Positions 1-64,000 of a stretch of 64,000 bases of DNA are shown in pieces (position 1 is the stretch's first letter; every line of letters starts with the position of its first letter). Below the pieces are notes generated by a model. That model worked only from the letters and a program-made list of their open reading frames with translations, made no database searches and was not told where the DNA came from. Where the stretch lies: assembly GCA_021234155.1 (NCBI GenBank), contig JAJEKV010000192.1, positions 207,001 to 271,000 of the forward strand, written 5' to 3'. Source of the stretch: Isoetes taiwanensis. Lineage: Eukaryota; Streptophyta; Lycopodiopsida; Isoetales; Isoetaceae. The position numbers and the translations under genes are program-made.

Positions 1-954
1 GTTGTGGTTATCTATAGAGCTTGCATTTTTCGCTTTAAAAATCCCAGTTCCACAAACAGGGTCAGCAATCAGCATCTTTCTCTTGCCTCTGCCAGTACAC
101 TGGTAAGCTCCGTTTTTGGCATTGCATCTTCAAACAGTTTTTACATTTCGTCTTCAAATATGAGCTGCAATGCATGCGTGATTCGTGGCAAGCAAAGTAA
201 GCAACAAACATTTTGGCTTATTTTTCCTCAAGATGCATGGTTATATGGGTCATTTGAAGCTTTTTATCCTGTGGCATGCTCTTCTTTGTTTGATTCTCAG
301 CAGTGCAAGCAAGACATGTTATAATCCATCCTTCACAAATTGCTGCGTAAAGATGTCCAACAAGGACCCAAATATGAGCTGCATTCAAATTCAAGATGAT
401 TCTGCGAAGGATTTCTATCCACAACCAGGTTTTTTACTACAATTTATTCAAAGTTTGATGTTATTGCTAAAGGAAACATCTGAATTTAGTTTTAAATGGT
501 TTAATTGGCATGCATTGCAAGGTTAAATTTATGTATATTGATGATAGTGATATAGAGTGATAAGGCAACTTGCTTTGCTATCAAGAAAATAGAAACTTCC
601 TCTTTCAAAGATATGGCCATGTAAGTACAATTTCTTATGCATCATGAAATTGTTTTTATTATTCTTAAGGAGATTAATTATCTTCTGCTGGTAGAACATT
701 CCGATTTCTTGTTCAAAATGCTGTCCTAATTTGACATCAATTTCTCTTTGGGGAGTTACAGGAATTACAATGGAGTTGTCAAACTGGTACTTATCTTACT
801 TAATCTTGATTTGCCTTTGACATTACAAACTTCTGGTTTTTAATTTCATATTATATGACTTAAATCTGTTCCATTGTCCTTGTAGATATGTAGCGCAGCG
901 TCATTGGAGCACTTAAATATTGGTGGTACATTCATCACCGTTGTAACTATGTTT
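1..954. other. AT-rich stretch, no gene recognised
   Basis: Open frames of up to 113 codons overlap on both strands in the first 530 bases. None shows a domain, a repeated homologue in the window or a plausible start context. The rest is AT-rich with stops in every frame. I see nothing that can be named. Confidence 0.5.
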
Positions 955-1504
955 CATTAGGGATTTTTTGAGATCATAAAAGGGCCTTCTAAGAACTGCT
1001 GACTAAGCTATATGAACTACCAATCAGAAAACAGAACTGGTAATCCAGTCAGCAAAACAGTTATAACTAACTCACTGGATCACATTTTCTAGCATAAGTG
1101 TTGATAGAAAAGTCCAAATGAGCTCTTGTTTGGTGCAATAGATAGATCTCATTGAGATCTTTCTAACCTTGGGTGGTTTTCATATCTTTTAGCCCCATAA
1201 GATAGTAAAAAATGGTAAAAACCATATTTTTTGGAGTTTTGACAATCATAAATGGTTAAAATATGTGCAAAGCACCTAAGGTTGGAAAGATCTCAACGAG
1301 ATCTATCTATTGCATTAAACAAGAGCTCATTTGGACTTTTCTACCAATAGTTATGCTAGAAAATGTGATCCAGTGAGTTAGTTATAACAGTTTTGCTGAC
1401 TGGACCCGTCAGGCTCTGTTTTCTGATTGGTAGTTCATTTATCTTCATTTGGCTTAGTTAGCATGTTTTGAAGGCCCTTTTTTGATCTCAAAAAAACCCT
1501 AATG
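955..1504. mobile_element. 550-bp foldback/MITE element, copy 1
   Basis: The ends are inverted repeats: CATTAGGGATTTTTTGAG on the left, and the right end reads CATTAGGGTTTTTTTGAG on the opposite strand. The complementarity continues inward over most of both halves, so the element can fold into one long hairpin. Inner matching arms include the AGATCTATCTATTGCA-like segment near 1140 and 1300. There is no coding capacity. A second copy lies at 54959-55450 and a right-end remnant at 34147-34195. Flanks here (ttt / gca) show no clear target-site duplication, so the superfamily is undecided. Confidence 0.8.
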
Positions 1505-1914
1505 GCAATTGCAAAGCATTCCAAGCGTCTAAAGGTAAGTATAAAATGCTGTCAATTTGCCTTCAGGGAGAGATAAAGTAACGTAAATACTTCTTCTGCA
1601 GAAATTAAATCTCTGGGGTTGCAAGCATGTGACAGAAAGAGGTCTTTTAAGTCTTTCTAAGGGCTGCCCAATGTTGCAGTTTATCAACATTTGGGGTATG
1701 AAGAGTTCAGTCAATAGGGAGAGACTACTGGCAACGAACCCCCATCTGCTACTCACACCTTAGGAAAGAAGGGTATAAAGCTCTTTCTTTTCTTTATTGT
1801 AAATATTGTGATTGTGAGCATGTTATATGGCCTGATGCAAGGCTTAGAGGCCAGTGGTGATAACAGTTATTGGATGTTCAAGTGTGCCCTACTCTTGCTG
1901 TAATGTATAAATGC
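1505..1914. other. No feature seen
   Basis: A 75-codon open frame on the minus strand (1529-1756) has no recognisable domain. Otherwise this is non-repetitive, AT-rich sequence. Confidence 0.4.
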
Positions 1915-2635
1915 AGATCGATCCGACGGATCGCGATTCTCGAGCCAGACGAGCATGCAAGAGTTGCATGCGTTGCCTGCATGCATTGCATGCATTTCGG
2001 GCCTCTCATCCGGTTAGGGGATCGCTATTTCTTCCTGCATTCGCCTTCAGCTTCTCATCGGCGCTTTCTCTTCGCCCAGCAGTGTTTCAGGTTATGTTCT
2101 ATGCTCTCATGCAGAGGAGGGGCTTCCTCTTGCATGGGTTGACCTTTCGTGGCATTTCCTATCATTCTTGTTTCTCTTCGACCTGACCTTTCCTGGCGTA
2201 TCCCTTCCTGGCGTTTCTTATCGTTCTCGGTTCTCTTCTACCTTGGCTGCGTTGACCTTTCTGGCGCATCCCTTCTGGCGTTTCCTATCTTTCTCATATC
2301 TCTTCCTATCCTTCTCGTCTACCGCTTCTACCTCGGCATTCCTCCACTATGGGGCAATTCTTGAGCCTTCATCTGGGATCGGCGGGAAGTTCTCTTCTTT
2401 TCGGGCGTTGTTGTGTCATGCGGTCGCGGCTTCGAGAATCAGGTCGATCCGACGGATCGCGATTCTCGAGCGACGAGCATGCAAGAGTTGCATCGTTGCT
2501 TTGCATGCATTGCATGCATTTGGGCCTCTCATCCCGGTTAGGGGATCGCTATTTCTTCCTGCATTAGCCTTGACTTCTCATCGGCTTTCTCTTAAGCCCG
2601 GCCGGTGTTTCGGGTTATGTTCTATGCTCTCCCTC
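1915..2635. repeat. Pair of ~190-bp GC-rich direct repeats
   Basis: Two copies of the same segment lie at about 1915-2110 and 2442-2635. Both begin with GATCGATCCGACGGATCGCG-type sequence, followed by a CATGCATTGCATGCAT palindromic stretch and a GGTTAGGGGATCGCTATTTC segment. The 330 bases between them are C/T-rich and hold no gene. A third short piece of the family, TTGTTGTGTCATGCG, recurs at about 3083. The copies differ mainly by small indels. They may be remnants of one retroelement or a local duplication. Confidence 0.6.
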
Positions 2636-2834
2636 CCTCCCTCCCTTAAGTATTTTGTTTATATATGTTGTTCGCGTGTACGGCGCTTTAATCAACCCTC
2701 GCTTTTTTCGAGGGTTTTGTTCTTCTCTATTGTGTTTTGTGGTCTTATGCGTGCTGGTGCGTTGTAACGACGTTGGTTTCTTTTGAGCGTGGGTTTTTGG
2801 GAAGTTTAGCGTAGCGGGCGTTGTCTAAGCCTAA

Positions 2835-3085
2835 TGCCTAGGGCTTATCGCTAGGGTTTTTCCTCGAAAACCCGAAAGGGCGGGGTTTTTTAATCCCGGC
2901 GATAAGCCCTAGGCAGGTACACTAGCCAAACATCTATGATATATTTTTGTATTTTGGGGTCCAGGTGTTATGACTGGATATTCCCTGTATTTTTTGTTTT
3001 TTGGGTAGCTTGCGATATGCAGCTACCCACTCTCTACCATTGTAATTACACTGCTGGGATGAATAGAAAAGCCCCATCGGCGTTG
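2835..3085 (+). repeat. Retroelement 3'-end-like segment with a 17-bp stem
   Basis: A perfect 17-bp inverted repeat (TGCCTAGGGCTTATCGC at 2835-2851 and its complement at 2899-2915) encloses a GGTTTTTCC..CGAAAACCC..CGGG..TTTTTTAATCC core. The same core is in the 3' region of the minus-strand LINE (about 5035 joined to 11484-11515, and 35143-35180). The segment ends near 3060 in GGGATGAATAGAAAA. This looks like the conserved 3' end of a related LINE or LINE-dependent SINE in plus orientation. Confidence 0.45.
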
Positions 3086-4050
3086 TTGTGTCATGCGAGT
3101 CGCAGCTCGAGAATTGTCATTATGACCAACCAACAGATACAGATCAACTTGCCCCACTGGTGAATCAATTGTGTTAAATTCATCCAGAATTTTTAAATTT
3201 GCTGTTTTAGGATAGGATGGCTGGGGAAACATATTGAGAATTTGTCATACAATAACCTATCTTTTGATCAGCACGGAATAGCATTTTTCCATAAAATAAC
3301 GAGATTAACAACAAGAACTCCTTAGGAGTTAAAAGCTTCATGCGTCTCAAGTTTTGTGTTTATACAGATGGCCATAACAGTCTCCAATTGCCATGTCAAT
3401 AGAACATTTGTACACAGGCAAAGCATGGCAAATGACAATTAAGGATGCTGCACAAATCAAAGATCACTAGATAAAGAGCTAAAGGTGTACAAAGTATCAA
3501 GCAAAACAGGAGGCATGTAAAGATGAAAATAATCACAAGTGAAGGATCTCAATGAAATAATGAGCAAGTCTACCAAAATCAGTAGTGCTCACAATCATGC
3601 ATTTGCGTTAATTCTTTTCCCTCATGTAGAGTTTCTATGTGTTGGACTTACCAACAATTTTCAATAAGGCTATAAATTCTGCATGGTGGTGTTTTATTGC
3701 TAAAATCTTTAGCATGGGCGTTGTTTTATTTTAAAAAATTGGTGGTGATCCTCAAATTCCAACTACTTCATGTACGAGTAGTGGACGTGGAAAACTTCAT
3801 CTTTTGGTTCAACGATTGATTTTTGAGTGCTAAATTTTGCAATGGTTCTCAAATCCAATTGCATCGTGTCAAATAGCCGACTTTAAGGTGGAAGACTTGA
3901 CCTTTTCTATTAAACTTGTCCTTATGCCTCTGCAATACTTGTTCTATGCCGAGCACCAAAGATTTCTTCAGGGCAATTTCCATAAAATCATGGTATCAAG
4001 CATTCTATACTTTGAAGTATGATTTAAGCCACTTTACCCCCCGGCCATGG
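3086..4050. other. No feature seen
   Basis: AT-rich, unique within the window, with stops in all frames except a 61-codon frame at 3837-4022 that has no recognisable domain. Confidence 0.4.
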
Positions 4051-4240
4051 AGGGCAACCCTCTGTGCGTAGCATCTTGTTTTATTAAGTTTTTGTTGCAC
4101 CTCTGAGAGTTGAACCCAGATACAACCAATGGTGCGGGGCCCATGATGTAGGGGGGGCATCGATGCCCTAAGACATTGGGCTCTGCCTATATTGCCAGCG
4201 TGGAATGGAATGGATTTTTATTTTATTTTTTTGGTACGTA
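4050..4240. repeat. Possible retroelement fragment
   Basis: Contains a C-rich segment, a tRNA B-box-like motif on the minus strand (GGTTCAACTCTC near 4107), the inverted GGGGGGGCATCGATGCCC segment near 4151-4170, and a T-rich end after TGGAATGGAATGGATTT. These resemble the 3' part of a SINE or LINE. No A-box or flanking duplication could be fixed, so this is a weak call. Confidence 0.25.
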
Positions 4241-4532
4241 CTTGATTCAAGAGGTCATTGTAGACGACATTCGTTGTAGTCTGCATTAGGTTTCTAGCAT
4301 CTAGGAGGATTAGTATGTCTTCTTTTCTTCGTACACATGTCAATGCTGCATACAGTTGGTCCGTGTGCAAAAACTTCAGTTCGTAGGTCCAGGACTATTT
4401 TTTCAAATGTGAGTTCTAAACAACCATTGAACGACGTTGAGTATGCTGGACGTAATGGGAGCTATCGTCTGTGAGTTGTCCATGGCCAGTCATCTAGTTG
4501 AGTGAAAAAGCCGACTCGGGAGATAGGATGAA

Positions 4533-4575
4533 TCTTATATTATATCACGCCCTAATTTGGACGGCTAAGATCATG
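4533..4575 (+). mobile_element. Degenerate Helitron 5'-end remnant
   Basis: TCTTATATTATATCACGCCC followed by TAATTTGGACGGCTAAGAT resembles the 5' terminus of Helitron-2 in this window (TCCTATATTATAATG ... ATCACGCCCTAATTTTGACGGCTA at 49398-49450). It starts with TC after an A, as Helitron ends do. No matching 3' hairpin can be assigned to it. Confidence 0.4.
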
Positions 4576-4911
4576 AGATTGCATTCGAAGACCGAGATTT
4601 ATCGCAGGACTTTCCACCATCGTGATTGGTCATGCTTTGACCTCTTAAGGGAAAAAGGGAGAACGAAAGATGAAAAGTGAAAGGCAAGAAGGCATAAGGA
4701 AAAGAGGAAGAGGGAAAGGGAAAAATGTGTAAGATATTAGAGTTCATATCAAATTTTATATTGGATCTCTAGCATGATGATCATCTATGGGAGATACTGC
4801 TCTTAAATTGAAGATGCATGTGGAGGAATTATTACAACAAACAAATATGGTGTTGGGAACAGTATGATATTACCAGAGCATGGCGCTTAAGTTAAACAAT
4901 TCAATATGGTG

Positions 4912-4929
4912 CTTAAGTTAGACCATTGA
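4912..4929. repeat. Left target-site duplication of LINE-minus
   Basis: CTTAAGTTAGACCATTGA directly abuts the LINE 3' tail and recurs with one mismatch at 17650-17667. Both flanks also contain a second copy of the same short motif, so the exact boundary could be off by a few bases. Confidence 0.6.
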
Positions 4930-5069
4930 GTATATAGAATAGAATAGAATATTATTTTATCATCCACGGAGACCAACTGGCCTATGGGACCCAAGTACAA
5001 AGAGAGAGCAGCAGGCGTATTACTACCAGGATTAAAAAACCCCCCACTACAAAAACATTGCCCTGTTAC

Positions 5070-5480
5070 GACGTCTATTACGACGTCCAGACGTCGTTTG
5101 AACGTCGATGAACGAAGCCAAAAAGTCGATAAACGACGCCTATAACGACGTCTGCACGTCGTTTTACGACGCGGACGCGTCGCTATACGCGTCGCAACGG
5201 CGTCGTCTTAAAGCGACGACGTAACGTCGTTCAACGATGCCACGTACACGTGGCTGCCACGCGGCCGGGCGGCCAGCGTGGCGTCGGCGAGCGGGTTGCT
5301 GATGTGGCGGCCACGTGTTTGACATCGTTTAACGACGTCACGTACACGTGGCAGCCACGCGGCCGGGCGGCCAGCGCGGCGTTGCCAGCGCTGTTGCTGA
5401 CGTGGCAGCCACGTACACGTCGTCGTTTAACGACGACGTACAAGAGTGCCACATAAGAAACGTCGTTTAACGACGTTGCT
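5070..5480. repeat. CACTA-1 left subterminal repeats
   Basis: At least a dozen variants of ACGTCGTTTAACGACGT occur in both orientations, alternating with two copies of a ~110-bp CACGTGGC/GGCCGGGCGGCCAGCG segment (about 5245-5310 and 5340-5400). Such subterminal arrays are where CACTA transposases bind. The units are palindromic and rich in CpG, so they can form hairpins. A poly-A/T tract follows at 5490-5545. Confidence 0.75.
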
Positions 5481-6133
5481 TACGTGTATTAAAAAAAAAT
5501 TAATTTTTTTTTTAATTTTTTTAATTTTTTTTTTTTTGGAAAAAAATAATAATAATACATTTATTATGAATGAAGTTAATACATTTAATATTAAAGCCTA
5601 TAAAATGATTTTTTACCAATAAAGAAATATCATCTTTTTATTATAATGTTATTGGGTAAGTATGTCGTCAACGAAACCCTAAAATTGACGGCTCAGATTT
5701 AGTTAGAAAGTTAGGGTTCAGATAGTCTACAATTTCCTTCGTTTTTTTCTCGCTTTTAGCCCTGCTGCCTATTTTGGAGATGGCTGGCTATGGCGGCCAA
5801 GCCCAAACCCGATTCGATGCCTTGCTGCCTGCTCTAGAGGCAGGATGAAGTTTTCTGCTTTGTTTGAGGCCAATAGCCTCATATGGAAGTGATGTTTGCT
5901 ACAGATGAAGCAGGAGCCAAGGCCTGCGCAAATGAAAGCACTGTCCAGCGATGCCTGGGTTGAAGCATGCTCTTGCCAGATGTAGGAGCAGCACTGCACA
6001 AATATTTGCTCCTCAACCTTTGCATTGCATCTCTGTAGAACTCGAGCATCACTATGATATCAGACATGGCTTCACTTTCTTGGCTGCAAACATGATAGTT
6101 CACTTATTCAAGGCACCATTATAAACATGCCTG

Positions 6134-6860
6134 CATCGTAACTATGATCTTCTTCTTCGTCACAGGCTTCATATAGTTGGAGAGGTTCAGTTTGCTGTGC
6201 ATCATTGCCTCCTTGCGCTTCCTGGGGTTAAGAAGGAGGATTTGAAAAGGGTAATTAGCCACCCTCAAGCCCTTTCTCAATGTGAACATACTTTGGCTAA
6301 ACTTGGTGTGGCTAGAGAAGCTGTGGATGATACTGCAGGAGCTGCTCAATTTGTGGCCATGAATCAGCTTAGAGATACAGGTGCAGTTGCTAGCGCCAAG
6401 GCTGCAGAAATTTATGGTCTAGAGATCCTTGCTGATGGAATTCAGGATGATACCAGCAATGTTACACGTTTTTTGATGCTTGCAAGGTTCTATTATTCCC
6501 AGAACTGATAGGAAATTTAAGACCAGTATTGTTTTTGCCCTAGAGGAAGAACCTGGTGCCCTATTCAGAGCACTTTCTGCATTTGCTTTGAGGAACATAA
6601 ACCTTACTAAAATTGAAAGAAGACCACAGAGAAAAAGGCCGCTGCGCATAGTGGATGACAGCAACCATGGCACTGCCAAGTATTTTGAATATTTATTCTA
6701 CATAGATTTTGAGCCTTCCATGGAAGATCCCAGAGCTCAAAATGCTTTAGGTCAGATTCAAGAATTTGCAAGTTTTTTGAGGGTTCTAGGGTGTTATCCA
6801 ATGGATATGACTCCAGTTTTAACGGGATCTGGCTCGAGGTCTTCTTCAAGTTCTGAGTAA
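6134..6860 (+). pseudogene. Arogenate/prephenate dehydratase fragment captured by Helitron-1
   Basis: Arogenate dehydratase converts arogenate to phenylalanine in plastids. The conceptual translation opens [18 protein letters not shown] and continues through the second half of the catalytic PDT domain, including the NVTRFLML segment with the conserved TRF motif. The ACT regulatory domain follows (from about 6530), ending in a normal C-terminal tail and a TAA at 6858-6860. Breaks: transit peptide and the first half of the catalytic domain are absent; a roughly 2-base deletion near 6488-6492 shifts frame between the TRF motif and the ACT domain; the ESRP motif of the ACT domain reads ERRP. It is intronless over the captured part. 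It lies wholly between the Helitron ends, so it is a transduplicated fragment, not a host locus. Confidence 0.9.
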
Positions 6861-8304
6861 AATGAGCAGGATTTTTGAGGTTACAGTGGTTATGATCTTT
6901 AAGGGATGTTTATATTACATCAGGCAACGTGTCTGTGCTTTTTAAAAAACTTTCGAATCAAATGTGATGTATTATCTTTTCTTAAATGTGTCTGTGTCAA
7001 ATGTGTCTTTTTTCAACTCTTGCTGTGTCTTTTATGCACATTAAGTTCTTTGGGAGATACTTCGACACTAAAGTCTCATGAATTAACTGTTCTTAAAACT
7101 TGCAGCCTTGGAATCCTTCTTCAATGCTGATACATTTGTGCTGCATTGGACAGCATAAATGTTTATACATGCCACCAGCTATAATTGTAAGTTTTATATT
7201 TAATGCACAAACAAACTCACATTTGAGGCTCTGTGTAATATATTTGCAACATTTCGTAGTTGGAAGGCCCACAGCTAATGCAATTTGGCTTAACAACGCA
7301 GTTGCCAAGGTGAGATTGAATAAAATCATACCTATTTTGCATCTATTTATGGTGGAGGTTGAGAAGCTAAATATTTATATCATGGCATAATTGAAGTTTC
7401 GAAGTGCATGTTGACCAAATGGAGAGTGTATATCACTTCCTATAGATTGGTGAGTGGCTGCTGCTTTTTTGGAATGTGACAAATTAGAATTGGAGGTAAA
7501 TGCTGTTGATGCTATTGCGAGCACAACTTTAAAGAAATAAGTGTCATCATGCATAAGATGTGAGAATATTCCTTTGATGGAAAAGATAGCATGTTTTATA
7601 TTGTTTTACTTGAAAAGTACATGACATCTTCATTTTCTTATCTAGAAGATGGACTCCAAATAAATGAACATAAATGCAAAAAAGACACTATTTAAACCTA
7701 AGAAATACCACCTTTTTGCATTTTTTCGATTGTTAAAAGCCTCTAAATAAAAAGGACTTTTAAACTTAAAATGGCACCACCACCTTTTGCCCTTTAGCTA
7801 GATTTAAAAAGATTATGGAGACACGGATTGCAAAGAATGATAAAAAATGCACAACAAAGACATGATGAAAGACGCCAAATAGCCACCACAGAAACAGAAG
7901 GGGAGGGGTAGAATCGAGAAAGATTGGCCGAATACGCCCAACATCGGCACAAAAAAAGAACTAAACACCAAAGCAAAACACCGAATCCCTTATGAGTAAT
8001 GATGCACTACACCTTCAATGTGTAATTTTTAAGATATAATATAATAATTAACTACACACAAATTATTTGTAAATATAATGTAACGTGGAGACCCATATGA
8101 CTTCACACCCATTCAGAATTGCTATGAACAAGCATCATGTTGTTTTACTTAAAGCTCTCAGAGATATAGATGCAACAGGAGCTAGGTTTCTTTAAAACTT
8201 TGTTAATTGGAAACTTTTTGTTAAAATAAAAAGTTACAAAAGTTGTATCATTACTGCATCTTTTTCTTATTACGTCCACAACATTTACAGGATTCCAACT
8301 TATG
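6861..8304. other. Helitron-1 interior without recognisable genes
   Basis: Downstream of the dehydratase stop lie about 200 bases that look like its native 3' untranslated region, with T-rich polyadenylation-like context. AT-rich filler with only short open frames follows. One 96-codon frame (7100-7390) shows no domain. Confidence 0.4.
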
Positions 8305-8439
8305 CCCAGCAACGCTGGGCTTCCTTACTAGTAAGATTTTAAACGTCATTAAATGATGTCGCTTAAATATATTAAAAAAATACAAAAATAAATGAAGCCC
8401 CAATTTTTTTAGCTAAATACATTAATCAATAAAGTAAGC

Positions 8440-8815
8440 TAAATACAATAATCAATACATTAAGCATATTGAAAATTAAATGCTTACCTGGTACAAGGTG
8501 GCAAAGTTGTTTTGCACAAACAACGCATTTGCTAGGAGTGTACATGCAAAACAATAAATTCAATGATAAATAAAATATTAGTCTAAATAAACAACTTTAA
8601 GGAAAAAAAAATATGGAAAATCAATGGGGGAGGGGTGGTTTCAATGACGTCCCCTTCTTGGACAACAATTTAACCTAAATAAAGCATTAGTATTTTATTA
8701 GCGTATTGAAAAAATTAAATCCTTACCTGGAAGAGGTGCCAAGTTGTTTTGCAAGAACAACACATTTTGCTAGGAGTGTACATGCAAAACAAAAAATTCA
8801 ATGATTAGAAAGAAA
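8440..8815. repeat. Two ~245-bp imperfect direct repeats inside CACTA-1
   Basis: The segment with TTACCTGG, AAGTTGTTTTGCA and GCTAGGAGTGTACATGCAAAACA occurs at about 8470-8560 and 8720-8805. Each copy is followed by an A-rich tract and a short ACGTC motif. There is no coding function. It is probably internal structure of the CACTA element. Confidence 0.6.
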
Positions 8816-8879
8816 TAATATAAAAAAACTAATAAGGAAAAATTTTGGAAAGAAGAAGGGTCTCGTCTTTTAACGACGT

Positions 8880-9115
8880 CTTCTTAGATGGGAAAAAAAA
8901 TAGAAGAAGAATGGAAGAATTTCGAAGAAGAAAAGGCTAAGAAGAAGAGGAGGAACCCGAAAATGGGGAGGAAGAATACGAAGAAGATGAAGCGCAAGAG
9001 GAGGATTAAGAGTAAGAATTTGAATAAGAGGAGGAAGAATCGAAGAAGAAGATGACAAAGGGAATGGAAGAATATGTATGGAAGAAGGATGCAAGAATGG
9101 AAGAAGAAGAATGAA
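8880..9115. repeat. GA-rich low-complexity tract
   Basis: GAAGAAGAGGAGG-type repeats. The long open frames across it (up to 108 codons on the minus strand) are a by-product of the base composition and should not be read as a protein. Confidence 0.7.
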
Positions 9116-9432
9116 GGTTGAAGGAAGAACAAACAACAAATACAAAAAGCCATAAATCTACCCAAAAACAAGTTTAGATTCAAAAAACGAGTTGATTGAT
9201 CCGTGCACATACCTTATGAAGCTTGTCTTACACTTAGAATAGACCCCAAAGTAGATCCGCGCCGAAAATTGCCTCAAAAAATGCTCCTCCATAAGCTTTG
9301 CTTGCTCGAAAATAAGCGGCAGGATTACCGCCTGTTTTCGATTTAAATCACAGATCGTCGTTTAACGACGTCGTGACGTCGTTAAACGACGTCACAAAAT
9401 GTTGTTGAATGACATTGTTGAACGACGTTTGA

Positions 9433-10875
9433 ACGGACCCTAAAAACCATCCGGAAGCAGCTTGCCCCAAAAGTCCTCTCCCCGGCCCCCGGGCGACGGA
9501 CGTGCAACTTCCCTCTCCTGAATCGCGGATCTATCTCTGCCAATGGACTCAGAACGTCGACATTGCCCTAGGGACCAAGTTTTGTGGCCAGAAGCCCACC
9601 CCTTCTCGAAGAAGCGCCAAACTATCTCATGTGCAACACACTCGTAGTCAATTGGCCTAGGAGGTGGCTACTGAATACTGCAATGTAGGGCGTAAGTGTT
9701 TCTTTCTTTTGCAAAACTGACCGTGTAACTTGGTCTCTAGGGTAATTTTGGCATTCTGGACGATGTGGCGAAGTTGAATCGCCATTTTGGAGCCTCCGGA
9801 ATGTCCGAACGACAAAACACTTTGGTTTCTACACACGCTTCGCGGTTTGATACCCGGACGGATGTTGGATTTTTTTGGACCTTCTCGGACCAGGTTCCTT
9901 GAACAAAGGATTCAACGGTCGGATACGGGAACCGAGATCTTGGAGTGTGGTCTTTAGTGTACGCCCCCCCGGCGGAGCGCTGCCAGGAAAGGCTGTCTCG
10001 GGAAGCTTTTTGGGGCTCGCCTCCTGGGGTTCAGACTCTTCCCTCTAATGAGGAGGCCTTGCAAGGTCCTGGCCTTGTTTGACTTGGGCAAGTGTGCCGG
10101 CTCGGCTGCCCAACAACAGGCTGCCCGGACTGTTCTAATGCAAACTATTTGATCTAAACCTTATCCAAAATTTTTGAAAGTTGGCCGGTATGTTGGTGAT
10201 GACTTAGGAAGCTAGCTGACAAAAAATCAGAATTTAAGTCCGTACTATGCATTAATTACGAATTTACGAATGCCTTGCTACTGCAAAAGTGGCCCTTGAC
10301 TTCTAACTGCCACAACGGGAGGAGTACAAATCCAAACTCCATTTCGTCAGTTCCCCTTGCTTCGCGTTCTCAACTGCATGTGGTCGGCCACGTCCCAAGT
10401 GCAAAAGACCAAAACTCGGCACCCAAAATGCAAACCCTGCTAGAATCTGGCAACTCATAGGGTTTACGTTTCGGAGGCTCTATCCTTGTCAGATTCGACT
10501 AGGACCTTGCGCCGTGTCTTGACGTAGAGGGGGGGTGTTGATGCCAGAGCACGGACCCTAAAAACCACCCGGAAGCAAATTTTGCCCCAAAAGTCCTCTC
10601 CCCCGGTCCCCGGGCGACGGACGGGCAACTTCCCCTCTCCTGAATCGCGTGACTCGGCTCGCCAATGGACTCGAGAACGCCGACGTTGCCCTAGGGACCA
10701 AGTTTTGTGGCGGGAAGGCCACCCCTTCGGAAGCCAAACTATCTCATGTCCAACACACTCGTAGTCAATTGGCCTAGGAGGTGGTCATTTGAATACTTTG
10801 CAATGTAGGGGCGTAAGTGTGTCGCTTTTTTGCAAAACTGACCGTAACTTGGTCCCTAGGGTAATTTTGGCATTC
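9433..10875 (+). mobile_element. Small non-coding LTR element (TRIM-like)
   Basis: Two direct repeats, 9433-9756 and 10536-10875, share the GGACCCTAAAAACC start segment, the CCAATGGACTC and CACACTCGTAGTCAATTGGC segments and the GTAATTTTGGCATTC end. A purine tract AGAGGGGGGG (10526-10535) directly precedes TGTTGATGCC at the start of the second repeat, as a polypurine tract precedes a 3' LTR. The 770-bp interior has no coding sequence. The first repeat lacks the initial 15 bases, and I see no clear primer-binding site or target duplication, so the element is damaged. It lies in CACTA-1 beside CGTCG repeats (9350-9432). Confidence 0.55.
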
Positions 10876-10884
10876 CAAATGATA

Positions 10885-11483
10885 AGCGGCGTCGAGATAA
10901 ATTTTTTTTTTTACGCTTTTTTTCCCAAAAAAAAAAAAGTGACGCCATTAAACGACGCCGCTTATATGGCGCTGGCGACAATAATAGCGTGGGCGGATGA
11001 TGCCGCCACGCCGGCAAAAACAAATTCCGCACGCCGATATTCTAAGCATCGTTTAACGACGTCATGTCGACGTTGTGCCACTTTGGCGTGCGGCGGCATG
11101 TCGGCCAAACCCACCTAATGGCCGACCGTCACGCCGATTTTTAGTCGCCGCTCAACGACGCCATGTCGACGCGGGCGTAACACGGCGTGCCCGGCCGGCA
11201 TGTCGCCAAGCCACGCAGCCCGGATGTGCCACGCCAGATCCACGACGGCGTTAAACGACGTTTTGTGCATCGCAGACGACACGCGACGCTTTGCCGGCCA
11301 GCGCCAAAGACCATGCCATGCGGCATGGTGGACACGCCGGCTTCTTCGGTGGCGCCGTTGAACGACGTCGCCGATGCCGCTTGAACGACGCCACCGCCGC
11401 CAAATGACGTTGTCGCCGCTCGACGATTTGACGCCGCTCAACGACCTCTAGACGCCGTTGAAGGTCGACTATCCCTTGTAGTG
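10885..11483. repeat. CACTA-1 right subterminal repeats and terminal inverted repeat
   Basis: Contains A/T homopolymers (10903-10940) and then CGTCGTTTAACGACG variants, several decayed to CGCCGCTCAACGACG, ending GACTATCCCTTGTAGTG. The copies at 24505-25018 and 34619-35142 preserve the same order of motifs. The 34.6-kb copy keeps CAG/CTG triplets where this one shows CCG or CG. Confidence 0.7.
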
Positions 11484-11696
11484 CCCGGCCTCGGCGGGTT
11501 TCGGGAAAAACCTTAGTAGCAATAAGGATGCCGACATACCGCACGCTTATATACATAATCACAAGTACAAATTTGAGGTTAATGCCTGGACGTGGGGCAT
11601 AACCGAGTCCGCGTGTCCATTACCTCCCTGAGGTAATGATCCCAACAAGCCTACAGAGGCCGTTCATTAGCTCATGCAAGGCCCGATGGGGCACAA

Positions 11697-14600
11697 CTAA
11701 CCGAAAGCATACCGAGCCCGGATATCTTTGGGTACATCGGACAGCCCGGAGGGCGTGACTTTCATCCTCAATGGCGCCTTTGTTGACAAAGATCGACAGA
11801 CTCGTCCCTCACGCTGCTCCCGAATCCATCTCCCTCGCCTCAATGCGGAAGTGGTGTGCACTGCGCGAATGGAAGCAATCACTCTGCTTTTTCATGGGTA
11901 GATGGGTGCGCAGGTAGTGGTGTGGGCCCCTTGTGAGCATGGGATTAACCTCCGGCATCGATAATTTGCCACCTTGACATGTGACAGGGGCCTCTGATCC
12001 CAAAGCTTGGCCATGAAGCAAGCATCCAAGTACCGCTTCAAGGCAAATAGCGTTCCTTCTGGTGTATGCACCGGTCCACATCCGTGTGCCCCTGCACATT
12101 CCATAGCGAACCACCGGGCTTGCTTTGTCTTTCCAAAGATGCTTTGAGTCGCCAAGGGGCCCATCGCCACCGCCAAAGCAAAGTTGGGAAGCCGGGCTTC
12201 ATCCATAGCCACCACCTTCCTCGAAGTAAATAATGTGACGCTCCAAATAAGCAACCCTCTCAGAATGGAAGGAAGCCCTGCCTCACGGAGCAAGATCTGA
12301 TATGGGACCGTGGACTTCACTCCCGGTGCCCGCCAAGAAGGCCTTCAGACTGCTCTAGATCGCTCCAAGTGGTGAGGGATATCACCGGCCCCCACACTTC
12401 GCCTCATAGAGGAGGACCGGTTCAACCAAGGCCACGAACAAGTGTGCCCGGTGACCCCATGCATACAAACTACTTTGTGATCGTTGTTTTGCATTGCATA
12501 CTGTGGGCTTTCCGACTGCGGTGACCCGTAACTGATGGATGCATCCCGGTGTGTGGTAGTAGAAAACTCAATGCCCAAATACTTATAAGATCGAAGCCAC
12601 CTCCACTACCTGCCTGGTAAGTGAATGAGGGAAGGCGTGGGTGCCGGGATGATGGGACCAAAGCAGGCACCCTTGTCTTGGCCAAGTTAACTCTCATGTC
12701 GCTGAATTGGCGTAAAGTGTCCAAAGCATCCGTGGCGCGTTGCATGTCCTCCGGGGTATATGCGAAAGCAGTGTCAACATCATCGGCATATATGAGTTGC
12801 CGGATTATGTGGTGCATCAACTGAGCCGTGCTTTCGGCCTAGCCATTCTTCTAGCTGGTCAATGTACAAGCCGAAGAGCTGCCGGGGATAGAGGGCAGCC
12901 CCGGGCGCACCCCAATGCTACTAACAACGGGCTCCCCGACAAGTGTGAGACGGCCGGAGCAAGCCTCAGATAGTCTCAGATATAGCATTCGCAGAAGTCG
13001 ACGGGGTCCCTAGTCGTCTCAATCTGTCCCACAACTTATCCCGAGGCACCGCGGTGAAAAGCCTTTGCGAAATCCACAAAGCAACAAGATCTGGTCTCCG
13101 CGTTGATTCCTCTATCCTCTATGAGTGTTCGCGAGAGTGAAGATATGGTCAATAGTAGAATGCCGGGGCAGAAGTCGGGCCAAGCGGAGAGCCCGCACTT
13201 CTCCATCCTCTGCTCAAAGTGTCGGGCCGCCGCTCAAGAATCCCAAGCAACTTGGCAAAGACAGGCCCGACCATAATGGTAATGATAGTTGGTCACCGGG
13301 GTCCCCTCGCTTTATATGGGCACAATTGTACCGGGTAGTCCAAGTCGGGGGAAGCCTTCTTGCAATGCCCTATTGAAGAGTCTTTGTGAGAACCGCACCA
13401 TTGGGGGCCCGCCCACTTGAGAAGCTCTGCCGCATACCATCCAAATCTGCCGCCTTCCCCCAGCGTAGGCGCTGTGCCCATTATGACATCCCTTCAAGAA
13501 TGACCCGCTAGGGCCCGGCTCATGGAGGTACCGGTGCCCCGCTTCCCATTGGGTCATACAAATACCGCCGCAAGTATCTCACCCATTGTTCCGGTAATAT
13601 TTCCTATGGGTCAGGTGTTTACTCAAGACCTTTCTCCAAAAGATCCTAGGGTGGCGGTCTAGTAGACCAAACATCTGGCTTTGGTGTTCGCAAGGTACCC
13701 CGGGCTTTCTTGGTCTTGAGGAAGGAGCGGTATTGACGGACGGCCTCAAGGGCGAATGGTGGGTCCAAAGACTTGGCGGAGCCATCGTTTCAGCTCCCAT
13801 TCATTCGAACCAACCGATTGCGGGGAAGGTGGTTGCAGCCCCCATGGGATCGCCGAGAGCGGCCTCTCCCAAAGCATCCGCCCCCTACCCTCGGAGCCGG
13901 TTCAGTGGGCCATCTGGCCGTTGAAGTGTGGGGAGTCTGCGGCACTCCGGCAGCTCATGCTCAAGCATCCTCGCATAGACCGCCGCGATGATCATAGTCC
14001 GTGACGCAACCGCGGTACATGGGATGTTGGGGCAATGGGTGCTCGGTTGGCTCGCCAATCTATCTGCAAGAACAGAGGCCGATGGTGGGAAGTCTACTTC
14101 CCCTCGCCCCGGCCAATTGCCCCGACACCGATCAAGTGATGATCAAGTGTAGGCATTGCTCGCCCGCTAGCACGTAATCCACCACACCGTGCCGCCCCGT
14201 TCTCCTCGTCTACAAGTGAAGCGGTGGAGGACGGCTCACCATTTGCAACACATCCCATTGCAAATGACCAGGTCAAAGATAATGCCGAAAAAATGTATAC
14301 AAAGGTACACCGGCCATACCGCGGTCACCGGTCAAAAAAAAAGTCATCCGACGCCTTTGGCCAAACCATCTCTGCGGGGTCCATTTGCAACACATCCTCA
14401 GCCTAGAGGTGCGAATTTTGGGATCTCGCTCTGCTGTCGGGCGCATTGAAATCTCCAAGCAACATGACCTTGCCCAATTGTGCATGCAGATTGTATGTCA
14501 TCATATAGATTGACATAGGGCTCCCCCTTTATCCACATCCGTCGCGTGTGGTAAAAGTTGCTCTCGGCATGTGGGAAGTAGCAAGCCGCCACAAAGAGAG

Positions 14601-14900
14601 GGCTGCCATCGTTGTTACGCACTCGCACCCACAATTATCTGTTGTACATGCACCTTACCTGGGAGACCGATTGGGCCAAAGTCGTCCCGGTAGTAACACG
14701 CAATTCCTCCGTGTCCTCGTTTCCCGGTGCGCGATTGAAGATGGAGTAGCGCCGGTATCCCGCAAATCGGTAGCCTATGACCAAAGATGTTCCCATGTTT
14801 CCATGAGGAAGATAAGGTCCATGTCCATGGCGAATGAATTGAGATCGCCCCCCTTCGCCATGGAAAGCCACGGCAATTCCGTGATACCACATTGAGGCAC
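11697..14900 (-). pseudogene. LINE-minus copy 1 ORF2 (endonuclease plus reverse transcriptase), frameshifted
   Basis: ORF2 copies the LINE RNA at a nicked chromosomal target. The minus strand shows, in order, an exonuclease-endonuclease-phosphatase domain (14.90-14.40 kb; GGIACYYR, VAACYFPHAESNFY); the start of reverse transcriptase (13.56-13.29 kb, AELLKW...VPI.KA.GP); the active-site block LIYADDVDTAFAYTPEDMQR with the YADD catalytic aspartates near 12770-12790; DMRVNLAKTRV; then a C-terminal region (12.32-11.81 kb). Copy 3 has the same order, with GVRQGCPLSP preserved at about 36515-36550. Frames change every 100-400 bases and stops are frequent. Part of this may be sequencing error at CAG/CTG sites rather than decay. 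Confidence 0.8.
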
Positions 14901-14929
14901 GATTACTATTTAGTGGCATGCATCGCCAC

Positions 14930-16382
14930 TTCAGTCCGGTGGTAGTGGTGGTCCTGGGGAGCGGAAGATGTGGATGCCTCGGGGGGGCCCCCTCGGAGGG
15001 GACTTGAGGGGCCGGAGTGCCCGTGATCCCCGCTTTGGTCTGCCTGAATTCCCGATCCTTCCCCGGACCAGCCCCGGCCCCTCCATGTTCACTGCGGCAG
15101 TTCGACTTTTGGCCAGCCACGCCGCCGGGTCTCTTGTCAGGGCCGGGGTCAAGTCCCTGGGCAACGTCTGAGCCGTGCCCTTCAACTTCCTCGCTTCCGG
15201 ACAGATGGCCACCCGCCTCGCACGCTCTCAATCGGTGAAGATGACCACCGGGGCGACCGTGGCGCCAATTCCATGACGACTTCGCTTTTCCAATGGTCAC
15301 AGGTGCCGGGAACATCATCCGGTCCAAGATCCGTGGTGCCGAGTCCGAAGTGAGATGTTCTCCGACTCCTCCGTCGGGGCCTCGCTTTTCTACCACATTG
15401 CGGCTCCTGCGTCTCGTTCCTCGAGTTCGGGCGGGGCCGCACTGTGTGTTGGTTGAGGTGGGTGAGGCATGAAAGGCCGTGGGCCGGGCGCCGGGTGGTG
15501 GGCGGCCCGGCGTGATCTCGATGTGTTCGCAGCAGGTGTTGCGTGCTGGACGCCAGAGGTTGGTGGGTTCGCGGGGTTGGTGTGTTCTTTGGTTGTGGTT
15601 TTGTTCTCCTGAGTCCGAGCTCGGCTCTTGCAGGGACGTTGTCATGTCTTGCCATCTCCCCGCATGCAATGGCAGAGTTGCTCATGTGCCTCGCCGAGGC
15701 CCTTGCCTTGGGGCGGCCTTGGCCGGCTCCTCAGTAGCTCCCGATCTCGTGCTAAATCCTTACTCCCAAGAGCGCCAGTTCGCCTGGCTAGCTTCCAAAG
15801 CAGCCCGAACTCCTTGTCTCCGCGGTGGCCTCCTCGCAACCTCGGCGGGGGCGGCACAGTGCTCCCTATGTCGCGTGGCCTTAGCCTCCTCAACCTCGGC
15901 ACGGATCCAGAGCGGGGTTCGCGGTGTCTCTGCTCTGCCGGTTCACGTCCTGCGTCCCCGCTTCCATAAAATATCGCCAACCGCGGTGTCTACGCCCCCT
16001 CATATCTGCAAAGCTCCTGCTGGTATTGCTGTCTGTCAAATTGTAGCAAGTGGATGCTATCATCACTTTTGTCGTGGCGATTCTCCAATTCTTTGATTAA
16101 AATTTTTTTGGCACCAATGCTGCGCAACATCCGAGATGTTATGTTCTCCACCTCTGCCGGGGAGGCACGCAAGGCATGCACCTGGCCCTCAACCCTGCTG
16201 GATCGCGGCTCCAAAGGTTCGACCGGCCCGGATTGCTGTGTGGCCCCAGCTGTCCGGGTCGAGTTGGGCCTTGGCTCGGGCCTCCCCTCTTCATGGAAGG
16301 CGTCTCTCCCTCTGCGAGGCCTCTTCCTTGGTGGCCCCGCTTCATGGTCTTCCCCTGGAGGGCTCTGCCTGCGTGAGGTCAA
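14930..16382 (-). pseudogene. LINE-minus copy 1 ORF1-like region, broken
   Basis: Upstream of ORF2, fragments at 15990-16382, 15182-15685 and 14931-15212 give a basic start (PPRKRPRRGRDAFHEEG) and a heptad-like segment (VENITSRMLRSIGAKKILIK followed by ELENRHDKSDDSIHLL) that could form a coiled coil. A Pro/Arg/Gly-rich part follows. This matches the usual place and character of a LINE ORF1 RNA-binding protein, but no zinc knuckle or RRM is clear. The matching region in copy 3 is 47430-48940. Large open frames on the opposite strand here reflect high GC content. Confidence 0.5.
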
Positions 16383-16795
16383 CCCAGGGGTTGGTGTGTT
16401 TGGGCCTTCCCAGGATGCGTTGGTGTGGTCTGAGGTAGCTCACCAACCAAGTGTGGGTCCACACACGGGGGCGCGGTCTGTGGCCATGACTTGGGGTATG
16501 ACTTGGGCCACGACAGGTCAAACAGGGCTTTAGGTAGGCTATGGCGGGGGCTTATCGTGTCCGGCGGGGCTAGGGCGGTCGCAGTGGTGGCCCGGCCCGG
16601 CTAGGCAAGGCCAAGAGGCAGTTGATTGGGCTATGGCAATATCAGGTAGATGTTGGAGCCTAGCTCAACATTAATTTGTATGCTCTGACTACCCAAATTA
16701 GGGTTGGGAGCAAAGGGAGCAAAGGGGCTGAAAGGGGGCAAAAAAAAGGAAAGTGGCTAATAGACTCCTGGATATCCGTGTGTAAAATGCAAGCT

Positions 16796-17625
16796 GCCAC
16801 AAAACCTCTAGCACACAGCGCGGAAAAGTGCAGATTTGAGCACTGAAACAAAGGCAAGCATGCAGGTATCATACACCTTGGAAAGCTCTCTGAACCAGCT
16901 TTCCAACAAGCCCAAGCACATGAAAATCTGACATTGTATGTGAGAGATACAGTCCGACGAAGTGTCTATCGGTTGCCACAGAAACCCTAGCACACAGCCC
17001 GGATAAGTGCCAATTTGAGCATAGAAACAAAGCCAAGCATGCAGGTACCATACATCTTTGGAAAGATCTCTGAACCAGCTTTCCAACAAGCCCAAGCACA
17101 TGAAAATCTGACACCGGATGTGAGAGATATGACCGATCAAAATTCTGCCGCAAGACGAGACCAATCGAATACTTACTAAAACATACGCCAATCCCTATAT
17201 TGGTGTCGGACTTTCATCAACAACACCATCAGGAATTACGGTATGAATTAGTAAAACATTCTCGTAACCTTCAATAAGAGTACAACACACACCTTTCTAC
17301 ACCGCGTGGCCAAGGCCAACAACGGCATCAAGCGAGGGCTATACTTCTCAAAGAAGGAAGAAGAAGGGCTGCCACAAAAACACTAGCACACAGCCCGGAA
17401 AAGTGCAGATTTGGGCACTGCAACAAAGACAAGTATGTAGGTATCATACACCGTTGGAAAGCTCTCTGAACCAGCTTTCCAACAAGCCCAAGCACCTGAA
17501 AATCTGACACCGGATGTGGAGATATAGTCCGTAGAAGTGTCTACCGGTTGCCCCAGAAACCCTAGCACACAGCCCGGAAAAGTGCCAATTTGAGCACAGA
17601 AACAAAGCCAAGCATGCAATAAGAA
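16796..17625. repeat. 179-bp monomers in the LINE-minus 5' region
   Basis: Four units start at 16796, 16975, 17371 and 17550 with GCCACA(A/G)AAACC.CTAGCACACAGC. They share CGGAAAAGTGC, AACAAAG.CAAGCATGCAG, GAACCAGCTTTCCAACAAGC and CATGAAAATCTGACA. Spacing is 179 bp within each pair and 396 bp between units 2 and 3. They lie upstream of ORF1 and within the target duplications, so they resemble the repeated 5' promoter units of some LINEs. The copy at 49340 ends inside the first unit. Confidence 0.65.
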
Positions 17626-17649
17626 GAATGATAGTAGAAGTGCATGATA

Positions 17650-17667
17650 CTTAAGTTAAACCATTGA
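17650..17667. repeat. Right target-site duplication of LINE-minus
   Basis: CTTAAGTTAAACCATTGA matches 4912-4929 with one mismatch and follows the LINE 5' end. Confidence 0.6.
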
Positions 17668-17940
17668 ATATGGTACTTAAGTCAAAACCATTGAAAGATG
17701 TATTTTATAGAAGGTTGACATTAGGGCAAGGTTTTGGGAGGGAACCGTAATTTAAAATTACGGTCTAATGCTGAGAAGACATGCCTTGATTCCAAAAAGG
17801 AAGGACTGCAGATGGTTAGGCTATACCGCCAGATTGAATGCTTAACAAGAAATCAAACAAGTATTAGCTAGACAGACAGAGTATCGGAATTGCAAAATCG
17901 TTCGAGGTCTTTGTGGAGTTAATCTATGAATTATTTGCAA

Positions 17941-20473
17941 CTAGTAATGGTGCCCAGCGTTGCTGGGCATAAGTTGGGATATGATCAGAGCCAGACATAA
18001 ACTCTTGCTCTCTTAGCTACCTTCATGACAGATAATTTCAAACATTGCCAACTAATTTGACAATTCTAAAAACATTAGGCCTACTATTTTATGTATAAAA
18101 CGTTTTAGATGAGAAGTTGTTCACCAAAGTTTTTATGAAAAGTTCGTGCAATGTTTTGCTCTAGGGACGATTTTCAAACTCTGGTTGGCTCTCTAGTTCT
18201 AAGATGATCTTGAAACTTGTGCAGGGCTCTAATTTGGAATATGCAGAACTCATTCCTTCATGCTTTCCTTGATTTGCAGACCGATAGAAAAGATGAACCT
18301 TGATGGTGTATATAACTCTTGTATAGACTTTTGAATAAAAGAAGAAAAAGGAAAATACATGTGTTTAAAAAGATAACATGAGCAGCCGTACATCATGTTC
18401 TCATTCTCATCATTGTTTAACTTCCTTCTATGACCATGTTAGAGACGATATAAAGAGAAGATTACAATTCAAGATTTTGCATTTTTAAAATCCATTATTT
18501 CTGCAAGAGAATTGATGTACAATGCCTTGTTTGTAAGCAAATTAGGGTAAAAAGCGCTAATTTTGCAAAATGTACCATAGAGGAAAAAATTCAACTGGAT
18601 CGGCCTGTTTGTAAGACAATAAAAATGGGCACCACAAATTCTTCTTAACTGAGACACAGTGGTAATAACCTTGCAACATCACTCAGATTCAGTAGTACCA
18701 AGCATAGAACCTACATGATAAAAGAAGATAATCATTGAAAATAGGCAAAGCCTTATGAAAGACAAAACACAGCTTTGTGATCTGGCCTTGGTTGCTTGCT
18801 GCTTGAACACCGTTGTGTGTCTCTGTTGACTATGGGAAGAAACCCAAGCTTGGCTTTACTGCATATCCTTCTCCTCATGTCTCAACTTCTGTTGTGGAGC
18901 CCTATGGCAGTATGCTTTCAACTAATTCATCGCTTGAGCATACTGATGTTTCTGTATCGCAGGTAAAAGAAACGGCATAACAAAATTGGATCCTGTGGCA
19001 GCAAGAGTAAGAAACCAAGAGCCAAGAGCCAAGTGCCATCACCACTGCTGCTGCCTTCTGTGAATCAAGAAACGAATCACCTTCTGTCGAAGTTGAACCT
19101 GACGTGAGTTGAAGCCGGAGTTGAACTTGAGCTGAAGCCGAAGTTGAACCTGAGCTCAGCTGAGCCGTGAGAAACGTATTTCTTTTTGCCCTCTGACACA
19201 ACGTACTGCTATGCTTCTCTTTTTGCCCTATTTGTGCCATGGAAAATGTACTGTTATGCTTCTCTGTCGCTCCTGTGCTATCCATCATGAACTCTGCCAG
19301 TATGTTTCATATCATGAACTCTGCCAGTATGTTCAAAGATATAAAAGCAACTCTATTGTAAAGTGATATCATTAGACTGCTGTCATTATATCATTAGCCT
19401 GCTGTCATTGAATCCATTCAACAACCATCCTTTTGAGAGTAGTAGCAGATTGCTGGACCCTGCAAGTAGCTCATCCAACATTTGCATGGAAAAAATATTT
19501 AATACTACCCTTGGCTTCGGAACAATCTCATCAGGTATAATCTGAGTCTGGCAGCAGCTGATCGTAATGCTTCACCATCAAACAAAGATAGTTTGTATCT
19601 TTGGTTGACCATTATTCCTGCGTTTCACTTGACTATCATAGATCCTCTACACAAATTCAAGCCAATAATCATGATTCGTTTTCAACAGATAAATGTTGAG
19701 GGATAGTTAGGAGGCTATCAAGTTCTTTTACAGCAGCCAAGAGGCCTACAAATCTATTTTCAAACAGAGATGCATCTCCTGATTACCCTGTAGAAGGATT
19801 GCATATTTGTCAAAATCATGACAACTCTGCAAAGAGGGGCAATATAACCTGGCTATGGTGTCCTTTCTCCAGCCGCCCCTGCAACCCTAAAAAAATTCGA
19901 GACCAGAATCTGTGCCCCTACTGCAGAATCCTTTGCTGACATCATATGCCATAGCTATTGTTGCTGCAAGATCGAGCTTTCAGCACATCCTTATCTGCTT
20001 CAACAACTGATGTTCATCATCAAATGAAGCTCCAAATCCTGCAGCTATACCTAAGGATCCACTGTTCCACCACGCTGCCAGAAACCACCATAGCTGGGAG
20101 CTCAAAATGTCCCAACCACATTTTTCCCGACAAAGAGGATGCAGGCTACTCCACACAAACAATACCCTAAACTAAAAAAAAACCCCGAGCAGAGGACTTA
20201 GCGCAGAGGATGGCTGTGGCGGCCATCTGTTCAACCATATATCTTCATCAGCCATCTGTTCAATGGCGGCCATAACCATATAATCAGAGCTCTGCAAGCT
20301 TGGGTAGGCCGCCGGATCCTCCCCCGACCATATCCCGACCCTAGCGAAACCATACTTTCGGCATTTTAGCTTTTTTATGTTTCAACCGTCCGATAGATAG
20401 ATAGCAATATCCTAGCCGTCGAAATTAGGGCGAGATTCAAGACAGACATACACTATAATTTTATTATATAGGA
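17941..20473 (-). mobile_element. Helitron-3 (non-autonomous, 2.5 kb)
   Basis: On the minus strand it begins TCCTATATAATAAAATTATA (20473 downward) and ends with hairpin CCCAGCAACGCTGGG (about 17953-17967), then CACCATTACTAG at 17941. The host bases are A on the left and T on the right, as expected. The hairpin is identical to those of Helitron-1 and Helitron-2, so the three are one family. It encodes no Rep/helicase. It carries an alpha-tubulin fragment (18779-18966, antisense to the Helitron). A 128-codon frame on the minus strand (18902-19288) and a 60-codon frame at 19980-20162 have no recognised domain. Confidence 0.85.
18779..18966 (+). pseudogene. Alpha-tubulin gene fragment captured by Helitron-3
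   Basis: Translation gives [11 protein letters not shown], then after a small frame slip [20 protein letters not shown] and [20 protein letters not shown] followed by TDVSVSQ. This corresponds to the alpha-tubulin segment that follows the GGGTGSG nucleotide-binding loop, roughly residues 145-205 of a ~450-residue protein. It ends at CAG/GTAAAAG, which looks like an intron donor. It cannot encode tubulin: both ends of the gene are missing and there is an internal frame slip near 18810. Confidence 0.85.
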
Positions 20474-20684
20474 TGACTAGTTCTGATTGAATGACATTTG
20501 AATGCAAGATGTTATATGATTAAATTTGAAGATTTGAGACTAGGAAAATATCACAAGTTCTCAACATTAAATGATATTAGGAGTTGATCATCATATCATT
20601 GTAATTGAATTCTAAGTAGTCATTTTTGCAATTGACATTGATCTAGAATGCTTGTTATGTTGTGTTAACAAACAAATCTTACAT

Positions 20685-20696
20685 TGGTATCAGAGC
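20685..20696 (+). promoter_or_regulatory. Copia primer-binding site (initiator tRNA-Met)
   Basis: TGGTATCAGAGC is the usual plant Copia/Gypsy primer-binding site complementary to the 3' end of initiator methionine tRNA. It follows the presumed LTR end by one base and precedes the gag ATG at 20713. Confidence 0.85.
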
Positions 20697-20712
20697 AGGT
20701 TGAGATTATATT

Positions 20713-22136
20713 ATGGCAAGCAGATTTGATGCAGGATTGCTCAATGCAATTGAAGTGTTCAAGGGAGACTCTGGCTTCCAAGTTTGGAAAGTGAAGGCAT
20801 TAGAGGTAATTTGAGATCTCCTTTTGTCCCCATAAGAATCCTCCAATAGAATGAGTACATTACATCAAACTGCAATTAATGCAGCATTAACAACTTCATT
20901 GCTGTCGTTTTTTCCCTATAACTTTTGATCTACTCATGAAAATGTTGCGGCGTTTGTTGCATTAGATGCAGAATGAAAAGATCTTTCAAGTGATATATGG
21001 TTATGATGTATTTCAATACAAGCCATATGTGTTAACCTTAAAAAATATGGTTTTTTGTTCTTTTCTTATATATTTACATCCCAAAAGATATAACAATGGG
21101 TTGTCATTGAAAAGATCTTGAGGAGACGAATCCATTGCCACAAATAGTGTTCGAATCGGAGTTTTTGATCAAAAGTTATAGTAGAAAAATGACACTGCAA
21201 AAGTTAGTTAGAACTGCATTAATTACTGCTGCCACATAATACTGGAATAAAATACACTGGAGCTCTTCTCTTATTGGACAGTTTAAAAAGCTGATGTGGC
21301 TTTTTAAGCATCCCTTAATGGGACAAAATGAGATCTCAAATTACCTCTAATGCGAAGCACGTTTTACAAGTTGAAGATCTATGGGATCTTATAGAAGAAA
21401 ATGATGTGAACATGAGAGGTACAGCTGGCAGAAGTAGTGTTGGTGGTAAAAATGGAGCTGTTGCGGCTGAAGGAAGCTCCTCATCAAATGAGGGCCAAAC
21501 TGATGAAGTGCAGACCAGAGAAGTGAGTAAAGTGTCCAGAGGAAGAATCTTTGAAGACAATTCAAAGGCACAGGATATTATTATGAGCAAGGTAAGTTCA
21601 AGCATAGTTCTGAATTTAAGAGGTATGAGCCCTAGCCAAATGTAGAATTACATGCTTATAACCTATGAAGAGAAAACATCTTCTCAGATAGATGTGTTAG
21701 AAAATGAACTGAGGAGACTAAAGTTTAATGGTAAAGACAATGTTAATAATTTTTTTTCAGAACTTTGATAACATTGTTGCTGATCTAGAAGGTGCAGGTG
21801 TATTTTATACACAACAACAACAAATCTTGGCAATATCTAGAGCTGTTGCAGGTTTTGGGAGTGTAGCAATGTTCATTAGAACCATTGCTAAAACAAGAAT
21901 GGAAGCAGAAAGGATGCTTAAAATAGAAATAGAACAAAATAGACCTTTAGAAGAAGAGGAGACATCTCAAATCCTATTTGCTAAAGGCAAAGGAAAGAGA
22001 GAGGATCGATCAAGTGGTAAAATAGGCCCATGTTACAACTGTGATCAATTTGGACATTTGAAAATAAATTGTCCTACTTTAATGAAAGAAATTAGCTGTT
22101 ATAACTGTGGAGGAAGAGGCCATTATGCCTCAAACT
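20713..22136 (+). pseudogene. Copia copy 1 gag, split by a MITE and truncated at the zinc knuckle
   Basis: Gag forms the retrotransposon's capsid-like particle. It starts MASRFDAGLLNAIEVFKGDS at 20713, is cut at 20796 by a MITE, and resumes at 21358 as HVLQVEDLWDLIEE. The C-terminal part (21754-22136) has a CCHC zinc knuckle, CYNCDQFGHLKINC, and a second knuckle CYNCGGRGHYASN whose final Cys codon is a TGA stop. The same stop is present in copy 2 (about 53021). There is a further frame break near 21640-21730. Confidence 0.85.
20797..21353. mobile_element. 557-bp MITE inserted in Copia gag
   Basis: Perfect inverted ends start GCATTAGAGGTAATTTGAG, with at least 24 bp matching and the similarity continuing to TGTCCC. 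The 4-bp GAAG lies on each side (20793-20796 and 21354-21357). Removing the element restores a continuous gag frame (VWKVK/HVLQVEDLW), which confirms the boundaries. The interior has no coding capacity. Confidence 0.85.
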
Positions 22137-22139
22137 GAT

Positions 22140-23420
22140 CAACTCCAAAGAACACTTCAAGGGAAAGAGGAAAAGGAGACAAAGGTAATGCAGGACACAT
22201 GGGAAGAGGTAGAGGAAGGGGAAAGAACTAAGATCATGAAGCAAATGTTGCTGAAGAAATTATGCTTGAAGATGGCACAGCTGAAGAAGTTAAAAGAGGT
22301 AAGTTCACATAAAATTTATTTTTGTCATGATAACATTGACAATGATGATTTTCTGATTATAGATGGTGGAGTAGAAAAATCAATTGCATGCACCTCAAAA
22401 ATCTTGAAGGAGAAAAAAGAAAGTCAAGGAGGATACATACAAGTAGGAAATGGAAATCTGCAAAGGGTGGAAGATGTAGGAATACTCGAGTTGTTCAGTT
22501 TAGAAGGAGAGATAGTCAACCTACAGAATATACTTTGTGTACCAAGTTTAGTAAAAAATTTGATCTCAATTTCTCAACTTGTGGATATGGAATTCAAAGG
22601 TGTATTTGAGCAAATGCATTGTAAAATCTATGAAGGAATTCTTTGGCAGAAGGGTTGGAAATCTATTTGGCATTAATGCTAAATGTATTGGAAGTGTAAC
22701 CATGTCCACAATACCAAACATAACTACATGGCATGAAATACTTGGACTTACCAATGTTAAATATATAGAAACAATGATTAAAAATGGATGGATCAAATCT
22801 GCAAATAGAAAATCAAAAAATTACATTTGCAAGGGATGTATGTTGGGAAAGCATTCCAGGCTTCCATTTTCAAAGGCAAAAGGAAGATCAAATGAAATTC
22901 TAGGCTTAGTTCATACTGACTTATGTGGTTCCATAAATGTGACAGAACTGACTGAAAAAGATATTTTATAATTTTTACAGATGATTTTAGCAGGAAAACC
23001 AAGATATACTGCTTGAGATCAAAGGACTAGGCTTTTGAAGCCTTTAAGGTGTATGCAGCTGAGGTGGAGCTTGAAACTGGAAAGAAAATCAAATGTGTAC
23101 GTTCAGATCGAGGAGGTGAGTATCTCTCATTTAGATTTAAGAAGTATTGTAGAGATAGAGGCATAAAAAGGCAATACACGTGTAGCTACACACCTCAGCA
23201 GAATGGGGTAGCAAAGAGAAAAAACAAATCAATACTTAATGCCACTAGGTCGATGCTTAAACAGGCTGGCTTACCTAATTTCCTCTGGGAGGAAGGGGTG
23301 AAAACTGCAGTTGTGATACAAAATACTTTGCCATCTGTAAGCTTAAAAGGAAGATGCCCAGAACAAATGTGGTCAGGAAGATTGCCTAATTATTAAAAAT
23401 TCAAAGTGTTTGGTTGTCTA
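22140..23420 (+). pseudogene. Copia copy 1 pol: protease remnant and integrase, inactive
   Basis: Pol carries protease, integrase and reverse transcriptase. Here the order is a protease region (22300-22660, active-site triplet DGG instead of D-S/T-G), the integrase zinc-binding region (WHEILGLTN with His replaced by Leu; CKGCMLGKH at about 22829), and the integrase core from LVHTDLCG. The core has Asp in HTD and Asp in SDRGGEY (about 23107), but the third acidic position in QNGVAKRKN is Lys where family members have Glu. Stops interrupt at about 23027 and 23394. The region ends in KVFGCLGYTHV at 23420, where LINE-plus begins. Reverse transcriptase, RNase H and the 3' LTR are absent. Confidence 0.85.
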
Positions 23421-24504
23421 GGGTATACACACGTGGATTGGGTATTTTTGGAGAAATGCCTTCTTGCTTTGGGATTTGGAGAGGCATTTACCCGTGATGT
23501 TATGAAGCTTCATGTGTCGGCACGGTCTACAGTGCTTTTTCAAGATGAGCCATCCCAAATCTTTCTGTTGGTCGGGGGATCTGACAGGGTTGTCCTTTGG
23601 CTCCCTTGCTCTTCACTATTGCTGCAGAAGTGTTGTCTCAACTCTTTGTTGTTGCAGCTCGAGAAGGTGTCATCCAGGGTCTGCCCATGCTGGATGGTTC
23701 TCAGGAGGTGTGTAATCAGTATGCTGATGACACTTTCCTTTTTCTTATGGCCAACGATGAAAACCTCCATAATGCTAAGCTGCTCCTAGATACTTTCTCC
23801 TTGGCCTCTGGAGTTCTTGTAGGTTGGAGAAAGTGCACTGCTCTATGGACACTGGATAGTGCTGTTCCCTCTTGTATTCTTGACTACCCCTGGACGGTGC
23901 TTCCTCATGGTCAACCCACAAAGCTTTTGGGCAATCCTGTGGGGGTGCATGTTTCTGCCTCATGTGCTTGGGATGAGATCATTAAAGGTCTTGAGAAACA
24001 TCTGTTCTGGTGGAAGGTGGCTATGTTATCTTTGCCTGGTAGGATCACAGTTGCAAAATTCGTCCTCAGCAACACCCATGTCTATATGGCATCTGTCTTA
24101 CTGGCTCCTCAATGTAAGATGAATGAGATCGTGTGTATTGTCAGGAATTTCATCTGGGGTGGTACCTCTGGGCTGGGGTGCCTGATTTTTTGCCATCCAT
24201 TGTGCAGCAACCACATGCTCATGTGCCTATTTGGATATGTGATGCATGTGTTAAGCCAGAAAAGTTTGTTTCGTCCACATATAGGCTGCTTTTAGATTGT
24301 GAGCCTCTTCCCCCATCCCAGCATTGGCATGTTTAGGTTCCTGAACCACAGTGGAAAAGTGTTTGGATGTGGACATGGGATAAATTTCTCCACCCTAAAG
24401 TGTCAGCGCTGCGATGGCAAATTCTCCATAGATGTGTTCGAGTGAATGTCTTGGTTCACAAGATGAACCCTAGAGTCTCAGATCGTTGCCGTCTCTGTGG
24501 CCAA
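23421..24504 (+). pseudogene. LINE-plus copy 1: 5'-truncated reverse transcriptase fragment
   Basis: Starts inside the reverse transcriptase at DWVFLEKCLLALGFGEAF, fused to Copia integrase. It continues with a damaged primer-grip region, then AAEVLSQLFVVAAREG, QYADDTFLFLMANDENLHNA (YADD active site near 23718), LASGVLVGWRKC and the C-terminal FIWGG..G segment. It ends at RLCG.. where the CACTA right end begins. Several frame changes are present (about 23590 and 24170). It is a different LINE lineage from LINE-minus. Other copies lie at 54306-54958 and 34196-34618. Confidence 0.8.
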
Positions 24505-25018
24505 TAGCGCTCTGCTGACAATAGCGTGGCGCGGACGATGCCGGCCATGCCGGCAAAGCAAACACCGCCACGCCGATATTCTAAGCGTCGTTTAACGGCG
24601 TCTATATCGACGTTGTGCCACTTTGGTGTGCCCCGGCATGTCGGCAAACCCGCCGACCGGTCACGTCCGGATTTTTAGTCGCCGCTCAACGGCGTCCATG
24701 TCGACGCGGCGTAACACGGTGGCGTGCCCGGCCGCATGTCGCCAGCCCGCAGCCGGATGTGCCACGCCAGATCCACGAGACGACGTTAAACGACGTTTTG
24801 TGCGCAGGCGCGACATGCACGCTTGCCCGGCCAGCGCGCGGCCTCCATGCCACGCAGGCATGGTGGACACGCCGGCTTCTGTGGCGTCGTTGAACGACGC
24901 CGTGATGCCGCTTGAATCCACGCCACCGCCGCGGAACGACGTTGTCGTCGTTCCTCGACGATTTGACGTCGTTCAACGACCTCTAGACATCGTTGAAGGT
25001 CGACTATCCCTTGTAGTA
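24505..25018. mobile_element. CACTA right-end remnant, copy 2
   Basis: Carries the same motif order as 10960-11483: ATTCTAAGCGTCGTTTAACG, CGACGTTGTGCCACTTTGG, AGATCCACGA.GACGTTAAACGACG and CATGGTGGACACG, ending GACTATCCCTTGTAGTA. The last TIR base is A instead of G. It is joined directly to the LINE-plus C-terminal region on its left, with no left CACTA end. Confidence 0.75.
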
Positions 25019-25318
25019 CCCGCCCCGAAGGGTTTTCGGGGGAAAAACCTTAGTAGCAATAAGGATGCTGACATACTACACAGTTATATACATAATCACA
25101 AGTACAGCTGAGGTTAATGTCGGACAGGGGGGCATAACTGAGTCCGCGTATCCATTACCTCCCGGAGGTACGATCCCAACAAGCCTACAGAGGCCGTGCT
25201 CAGTAGCTCATGCAAGGCCTGATGGGGCACAACTAACCGAGCATACCGAGCCCGGATATGCTGGTACGTCGGACAGGCCTGGAGGGCGTGACTTTCATCC
25301 TCAATGGCGCCTTGTTGA
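25019..25318 (-). mobile_element. LINE-minus 3' fragment, copy 2
   Basis: Matches 11484-11785 and 35143-35440 (the AAAACCTTAGTAGCAATAAG, GATCCCAACAAGCCTAC and GTGACTTTCATCCTCAATGG segments). It stops at TTGTTGACAG, where a CACTGACAG triplicate leads into Element X. Confidence 0.75.
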
Positions 25319-25379
25319 CAGCACTGACAGCACTGACAGGAGAAATTGCTGACAGTAAAACTAAAACAGAACAGTCACT

Positions 25380-28330
25380 AACCTTGGGATCGTACCTTGC
25401 CGTGTATTGCCTTGCAAACAAGCTACTTTCTTGATTCTTACATATGTCCTTCCATAGGGAGATGTATTTGTTGATGCTATCCTTCAACCCTGGAAGATCC
25501 TTCAATGTTGGTCTAGGAGGAATATTTTGTGGCACACCACTTGGTAGCATTGGCTGACCATGTTCATCCTCTTTCCACATTCTAACTCCTGGAGAATCTG
25601 CTGGAAGCCACTCTTTATGTGTAGGACGCATTTTGTATTGCATAACAGCCAATCCCCCTGCCATCTTAAATTTGAAGAGCAATGGTTCAGTATGCCCAAC
25701 CAGGCGTTGGCCCTTATCAGGGATGAATCCCTTCACAAAAGCCTTCCAATTTGGAACTTCATCAATAAAGTATGGAATTGGAGATTTTGCATTGCACTTG
25801 CTGAACAAGTAAAGTAGCTCTGGTAGTGTCAAAGCATCCGATGAACTCATCAAGGTTGAAAAATTTCCAAATAAAGCATCAATATCATCATGGGTGTGGC
25901 CGACCATCATAAAGCCCACTTGGATCTCATCAAAGACCTTAAGCCAAGTCAAATAAGATAAGTATGAGAAGACATACCTATTTTTGTTTTGCCCTGATGC
26001 ATTATCAAGTTGCAAATAGAGATTTCGGGGGAGAGGGTTGAACACCTCAGGATTCGTTGTAGTTGAAGCATTTGGCAATACTTCTGCCATAGAAGCAAGT
26101 TTGTTCTTCAAAGGATTGGTATCCTTGATCGCTTGCATCCATTTGCAATCTGCAGCTTACTTCCACATAAGTCACCTATCTTGTCCTCTTGTACCAATTC
26201 CAAGTCATGCAATATCCTAGAAAGTGAACCAATGTGGAAGTTCAATCATCTTTCCATAAATCAAGTGAGAAATGACCATAGGCACGACCACCATGCCCAT
26301 GAGTCGAGCTCTCCCCGTCAAACCGCTCTTCAAGCGATCACCTCTCCATACTGATTTTGCTAGATGATGACTTCTAGGCACTAAAGTCTTAACCTGATCC
26401 ATCTTATCATGTATTATACATAGATGATTTTCTCGAGACCGCCCCGACAATGCTCTCCAATGCCAATATTGACTGCAAAGAACGTTGCTCTAGCATATGA
26501 GCCCGACGCTGAATTGCAAGATTTCGCCTCTCTCTTGTATCTTTTGTTTTTCCAAATTTTGCTTAATCACCACGCCAGATGTTGCATTTAGAGAAGGTCA
26601 GATTTTTGCAATGCTAACATCCGGAAATTCCCTTTTCCATATACTATAAAAAAGGAGTTCAAGGCTACAGCTTGTTCTTGTAAGCTCTTCAACGACCGCA
26701 CCAACTTCTTTATGTATAAGCTTCTTATTAAGAATGGAAGGAAGCTTATGACGTTTTCTCTTACATCATCTCTACCTCTTTTTGCTCCTATGGGGAATAC
26801 TTTCAAATTCTCTGAATGAATCTGCCTAGCACACATTCGGTGGCCGTGTAGTGGATCTAGGTTCTTAGAGCCAAGATACCATGTTCACTACCTTTGCACC
26901 CGCTTTAAATCTGTTTCTCCAATTGTAAAATGTTGATCGACCGATACCTAAAGCCATAAGCCCACCCAAATGCCGTGCAATTCCATCCCCTTGAGCACTA
27001 CCACTCCCTCTCCTTCTCCTGTGTAAGTCACACTCAGCACGTCAAAAAAAACGTAACCCTTGCATTGTATGGTTGGGATAAAAATTCTTTTCTTAATTCA
27101 CGTACTTGATGCTTGGTAAGTTTCTTGTTGCAAGTATTTTTGCAGCAGCTTGACTTCATGAACTTATTGATTGAAGTTGTGGAGCATAGCCTTTCCTCTT
27201 TGCTTTTTCCCTTGGGCTCTCTTGGAATCCTATGTGTGTAAGTATACTTCCTCTTTCGTTTGAATTGAGCCTGAATGTTGTCCTCAAATGATTCTAGCTC
27301 TATATCCTCATTTTCTTTAGCTTCTCGAGCTTGCGATGTTGTGAGAGAAAGTCCTTCCATCCAAAGAAATCACATCGCTATTTTCCCACCGAACAAGTGC
27401 ATTCTCACTTGGCCTTTCTCGCACAAGCATGACATCTCGATCCTCTTTCATTAGTTCTGAAGCACCTTTTCCAACACAAAGGCCAACCTTTGTGTCTCCT
27501 AAGAATTCATCATCAACAAAGATCCCGAGGATCACCAATAGAATTATAGCTTCGATATTTAGTTCTAGTACAAGAATGGAGAATGTGGCACTTTTTCCAA
27601 GAGTTCTGTTCTTGAGTAACTAGGTGGTGGCTCATCATCATCCGATGGTATTCTCATGAGCAAACCGAAAGTAGCTAAATCCACCGATGGATCAATCTCT
27701 TCATCTCGCATCCGATATCGCCTCCACAGATTCTATGTATGAGTTGTATGAGGTAGGTGTCCCCATGTCCCGATCTTGGTGTCTCATCATGGGCTGATCA
27801 ATGCCATGAAAACGATATCGCCGAGGCCATTCGATGAATGTGCCCACGACCTCTGCAATATTATCCGCACCCGCACATGCAATCGGAAGCACCTCGAGTT
27901 GGCACCACAAATTTCGGTAAATTGCACAACCACGCTCGCGCATCCACATCCTTCCCATGGATGCTACTTCTATTCGACCAATGACCTCTCGCCAACAACA
28001 ACATTGTCATCAGATAAGTTCACCAAGTTCTCCGTGTTTGCTCATTGGTCGAGATGAAGGAGAACCGGGTGATGACGATGTAGAGGAACTACTAGGCGTG
28101 GTTGGGGGTTTCCGCCTCGTGATGATGATACAGGTGAAGCATCCGGACAGATTCTCACGCCACGCCTAGGCCATTCGATAAATGTGCCTACGGCCAAAGA
28201 ACGTTATCCGCGACTTTTGCACATGGAATGGGAAGCACATGGGATGGAATTATGGCTTCAAGAACCTCCACGACGGCGTTCTTAAAGTAGTCAATGCTCT
28301 TTCCATGTAGGTGCCCTCTATGCGCTCATG
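25380..28330 (-). pseudogene. Element X gene A, copy 1 (DUF7869-type putative transposase), broken
   Basis: Collinear with gene A of copy 2 (57242-60640). The C-terminal half is open at 26138-25380 and holds the LQLDNASGQNKNRY block, then FMMVGHTHDDIDALFG and the ADSPGVRMWKEDEH region, which is in frame here but frameshifted in copy 2. Upstream, frames change at about 26160, 26450, 26840, 27030, 27360 and 27960. Most differences from copy 2 fall at CAG/CTG sites. After QYTA the sequence departs from copy 2 and runs into a piece of gene A's 5' exon/intron boundary (GATCCCAAG/GTTAGTG). The missing part is the C-terminal SH3/BAH-like segment. Confidence 0.75.
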
Positions 28331-28439
28331 CCCCTAGCAACAACCACGCCCCCACAGAGGAAGTTCTCGCAAGGTCCTTTTCCCGCAAGCATGCAATGAC
28401 ACACACATTGTTAGAAACCCCGCTGAAATGAGCATAAAA

Positions 28440-28630
28440 TATTCATTAAAATAGACAAATGGCGCGGGTGCGCGCCATTTGTTCAAATAGCGCAGCGCCG
28501 CCATTTTGCCACAAAAAAATAGCCAGGCGCCGCCATTTGAGTAAATAGCGCCGGATGCGCTTATTTAGAGACAAATGGCGCTACTGGCGCTTTGATCTAA
28601 TGGCGCACTGGCGCCATTTGGCTTTCTTAG
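28440..28630. repeat. Palindromic AAATGGCGC array, copy 1
   Basis: Four to five short inverted repeats with arms AAATGGCGC/GCGCCATTT or AAATAGCGC/GCGCTATTT, separated by a few bases, lie between genes A and B. They correspond to 60764-60925 in copy 2. Each could form a small hairpin. Confidence 0.75.
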
Positions 28631-28649
28631 GAACAAAACAGAAAACTTA

Positions 28650-29165
28650 GGACAGCGATTACACAAAGATGATTACTACAAACTTACTACATATAACTAC
28701 TGAGGATACAAATTACATCAAGATTACAGATACACATTAGTAGAGATTACTACGACTACAAGATTATTACAGATTGTTACAGACATCGCATATTACAAAG
28801 ACACTACGATTATTTCCCGGATTGTTACAGTTTACTACAGATTACTGGGGGTAAAACATTATTCGCACTTATAGGAGAAATTGCCGACAAGAAAACTAAA
28901 AACGAGCAGATCCACTAACCTTGGGATCATTGTAGATCGAGAATCGCCATTGAAAGAAGGGGAAGAGCCTTGAATCAAGTAGGCAAGCAACCAAGTGAAG
29001 AAGCTCGCTATGAAATGAAGAAGCGCCGCTAATCAAGTGAAGCTCGCTATGAAATGAAGAAGCTACCGCTAACCAAGTGAAGCGCCGCTATCAAATAAAG
29101 AAGCTACCGCTATGAAATGAAGAAGCGCCGCTATGAAATGAAGAAGCGCCGCAACCAACTAAAGC
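28650..29165. repeat. TTACAGAT-type repeats and 20-22-bp minisatellite, copy 1
   Basis: From 28655 to 28850 there are loosely repeated GATTACTACAGA units. From 28965 to 29165 a minisatellite alternates AAGCGCCGCTATGAAATGAAG and AAGC..CGCTAACCAAGTG units. The minisatellite lies in the presumed first exon of gene A, just after the donor-like AAG/GTTAGTG at about 28915 (minus strand). Copy 2 (61270-61470) reads GCGCCTGCT where this copy reads GCGCCGCT. Confidence 0.65.
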
Positions 29166-29394
29166 GCCTAAATCGGTAGCGCCCAAAGAAGCCGCCACAA
29201 CCAACCAATGCCTAAGGGCTAATAGACGCCCGACTTAGCGCCAAGTCCTCTAAGGCGCAAGTACCGCGGATGTTGAAGCGAGGGACTGGAGCGTAAAATC
29301 GCAACCTCGCTAATACGAGGACGAAAAGCTTCGCTTACTCATATCCGCATCTCGCAGATTTTATAAACGGCTTTGAGACAGGGACTGGCACAAT

Positions 29395-29760
29395 ATATGC
29401 GAAAAGTGGCGGGGAATTCAAATTTTAAAATTCGTGGCGGACGGGCGGGGAATTCAAATTTTAGAATTCAATTGGCGGACGGGCGGGAAATTCAAATTCA
29501 AAATTTAAAATTTAAGTGACGGACGGGCGGAAGGGCTGGCGGGCGGGCAGACGGGCTGGCGGGCCAAATCCTGTCGCGCCATTTATTTCGACGGGTTTAT
29601 TTTCTCTCATTTCATTTCATCCGCCAGCTATCAGTGCCTTCCGCCAGCGCCCAGCGCCCAGCGCCTTACGCCTTCTCTCTCTAGCGCCTTCCGCTTTCTC
29701 TCTCTAGCGCCTTCGAGTAGCGCCTGTTGATCCGGGAGCTCGAGGAAAAAAGGTGGAGTA
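29395..29760. repeat. GGCGGGGAATTCAAATTT repeats and pyrimidine-rich leader, copy 1
   Basis: Three units of GGCGG(A/G)..GGCGGGGAATTCAAAT are followed by a GACGGGCGG run (29518-29560) and a leader with TCTCTCTAGCGCCTTCCG repeats (29670-29715). This is probably the promoter and 5' untranslated leader of gene B, shared head-to-head with gene A. Copy 2 equivalent: 61725-62045. Confidence 0.5.
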
Positions 29761-29805
29761 GAATTTCTACGGTCCCTGTACGTTACCTGTACGGTCGCAT
29801 ATACG

Positions 29806-29821
29806 ATGGCCTCGGGTTCAG
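29806..29821 (+). CDS. Element X gene B exon 1, copy 1
   Basis: ATGGCCTCGGGTTCAG/GTTAGT gives MASGS plus one base, followed by a consensus donor. Spliced to the acceptor TTGTGCAG/CTTCG at 30449, the frame continues as ASLSKAQNVV. In copy 2 the ATG reads ATA (62114-62116). The start is chosen because it is the only ATG that splices in frame to exon 2 in this copy. Confidence 0.6.
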
Positions 29822-30448
29822 GTTAGTTCGTACTGTTTTTTAGCTGTTTTCGTGGTCATGGGTATTGAAATAGCGCGACCGCGCTGTTTCATGTAGCCAG
29901 GTGTCTAGGATAGTTAGTTTCTGTGGTTCCGTCTGAAAGAAATAGCGCGACCGCGCTGTTTCATGTAGCCAGGTGTCTAGGATAGAGTTTTTGTGGTTCC
30001 GTTTTGGGCTGTGTTAGTTTTGTAGTTTGTTTAGATCAGATGTAGTGTAATGTAAATGGCGCCGCTGCGCCATTTCCATGCAAATGGCGCCGCTGCGCCA
30101 TTTCTCGACTGGCCAGTCGCCTCTCCCTCAGCTTGCCAACAATCTAGAAAGTACAGGCCTTATTATCGACTCGCGCGTCGAGAATGCCTCCGACTCGCTT
30201 GGCGAATAGGGAGTGTACACTCGGATTGTTGGTCGGGTGAGGGATACAAACTCGCCCGGCAAATGAATGCGGCGCGCCATTTGCATGGAAATGGCGCCCG
30301 GCTAAGCCATTTCTCGGCCGGCAAATGATGAAGCAGCCGGCATTTCGATACAAATGGCTTTTTGCCAAGGCCATTTCCATGCAAATGGCGTAGTGGGTTG
30401 GGTTTGGGTTTCATGATTTGATTGTTGATTTGTTGTTTTCTTGTGCAG
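29822..30448. other. Gene B intron 1 with palindromes, copy 1
   Basis: Starts GTTAGT, ends TTGTGCAG. It holds two copies of a ~75-bp AATAGCGCGACCGCGCTGTTTC segment (29870-29945 and 29940-29990) and a cluster of AAATGGCGC palindromes (30055-30400) with the GACTCGCGCGTCGAGAATGC segment between them. Confidence 0.6.
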
Positions 30449-31959
30449 CTTCGTTGTCCAAGGCCCAAAACGTAGTGACGGAGAAGACCGTGGTCATGGC
30501 TGGAAGGCCATGGTGCATGGAAATTGTCAGGGCAATTCCCTTGGAGGAAGGGGTCGACCCCACAAAGGGGGACAAGAGGAGAGAACTTTGCCTCCTCACA
30601 AAGTCAAGAAGTGGTGAGCAAGACGTTGTGATGCAGCTTGGCATCATTGTCAACATGCGGGAGGTGAAAAAGCAGGGAAGATTAGACTTCCTTGGTTGCA
30701 CAGTGGAGGATCCCGTGAATGTCAGCATTGACCTGTACTGCATGGACTGGCAGTTTTACGATCCACAGATGATGGAATCCAAAGATCAAGGACCGCATCT
30801 ACGCCAAAAGAAAAGGCTCGGCCGCTGCCTTCATAATGAAAAAACAGAGAGGCAAACCGGTATTAATGGCACGATCGAGCTACTTAGAGGATTTGGCATT
30901 CTCCGTTCAGCTATGGACGGATCAAAGAACTCTGTGTCACATATTGTCAGAGCCAAGACCTCTTGTAATATGCCTGCTCTAATGGACAGCACTTGGCTTC
31001 GACAGGAGATTTCAAGGAAAAGGCCAAACCTTAGGCAAACCAAGCCAAGGGAAGAAAAAGACAAACCAAAGGAAGTCCAAATGGAAGGGACAGAGCATGA
31101 GGAAGAGAATCAAAAGAAAGACGAAGAAAATGCCGTGTCTCCTCCCAAGTCAGGCCCCCAAGTCTCCTCCTATCGATCGGTTCTCCTATCAAGTCCCCTA
31201 CCAAACAGATTCGAGAGAACCATTAGTGATACTAAATCCTCCCCACATCTGGAGAGGTAAAGGCCTTTGATCGACGCACCGATAGCATTCCGCCTAAAAG
31301 GAAGAGGGAAACAAAGAAGGAGATGAGGGTTAAAAGTAAGAAAATGGAAAGTTTGGAGGTGCCTTCGAACCTAAGATGGACCGTGATGCCGAGGAGGAGT
31401 TGGCGTAAGAAACTCTAAAAAATACAAAGCAAAAGACAGTCACATGTTTCCTCTAGGTGTGACATATATCGAAAAAATATCCATCCGGGATATGGAAGAG
31501 GCACCTCCTAACATGACAAAGACGAAGTTGTAAATCCCAACATGTTAATTTGTGAAGATCCCCATCCAGTCTTCACGCCGTGAGATGTGGTGCCCTTTGA
31601 TCCGTGATACAAAGTAGCTAGTACCATGGTCACAAGAATCGACCGGCCGGTATGAGGTTCTACATCATCAATGGCAACCATTCTCTCGGCCCCACCGCCA
31701 CTTCGTGTGTCGGGTTGGGGATGTAAAGATGCCGAGTAGAACTTCGAAAGATTTACACTTATAGGTTTTGCGAGTTCTTTTCGAGAACCGAGTGACTTGG
31801 ACCTTCTTCGACTTAGTGTGGATGTCAATGACATCATAGCCGTGATCGGTGTTTAAGGAACCATACGCAGATCAGATACACCACCTGCGTAGGCAATACC
31901 AGGAGTGCGGCAAGCCAGCACCAGCAGGAAAAGGCCAATCAAGAAGCGACGAATACAAG
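30449..31959 (+). pseudogene. Element X gene B exon 2, copy 1 (N-terminal region plus ParB-like domain), frameshifted
   Basis: Open from 30449 to 31260: a conserved block MAGRPWCMEIVRAIPLEEGV, DVVMQLGIIVNMREVKKQGR and DLYCMDWQFYDPQMM that I do not recognise, then a Lys/Glu-rich linker. After frame breaks at about 31185-31250 and 31540, the other frames show VTYI.KISI.DMEEAPPNM, VVPFD.DTK, GMRFYIINGNHS (31642-31680) and LSVDVNDIIA. That order (a short IPI.DI strand, a P.D..K segment, an INGNH turn) resembles ParB/sulfiredoxin-like domains. It ends ACAAG/GTATGT at 31959. Compare 62761-64000. Confidence 0.6.
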
Positions 31960-32108
31960 GTATGTACCATCGTATGAGCCAAATGGCGCCACTGCGCCAT
32001 TTGAGGTCAAATGGCGCCGCTGCGCCATTTGAGGTCAAATGGCGCAGCGGCGCCATTTGACACTGCTTTGCTGCATTCAAGCTCTAACATGTTCGGTTTG
32101 CCTTTCAG
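31960..32108. other. Gene B intron 2 with three AAATGGCGC palindromes
   Basis: A short intron (149 bp) bounded by GTATGT and TTTCAG. It carries three near-identical AAATGGCGC..GCGCCATTT palindromes in tandem (31980-32060). Confidence 0.6.
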
Positions 32109-33661
32109 CATTACCTTGAAATGGTTGACAAGATTCTCAGGGGAAAGCATACCAAGGATGTCAACAGGTTCGTTTTCATGCCAGACGACATTTACGCTCT
32201 CTTTCGCCAAATGTGGAATAAATGGAAAAGGGGGGAGCTGAAAGATAACAAGGGCCAACAAATAGCAGTCAATTGGGCAAAGGATAAGGATTATTTTAGC
32301 GAGAACTACCTCAGATGCATGAGAGGCCTAGATTATGAAGATTGCAGAACTGTCCTCCAGGAAGCCATCAGAGGGGAGATTTATGTTAAGGTCACATCGG
32401 ATTATAAGGGTGATAATTTTTTCAAGACGAGAGCACAGAACTTGAGGATTCTTGCCTACATGAAGAAGGAGATTCTCAACTACATCCATGATGAACTTGG
32501 AATCAAGTACAGAAAGTTCGAGGACTTGAGAAAGGTGTCCGAGGGATTCCCAGACTCAACCCTCCTATCGTGGGGGGTGGTGCATAATAAGTGGGTCACC
32601 GACGGCATCCCCCGAAAAGAGGGCCCCATGGTAATGTGCCCTTCTCATTAGGCGCATCCATCCGTAAGCTTCTAAAGCCCGAGGCCGAGGACGACCTCAA
32701 AAGATATTATGTGGAGTGCGTTTCTAGTGGTGGGATTGTCCAGGATCCGATCGAGTTGTCTGCCAGCATGATCTGTTTGGATGCGAGGCAAATTACTCCG
32801 ATTTGGGATCCCGCCACTCTGGCCAAATTCTTTGATGCTGCTTCTAAGATGACAGATGTTGAGACATACTGGATAATATGTTTTGCTAAGCCGGAACATA
32901 CGAGTCTCTTCTGCAATGCCCTGGAGAGACTAGAATCCAGATCTAGAGTTTACTTAGGCATGTACGAAGAGGAAAGTGGGTGGGCACCAGGTGGTGGCAT
33001 AAAAGAACTAACAGCTGTGGTTCTAGCCACCAGGATCTCAGCCCAAGCACAACCTGATGAACACATGGATTTCAGGTTTTATGGTGAACATCCCCGGAAA
33101 GCACCTGAAGTTCCTAAGACCCATAAAGATGCAATTGGTGCCGAGCCAGAGAATCTGGCTAACAAGCTCCTGAGGGACAGGTTCAAATACGGTTGGCAAG
33201 GTATGGAAGGGGAATACTTGGTTCACAAGCAGGTTGGTCCTGCTACAACAGCATACCTTGTCGATAAGCTCTGCCCTCCAGGTAACTTTGTTCTAGACTT
33301 TTTTTCTGGTGGGGCTTTTGCTAGGGCATCATTGCAGTTAAAAAGGAGTTGTGTGGCCTATGAGCATGATGGAAGAAAGATCCAATGTATGCTAGGGATT
33401 CTTCAAAGAATTGACAACGTCATTAATCCCTGGCTTGATCCAGCAGCCATGGACTCTCGTAAGGTTTTGGCACTCACTGGACCTACTCCAGGAGAGACAT
33501 CACATGGTAGTGGAGGAGAGACATCACATGGTGGTGGAGTAGAGGCCACAGGATCCGGGGAACAAATGGTAAAAGACACAGATTCGCAGGTTGAGCGGAG
33601 TAAGATTAACCCGGAAGATATTGATAAAGCAGATGATAAGATTTTTGGTGAGGAATATTGA
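32109..33661 (+). CDS. Element X gene B exon 3, copy 1: N6/N4 DNA-methyltransferase-like domain
   Basis: Follows the acceptor TTTCAG/CATTACC and continues HYLEMVDKILRGKHTKDVNR. The C-terminal part matches the beta-class methyltransferase order. First comes the region that should hold the catalytic (D/S)PP(Y/W) motif, but reads ICLDARQITPIWDPATLAKF (32769 on). An inter-strand region with WIICFAKPEH follows, then a K..GPATTAYLVDKLCPPGN segment, and the SAM-binding block FVLDFFSGGAFARASLQL followed by CVAYEHDGRK (33283-33390). A Ser/Gly tail ends at TGA 33661. One frame break near 32630 separates the two halves. If the catalytic motif is really DARQ, the protein may bind SAM or DNA without methylating. 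Methyltransferase fold: likely; activity: unknown. Confidence 0.7.
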
Positions 33662-34120
33662 AAACTGATTTGCATATCATACTTGTATATAAGATTTACC
33701 TCTGTGGTATTGTTGATTACTGTACTGATTAATCTTTTGAATACTGATGACACATACGATCTTAATGTATTTGCCCCTTTTGTATATCTTACTTGTAAAA
33801 GCAAATAAGCCTTGTGAAATGCCATTTGCAATATGAATATATTACAACAGATCCTTGGCACGCTATTTGTTTGCTTTTTCCGTGTATTGTCCTTATGATT
33901 CACTTCAAATGCAAATGACTTTATTGCTTTTTTTCCACAATTTTTTCTTCAAATGGCGCCAACCGGGTTGTTTTACTACGATTTCCGCCCCATTTAAATG
34001 TCAAATAGAGCGGTTTTCAGGCTAATACTTGTGCATTTTTAAGTAAATAGCGCAGATTTGATTGCTGAATGTGTGAAAAAACAACGAACAATTTCATTTC
34101 GAGCGAAAATGGAATCACGA
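33662..34120. other. Gene B 3' region and Element X right subterminal region
   Basis: AT-rich 3' flank without genes. Between 33945 and 34065 single arms of the AAATGGCGC and AAATAGCGC motifs recur, as subterminal repeats would, ahead of the terminal inverted repeat. Confidence 0.5.
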
Positions 34121-34146
34121 AATTTCCAACTTTAATGAAACTCTGC
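34120..34146. repeat. Element X right terminal inverted repeat
   Basis: AAATTTCCAACTTTAATGAA followed by ACTCTGC. Its complement GCAGAGTTTCATTAAAGTT opens the element at 55451. The flanking TTAGTTGG on this side corresponds to TTAGTTTA on the left side (55443-55450), consistent with a 6-8-bp target duplication within a foldback element that reads TTAGTTAG in its intact copy (1454-1461). Confidence 0.75.
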
Positions 34147-34195
34147 TTAGTTGGCATGTTTTGAAGGCCCTTTTTTAATCTCAAAAAAACCCTAA
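34147..34195. mobile_element. Foldback element right-end remnant
   Basis: TTAGTTGGCATGTTTTGAAG followed by GCCC..AATCTCAAAAAAACCC and TAATG, matching 1454-1504 of the intact foldback element. LINE-plus resumes immediately after it. Confidence 0.8.
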
Positions 34196-34618
34196 TGCTA
34201 TATGACATCTGTCTTACTGGCTCCTCAATGTAAGATGAATGAGATCGTGTGTATTGTCAGGAATTTCATCCGGGTGGTACCTCCTCGGGCCGGGTGCCCG
34301 ATTTTTGCCATCCATTGTGCAGCAACCACATGCTCATGTGCCTATTTGGATATGTGATGCATGTGTTAAGCCAGAAAAGTTTGTTTCTTCCACATATAGG
34401 CTGCTTTTAGATTGTGAGCCTCTTCCCCCATCCCAGCATTGGCATGTTTAGGTTCCTCAACCACAGTGGAAAAGTGTTTGGATGTGGACATGGGATAAAT
34501 TTCTCCACCCTAAAGTGTCAGCGCTGCGATGGCAAATTCTCCATAGATGTGTTCGAGTTAATGTCTTGGTTCACAAGATGAACCCTAGAGTCTCAGATCG
34601 TTGCCCTCTCTGTGGCCA
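34196..34618 (+). pseudogene. LINE-plus 3' fragment, copy 3
   Basis: Resumes at the exact LINE-plus position (CTATATG.CATCTGTCTTAC) where copy 2 is interrupted at 54958, and runs to the same CACTA junction as copy 1 (24504). It contains the C-terminal FIWGG..G region and DRCPLCGQ at 34600-34620. Non-functional. Confidence 0.8.
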
Positions 34619-35142
34619 ATAGCGCTCTGCTGACAATAGCGGGGCGCGGACGATGCCGGCCACGCTGGCAAAATAGCTGCCACGTCAGATATTCTAAGCG
34701 TCGTTTAACGACGTCATGTCGACGTTGCAGGCCACTTTGGTGTGCCAGCCTGGCATGTCGTCAAACCCGCGAAGGCTGGCCGACCGTCACGCCGATTTTT
34801 AGTCGTCGTTCAACGACGTCATGTCGACGTGGCAGAACACGGTGGCGTGCCAGCCTGGCATGTCAGCAAGCCACGCAGCCGGATGTGCCATGCCAGATCC
34901 ACGAGACGACGTTAAACGACATTTTGTGCACGTGGCACGACACACACGCTTGCCAGCATGGCGCCAGCACCATGCCACGCAGGCATGGTGGACACGTCAG
35001 CTCTGTGTGGCGTCGTTGAACGATGTCGTGATGCCGTTGAATGACGTCACCGTCGTCAAACGACGTTGTCGTCGTTCCTCGACGATTTGACGTCGTTCAA
35101 CGACCTGTAGACGTCGTTGAAGGTCGACTATCCCTTGTAGTG
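34619..35142. mobile_element. CACTA right-end remnant, copy 3
   Basis: Best-preserved copy of the CGTCGTTTAACGACG subterminal array, ending GACTATCCCTTGTAGTG. It keeps CCAGCCTGGCATG where the other copies read CCCCGGCATG or CGGCGGCATG. Confidence 0.75.
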
Positions 35143-36681
35143 CCCGCCCCGAAGGGTTTTTGGGGGAAAAACCTTAGTAGCAATAAGGATGCTGACATAC
35201 TACACAGTTATATACATAATCACAAGTATACCGAGGTTAATGTCTGACGGGGGCATAACCGAAGTCCGCGATCCATTACCTCCCCGAGGTACGATCCCAA
35301 CAAGCCTACTGAGGGCCGTGCTCGGTAGCTCATGCAAGGCCTGATGGGGCACAACTAACCGAAAGCATACCGAGCCCGGATATGCCGGGTACGTCGGACA
35401 GCCACGAGGGCGTGACTTTCATCCTCAATGGCTTTGTTGACAAAGACCGACAGACTCATCCTCACGCTGCTCCCGAATCCATCTCCCTGTCTCAATGCGG
35501 AAGTGGTGTGCACCTGTGCGAATGGAAGCAATCACTCTGCGCTTTTTCATGGGTAGATGGGTGCGCATGTAGTGGTGTGGGCCCCTCGTGAGCATGGGAT
35601 TAACCTGCTGTCGATAATTTGCCACCTTGACATGTGAGAGGGCCTCTGCATCCCAAAGCTTGGCCATGAAGCAAGCATCCAAAATGCATCGCTTCAAGGC
35701 GTAGCGTTCCTTCCGGTGTATGCACCGGTCCACATCGTGTGCTGCACATTCCATAGCGAGAACCACCGGGCTTGCTTGTCTTTCCAAAGAGGCTTTGAGT
35801 CGCCATGCCCATCGCCATCGCCAAAGCAAGGTTGGGCAGCCGGGCTTCATCCATAGCCACCACCTTCTTGAAGTAAATAATGTGACGTTCCAGTATGGCC
35901 CGGGGTAATAGAAGGAAGCCTGCCTCCGGAGCAAGATCCGATATGGGACCGTGGACTTCACTCCCGTGCCTCGCCAAGAAGGCCTTACATACTGCTCTAG
36001 ATCGCTTCCAAGTGGTGAGGGATATCACCGGCCCCCCACACTTCTGCCCCATAGAGGAGGACCAGTTCAACCAAGGCCACGAACAAGTGTGCTGGTGACC
36101 CCATGCATCTGACTACGCCTTGTATTGTTGTTTTGCATTGCATCTGGGGCTTTCCGACTGCGGTGACCCGTAACGATGGATGCATCCCAAAGTGTGGTAG
36201 TAGAAAACTCAATGCCCAAATACTTATAAGATCGAGCCACCTCCACTACACCCTACAGTAAGTGAATGAGGGAAGGCGTGGGTGCGGGATGATGGGACCA
36301 GCAAACACCCTTGTCTTGTCCAAGTTAACTCTCATGTCGTCGTGAATTGGCGCGAAAGTGTCCAAAGCATCCGTGGCGTTGCATGTCCTCCTGAGTATAT
36401 CGAAGCGGGTCAACATCATCGGCATATATGAGTTGCGGATTATGTGGTGCATCAACTGAAGCCTCCCCTCTCGTTTCGCTAGCCATTCTTCTAGCCGGGT
36501 CAATGTACAAGCCGAAGAGTCGGGGATAGAGGGCAGCCCTGGCGCACCCCAATGCTACTAAGAACGGGCTCCCTCGACAGTGTGAAACGACCGGAGCAAG
36601 CCTCGTATAGTCTGTATATAGCATTCTGCAAGTCGACGGGGGTCCCTAGCTGTCTCAATCTGTCCCACAACTTATCCCGAG
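35143..36681 (-). pseudogene. LINE-minus copy 3, ORF2 C-terminal half and 3' region
   Basis: On the minus strand, from 36681 downward: LWDRLRQLGTPVDLQNAIYR, ACSGRFTLSREPVLSS, IGVRQGCPLSP, a decayed QLIYADDVD active site (about 36420), MRVNLDKTRV, then the C-terminal region to about 35430 and a 3' untranslated part abutting the CACTA end. It is cut at 36681 by CACTA-2 and resumes at 45597. Frames are broken repeatedly. Confidence 0.8.
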
Positions 36682-36951
36682 CACAAGGCCCCCAAAAAGT
36701 AACTCGCATTCATAATCATGATGGAAACCAGTATAGTGGTGGTTTTTAATACATGCAACTCGTAATTTCAATGAAAACTAGATGGCTTTTATGGTTTTGT
36801 AATATCACTACTAGCTTGATCATAGTTTTTATGCTAATTCTATGTCTTACACTAGTTTCGTAAAATTATTGCTAGTTTAGGAGGTGATTTTTGAGCCTAC
36901 ATTGTCAATATTATAATCTATGATGATTTTACATACTGGTTAACATGATCA

Positions 36952-37272
36952 GGGTAAAAGCATATTAGGGTGTACCACTTTTGGAACCTGCAAAAGTACA
37001 TACACTAGGTACTTCAGAACTGGGTACTTTCTCATTTTTATTTTCATTAAAACTAGTACAAATATCCAAAATAAAAGTCGAGGACGCATTAATATTCAAA
37101 GTTAAGATAAAGATAATGCTACCGGAGACCAAAATATATATAAAAGTTCTAGAATGTACCTTTTATTGAGATATTACACAGGTACCCAGTACCCAGTCCT
37201 GGGTACCTTTTTAGGTACTTTTTTGGTCACTAAATAATACTTTTTAAGGGACACCCTAACATGCTTTTACCC
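36952..37272. mobile_element. 321-bp MITE inside CACTA-2
   Basis: Inverted ends GGGTAAAAGCATATTAGGGT and, on the other strand of the right end, GGGTAAAAGCATGTTAGGGT. ATCA lies on each side (36948-36951 and 37273-37276). The interior contains several GTACTT / GGTACCCAGTACCCAGT palindromic motifs and no coding sequence. Confidence 0.8.
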
Positions 37273-37276
37273 ATCA

Positions 37277-37918
37277 GATACATGGTTTTAACTTAGTTTC
37301 AATCCTCCCAAGCTTTTTTTATTAGTTCAAGAACCATGTTTAATTTTGGAAGTGTGTTATATGTTTTTGGCACATGCTTATTTACTATGCATGTTAGCAG
37401 GCTATTATGTTGGTTTATGATGTTTTTTTATACAGTTGTTTCAATCCTTAAAATCACTACGGACTTTGAGCATAATTTCTTATATTAATTAGTAATTCCA
37501 ACGATTATATCTATTTTTGCACTCCTTTTAGAGCATGATCCTTATTCGTAAAACTTATGTTATGTACATCGAGTTGTCTATTGGTTGCATGGTGTGGTCT
37601 ATGTTTTCTAACATTATATGTAGCATAGTTTTATGTTGGGCCAAGTGTATATTTGTACTTATAGTTGCCAATGCATTCTTTGTGGTATAGAATTTAGTAT
37701 CCATAGAGTGCACATTTTGTATGAAAGAGGATTTTGGATTATTTTAAGTGTTTATCATGCATGATTTAGAGGTTCCCTTGCATATTTGGAGTGATGAGGA
37801 GCTCTAGATATGGTGTAGATAATAACCCTTTTGCTACCAACAATGTATCTTTCTAGTGAAAGTTGAGGTCATAACTAGCTTGTGACAGGGATATCTAGTG
37901 TCCTAATGCAAAACTCTA
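37277..37918. other. CACTA-2 interior, nothing recognised
   Basis: AT-rich, non-repetitive sequence with stops in every frame. Confidence 0.4.
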
Positions 37919-40110
37919 GGGAGGGCTGCCAAAACGCAGTTTTGACTTCGTATATGAGTTCAAAGCATCCAGTTTACTCTTAGACCCATCCTTAGGACCA
38001 ACAGAGCCAAACTTGACTCGCCATGGGCAATTACTAGTGGACCTTTCGCTCAACATGCTCGTCCCTGCCTACTAGTCTAATAAACATAGCATGCAAGTTT
38101 GGAACTGGTGCCTGGGAGGGGTTTTATTGTTCTCCCTTCCTTCGAACCTTCGAGGAAACCTGCACAGAAGCTCTCAGCCACTTCAAAGGCAGGGAGGGCT
38201 GCCAAAACACAAACCCTACAGATTTTGTAGGGTTTAAGTATCCGAGTACTAAAGATGCTCCATCTGCTAATCCCACCGTTCAAATGGTAGCTCATGTCCT
38301 AAGAAACATCTTCGAAAATAAAAAGTGGCCATCCCCCGCACGAATGTGACAAGCCCCAAATTTTCCCCTTTCCGACATAGGCGCACGACGGGAAATGAAG
38401 TGTCACCCCAGTTCGGCTGTTCTGATAAGCTTGAAATGCAGTTTTGACTTCGTATATGAGTTCAAAGCATCCAATTTACTCTTAGACCCATCAGTACGAC
38501 CAACAGAGCCAAACTCGACTCGCCATGGGAAATTACTAGTGGACCTTTCGCTCAACATGCTCGTCCCTGCCTACTAGTCTAATAAACATAGCATGCAAGT
38601 TTGGAACTGGTGCCTGGGAGGGGTTTTATTGTTCTCCCTTCCTTCGAACCCTCGAGGAAACCCTGCACGCAAGCTCTCAGCCACTTCAAAGGCAGGGAGG
38701 GCTGCCAAAATGCAAACCCTACAGATTTTGTAAGGTTTAAGTATCCGGGTACCAAAGATGCTCCATCTGCTAATCCCACCGTTCAAATGGTAGCTCATAT
38801 TCTAAGAAACGTATTCGAAAAGAAAAAATGGCCATCCCCCGCACGGATGTGACAAGCCCCAAATTTTCCCCTTTCCGACGTAGGCGCGCGACGGGAAAAT
38901 GAAGTGTCACCCCGGTTAAATTGTTCGATAAGCTTGAAATGCAGTTTTGACTTCGTATATGAGTTCAAAGCATCCAGTTTACTCTTAGACCCATCAGTAG
39001 GACCAACAGAGCTAAACTCGACTCGCCATGGGCAATTACTAGTGGAACTTTCGCTCAACATGCTCGTGCCTGCCTACTAGTCTAATATGCAAGTTTGGAA
39101 CTGGTGCACGAGGGGGTTTTATCGTTCTCCCTTCCTTCAACCCTCGAGGAAAACCCCGCATAAGCTCTCACCCACTTCAAAGGCAGGGAGGCCTGCCAAA
39201 ACGCAAACCCTACAGATTTTGTAGGGTTTAAGTATCCGGGTACGAAAGATGCTCCATCTGCTAATCCCACTGTTCAAATGGTAGTTCATGTCCTAAGAAA
39301 CGTATTCGAAAAGAAAAAATGGCCATCCCTCTCACGGATGTGACAAGCCCCAAATTTTCCCCTTTCCGACGTAGGCGCGCGACGGGGAAATGAAGTGTCA
39401 CCCCAGTTCGGCTGTTCCGATAAGCTTGAAATGCAGTTTTGACTTCGTATATGAGTTTAAAGCATCCAGTTTGCTTTTAGACCCATCAGTACGATCAACA
39501 GAGCCAAACTCGACTCGCCATGGGCAATTACTAGTGGACCTTTCGCTCAACATGCTCGTCCCTGCCTACTAGTCTAATAATCATAGCATGCAAGTTTGGA
39601 ACTGGTGCCTGGGAGGGGTTTTATTGTTCTCCCTTCCTTCGAACCCTCCCTTCCTTCGAACCCTCGAGGAAACCCTGCACGCACGCTCTCAGCCACTTCA
39701 AAGGCAGGGAGGGCTGCCAAAACGCAAACCCTACAGATTTTGTAGGGTTTAAGTATCCGGGTACCAAAGATGCTCCATCTACTAATCCCACCGTTCAAAT
39801 GGTAGCTCATGTCCTAAGAAACGTATTCGAAAAGAAAAAAATGGCCATCCCCCGCACGGATGTGACAAGCCCCAAATTTTCCCCTTTCCGACGTAGGCAC
39901 GCGACGGGGAAATGAAGTGTCACCCCAGTTCGGCTGTTCCGATAAGCTTGAAATGCAGTTTTGACTTCGTATATGAGTTCAAAGCATCCAGTTTACTCTT
40001 AGACCACAGGACCAACAGAGCCAAACTCGACTCGCCATGGGCAATTACTAGTGGACCTTTCGCTCAACATGCTCGTCCCTGCCTACTAGTCTAATAAACA
40101 TAGCATGCAA
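37919..40110. repeat. Tandem array of ~500-bp units in CACTA-2
   Basis: The anchor GCAGTTTTGACTTCGTATAT occurs at 37936, 38438, 38941, 39433 and 39955, giving periods of 502, 503, 492 and 522 bp. Shared segments include CTCGACTCGCCATGGGCAAT, CTGCCTACTAGTCTAATA, CAGCCACTTCAAAGGCAGGG, CTACAGATTTTGTA and GACAAGCCCCAAATTTTCCC. The first and last units are partial. The small open frames in each unit (60-88 codons) are not conserved consistently between units, so I read the array as non-coding. One unit has an extra CCCTTCCTTCGAA duplication (39640-39660). Confidence 0.9.
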
Positions 40111-41000
40111 CTAGTGGTTACATTTATGATAACGTAAGCTCTAAACCAATAAACATGTGAACATGTAAATCCTATCTAACGAATATGACATCCTTATGAA
40201 TAGGGGCGAGGTTATAGAAGTAACCTTATCCATATTTTTTGGCATGGATGTCTACATAGAACTGTTTCTGGAGAATGCTCCTCTAAATAAAATGCAAACC
40301 TTTTGAGTTATGATGGTCTTGTTGTGCATCAGGTCTTGTGCTTTAGGTGTAAGCATTCACATTGGTCACATATTTTAATAACAGATGAACAAGGCCGCTT
40401 CAAAGCCTAAACGCCAAAATAGAGCAAGAATTTGCAAAGGCACAATTTTAATATTCTCTCTCTATTTGAGTTTCTCTGTAACTCCATCTCTATGTATACA
40501 TAGCACGTTACCAACCCATGTGAGTTCAAAATGGTCGTGTCTTATTTCTAGACCGTATAGTTAATCTTAGGCAATTTAGGTGGTCCTATCTGCTTCTAAA
40601 ATTATAAGTTTTGATAAGGTGATAATCATTAGTTATGCTTTAGATAATATCCTATGCCTTAAACACATTTCTTAACATAGAGCCTCATATTTCAAAGTTA
40701 CCACAACACCAACATTCAAAATTCATATCTTAATATTGTACTGCAAGAAATCTGGAGACGTGTAAAAAAAATTGGCAAACCTACTAGTTTTTTTGTTAAC
40801 TCTCTAAACCTAATTATAGGAAGTCAATTTTAAATTGCAGTAAAGACATGATTCAGTTTGGCTTTAATATACCTGAATGAGCTACTGAGGAAATTAGCAG
40901 CAGCAATGGCCAACCATTTAAAAACAGAATCGGACATGGTCATAAACCCCATAAACCCAGTGTTTTACAAGACACGTCAACGTGCCACGTTAGCTCCAAA
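40111..41000. other. CACTA-2 interior, nothing recognised
   Basis: AT-rich sequence with no open frame above 60 codons and no repeats. Confidence 0.4.
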
Positions 41001-41029
41001 AAAATATACTTTTGCCACACCGGGAATGT

Positions 41030-44000
41030 AGGTGCGGGGTAACGATGGAGTGGCGATGGCGCTGCAAGGTTCCGTTTATCTCTAAATAAGCCTCCCTCTT
41101 CCTCAAGGAAGCTTCCATATACAAATGCATGCGTATTTCTTCCGCCCGTCAATTTCTCGATCCATTGGCAATGCCGGTGTGTTCGATTCTGGGTAGGTCT
41201 TTGCTTGCCCTAGTTATCCTTTCTGCTTAACCCGATAAAGAGCCTTTGTTATCTGCTTTACTCTATTTCCTTGTTTTGAATCCCTCAAATTCGTGGTGCA
41301 TTTCAAGTTCTTCTTTGTTTGCATGCTTTCTAGAACCAAAGTGCCATATTTGCTTGATTTTGTGTTACATATGATGCTTCCGGTGATAGCACATGTGATT
41401 TCTTTGGCATTCATCTCATATATTCTCGGCTTTGTTTGCTAGGAAAATATCGTACTTGTTAGCTAAGAAATTAAAACGAAAGTGTTTCTATGGGCGTGTT
41501 TTTTGGACTTAGGATGATTTGCTTCTCCTTACTTTTTGTTGTTAATTGCGGATGTTTTAATGCTACTAGAGGCACGTGTGGACCTCTCTTGTTATTTTGG
41601 CGCTTGTGGGCCCAAAGCTTTCTGCATATGGAAGAAAACACCCTTTTGTATGGCTCACCAAGTGGGCTCAATAAAGAGTGTTCGGTTGAGTTCTTAAAAT
41701 GGTCAGTGAGCAATATCTATGCTTAATTGTTTGGTCTATTTTGTTGTGAATTTTGTCTACTTATTTGTGAAACCTCATGGTAGCAAAAGGAAAGGAGAAA
41801 TGAAATTATATAATCTAGAACGTAATCCTTTGTTTTCGTCTTGAATACATTCTCAATAGCGATTAGTAGGAACTTGAGCCGGATTCATGGACTCATGAGA
41901 ATTAGTTGAAGCCGGAGAAGCTCGGATGGGCAAGGAAATTGTATAACCAGAAATAATGCTTATGGCCTTTCGATGCTTGTGAGAACATAAACGATCTCAA
42001 TTCTACCGGTGAGTTTGATTTTTTATGACTCTTATAGATCTCTGCTTGATTCTTTGTATTGGTGATCATCTCATTAGTTTATTGCAATATCATGGGCATT
42101 GCAATCATTTATGTTCTTTCCCTGCTTCGTGCATTAGTTGGATCTGTATTTTTATTACTTGGATCTGTGCATGTTTGCATTGCTTTTAAAACTTGCTATT
42201 CTAGTTCATTTTATGGCCACGCCCTCACTTGATCTGCCGGTCGCAAGAAAGGACTTTGCATCCGTTATATAACAAATTGGTGCATTGTAATCTCTAAACA
42301 TCACCTACATCCTTTGCGGCTAATGCATAGAACACGTTCGCATGACTTTTCGGATGCCATTTATGATCTATAGCATGAGAAACGCACCATGATTGTCATA
42401 ATACGCTTAGTACGTCCCTAGCCCCTAAATCTTCATATAAATGAGCTAGCCAAAGCATTTCTTAGACTGTTGTGCTCAAAGCTTTAAGTTCGGCTTCCCC
42501 ATGGTGCTTAGACCGCAAGTTGTTTGTTTCTTGGACACATGCACACAGAGGCATTTTGATCATTTAATAAAATACAATGATATTAAGACAATACAGTTTT
42601 TCCTTCTTTTTTATTGCAAGATTTTTTCATAAATCAAACATAGGTCGCACAACGAGGAATATATAATGGAAGACATGGTTAGGATGGAAAAGCACAAGCA
42701 ATCTTCCTTATTGGAAGAGACTGTCACAAAAGATTGCATACCAGGTCCACGAAGAAGAAACTTCCCAACAACTTTACGGACCATGGGCTTGAAATGCATG
42801 CATATTATGCAATCTTTGCCCGCAACAACTTATAGCAAGAAAAAGCGGTGATACGTGCTAGCCCAACCCTACTTTGTTCGGATCGACCTTACCAATCTGC
42901 AAAAATGCATTATAGATCTTGATCTAAGGTAGGACATTCCTTTATCAGTCCTAGATATTAATTCCTAACTTTCCTTTTGTTTTTTTTTTTTTTTTTGCCC
43001 TTTACCTTAAATAGGCGCTTGGCATCCCCGTGGAATATCCTCCTCTGGTTTTCCTCTCTGTTGGTAGATCTTGGTAGATCACGTGAGCTCCCTTCTCGTG
43101 GCGACTTCAAATGTATTGGATTCCATCGTTTAATTCAGGTATTTGTTTTTCTTTCTGTTAATTTACTGCTTGATGTCAAGGATTTGGCTTTTCGGTTTTA
43201 GGATCTACTTTCCTTAGTATTAGCGCATGTCCATCACAAAACAGTCTTTTTTCTCTTGATTATCATTTGGAAGCCAAGAAAGCGAGGTCTTTAACCATCA
43301 ACCTCTTAGACCTATTTTGCCGGGTCAAAATCGATTTCCCTAAACTTGTTATATTCGAGGCATTCGATTTGGCACATAAAGGTAGAAATTGGGTCTTTTA
43401 TAGAATAATAGCGGGCTGATTAGATATGAATTAGAACCTTCGAGATCAAATTGGGGCTTTTCTCGAATCGAGTATGTCGATTGGAATTTTCTACAAGTGG
43501 ATTGGCGGTGGTTATATTGGTACTAAAAACTCCAAAAGATGGTTTTGGAAGGGCAAATCTTTGGAAACAACATAATAGGATCTGTTAAAGCAACATATAG
43601 AAAAAAAAGCAAGTAAAAGTTCGAGGCCGCAGTCCTACCTTGAGCATCACATGTATCACATGTATATAGGCAAAAGCTGATAAAACAAGAGGTGTGGCCT
43701 CACAAAGTCAACATGTAGGAAACTAAGAAAGCCCAATCTTTGGAGCAGTTCAAGATCAAAAGGCGGAACCTAGCTGATATATGGCTTGCAAATGTCATTG
43801 TATGAGGACATGGAATCGAGTAATGTCACTCAACGTGTGAAAGCATGGAACACGTATAACGTTTTATTGTTTTCTCTTTTATTCTTTCATTTCGTTTCTT
43901 GTACTACATGTCCTAAGATGGTCCAAACCTTTGATTTGCCGATGTATAGTGTCATAGAAACTTGAGATCTGCAATGGATGCCAATAAATCTTTCTTTTAA

Positions 44001-44560
44001 TGTTTGATCTGTTTTTTTTTGCAGACTAGAAGTTTGCGTGTTTATTTATGAAGTCTGGTGGCATTGTTCTATAGAAGGGACTTGGGTCCTCTAATTTGGC
44101 CAAGATGGCAACTGGGGCATGTTTGTGAATTCATGTTTCACTGGCTCGACGAAGGATGCTTTTCATTTCCAAGATCCATCAAAGCTTAGGACTAAATATG
44201 CCAAAGATCTACTTTCGGGTAAATGATATGCAATGCTGCTTAAGCTTTACAGGTTAAGCTTGTAACCCTTAAGCTTGACGAGGTTATTATTCAAGAGATT
44301 ACGGAACATTAGAGCAGGTTTAAGGACCTCACTACTAGGCTAAAAGACAATTGAAGAATTTATCAATGAAATTAGCAATATTGCACCCGCATTTGCAAGA
44401 GAAATGGCTGGGGAATATCTCTCTAATATTGCGGTATTTATATGTAAATGTTTATCTCAATTCAAGGCATTTTCCTTTGTGGTATCTTAATTGCACTGTT
44501 CATCGAGAGAGATATGTTCCATTCCTCGAAAAACTTATTAGAAGGATATATGCGGAATAG
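41030..44560 (+). other. Possible decayed transcription unit inside CACTA-2
   Basis: A GC-richer, promoter-like stretch (41030-41200) with TCTCTAAATAAGCC and a C/T-rich leader is followed by exon-like islands. These include an open frame at 41490-41726; one at 42666-42851 beginning MEDMVRMEKHKQSSLLEETV; an island at about 43010-43137 ending CAG/GTATTT; and an acceptor-like T-tract plus GCAG at 44011-44025. No domain is recognisable. It may be a captured host gene or the remains of the element's own gene. Confidence 0.25.
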
Positions 44561-45580
44561 CAGAATGCACAGATGGGGAATAATTGTCCAAACGATGTTT
44601 TATTCTGCTCTTATATTTTAGGTGCTCGTTGTAGCTGCCATGTGACAGAGCCGATGAAGGAGAATGATAATGAGAGCCGATAAAGGAGAATGATAATGTG
44701 TTTACTCCAAGCAGGAGGGTATTGTTGTGGAATAAATCTATACATAATGTTCATTCATAAAAAACTGACAACTCAAGTATACCATTTCCAGATTATGGAA
44801 AGAGGTGTATGTCTGATATTATTGTACTTTTATATCAAAATTCAATGGAAAAAAAAAATTGAGCATCTTGGCCTTCTGTAGTCTTTGCTTTTGTAATCAA
44901 AATACCGAAAATACTGATAATAAGCAAATTTGGATAAACCATATGCTGAAATAATACTAATTAATTAGGAGACATCACAATTTAGAATCATGTAAAAAAA
45001 ATCATGAACCCTCAAATTTTATTACGCTAATACATGAAGGTTGAATACTATGGTCTTTTATCGTATTACCAAATATGCCACATGAAGCACAGCAAGGTTG
45101 ATATCATGAAAAAAAAACACACTAGTTTTTGACATTATCGTGGAAGAAAAATCATACTGGTATATCTAAACCAAGCATAGTTTTATTGATAATTAGTCAC
45201 TATAAAATACCATAATAATTATACACTAAAATAACAAAGATGATTAATCGCTGTAAAATATCATACTAAATATGCACATAAAATTACAATGTCAATAAAC
45301 CAAGGATAATAGATGTGATAAAATATCATTCCGATAAACGTGATAAATTAAGCAGTAGCACATATCATATATTCAAGTTGTCATAAAAACTAGCTATAAA
45401 TTATCATCTTTCAATACCATATGAAGAAACACTATTCGTATGTCATGTTACTAAACTGCATTGATGAACTATATGGTATAACTAGACATGATTTGTAAAC
45501 TTTTTGGCCCACATACCGGTATTGATTTTAGGAGTTGGTTTTTACTAGGAAATCATTAGAAAAAGATCATACTAATTCAA
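44561..45580. other. CACTA-2 right subterminal region
   Basis: Very AT-rich, with loosely repeated AAAATA(C/T)CAT.. and ATAAAATATCAT motifs between 45180 and 45360. No gene. Confidence 0.4.
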
Positions 45581-45596
45581 TTTTGGGGGCCTTGTG

Positions 45597-47420
45597 GAGG
45601 CACTGTGTCAAAAGCCTTTGCGAAATCCACAAAGCAACAGTACAGATTCTGGCGTTGATTCCGGCTATCCTCTATGAGTGTTCGCAGAGTGAAGATATGG
45701 TCAATAGTAGAATGCCGGGGGCGGAAGCCTGCCTGCGTGAGAGCCCGCACTTCTCCATCCTCTGCCCAAAGTGTCGGGCCATTTGTTCAAGAATCCCTGC
45801 AGCAACTTGGCAAAGACATTTAACCCACCATAATGGTGCGATAGTTGGGTGGGCTGGGGGTCCCTTTGCTTTGTATATGGGCACAACTCTCTTGGTAGTC
45901 CAAAGTCGCGGGGAAGCCTTCTTGCAATGCCCTATTGAAGAGTCTTTGTGAGAACCGGCACCATTGGGGGCCCGGCCCCACTTGAGAAGCTCTGCGCACG
46001 CATACCATCCAAATCTGCTTTGCCTTCCCTTTAGCGGCGTTGCAGGGCCCATTATGACATCCCTTCAAGAATGACCGATTGCTAGGCCTGTCTGAGAGGT
46101 GCTGGTGCCCGGCTTCCCATTGGGTCATACAAATTGCGCAAGTATCTCACCCATTGTTCCTCGGTAATATTTCCTGTGGGGCCGTACATGCAAGCTTACT
46201 CAAGACCTTTCTCGAGAAGATCCTAGGGTGGCGGTCTAGTAGACCAAACATCATTCTTTGGTGCTCATAAGGTACACAGCTTTCTTGGTCTTGAGGAAGG
46301 AGCGGTATTGACGGGGCGGCCTGCTTGGCGAATGGTGGGGTCCGGCCTTTCGGCCGGAGCCATCGTTTCAGCTCCCGACATTAGTCATCGAACCGGTGAT
46401 TGCGGGGAAGGTGGTTGCAGCCCACGTGGATCGTCGAGGCGGCCTCTCCCAAAGCACTGCCCCTACCCTCGAAGAGAGCTGGTTCACCGGGCCATCTGGC
46501 TGTTGAAGTGTGGGGAGCTGCGGCACTCCCGCAGCCTCATGCTCAAGCATCCTCGCGCATAGACCGCCGCATGATCATAGTCCGGGCACGCAACCGTGGT
46601 ACATGGGGTGTTGGGGCAATGGGTGCTTTCGGTTGGCACGCCAATCTATCTCGCAAGAATAGAGGCCGATGGTCTGAGTCTACTTCCTCGTCCCCGCCAC
46701 TGTCCCCGGACAATCGAAGCGAGTGATCAAGTGTAGGCATTGCTCGCGTCGCGCTGCACGTAATCCACCACACCGGTGCCGCCCCACAGTTCTCCCCGTC
46801 TATAAGTGAAGCGGCCGGAGGGCCACCACCGTGCCCGACCATTGCAAATGACCGGGTCAAAGATATCGCCCGCAGCGGCCCTGCCGCCGGCCATACCGTC
46901 ACGGCCCGACCGTCATCGGCGCCCTTGGCCAAACCATCTCTCGGGGTCCATTTGCAACACATCCTCGCCTAGAGGTGCAAATTTTGGGATCTGCTTTCTG
47001 CCTTACAATGCGGCGCATTGAAATCTCCAAGCAACATGACCTTGCCCAATTATGCATCTTGTTGTATGTCATCATATAGATCGACATAGGGCTCCTGCCT
47101 ATCCACATCCAAGTGCGTGTGGTAAAAGTTGCTCTCAGCATGTGGGAAGTAGCAAGCCGCCACAAAGAGAGGGCTGCCATCGCCGTTACACTTTTCGTAC
47201 CCACGGTATCTGTTGTGCTGTCTGCGCCTTACCGCGGGGGAGACCGATTGGGCCAAAGGCATGCGGTAGTAACACGCAATTCCTCCGCGTGTCCTCGTTT
47301 CGGTGCACTCATTGAAGACCGAATTGCGCGGGTATCCCGGCAAATCAGGTAGCCTATGACCAGCATGTTCCCATGTTTCCATGAGGAAGATAAGGTCCAT
47401 GTCCATGGCGACGGAATTGA
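45597..47420 (-). pseudogene. LINE-minus copy 3, ORF2 N-terminal half
   Basis: Continuation of the element interrupted at 36681. On the minus strand, 47406-46900 carries the endonuclease domain (DLIFLMETWEHAGHRLPDLP, GGIACYYR, VAACYFPHAESNFYHTHLDV, LYDDIQ). 46128-45672 carries the start of reverse transcriptase (ELLKWGRAP, VVPIYKAKGPPAHP, YRTIMVG). Better preserved than copy 1, though still frameshifted. Confidence 0.8.
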
Positions 47421-47429
47421 GACTGTCCC

Positions 47430-48940
47430 CCTTCTGCCATGGAAAGCCACGGCATTTTCAGGATACCACGTTGAGGCACGATTACTATTTAGTGGCATGC
47501 ATCGCCACTTCAGGTCCGGTGGTAGTGGTGGTCCCAGGGGGAGCGGAAGACGTGGATGCCTGTGCCGCTGGGGCCCCCTCAGAGGGGACTCGAGGGACCG
47601 GAGTGCCTGCATCCCTGTTTGGCTGCCTGAATTCCCGCATCCTTCCCCGGACCAGCCCCGCCGCCCCTCCATGTCTGGCGGTTCGACTTTGGCGGCTCAC
47701 GCCGGGTCTCTTCTTTGTCTTTGGGATCAAGTCCCTGGCCAACGTCTGAGCCGTGCCCTTCAACTTCCGCCACGGCGGGATGGCCACCCGCCTCGCACGC
47801 ACGCTCTCAAGCGTGAAGATGACCACCCACGGGGCGTCGAGGTGCTGAATTCCATGACGACTTCGCCTTTCCAATGGTCACAGTGCTGGGAACATCATCC
47901 GGTCCAAGATCTCGTATGCGGAGTCGGAAGTGAGATGTTCTCCCGACTCCTCCATCGGGCCTCGCACTACCACATTGCGGCTCCTGGCGTCTCATTCACG
48001 GAGTTCGTGAGGGGCACGAGGTGTTGGTTGAGGTGGGTGAGGCATAAGGCGTGGCCGGCGCTGGGTGGTGGCGGCGGCGTGATCGATGTGTTCGCGGCCG
48101 GGTGTTGCGGGAGTTGGCGCCACAGCAGGTTGGTGGGTTCGCCCGGGGTTGGTGTGTTCTTTCTTTGTGGTTTACGTTCTCCGGTCACGGAGCTCAGCTC
48201 TTGCGGGGCGTTGTCATGTCTTGCCATCTCCGGCGTGCAATGGCGAGTTGCTCATGTGCCTCGGCACGGAGGCCCTTGCCTTCTTTGGAGCAGCGCCGCC
48301 CGGCTCTGTAGCTCCCGATCGTGCTAAATCCTTACTCGGCTGGATTACGCGGCTAGCTTCCAAAGCAGCCCGGACTCCTTGTCTCCGCGGTGGCGGCCTC
48401 GCAACCTCGGCGGGGAGGCGGCACGTGCTCCTGCCGTTGTGGCCTTAGCCTCCTCAACCTCGGCCTAGATCCGAGAGGCGGGGTTCGCGAGTGTCTCTGC
48501 TCTACCGGTTCTGTCTGCGTCGAGCTTCCATAGCTGCCAACACGGTGTCTACGCCCCCTCATATCGCAAGCTCTGGCTGGTATTGTTGTCAATCAAATTG
48601 TAGCAAGTGGATGCTATCATGCACTTTGTCGTGCAGCGATCCTCAATTACGTGATTCGTCGTTTTTACGGCACCAAGCGCTGCGCAACATCCGAGATGTT
48701 ATGTTCTCCACCTCTGTCGGGAGGCACGCAAGGCATGCACTATTGGCCTCAACCCTGCGCTGGATCACGGCTCCAAGGTTCGGGCGGATTGCACTGTGTG
48801 GCCCTTTGTCGGTCGGCCCAGCCTTGGCTCGGCCTCCCTCTTCATGGAAGGCGTCTCTCCCTCGCCCAGGCCTCTTCCTTGGTGGCCCAGCTTCATGGTC
48901 TTCCCGGAGGGGCTCTGCACTGCGTGGGGTCAACCCGGTG
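47430..48940 (-). pseudogene. LINE-minus copy 3, ORF1-like region
   Basis: Matches 14930-16382 piece by piece, e.g. DHEAGPPRKRPGRGRDAFHE near 48900 and RTSHFRLRIRDLGPDDVPST near 47900. Frames break repeatedly. Long open frames on the plus strand here (up to 323 codons) are shadows of GC-rich sequence. Confidence 0.55.
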
Positions 48941-49354
48941 GTTGGTGTGTTTGGGCCTTCCTGGGATGGGTTGGTGTGGTCCGAGGTAGCTCACCAACCA
49001 AGTGTGGGTCCACACACGGGGGCGTGTCTGTGGGCCATGACTTGGGGTATGACTTGGGCCACGGCAGGTCAAAAGCAGGTTTTAGGTAGGCTATGGCGGG
49101 GGGCTTATCAGTCCGGGGCGGGCTAGGCGTGGCCGTGGCGGTGGTCACGGCTGGCTAGGCAAGGCCAAGAGGCAGTTGATTGGGCTATGGCAATATCAGG
49201 TAGATGTTGGAGCCTAGCTCAACATTAATTTGTATGCTCTGACTACCCAAATTAGGGTTGGGAGCAAAGGGAGCAAAGGGGCTGAAAGGGGGCAAAAAAA
49301 AGGAAAGTGGCTAATAGACTCCTGGATATCTGGTGTATACCGGCTGCCACAAAA
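48941..49354 (-). mobile_element. LINE-minus copy 3 5' region, ending inside the first monomer
   Basis: Matches 16390-16809, including GCTCTGACTACCCAAATTAG and the GGGAGCAAAGGGAGCAAAGG run. It ends in GCTGCCACAAAACC, the start of the 179-bp monomer, and joins directly to Copia gag. Confidence 0.75.
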
Positions 49355-49397
49355 CCCATTGCTAAAACAAGAATGGAAGCAGAAAGGATGCTTAAAA
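49355..49397 (+). pseudogene. Copia copy 2 gag, fragment left of Helitron-2
   Basis: CATTGCTAAAACAAGAATGG and the bases to CTTAAAA equal 21881-21923 of copy 1 (TIAKTRMEAERMLK). Everything upstream in copy 1 (monomers, LTR, Helitron-3, gag start, MITE) is missing here. Confidence 0.85.
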
Positions 49398-50068
49398 TCC
49401 TATATTATAATGTTATAGGGTGTTGAATCACGCCCTAATTTTGACGGCTAGAATTAAATAAGCAAATCTGACGGTCCAGAAATAAAGAAAACAAAAGGTC
49501 TTAGGTTTTCTTCGGAAGCCATCGAACAAAACGGATCAAGCTATCCCAGGGTGATGCTATCGAACCATTCCGGCATCGCCCAAGGTATCTGGTGGCCGTG
49601 TTTTTAGTTTTGCAACAGGGCCTGCCATTTTGCCAGCCAAAGAACGCTCTACAACTATAGAGGCAGATCTCAGATCTTTTCTGAAGATCCCAGATGATTA
49701 GGAGGTCTTATTTCTTCCAGGAGGTGCCATTACTCAGTTTTCTGCTATCCCATCAAACCTTTGTTGCGGATCAAACCTTTGTTCTATTGAAGATACCACA
49801 GAGTTTATTGCGGATTTCTAGGTTTCTGTTTGATGCAAAATATCTGCAAGTAGCTTGCAATGATTAGGTTTCAGAAGGCTGCGGGCTTGAGCAGAGAAGC
49901 CTGGCTATGTCAGATGTTATAGCTGTAGAGGAGCATGGTGAGCTGTAGAGGTGGTCTACTTGATGCGGGTATTCAGGTTTGAACGTTCTAAGTTTTTGTT
50001 TCCTCTGTTTCATATTGTTTTAGGTCATTTTCCTTGCACTGAAGAACAAGAAAAGTAGCAATTTGCCA

Positions 50069-50150
50069 TCCTATATTATAATGTTTTCATGTGTGTCCGT
50101 TTTCAACTTCGCCCTAAATCAGACGGTTTAGATTGTTCGGCCTATTGATC
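50069..50150 (+). mobile_element. Internal second Helitron 5' end
   Basis: A/TCCTATATTATAATGTTTTC, then CTTCGCCCTAAATCAGACGG, repeats the layout of the outer 5' end (49398-49450) 671 bases downstream. Either an older Helitron shared the same 3' terminus, or a newer element started upstream and extended over it. Confidence 0.65.
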
Positions 50151-51448
50151 GAAGGGTTAAGATTCATTCCATAGTTTAGGGTTTTAATTTCGTTATTTTT
50201 ATTCTGGCTTAGGATTTTTGCTACCCATCGAAGCTACGAGAATGGGTCGGATGGATGTGAAGCTACGAGAATGGGTCGGATGGATGTAGATTAGGACTAG
50301 GGCGATCATCTTCGCCGTGGTTGGAGCAGGATGGTGCCGGCCTGCTTTGAATGCCATCTGTATTGCTCCACAGACCCTGCAATCTATATCTAACTCCAAC
50401 TCAGGATTCTAGCTGTGTGCAGGTAAGGTTTAATACATTCCGAGATGTTTCAGGAGATGGCAAATAAATCACCCTTCCTGGTTGTAACTATAACTGGCTT
50501 CGTATCGACATGTAGGTGTTTGCCTTGCTTTTGCTTCCAAGAGTGACGTCGAGGAAGGCTACGGTACATCGCCCATGGATGCTGGCACCTACCTTCATTG
50601 TTATGCAAATGGAAAGCTGATGAAAGTTGATTTTACATTCAAAGATGCTGGCTCTGCTAACTTGAAATGCAAACTTTGAGAAATATACAGATCAGAAATA
50701 TGCCACTGCACAGATCTAAGGGATTCCACCGCTGTAAAATCCGTGGAACTGCTAGAAATAGGAATGAAATGCCATATGTCTCCACAAGCTGAAATATGGA
50801 AAGACGGGACAAATATGTTTTTCTACAAGGTCTGGGAAGTTAAAATCGAAAGTATTCTTCCTCCTAAGGAATATGTTTGACAGAAGCTTTGGTTCACTTT
50901 CCATCAGAAGGTATGCCTCTATAAAAAGGCTAGAATTAGACAAGGAAGAATATGAATGTGTGGTATGTTTGACAGGATTTAAAGAGATGACAAGCTGAGA
51001 TTATGGGAGTATTACTCTAGCAACAAGAAGCAGTACAAGAAACAGCTACACCAGAGCCTTTATTTCTGGACAGGTTTTGTAAACTTGTGCAACTAGGTTT
51101 CAATCCTCTATTCCATTTCTAGAGATATGTTTTGTAGTTTGCTACTCCTTTCAAGCTACATGAACATGCTTTGTACTATGTCTGTGCATTTTGGAGGTCA
51201 TACTGCTTTAGATTCAGTTAAAGAAGGCCCTCTTCTTTTTTTGTAACAAGGTAAGTTTATTTTTGCATGTGCTTAAAATATTAGTTATTTGTTATGCACG
51301 ATGATTTCGATTTTGCAAATCAGGGTATAATAGAAGCTATTGTTCCTTTGCATGCCCGCTGCAACAAAGAGTCTAATATGTATGTCATATGCAAGCTGTA
51401 ATATTGTTAGTAATAAGGATTTCATGAATGGAATTTGCACTACTGCAG

Positions 51449-51600
51449 GTGTTTTGGCCAGAGTGTGGTTGGCATCCAGTTTCCTTAATAGATCTTATTA
51501 CAGAAGCATCTGTGAAGAAAGTATACAGGAAGGCAACACTTTGTGTTCACCCTAACAAGGTATAGAAGAAAGGCGCCACAGTTCAACAGAATTGTGTTGC
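51449..51600 (+). pseudogene. Auxilin-like J-domain exon captured by Helitron-2
   Basis: After an acceptor CTACTGCAG/G the translation runs [20 protein letters not shown], then [17 protein letters not shown], stop, KKGATVQQN. This is the J-domain of plant auxilin-like proteins (including the JAC1 group that acts in chloroplast movement), which stimulates Hsc70 to uncoat clathrin. The HPD triad essential for Hsp70 activation reads HPN, and a TAG replaces the expected Gln codon right after NKV. Non-functional. Only this exon is recognisable. Confidence 0.8.
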
Positions 51601-52808
51601 TTTGTTATTTCTTCTGTGTTTCTGGAAGATACTCATAATATTTTTTTGCAGGTAGGAAGGAACCGAGCTTTACCAAATAGAGCATACTCCACATGTACGG
51701 TTGCATCATTATGATATTCTGGATCTATGCATTCTTTCGCAACATCAAAATCGTGTTTGAAAAGGTTGCCAATGCATGTTGGAATCATTATTTGGGCTTT
51801 GTCACAAAAACCAGTAGATTGTGTTGCAGAACAATTCCAACCAGTTTTGGCTTCTCAAACTAGGTGCATATATAATTTCTTATCTCTCAAGAGGATATAT
51901 AACCCAAGGACGATCATTTCGGCACCAGAGAAAGCTTTGGGCCATGCCTTTGCTCACTCAACAAACATCTGCAGTTGGTTCATCATATTGCACAAATTAT
52001 TAGCATAGCATTTATAGGCTACAAACTTCTTGAAAAATTGCTACTTGGAGTAGATCCAACAATAGGTAGCATGAAGAATTTGAGTATTTGACACACCTCC
52101 AGTTTCTCACCGTTGGTTCTTGGAGTTTTATCTCCTGATCAGAACAAAAAATATATTGCAATTAATCTTTCTCAATCTTAATTCATTCTCTGTTATACAA
52201 GTTAATTTTTCTTCTTGATTTTCTATGTATTAGGTACAGGTTGGGAGTTTCATCCCCTTAGCATAAGAACAAAAAAGTCATTTATTAGAACTAAGCCTTG
52301 CACTTAATCTTCTCAATCTCAATTCATTCTTTGCTAGGTTAGACACACGTCAGGACTCCAAAATTGTGTTTTGTCTCTATGTTAATGTGTTATTCATGGA
52401 ATACCACTGTTTGGATCCATTTTTTGCATCCATGATTGATTTGATGACAACACATGAAACGATATTAAAAATTTTGCATTCAAACATTCAAACTTGGATT
52501 AAAACCCATAATGCAAAATTGCTATAAGAAACCAAAAGGGCATACAAAAGGAGTACGGTAGACTACTCAATTGTACACATCTATTCTAAGACATTCTATT
52601 TACATAGCATCACAACATCAAATAAACAAGAAGGGTGTTCCCTCCCATGAACCCACAAATGGTGCCCCCTCCCACCCCAAAACAAGTGGTATAAAAATGT
52701 AATGCCCGTCAACACTTACATGTTCCGAACATTTACAAGTACCCAAAGGATGCTCAGCATCGTTTACATATCCCCACATGATCCCAGCAACGCTGGGCAC
52801 CTAACTAG

Positions 52809-53023
52809 TAGAAATAGAACAAAATAGACCTTTAGAAGAAGAGGAGACATCTCAAATCCTATTTGCTAAAGGCAAAGGAAAGAGAGAGGATCGATCAAGT
52901 GGTAAAATAGGCCCATGTTACAACTGTGATCAATTTAGACATTTGAAAATAAATTGTCCTACTTTAATGAAAGAAATTAGTTGTTATAACTGTGGAGGAA
53001 GAGGCCATTATGCCTCAAACTGA
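52809..53023 (+). pseudogene. Copia copy 2 gag, part right of Helitron-2
   Basis: Continues IEIEQNRPLEEEETSQILFA and the CYNCDQF.HL zinc knuckle (Gly-His reads Arg-His here), ending at the same TGA that replaces the last Cys of the second knuckle in copy 1. Confidence 0.85.
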
Positions 53024-54305
53024 TCAACTCCAAAGAACACTTCAAGGGAAAGAGGAAAAGGAGACAAAGGCAATGCAAGACACATGGGAAGAGGTAGAGG
53101 AAGGGGAAAAAACTCATATCATGAAGCAAATGTTGCTGAAGAAATTATGCTTGAAGATGGCACAGCTGAAGAAGTTAAAAGAGGTAAGTTCACATAAAAT
53201 TTATTTTTGTCATGATAACATTGACAATGATGATTTTCTGATTATAGATAGTGGAGTAGAAAAATCAATTGCATGCACCTCAAAAATCTTGAAGGAGAAA
53301 AAAGAAAGTCAAGGAGGATACATACAAGTAGGAAATGGAAATCTGCAAAGGGTGGAAGATGTAGGAATACTCGAGTTGTTCAGTTTAGAAGGAGAGATAG
53401 TCAACCTACAGAATATACTTTGTGTACCAAGTTTAGTAAAAAATTTGATCTCAATTTCTCAACTTGTGGATATGGAATTCAAAGGTGTATTTGAGCAAAT
53501 GCATTGTAAAATCTATGAAGGAATTCTTTGGCAGAAGGGTTGGAAATCTATTTGGCATTAATGCTAAATGTATTGGAAGTGTAACCATGTCCACAATACC
53601 AAACATAACTACATGGCATGAAATACTTGGACATACCAATGTTAAATATATAGAAACAATGATTAAAAATGGATGGATCAAATCTGCAAATAGCAAATCA
53701 AAAAATTACATTTGCAAGGGATGTATGTTGGGAAAGCATTCCAGGCTTCCATTTTCAAAGGCAAAAGGAAGATCAAATGAAATTCTAGGCTTAGTTCATA
53801 CTGACTTATGTGGTTCCATAAATGTGACAGAACTGACTAGAAAAAGATATTTTATAATTTTTACAAGATGATTTTAGCAGGAAAACCAAGATATACTGCT
53901 TGAGATCAAAGGACTAGGCTTTTGAAGCCTTTAAGGTGTATGCAGCTGAGGTGGAGCTTGAAACTGGAAATAAAATCAAATGTGTACGTTCAGATCGAGG
54001 AGGTGAGTATCTCTCATTTAGATTTAAGAAGTATTGTAGAGATAGAGGCATAAAAAGGCAATACACGTGTAGCTACACACCTCAGCAGAATGGGGTAGCA
54101 AAGAGAAAAAACAAATCAATACTTAATGCCACTAGGCCGATGCTTAAACAGGCTGGCTTACCTAATTTCCTCTGGGAGGAAGGGGTGAAAACTGCAGTTG
54201 TGATACAAAATACTTTGCCATCTGTAAGCTTAAAAGGAAGATGCCCAGAACAAATGTGGTCAGGAAGATTGCCTAATTATTAAAAATTCAAAGTGTTTGG
54301 TTGTC
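53024..54305 (+). pseudogene. Copia copy 2 pol: protease remnant and integrase, inactive
   Basis: Nearly identical to 22140-23420. The protease triplet is DSG (better than copy 1) and the integrase zinc His is kept (EILGHTN). The catalytic-core Glu is again Lys (QNGVAKRKN), and the stops at about 53912 and 54282 are shared with copy 1. A frame break at about 53862 is private to this copy. It ends at KVFGCL, joined to LINE-plus with a 12-base deletion relative to copy 1. Confidence 0.85.
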
Positions 54306-54958
54306 TATGTGGATTGGGTATTTTTGGAGAAATGCCTTCTTGCTTTGGGATTTGGAGAGGCATTTACCCGTGATGTTATGAAGCTTCATGTGTCGGCATG
54401 GTCTACAGTGCTTTTTCAAGATGAGCCATCCCAAATCTTTCTGTTGGTCGGGGGATCTGACAGTGTTGTCCTTTGGCTCCCTTGCTCTTCACTATTGCTG
54501 CAGAAGTGTTGTCTCAACTCTTTGTTGTTGCAGCTCGAGAAGGTGTCATCCAGGGTCTGCCCATGCTGGATGGTTCTTAGGAGGTGTGTAATCAGTATGC
54601 TGATGACACTTTCCTTTTTCTTATGGCCAACAATGAAAACCTCCATAATGCTAAGCTGCTCCTAGATACTTTCTCCTTGGCCTCTGGAGTTCTTGTAGGT
54701 TGGAGAAAGTGCACTGCTCTATGGACACTGGATAGTGTTGTTCCCTCTTGTATTCTTGACTACCCCTGGACGGTGCTTCCTCATGGTCAACCCACAAAGC
54801 TTTTGGGCAATCCTGTGGGGGTGCATGTTTCTGCCTCATGTGCTTGGGATGAGATCATTAAAGGTCTTGAGAAACATCTGTTCTGGTGGAAGGTGGCTAT
54901 GTTATCTTTGCCTGGTAGGATCACAGTTGCAAAATTCGTCCTCAGCAACACCCATGTC
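54306..54958 (+). pseudogene. LINE-plus copy 2, reverse transcriptase fragment
   Basis: Same 5'-truncated start (DWVFLEKCLL) and QYADDTFLFL active site (54592-54621) as copy 1. A stop is present at 54578-54580 (TAG for CAG in copy 1). Interrupted after ACACCCATGTC by the foldback element. Confidence 0.8.
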
Positions 54959-55450
54959 CATTAGGGATTTTTTGAGATCATAAAAGGGCCTTCTAAGAAC
55001 TGCTGACTAAGTTATATGAACTACCAATCAGAAAACAGAACTGGTAATCCAGTCAGCAAAACAGTTATAACTAACTCACTGGATCACATTTTCTAGCATA
55101 AGTGTTGATAGAAAAGTCCAAATGAGCTCTTGTTTGGTGCAATAGATAGATCTCATTGAGATCTTTCCAACCTTGGGTGGTTTGCATATCTTTTAGCCCC
55201 GTAGGATAGTAAAAAATGGTAAAAACCATATTTTTTGGAGTTTTGACAATCATAAGTGGTTAAAATATGTGCAAAGCACCTAAGATTGGAAAGATCTCAA
55301 GGAGATCTATCTATTGCACTAAACGAGAGCTCATTTGGACTTTTCTATCAAATGTGATCCAGTAAGTTAGTTATAACAGTTTTGCTGACTGGACCCGTCA
55401 GGCTCTGATTTCTGATTGGTAGTTCATTTATCTTCATTTGGCTTAGTTTA
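54959..55450. mobile_element. Foldback element, copy 2 (left ~490 bp)
   Basis: Starts CATTAGGGATTTTTTGAG and follows copy 1 (955-1460) with few changes, including the inverted inner arms. Its right tip is displaced by Element X, which begins at 55451 within TTAGTT. The matching right tip with LINE-plus sequence on its far side is at 34147-34195. Confidence 0.85.
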
Positions 55451-55499
55451 GCAGAGTTTCATTAAAGTTGGAATTCTGAAGACAAGTTGGAATAATTTT

Positions 55500-55640
55500 T
55501 ATATAGTATACCTTGGAGGGTTATGTATACCTCAATACTTATAGTATGGTTATGTGTATTACATAAGGTTATGTATACATGTGTATACTAGTATACCTCA
55601 ATACTTATAGTACGGTTATGTGTATTACAAAAGGTTATGT
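55500..55640. repeat. ~85-bp tandem repeat near the Element X left end
   Basis: Two units share GTATACCTCAATACTTATAG, TA.GGTTATGTGTATTACA and AGGTTATGTATAC. AT-rich and able to fold; probably subterminal structure. Confidence 0.7.
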
Positions 55641-55649
55641 ATACCTGTT

Positions 55650-57241
55650 GTATACTAACACAACCAGATTACAATAAGATAACAAGTACTATTATTCTTC
55701 TACTATTACTCAAATGATCGAACTAGCGTATAGCGCTCGAGAGATCCTTTTCGATCATGAACATTTGATACTCCCTATTCCACGGGAGATGGATGATAAC
55801 ATCAACGGGATCGGATAATGGCGAGGATTGAGAGCAACAAATGGTGAGCCGTCTTCAAGTGGTATATCTCGCCATGGCCGCTTGAAGTCCTCATGATTCA
55901 TCTTGCAAGTGATAGAATCACGTTCAAGACCGTAATACGTCATAGCTAGGCGGAGGCCAATGTTGCTTTGACTCGGCAATTTGATGTATATTTATACCCA
56001 CCAAAATTATTGATGGTATATACCCACCAAAATTATTGATGGTATATACATAGAAATTATTGGATCATATACATACTTGTATGGTACTCGTATAATGGCA
56101 ATGAACACCAATAATTCACATCAATAATTTTACTTCACTATAAAAGCGACTCCATCCGGTGGTAGAGCTCATTCATCTCCCATGGCTTCCTTGCCCGATC
56201 GTCCGAGAACATCCGATCCTTCAAAAAGCGCCTTAGCTATAATGATCTCGTGTGAATGCTACTGAGAAATGGTATCAAACTTGATCCATGGTCTGCAGTC
56301 CAAAGCAGATGGTCCCGCGAGTGCTTGCAAGAAGCTCACTTCGTGTTAAGGTCCACCTTTATTGGCTTCCCCGATCGGGGAGATCTATGAGTGAATAGCA
56401 TCACGTGCTTTGATGTTGATGATGAGTGAATCAGATCCGCTAAGGATATAATAATGACATGAGTACCTATGAACATGAGTGAATCATCGATGATATGTAT
56501 ACCATTAAGGATATAATAATATAAGCACTTATGATTTGTGTATCCATTGGGATATATATAATATAAGCATAGTGAATATTAGTTGATGTATAGAATCGAG
56601 TACATGATAGAATCATACACATGACGAGTACATGATACTTGTATACGCTCAATGATGGCGCCACTGATCCCACCCCAATAATTCACATCAATAATTTTAC
56701 TTCACTATAAAAAACAGCTCCATTCGGGGCTAGAGGTCATTCATCTCCCATGGATTATTTGCCTTCTTCTATTCACCACATCGAGGCGATCAAGTGCTCA
56801 ATGAGCCACTCGATCTTGTTGGTTGCCTAGACAGCATCTTCTTCTTGATCCCTACCGCGAAGAAAAGCTTTGGGCGCTGAGATTCATTGCCCTGCGTCAA
56901 TTCGTGTTATGATCCATCTGATTTGGCTTCCTGAGCGCATGAGCTATGAGATATCAGGGATCACTACTACAGATCCTGAAGATGAATGAATCACTTGTTC
57001 AACATATAAGCACTTCTGACCATCTTATCTATGAATCATGTATGCATTTATATATTAAAGATGTAAGCAATTATATATGATCACAAATATAGTAATGTAC
57101 AAGATCTTATGTATTAAGATGAAAGATATGTATTACAAGTACAAGATCTCATGTATTAAGATGAATAATGTGCTATGTCTTTCCACATGTCTACAATATA
57201 TTTCGAATTTAGACTGCTTTTCGCCTCTTGCCATTGGCATC
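55650..57241. other. Element X left flank of gene A, with two promoter-like repeats
   Basis: Two ~85-bp direct repeats (about 56104-56186 and 56676-56756) share CCAATAATTCACATCAATAA, a CTTCACTATAAAA TATA-like box, a CTCCAT(C/T)CGG segment and TCATTCATCTCCCATGG with an ATG at the end. Short GC-richer islands follow each (about 56180-56420 and 56750-56990), while the rest is AT-rich. They could be small exons or a decayed second transcription unit, but no protein family is visible. Confidence 0.4.
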
Positions 57242-60200
57242 CTAGGCATAATGAATAGCATCTAAATTTTCATACCTTGAAGGATCGGAAGGATTAGGCC
57301 GCCAACGCTTAGTCAAGCAGTCTTTGTAGTCCCCTCCAGTAGGCTTCCACCACGATACAAAAATATGGCCAAAATATGTAGATTCTGGATCAAGAACAGC
57401 ATTCTCCTCTGCATATCCTAACCAAGTGGCAGTGTTATCATCTCCAGGTCTGACTAGAACAAACATACCCTTTGTCACATGTACGTGAGGATCAAACTCT
57501 TCAAGAGGCAACACCGGGCGCCATCCGGCGGGCCACAATAAGATGGTAAAGGTCGTGTGACCAAGGCAGATACGTCGACCTCTGGAACAAATGCTGTTTG
57601 TTCTAGAGGAGCTTGTCTTGTTTGTGGCCAAAATGCATCATTTTGAGGATGTCCTGGAGCAACATCCTCCAAAGAGATAAGAAGCTGGCTCCAATACTCA
57701 ACACTTGCCGTGTATTGCCTTGCAAACAAGCTACTTTCTTGATTCTTACATATGTCCTTCCATAGGGAGATGTATTTGTTGATGCTATCCTTCAACCCTG
57801 GAAGATCCTTCAATGTTGGTCTAGGAGGAATATTTTGTGGCACACCACTTGGTAGCATTGGCTGACCATGTTCATCCTCTTTCCACATTCTAACTCCCCG
57901 GAGAATCTGGCTGAAGCCACTCTTTATGTGTAGGGCGATTTTTGTATTGCATAACAGCCAATCTCCCCGCCATCTTAAATTTGAAGAGCAATGGTTCAGT
58001 ATGCCCAACCAGGCGTTGGCCCTTATCAGGGATGAATCCCTTCACAAAAGCCTTCCAATTTGGAACTTCATCAATAAAGTATGGAATTGGAGATTTTGCA
58101 TTGCACTTGCTGAACAAGTAAAGTAGCTCTGGTAGTGTCAAAGCATCCGATGAACTCATCAAGGTTGAAAATTTTCCAAATAAAGCATCAATATCATCAT
58201 GGGTGTGGCCGACCATCATAAAGCCCACTTGGATCTCATCAAAGACCTTAAGCCAAGTCAAATAAGATAAGTATGAGAAGACATACCTATTTTTGTTTTG
58301 CCCTGATGCATTATCAAGTTGCAAATAGAGATTTCGGGGGAGAGGGTTGAACACCTCAGGATTCGTTGTAGTTGAAGCATTTGGCAATACTTCTGCCATA
58401 GAAGCAAGTTTGTTCTTCAAAGGATTGGTATCCTTGACTGCTTGCATCCATTTGCAATCTGCAGGCTTACTTCCACATAAGTCACCTATCTTGTCCTCTT
58501 GTACCAATTCCAAGTCATGCAATATCCTAGAAAGTGAACCAATGTGGAAGTTCGAATCATCTTTCCATAAATCAAGTGAGAAATGACCATAGGCACGACC
58601 ACCATGCCCATGAGTCAGAGCTCCTGTCAAACTGCTCTTCAAGCGATCACCTCTCCATACAGATTTTGCTAGATGATGACTTCTAGGCACTAAAGTCTTA
58701 ACCTGATCCATCTTATCATGTATTATACATAGATGATTTTCTGGAGACCGCTGTGACAATGCTCTCCAATGCCAATATTGACTTCTGCAAGAACGTTGCT
58801 CTAGCATATGAGCCCGACGTTGAATTGCAAGATTTCGTCTCTCTCTTGTATCTTTTGTTTTTTCCAGCTTTTGCTTAATCACCACGCAGATGTTGCATTT
58901 AGAGAAGGCTGTATTTTTTGCAATGCTAACATCTGGAAATTCCCTTTTCCATATACTATAAAAGGAGTTCAAGGCTACAGTTGTTCTTGTAAGCTCTTCA
59001 ACGACTGCACCAACTTCTTTATGTATAAGCTTCTTATTAAGAATGGAAGGAAGCTTGCGTACGTTTTCTCTTACATCATCTCTACCTCTTTTGCTCCTAT
59101 GGGGAATACTTTCAGCATTCTCCTGAATGAATCTGTCTAGCACACATTCGGTGGCCAGTGTAGTGGATCTAGGCTTCTTAGAGCCAGTATTACCATGTTC
59201 AGCTACCTTTGCACCTGCTTTAAATCTGTTTCTCCAATTGTAAAATGTTGACTGACTGATACCTAAAGCCATGCGCCACCCAGCCAGACAGAATTCCATC
59301 CCCTTGAGCACTACCCTGTCCTCTCCTTCTCCTGTGTAAGTCACACTCAGCACGTCAAAAAAAAAGGTAACCCTTGCATTGTATGGTTGGGATAAAAATT
59401 CTTTTCTTAATTCACGTACTTGATGCTTGGTAAGTTTCTTGTTGCAAGTATTTTTGCAGCAGCTTGACTTCATGAACTTATTGATTGAAGTTGTGGAGCA
59501 TAGCCTTTCCTCTTTGCTTTTCCCCTTGGGCTCTCTTGGAATCCTATGTGTGTAAGTATACTTCCTCTTTCGTTTGAATTGAGCCTGAATGTTGTCCTCA
59601 AATGATTCTAGCTCTATATCCTCATTTTCTTTAGCTTCTCGAGCTTGCAGATGTTGTGAGACAGTCCTTCCATCCAGCAGCATCACATCGCTATTTTCCC
59701 ACCGAACAAGTGCATTCTCACTTGGCCTTTCTGCACAAGCATGACATCTCAGATCCTCTTTCATTAGTTCTGGAAGCACCTTTCCAACACAAAGGCCAAC
59801 CTTTGTGTCTCCTAAGAATTCATCATCAACAAAGATCCCGAGGATCATCAATAGAATTATAGCTTCTGCATATTTAGTTCTAGTACAAGAATGGAGAATG
59901 TGGCACTGCATTTCCAAGAGTTCTGTTCTTGAGTAACTAGGTGGTGGCTCATCATCATCTGATGGTATTCTGCGAGCAAACCGAGTAGCTAAATCCACTG
60001 ATGGATCAATCTCTTCATCTGCATCTGATACTGCCTCCACAGATTCTATGTATGAGTTGTATGAGGTAGGTGTCCCCATGTCTCGATCTTGGTGTCTCAT
60101 CATGGGTCGTGCATCAATGCCATGAAAACGATATCGCCGAGGCCATTCGATGAATGTGCCCACACTCTGCAATATTATCCGCACACCGCACATGCAATCG

Positions 60201-60640
60201 GAAGCACCCGAAGTTGGCACCACAAAATTTCTGGAATCTTGCACAACCACGCTCGCATCCACATCCTTCCCATGGATGCTACTTCTATTCACCAATGACC
60301 TCTCGCCAACAACAACATTGTCATCAAAGATAAGTTCACCAAGTTCTCCGTGGTTGCTCATTGGTCGAGATGAAGGAGAACTGGGTGATGACGATGTAGA
60401 GGAACTACTAGGCGGGGTTGGGGGTTTCCGTCTCGGATGATGATACAGTGAAGCATCCGACGATTCTCACGCCACGCCTAGGCCATTCGATAAATGTGCC
60501 TACGGCCAAAGAACGTTATCCGCTTTTGCACATGGAATGGGAAGCACATGGGATGGAATTATGGCTTCAGTAACCTCCACGACGACGTTCTTAAAGTAGT
60601 CAATGCTCTTTCCATGTAGGTGCCCTCTATGCGCCTTCAT
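57242..60640 (-). CDS. Element X gene A, copy 2: DUF7869-type putative DDE transposase
   Basis: One long open frame (60361-57890, 823 codons) flanked by further coding sequence: upstream in another frame to an ATG near 60640, downstream to the stop at 57242, about 1,100 residues in all. Domains, counted from 60361: Ser/Asp-rich N-terminus; a Cys-rich segment (CCKNTCNKKLT); a helix-turn-helix LGISQSTFYNWRNRFKAG (about 362-380); FSKCNICVVIK; then the DUF7869 core with HDKMDQVKTLVPR (about 545), LQLDNASGQNKNRY (about 680) and VGHTHDDIDALFG (about 717). The three acidic positions and RNase-H-like order suggest a DDE transposase. The last ~130 residues (GMFVLVRPGDD, TWLGYAEE, FVSWWKP) resemble a BAH/SH3-like module. 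Frame breaks at about 57895, 57640 and 60370-60500 are probably at least partly sequencing error, since copy 1 is in frame across the first. Confidence 0.75.
60120..60560 (-). repeat. Internal duplication in the gene A N-terminal region
   Basis: Two stretches encode the same pattern. One reads VVVQDSRNFVVP ... VGTFIEWPRRYRF (about 60280-60125); the other reads VVVEVTEAIIP ... VGTFIEWPRRGV (about 60590-60470). DNA similarity is visible around AGGCCATTCGATGAATGTGCC. A Ser/Pro-rich linker separates them. Copy 1 has both (about 27830 and 28170). Confidence 0.65.
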
Positions 60641-60763
60641 GCCCCCTAGCAACAACCACGTCCCCACGGAGGAAGTTCTCGCAAGGTCCTTTTCCCCGCA
60701 AGCATGCAATGACACACATTGTTAGAAACCCCGCGAAATGAGCATAAAATATTCACAAAAGCA
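60641..60763. other. Gene A 5' region, possible further coding sequence
   Basis: The minus-strand frame stays open to 60715 without an ATG upstream of about 60640, so an upstream exon is possible. Confidence 0.35.
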
Positions 60764-60925
60764 GACAAATGGCGCGGGTAAGCCCATTTGTTCAAAATAG
60801 CGCACCGCCATTTTGCCACAAAATAGCGCAGCCGCGCCATTTGAGTAAATAGCGCGGATGCGCTATTTAGAGACAAATGGCGCGGCTGCGCTATTTGATC
60901 TAATGGCGCACCAGCGCCATTTGGC
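60764..60925. repeat. Palindromic AAATGGCGC array, copy 2
   Basis: Five short inverted repeats alternate AAATGGCGC..GCGCCATTT and AAATAGCGC..GCGCTATTT, with loops of 4-6 bases, on the upstream side of gene A. Same layout as 28440-28630. Confidence 0.8.
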
Positions 60926-60949
60926 TTTCTTAGGAACAAAACAGGAAAA

Positions 60950-61240
60950 CTTAGGACAGCAGATTACACAGTACAGATTACTACAGCTTACTACATATAA
61001 CTACAGGATACAACAGATTACTGAAGATTACAGATTACACATTAGTAGAGATTACTACAGACTACAAGATTATTACAGATTGTTACAGACATCGCATATT
61101 ACAAAGACACTACGATTATTTCCCTCGGATTGTTACAAAGTTACTACAGATTACTACAGGGTAGAAACATTATTCTGCACTTATAGGAGAAATTGCTGAC
61201 AGTAAAACTAAAACAGAACAGTCACTAACCTTGGGATCAT
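60950..61240. repeat. ATTACAGATTACTACAG-type repeats, copy 2
   Basis: Loosely repeated GATTACTACAG units (60958-61165) lie in the presumed gene A intron 1. A donor-like AAG/GTTAGTGACTG boundary is on the minus strand near 61232. Confidence 0.6.
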
Positions 61241-61269
61241 TGTAGATCGAGAATCTGCCATTGAAAGAA

Positions 61270-61480
61270 GGGAAGAGCCTTGAATCAAGTAGGCGCCTGC
61301 TAACCAAGTGAAGCGCCTGCTATGAAATGAAGAAGCGCCTGCTAATCAAGTGAAGCGCCTGCTATGAAATGAAGAAGCGCCTGCTAACCAAGTGAAGCGC
61401 CTGCTATCAAATGAAGAAGCGCCTGCTATGAAATGAAGAAGCGCCTGCTATGAAATGAAGAAGCGCGCGAACCAACTAAA
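61270..61480. repeat. GCGCCTGCT minisatellite, copy 2
   Basis: At least nine units of 20-22 bp alternate GCGCCTGCTATGAAATGAAG with GCGCCTGCTAACCAAGTG. They lie in the presumed 5' leader of gene A. Confidence 0.75.
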
Positions 61481-62100
61481 GCCATTAACCGGCGGTAGCG
61501 CCCAAAGAAGCGCCTGCTGAACCAGTGCCTAAGGCGGAATAGACGTCTGACTTGGCGGCCAAGTCCTCTAAGGCGCAAGTACCTGCGGATGTTGAAGCGA
61601 GGACGGGGAGCGTAAAATCGCAACCTGCGAATACGAGGACGAAAGCGCCTTCTGTTTACCATATCTGTACCCGCAGATTTTATAAACGGCTTTGAGACAG
61701 GGACTGGCACAATATATGCGAAAAGTGGCGGGGAATTCAAATTTTAAAATTCGTGGCGGACGGGCGGGGAATTCAAATTTTAGAATTCAATTGGCGGACG
61801 GGCGGGAAATTCAAATTCAAAATTTAAAATTTAAGTGATTGGACGGGCGGAAGGGTGGGCGGGCGGATTGGGGCGGCCAAATCTGTCAACCATTTATTTC
61901 GGCGGGTTTATTTTCTCTCATTTCATTTCATCCGCCCGACTATCGGTGCCTTCCCCGGCGCCCGGCCAAATACGGCGCCTTCCGCCTTCTCTCTCTAGCG
62001 CCTTCCGCTTTCTCTCTCTAGCGCCGGTAAGCGCCTGTTGATCCGGGAGCTCGAGGAAAAAAGGTGGAGTAAATTTCTACGGTCCTGTCGTCGTTACATG
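61480..62100. promoter_or_regulatory. Shared divergent promoter/leader region of genes A and B, copy 2
   Basis: Head-to-head genes share this interval. It holds GGCGGGGAATTCAAATTT repeats, the GACGGGCGG run and duplicated CTCTCTCTAGCGCCTTCCG leader motifs ahead of gene B exon 1. A TATAAA-like motif in CAGATTTTATAAACGGC (61674-61690) precedes the gene B leader and could be its TATA box. Promoter function is inferred from position. Confidence 0.45.
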
Positions 62101-62113
62101 CGATCGCATATCT

Positions 62114-62130
62114 GATAGCCTCGGGTTCGG
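62114..62130 (+). pseudogene. Gene B exon 1, copy 2 (start codon lost)
   Basis: ATAGCCTCGGGTTCGG/GTTAGT matches copy 1 except that ATG is ATA. The donor is intact. Either the start is mutated here or this is a base-call error. Confidence 0.5.
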
Positions 62131-62760
62131 GTTAGTTAAATCTTGTTTTTTAAAATTCATTTTTTCATGGTCATGGGTATTGAAATAAGCCTTGGCCGTA
62201 TTTGTTTCATGTAGCCAGGTGTCTAGGATAGTTAGTTTCTGTGGTTCCGTCTGAAAGAAATAGCGCGACCGCGCTGTTTCATGTAGCCAGGTGTCTAGGA
62301 TAGAGTTTTTGTGGTTCCGTTTTGGGCTGTGTTAGTTTTGTAGTTTGTTTAGATCAGATGTAGTGTAATGTAAATGGCGCCGCTGCGCCATTTCCATGCA
62401 AATGGCGCCGCTGCACCATTTCTCGACTGGCCAGTCGCCTCTCCCTCAGCTTGCCAACAATCTAGAAAGTACAGGCCTTATTATCGACTCGCGCGTCGAG
62501 AATGCCTCGACTCGCGAAGCGAGAATAGGGAGTGTACACTCTGGATTGTTGGCTGGCTGAGGATACCCCTTCGCCGGTCGGCAAATGGCCTGGGCCATTT
62601 GCATGGAAATGGCGCCGCTGCGCCATTTCTCGACTGGCAAATGGCGTAGCAGCGCCATTTCGATACAAATGGCACCGCTGCGCCATTTCCATGCAAATGG
62701 CGTAGTGGGTTGGGTTTGGGTTTCATGATTTGATTGTTGATTTGTTGTTTTCTTGTGCAG
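62130..62760. other. Gene B intron 1 with palindromes, copy 2
   Basis: Ends TTCTTGTGCAG. A palindrome cluster at 62370-62705 contains about six AAATGGCGC/GCGCCATTT units flanking the GACTCGCGCGTCGAGAATGC palindrome. It matches 29822-30448. Confidence 0.7.
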
Positions 62761-64000
62761 CTTCGTTGTCCAAGGCCCAAAACGTAGTGACGGAGAAGAC
62801 CGTGGTCATGGCTGGAAGGCCATGGTGCATGGAAATTGTCAGGGCAATTCCCTTGGAGGAAGGGGTCGACCCCACAAAGGGGGACAAGAGGAGAGAACTT
62901 TGCCTCCTCACAAAGTCAAGAAGTGGTGAGCAAGACGTTGTGATGCAGCTTGGCATCATTGTCAACATGCGGGAGGTGAAAAAGCAGGGAAGATTAGACT
63001 TCCTTGGTTGCACAGTGGAGGATCCCGTGAATGTCAGCATTGACCTGTACTGCATGGACTGGCAGTTTTACGATCCACAGATGATGGAATCCAGCATCAA
63101 GGACCAGACAGTCTCTGCCAAAAGAAAAGGCTGGCCGTTGCCTTCATACGAAAACAGAGAGGCAGCTGGTATTAATGGCACGATCGAGCTACTTAGAGGA
63201 TTTGGCATTCTCCGTTCAGCTATGGACGGATCAAAGAACTCTGTGTCACATATTGTCAGAGCCAAGACCTCTTGTAATATGCCTGCTCTAATGGACAGCA
63301 CTTGGCTTCGACAGGAGATTTCAAGGAAAAGGCCAAACCTTAGGCAAACCAAGCCAAGGGAAGAAAAAGACAAACCAAAGGAAGTCCAAATGGAAGGGAC
63401 AGAGCATGAGGAAGAGAATCAAAAGAAAGACGAAGAAAATGCCAGGTCTCCTCCCAAGTCAGCTCCCAAGTCTCCTCCTATCAGGATCGGTTCTCCTATC
63501 AAGTCCCCGGCCAAACAGGATTCAGAGAGAACCATTAGTGATACTAAATCCTCCCCACATCGGAGAGGTAAAGGCACTGCATCGACGGCTGATAGCATTC
63601 CGCCTAAAAGGAAGAGGGAAACAAAGAAGGAGATGAGGGTCAGAAAGCAGAAGAAAATGGAAAGTTTGGAGGTGCCTTCGGAACTGAAGATGGACCGTGA
63701 TGCCGAGGAGGAGTTGGCAGAAGAAACTCTAAAAAAAATACAGCAGCACAGTCACATGTTTCCTCTAGGTGTGACATATATCAGAAAAATATCCATCTGG
63801 GATATGGAAGAGGCACCTCCTAACATGACAGCACGAGTTGTAAATCCTGAACATGTTAATTTGCTGAAGATCCCCATCCAGTCTTCACGCCGGCAGATGT
63901 GGTGCCCTTTGATCCAGATACAAAGTAGCTAGTACCATGGTCACAAGAATCTGACCTGGCTGGTATGAGGTTCTACATCATCAATGGCAACCATTCTGTC
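62761..64000 (+). CDS. Element X gene B exon 2, copy 2 (partial): N-terminal region plus start of ParB-like domain
   Basis: Open from the acceptor at 62761 to 63932. Order: unrecognised conserved block (MAGRPWCMEIVRAIPLEEGV ... DLYCMDWQFYDPQMM), a TIELLRGFGILRSAMDGSKN segment, a charged Lys/Glu/Pro linker with nuclear-localisation-like KRKRETKKEMRVRKQKK (63600-63655), then LGVTYIRKISIWDMEEAPPN (63764 on) and VNPEHVNLLKIPIQS. A frame break near 63890 moves the continuation ADVVPFDPDTK ... GMRFYIINGNHSV to another frame, up to the window end. The ISIWDMEEAPPN / NPEHVNLLKIPI / INGNHS sequence is what suggests a ParB-like fold; no search was run. The methyltransferase exon lies beyond the window and is seen only in copy 1. 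Confidence 0.65.

Follow-up and report, generated by a model that had tools for sequence, protein, structure and literature searches.

Element X, an abundant two-gene DNA transposon of Isoetes taiwanensis with a methyltransferase-like accessory gene and a candidate palindromic binding site

The window analyzed here is a stretch of 64,000 nucleotides of Isoetes taiwanensis (contig JAJEKV010000192.1, positions 207,001 to 271,000 of the forward strand). It holds part of a transposon, Element X, which was complete once the contig was followed past the window (C1010:262449-273429, 10,981 bp), and a second, left-truncated copy. The features are given below in window numbering, which is continued beyond position 64,000 where marked as extended.

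955..1504, no strand: empty target site, a copy of the foldback repeat that lacks Element X and has AGTT once, at 1456-1459
25396..34148, no strand: Element X copy no. 2, left-truncated, right terminal inverted repeat (TIR) at 34124-34148
55445..55448, no strand: target site duplication AGTT (4 bp), left copy; the empty site has this sequence once
66430-66433 (extended): right copy of the AGTT duplication
55449..64000, no strand: part of Element X inside the window, delimited by the TIR pair, the empty site and the contig read onward
55449..55473, plus strand: left TIR, 25 bp
57242..60466, minus strand: gene A, putative DDD transposase, with an 858-aa open reading frame at 57890-60466
57475-58041 and 57242-57637, minus strand: pieces homologous to the C-terminus of gene A, in other frames
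57932..58351, minus strand: DUF7869 domain, residues 706-845 of gene A (Pfam E=4.4e-42; eight-copy alignment)
60767..60922, no strand: cluster of nine half-sites AAATRGCGC, partly forming 22-bp palindromes, upstream of gene A
62258..62688, no strand: cluster of eight half-sites, partly forming 22-bp palindromes, upstream of gene B
62706..64000, plus strand: part of gene B inside the window, running on to 65945 (extended)
64274-64394 (extended), plus strand: putative gene B intron
66086-66334 (extended): five half-sites in the 3′ end of the element, near its right end

The preliminary description had reported a terminal sequence at 55451 and an inverted copy at 34128-34146. Both were exact (0.01 chance matches expected), but they are not the two ends of one element, since 34146 is the right end of the different, left-truncated copy. 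The right TIR partner of 55451 was located outside the window, at C1010:273406-273427, which bears out the size of about 11 kb proposed earlier. The truncated copy (window 25396-34146) has a right flank 98% identical to that of the 55451 copy, so that the two seem to be duplicates of one insertion. It retains, at 32615-33658, the methyltransferase-like part of gene B. The TIR is 25 bp long (AAGCAGAGTTTCATTAAAGTTGGAA), and 21 of the 22 copies read start it with AA, the 55451 copy with TA. Genome-wide, its 22-base form with up to three mismatches was found 393 times on the plus and 358 times on the minus strand, versus 0 and 4 times for the reversed control. For a diverged element (C35) only the right end was recognized, and no left TIR partner was found in the 17 kb examined.

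Comparison with the empty copy at 955-1504 confirmed that Element X sits inside a foldback-type repeat. The duplication at this site is AGTT; the TTAGTT noted previously on both sides mixes this duplication with TT, which belongs to the end of the right TIR. An exact 4-bp duplication flanks 21 of 22 TIR pairs, compared with 0.86% of 4,201 mismatched pairings, so that the anticipated genome copies with the same TIRs were found with duplications of 4 bp instead of the 6-8 bp expected. With inverted ends, a target duplication of fixed length and an empty site, Element X qualifies as a DNA transposon of the cut-and-paste type, and it is a real and abundant element of about 11 kb in I. taiwanensis.

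As described before, the element carries two head-to-head genes, A on the minus and B on the plus strand. Gene A is frame-broken in the 55451 copy, where its C-terminal part lies outside the frame of the 858-aa open reading frame; in the C1034 copy the corresponding pieces share one frame. LDNASGQNKN and GHTHDDID lie within the DUF7869 domain, and in eight aligned copies we found D-KMDQ in seven, LDNASxQNKN in six and GHTHDDID in six, from which a putative DDD triad was assigned by eye only. Gene A thus encodes a DUF7869 protein with a DDD-like pattern, and the earlier view of it as the likely transposase is supported. Most likely, gene A makes the 4-bp duplications as a DDD transposase, the duplication being observed and the catalysis deduced. 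AlphaFold models from single window sequences of the DUF7869 part and of the methyltransferase-like part of gene B were unusable (mean pLDDT 34 and 35, respectively).

A failure of genes A and B to co-occur elsewhere between these TIRs had been set beforehand as the refuting outcome, and this outcome was not obtained. Both genes were present, head to head, in all eight full copies read, a set selected by perfect TIRs at a distance of about 11 kb. Likewise, the best genome matches of A and B gave 19 pairs less than 20 kb apart, 18 of them head to head, with about 0.1 pair expected by chance.

Other superfamilies, such as Academ and Chapaev, have 4-bp duplications, and Element X might belong to one of these, or DUF7869 transposases might constitute a separate superfamily; none of the literature searched mentions DUF7869, and Sola was compared by description. 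We regard this possibility as doubtful, and Element X is most likely an autonomous-build family of the Sola superfamily, Sola1-like, as placed by descriptions of Sola. In the portion of the source available to us, Sola elements are described with a DDD transposase, variable TIRs, sizes sometimes above 15 kb, presence in moss and the same 4-bp duplication that flanks Element X (PMC10741241). Moreover, in the available part of another account, the transposase and ParB-methyltransferase genes of Sola1-1_Ec32 of Ectocarpus are described as lying on opposite strands (PMC12477816), and gene B lies on the strand opposite to the putative transposase gene A within the same TIRs. Compared by description, both are large DNA transposons with a transposase and an opposite-strand ParB-like/DNA-methyltransferase gene, whose product has 1104 aa in Sola1-1_Ec32 and about 1,000 aa, as estimated from pieces, in Element X; the Ectocarpus element differs in its brown algal host, its length of 21.5 kb and its 1,989 copies, 2 of them intact (PMC12477816). 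A CACTA/EnSpm identity was rejected, since the CACTA/G termini and 3-bp duplication given as its definition in the part of the source at hand (PMC10741241) are not those of the Element X ends.

Gene B had been proposed to encode an accessory protein with DNA-binding, ParB-like and methyltransferase-like parts. The view of it as a ParB/methyltransferase-like accessory protein is supported, more firmly for the second part than for the first. Profile comparisons support a DNA-methyltransferase-like domain at its C-terminus, behind the tentative ParB-like segment. Against phage ParB-methyltransferase fusions (36 alignment rows from 35 distinct sources) the local profile-profile score was 44.0, the best of 40 column shuffles reaching 22.9; the match spans only about 75 residues, and a global-mode alignment failed (score 7.3). 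The C-terminus also matched a PHROG DNA methyltransferase (E=3.2e-4), and its best PDB profile match was RsrI methylase (E=0.08). A tblastn search retrieved eight phage records, all of Mycobacterium phages (E 0.1-0.6), with matches in annotated methylases. Nothing was found for the L058 gene B in PHROGs or for exon 3 in NCBIfam, and a single-sequence PDB search found no methylase. The ParB-like assignment is weak: the best alignment of the segment, in register with phage ParB at 27% identity, scored 22.5 in hhalign, barely above the shuffle maximum of 21.5, and no meaningful Pfam or PDB match was obtained. In the 55451 copy, gene B changes frame and carries a stop near this segment. L159 was taken as the phage fusion reference because the Baka phage methylase lacks a ParB domain in Pfam. 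The phage fusions (L159 and relatives, from IMG/VR) share the domain order of gene B and are alignable in the C-terminal region, whereas L159 has 384 aa and a DPPY motif, which is missing from the much longer gene B protein. With the peptide patterns used, IMG/VR yielded no relatives of either gene A or gene B.

Active N6/N4 DNA methyltransferases carry a catalytic (D/N/S)PP(Y/F/W) motif. In gene B, [DNS]PP[YFWH] was absent from all 20 exon-3 sequences, and most copies have LDARQ or LDTRG where DPPY would be expected (D[AT]R in 18 of 20, by regular expression). Methyltransferase activity is therefore doubtful, and the missing DPPY makes binding or SAM-dependent sensing more likely than ordinary N6/N4 methylation. 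We consider it unlikely that the gene B protein is active in N6-adenine or N4-cytosine methylation and marks the element by means of a non-canonical catalytic motif, despite the conserved motif-I region (VLDFFSGGA and variants) and the description, in the available part of the source, of N4mC or N6mA as the predicted product of the Ectocarpus partner protein (PMC12477816).

The palindromes noted in the preliminary description proved real, and the putative gene B intron holds four half-sites. They follow a 22-bp pattern, AAATRGCGC-N4-GCGCYATTT, which occurs 6,256 times in the genome versus 5 times for the control. The 4-bp spacer was present in 76 of 85 facing half-site pairs at loci outside those chosen by palindrome. 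Half-sites avoid coding sequence, as none of 156 in eight copies fell in sequence with a match to gene A or gene B, which makes up 56%. They are also associated with gene B: matches to it were found at nine of ten palindrome loci (the exception, C14, is without the gene), and at least five half-sites at 17 of 18 gene-B loci (L059 has no site). For this palindrome, AAATGGCGC-N4-GCGCCATTT, the gene B protein is the obvious candidate binder. CACTA elements have subterminal repeats, and by analogy the palindromes could be bound by the gene A transposase or a host factor, with gene B in an unrelated role such as helping excision; the sites near the right end and an HTH-like match in gene A, below the cut-off (E 0.0078), point this way. 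This seems improbable, since the left 5.2 kb of the eight copies, non-coding left end included, contain no half-site, none was found at six other DUF7869 loci, and the sites accompany gene B even where exon-3 identity falls to 46% (L058). The six loci are a limited control, covered over about 2.2 kb on each side, and the D..GQN pattern of gene A was not found in them.

Gene B exon 3 is under selective constraint, with dN/dS of 0.07-0.11 in the 21 between-group pairs with measurable dS (dS 2.07-3.11, dN 0.20-0.24). A status as passengers or relics, without present function, is thus very unlikely for gene B and the palindromes, even though in many copies both genes are interrupted by stops and frame breaks and within-group ratios reach 0.94 (median 0.40, 38 pairs), as exon 3 is open in several copies and half-sites and 4-bp spacer are kept across subfamilies.

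The explanation that we favor, with fair though not strong confidence, is that of a Sola1-like two-gene transposon whose gene B protein binds the palindromes. It would do so as a dimer, at the clusters in the two promoter regions, in the gene B intron and toward the right end of the element. Such binding would tune Element X expression and may mark the element or shield it from host silencing, a role that VANC has for the VANDAL elements of Arabidopsis. According to the part of the VANDAL21 study available, the short motifs bound by VANC21 form arrays in non-coding stretches of its own element, upstream of the transposase gene and in introns, so that both systems combine an accessory protein with such arrays (PMC5735166). 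VANDAL21 belongs to another element family, its motif is 9 bp long and has a single orientation, unlike the 22-bp palindrome of Element X, and VANC has DUF1985/DUF287 (PMC5735166), neither of which was found in Pfam scans of the gene B pieces. Fungal DNA transposons with TET/JBP dioxygenases likewise carry a DNA-modification-type enzyme but, as far as their account was available, an oxidase instead of a methyltransferase-like protein, in other transposon lineages (PMC12730594). More tentatively, and with confidence somewhat short of even, we suggest a parS-like system, in which a ParB-like protein with a catalytically altered methyltransferase domain would recognize thousands of dispersed 22-bp palindromes with a free 4-bp center, as a sequence-specific anti-silencing or chromatin-marking device of the element's own, independent of the VANC and TET types.

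The two-gene ParB-methyltransferase kind of transposon is already published for Ectocarpus; among the matches listed in our literature search, which covered few subscription journals, there was none from a land plant. For the algal transposons, the proposal is that the accessory protein binds and modifies the very element encoding it, and the available part of that account names no target and mentions no binding site (PMC12477816). Element X adds a member with a concrete candidate, a palindrome with 6,256 genomic instances, and extends the two-gene arrangement, in high copy number, to a lycophyte. Its palindromes, fixed architecture and association with gene B make the idea of own-element binding directly testable, and the family raises the question of whether the ParB-methyltransferase protein methylates at all.

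The terminal inverted repeat (TIR)-like sequence attributed to Element X, an approximately 11-kb DNA transposon, in the preliminary description was found exactly at window positions 55451-55469 (plus) and 34128-34146 (minus), where 0.01 chance matches were expected. A whole-genome search (1,658,258,908 bases in 1110 contigs, the window being C1010:207001-271000) with a 22-base form, allowing up to three mismatches, retrieved 393 forward and 358 reverse matches (reversed control: 0 and 4), and genome copies with the same TIRs were in this way recovered. By adding 3 kb beyond the window, Element X became readable end to end, and the full copy sought past position 64000 was obtained: the true partner of the 55451 TIR lies outside the window, at C1010:273406-273427, giving 10,977 bp between the ends first described and 10,981 bp with two extra bases per side. 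The earlier pairing of 55451 with 34146 was rejected, since the latter closes a separate, left-truncated copy (window 25396-34146). This copy and the main copy share their right flank at 98% identity, which argues that a single insertion was probably duplicated along with its flank, giving both. A segmental duplication comprises 25396-34718 and 55449-67000 (numbering extended past the window), each with an Element X copy and the shared right flank.

The ends were analyzed in all 22 perfect plus-then-minus TIR pairs less than 21 kb apart among 100 TIR matches listed; a pair on contig C457, 34 kb apart, was excluded. In 21 of 22 pairs the last two bases of the left flank are AA (the window copy has TA), and 21 of 22 right flanks start with TT, so the TIR was set at 25 bp, AAGCAGAGTTTCATTAAAGTTGGAA. 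Exact 4-bp duplications outside the TIR were present in 21/22 pairs versus 0.86% of 4,201 mismatched pairings, and none of the 22 had one of 5 bp or more, so that the 6-8-bp duplications previously expected were not borne out. The sole pair without an exact 4-bp duplication (C1018c) has an altered right flank. In the window copy the duplication is AGTT, and the surplus bases of the TTAGTT reported on both sides belong to the TIR. Window 955-1504 is matched by the two flanks of this copy (94.5% and 95.9%); it is a repeat whose arms are self-inverted (78% identity inside the left flank), in agreement with the proposed insertion into a foldback element. Since Element X is absent there and a single AGTT stands at the junction, this stretch is, as judged by sequence, the empty site of Element X. 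At window 23825-24602 the outer flanks of the foldback repeat are joined directly and the foldback is missing; this is probably a still older empty site.

Genes were looked for inside 8 of the 22 TIR pairs. All eight full copies (perfect TIRs, about 11 kb apart) carry gene A, the DUF7869 gene, and gene B, the ParB/methyltransferase-like gene, head to head, as previously described. The best-scoring genome matches gave 53 places for gene A and 82 for gene B; 19 A/B pairs among these lie within 20 kb (about 0.1 expected), 18 being head to head. The parts of gene B are as follows:

62706-63932, plus strand: first region of gene B, with a frame change inside
further parts: ParB-like stretch; putative intron at 64274-64394 (window-extended numbering); last exon of 516 aa (exon 3)

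The window copy is probably not autonomous, since both of its genes are frame-broken; longer open frames are kept in other copies. Between the two genes, a GC-rich 42-bp direct repeat (GCGCCTGCTA...) occupies 61293-61472.

In the 858-aa ORF of gene A (minus strand), residues 706-845 match DUF7869 (E=4.4e-42); an HTH match stayed below threshold. The motifs D-KMDQ (7/8), LDNASxQNKN (6/8) and GHTHDDID (6/8) in eight aligned copies fit, as judged by eye, a DDD triad; in the C1034 copy Y replaces the last D. The genome is rich in DUF7869, with 9,907 first-look candidates (150 of them scored), and the domain seems to be present in many other families of elements. The C-terminal module of gene A (window 57242-57500, GMFVLVRPGDD...SWWKPTG) has no confident family; as a guess, it is perhaps a chromatin-reader-like fold.

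In order to assign gene B, several profile collections were searched. Pfam N6_N4_Mtase matched below cut-off (E=0.019 in the window element; E≤1 in 6/15 copies, best 0.0017), and the same scan matched an integron-cassette family in 7/15 (best E=0.0095), which we take as chance. PHROGs returned DNA methyltransferase for the window gene (E=3.2e-4) and nothing for sequence L058 or the ParB-like part; NCBIfam gave no match for exon 3. By tblastn, eight phage records were matched, all from Mycobacterium phages and inside annotated methylases (E 0.1-0.6). A single-sequence PDB search gave no methylase, and the best match of a profile search was RsrI methylase (E=0.08). With hhalign, local alignment to 79 phage methyltransferases reached E=5e-4 and global mode failed (score 7.3); when phage ParB-methyltransferase fusions were the target (36 rows from 35 distinct sources), local mode scored 44.0 versus 22.9 for the best of 40 column shuffles. 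The methyltransferase match covers some 75 residues surrounding motif I (VLDFFSGGA). The ParB-like part, with no match in Pfam or PDB, runs in register with phage ParB (27% identity, NGNHS..AA..LG; score 22.5 versus a shuffle maximum of 21.5), a weak assignment. The DPPY-type motif [DNS]PP[YFWH] was found in 0/20 exon-3 sequences; its likely position reads LDARQ or LDTRG, with D[AT]R in 18/20. The missing DPPY argues for a protein more likely to bind DNA than to methylate it in the ordinary way. Among 91 exon-3 pairs, dN/dS was 0.16-0.94 (median 0.40) in the 38 within groups and 0.07-0.11 (dS 2.07-3.11) in the 21 between groups, and dN was 0.20-0.54 in the 32 saturated pairs, values indicating that exon 3 is under constraint.

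Full copies contain 12-29 half-sites (AAATRGCGC) versus Markov means of 0.07-0.37, and in eight copies 0/156 fell within gene A/B-matched stretches (56% of length). They are concentrated upstream of both genes, within gene B's putative intron and toward the right end; counting from the left end, the first is met at 5,265-5,516 in eight copies. Facing half-sites are separated by 4 bp in 27/34 pairs of the full copies, 49/51 of 18 gene-B loci and 44/49 of ten loci picked by the palindrome itself. The 22-bp palindrome AAATRGCGC-N4-GCGCYATTT (up to two mismatches) occurs 6,256 times genome-wide versus 5 for the reversed control. Of the eleven contigs represented among 100 matches listed, ten supplied a 6-kb palindrome locus each; C33 (TIR pair already known) and another site region on C26 were set aside. 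Eight of the ten are blind to TIRs, C16 and C38 being no more than 11 kb from a listed TIR. Gene B matched in 9/10 and gene A in 7/10, those at C9, C17 and C26 being mostly 25-45% identical to the window proteins; the 6-kb C14 locus had neither. At least five half-sites were present in 17/18 gene-B loci (none in L059), and in a further six DUF7869 loci, whose identity to gene A is 18-34%, a limited stretch of 5 kb each had no half-site, no detectable gene B and no D..GQN pattern of gene A. By these co-occurrences, the palindrome goes with gene B. Iteron-like palindromes at 59-bp steps stand beside strongly diverged A/B genes on C17 (L148) and C26 (L149), and the right end of a diverged relative on C35 (L155, position 2483) is a variant, AAGCACAATTTTATTAAAATGAGAA, with the subterminal ATTTCGTGATTCC unchanged after it.

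Compared by description of the superfamily, Element X fits Sola, for which passages of PMC10741241 give a DDD transposase, a 4-bp duplication and a record in moss. Passages elsewhere describe fungal transposons carrying the DNA-modifying/epigenetic proteins TET/JBP (PMC12730594) and Mariner elements some of which carry methyltransferases (PMC3627910). No land-plant ParB-methyltransferase transposon was found in the literature searched, subscription journals being mostly outside its coverage. The kind of element is already known; neither its array of candidate palindromic targets nor the altered catalytic motif was met in that literature.

Element X has left a transposition product (4-bp duplication and empty site) and has a two-gene structure, constraint and a site array. 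Gene A would catalyze transposition, and the gene B protein would bind the palindromes as a dimer. The site layout resembles that of VANC21, whose motifs lie upstream of VANA and in introns according to the portion of PMC5735166 consulted, although the proteins differ. Bound to the palindromes, the gene B protein may counter silencing or regulate the promoters of both genes.
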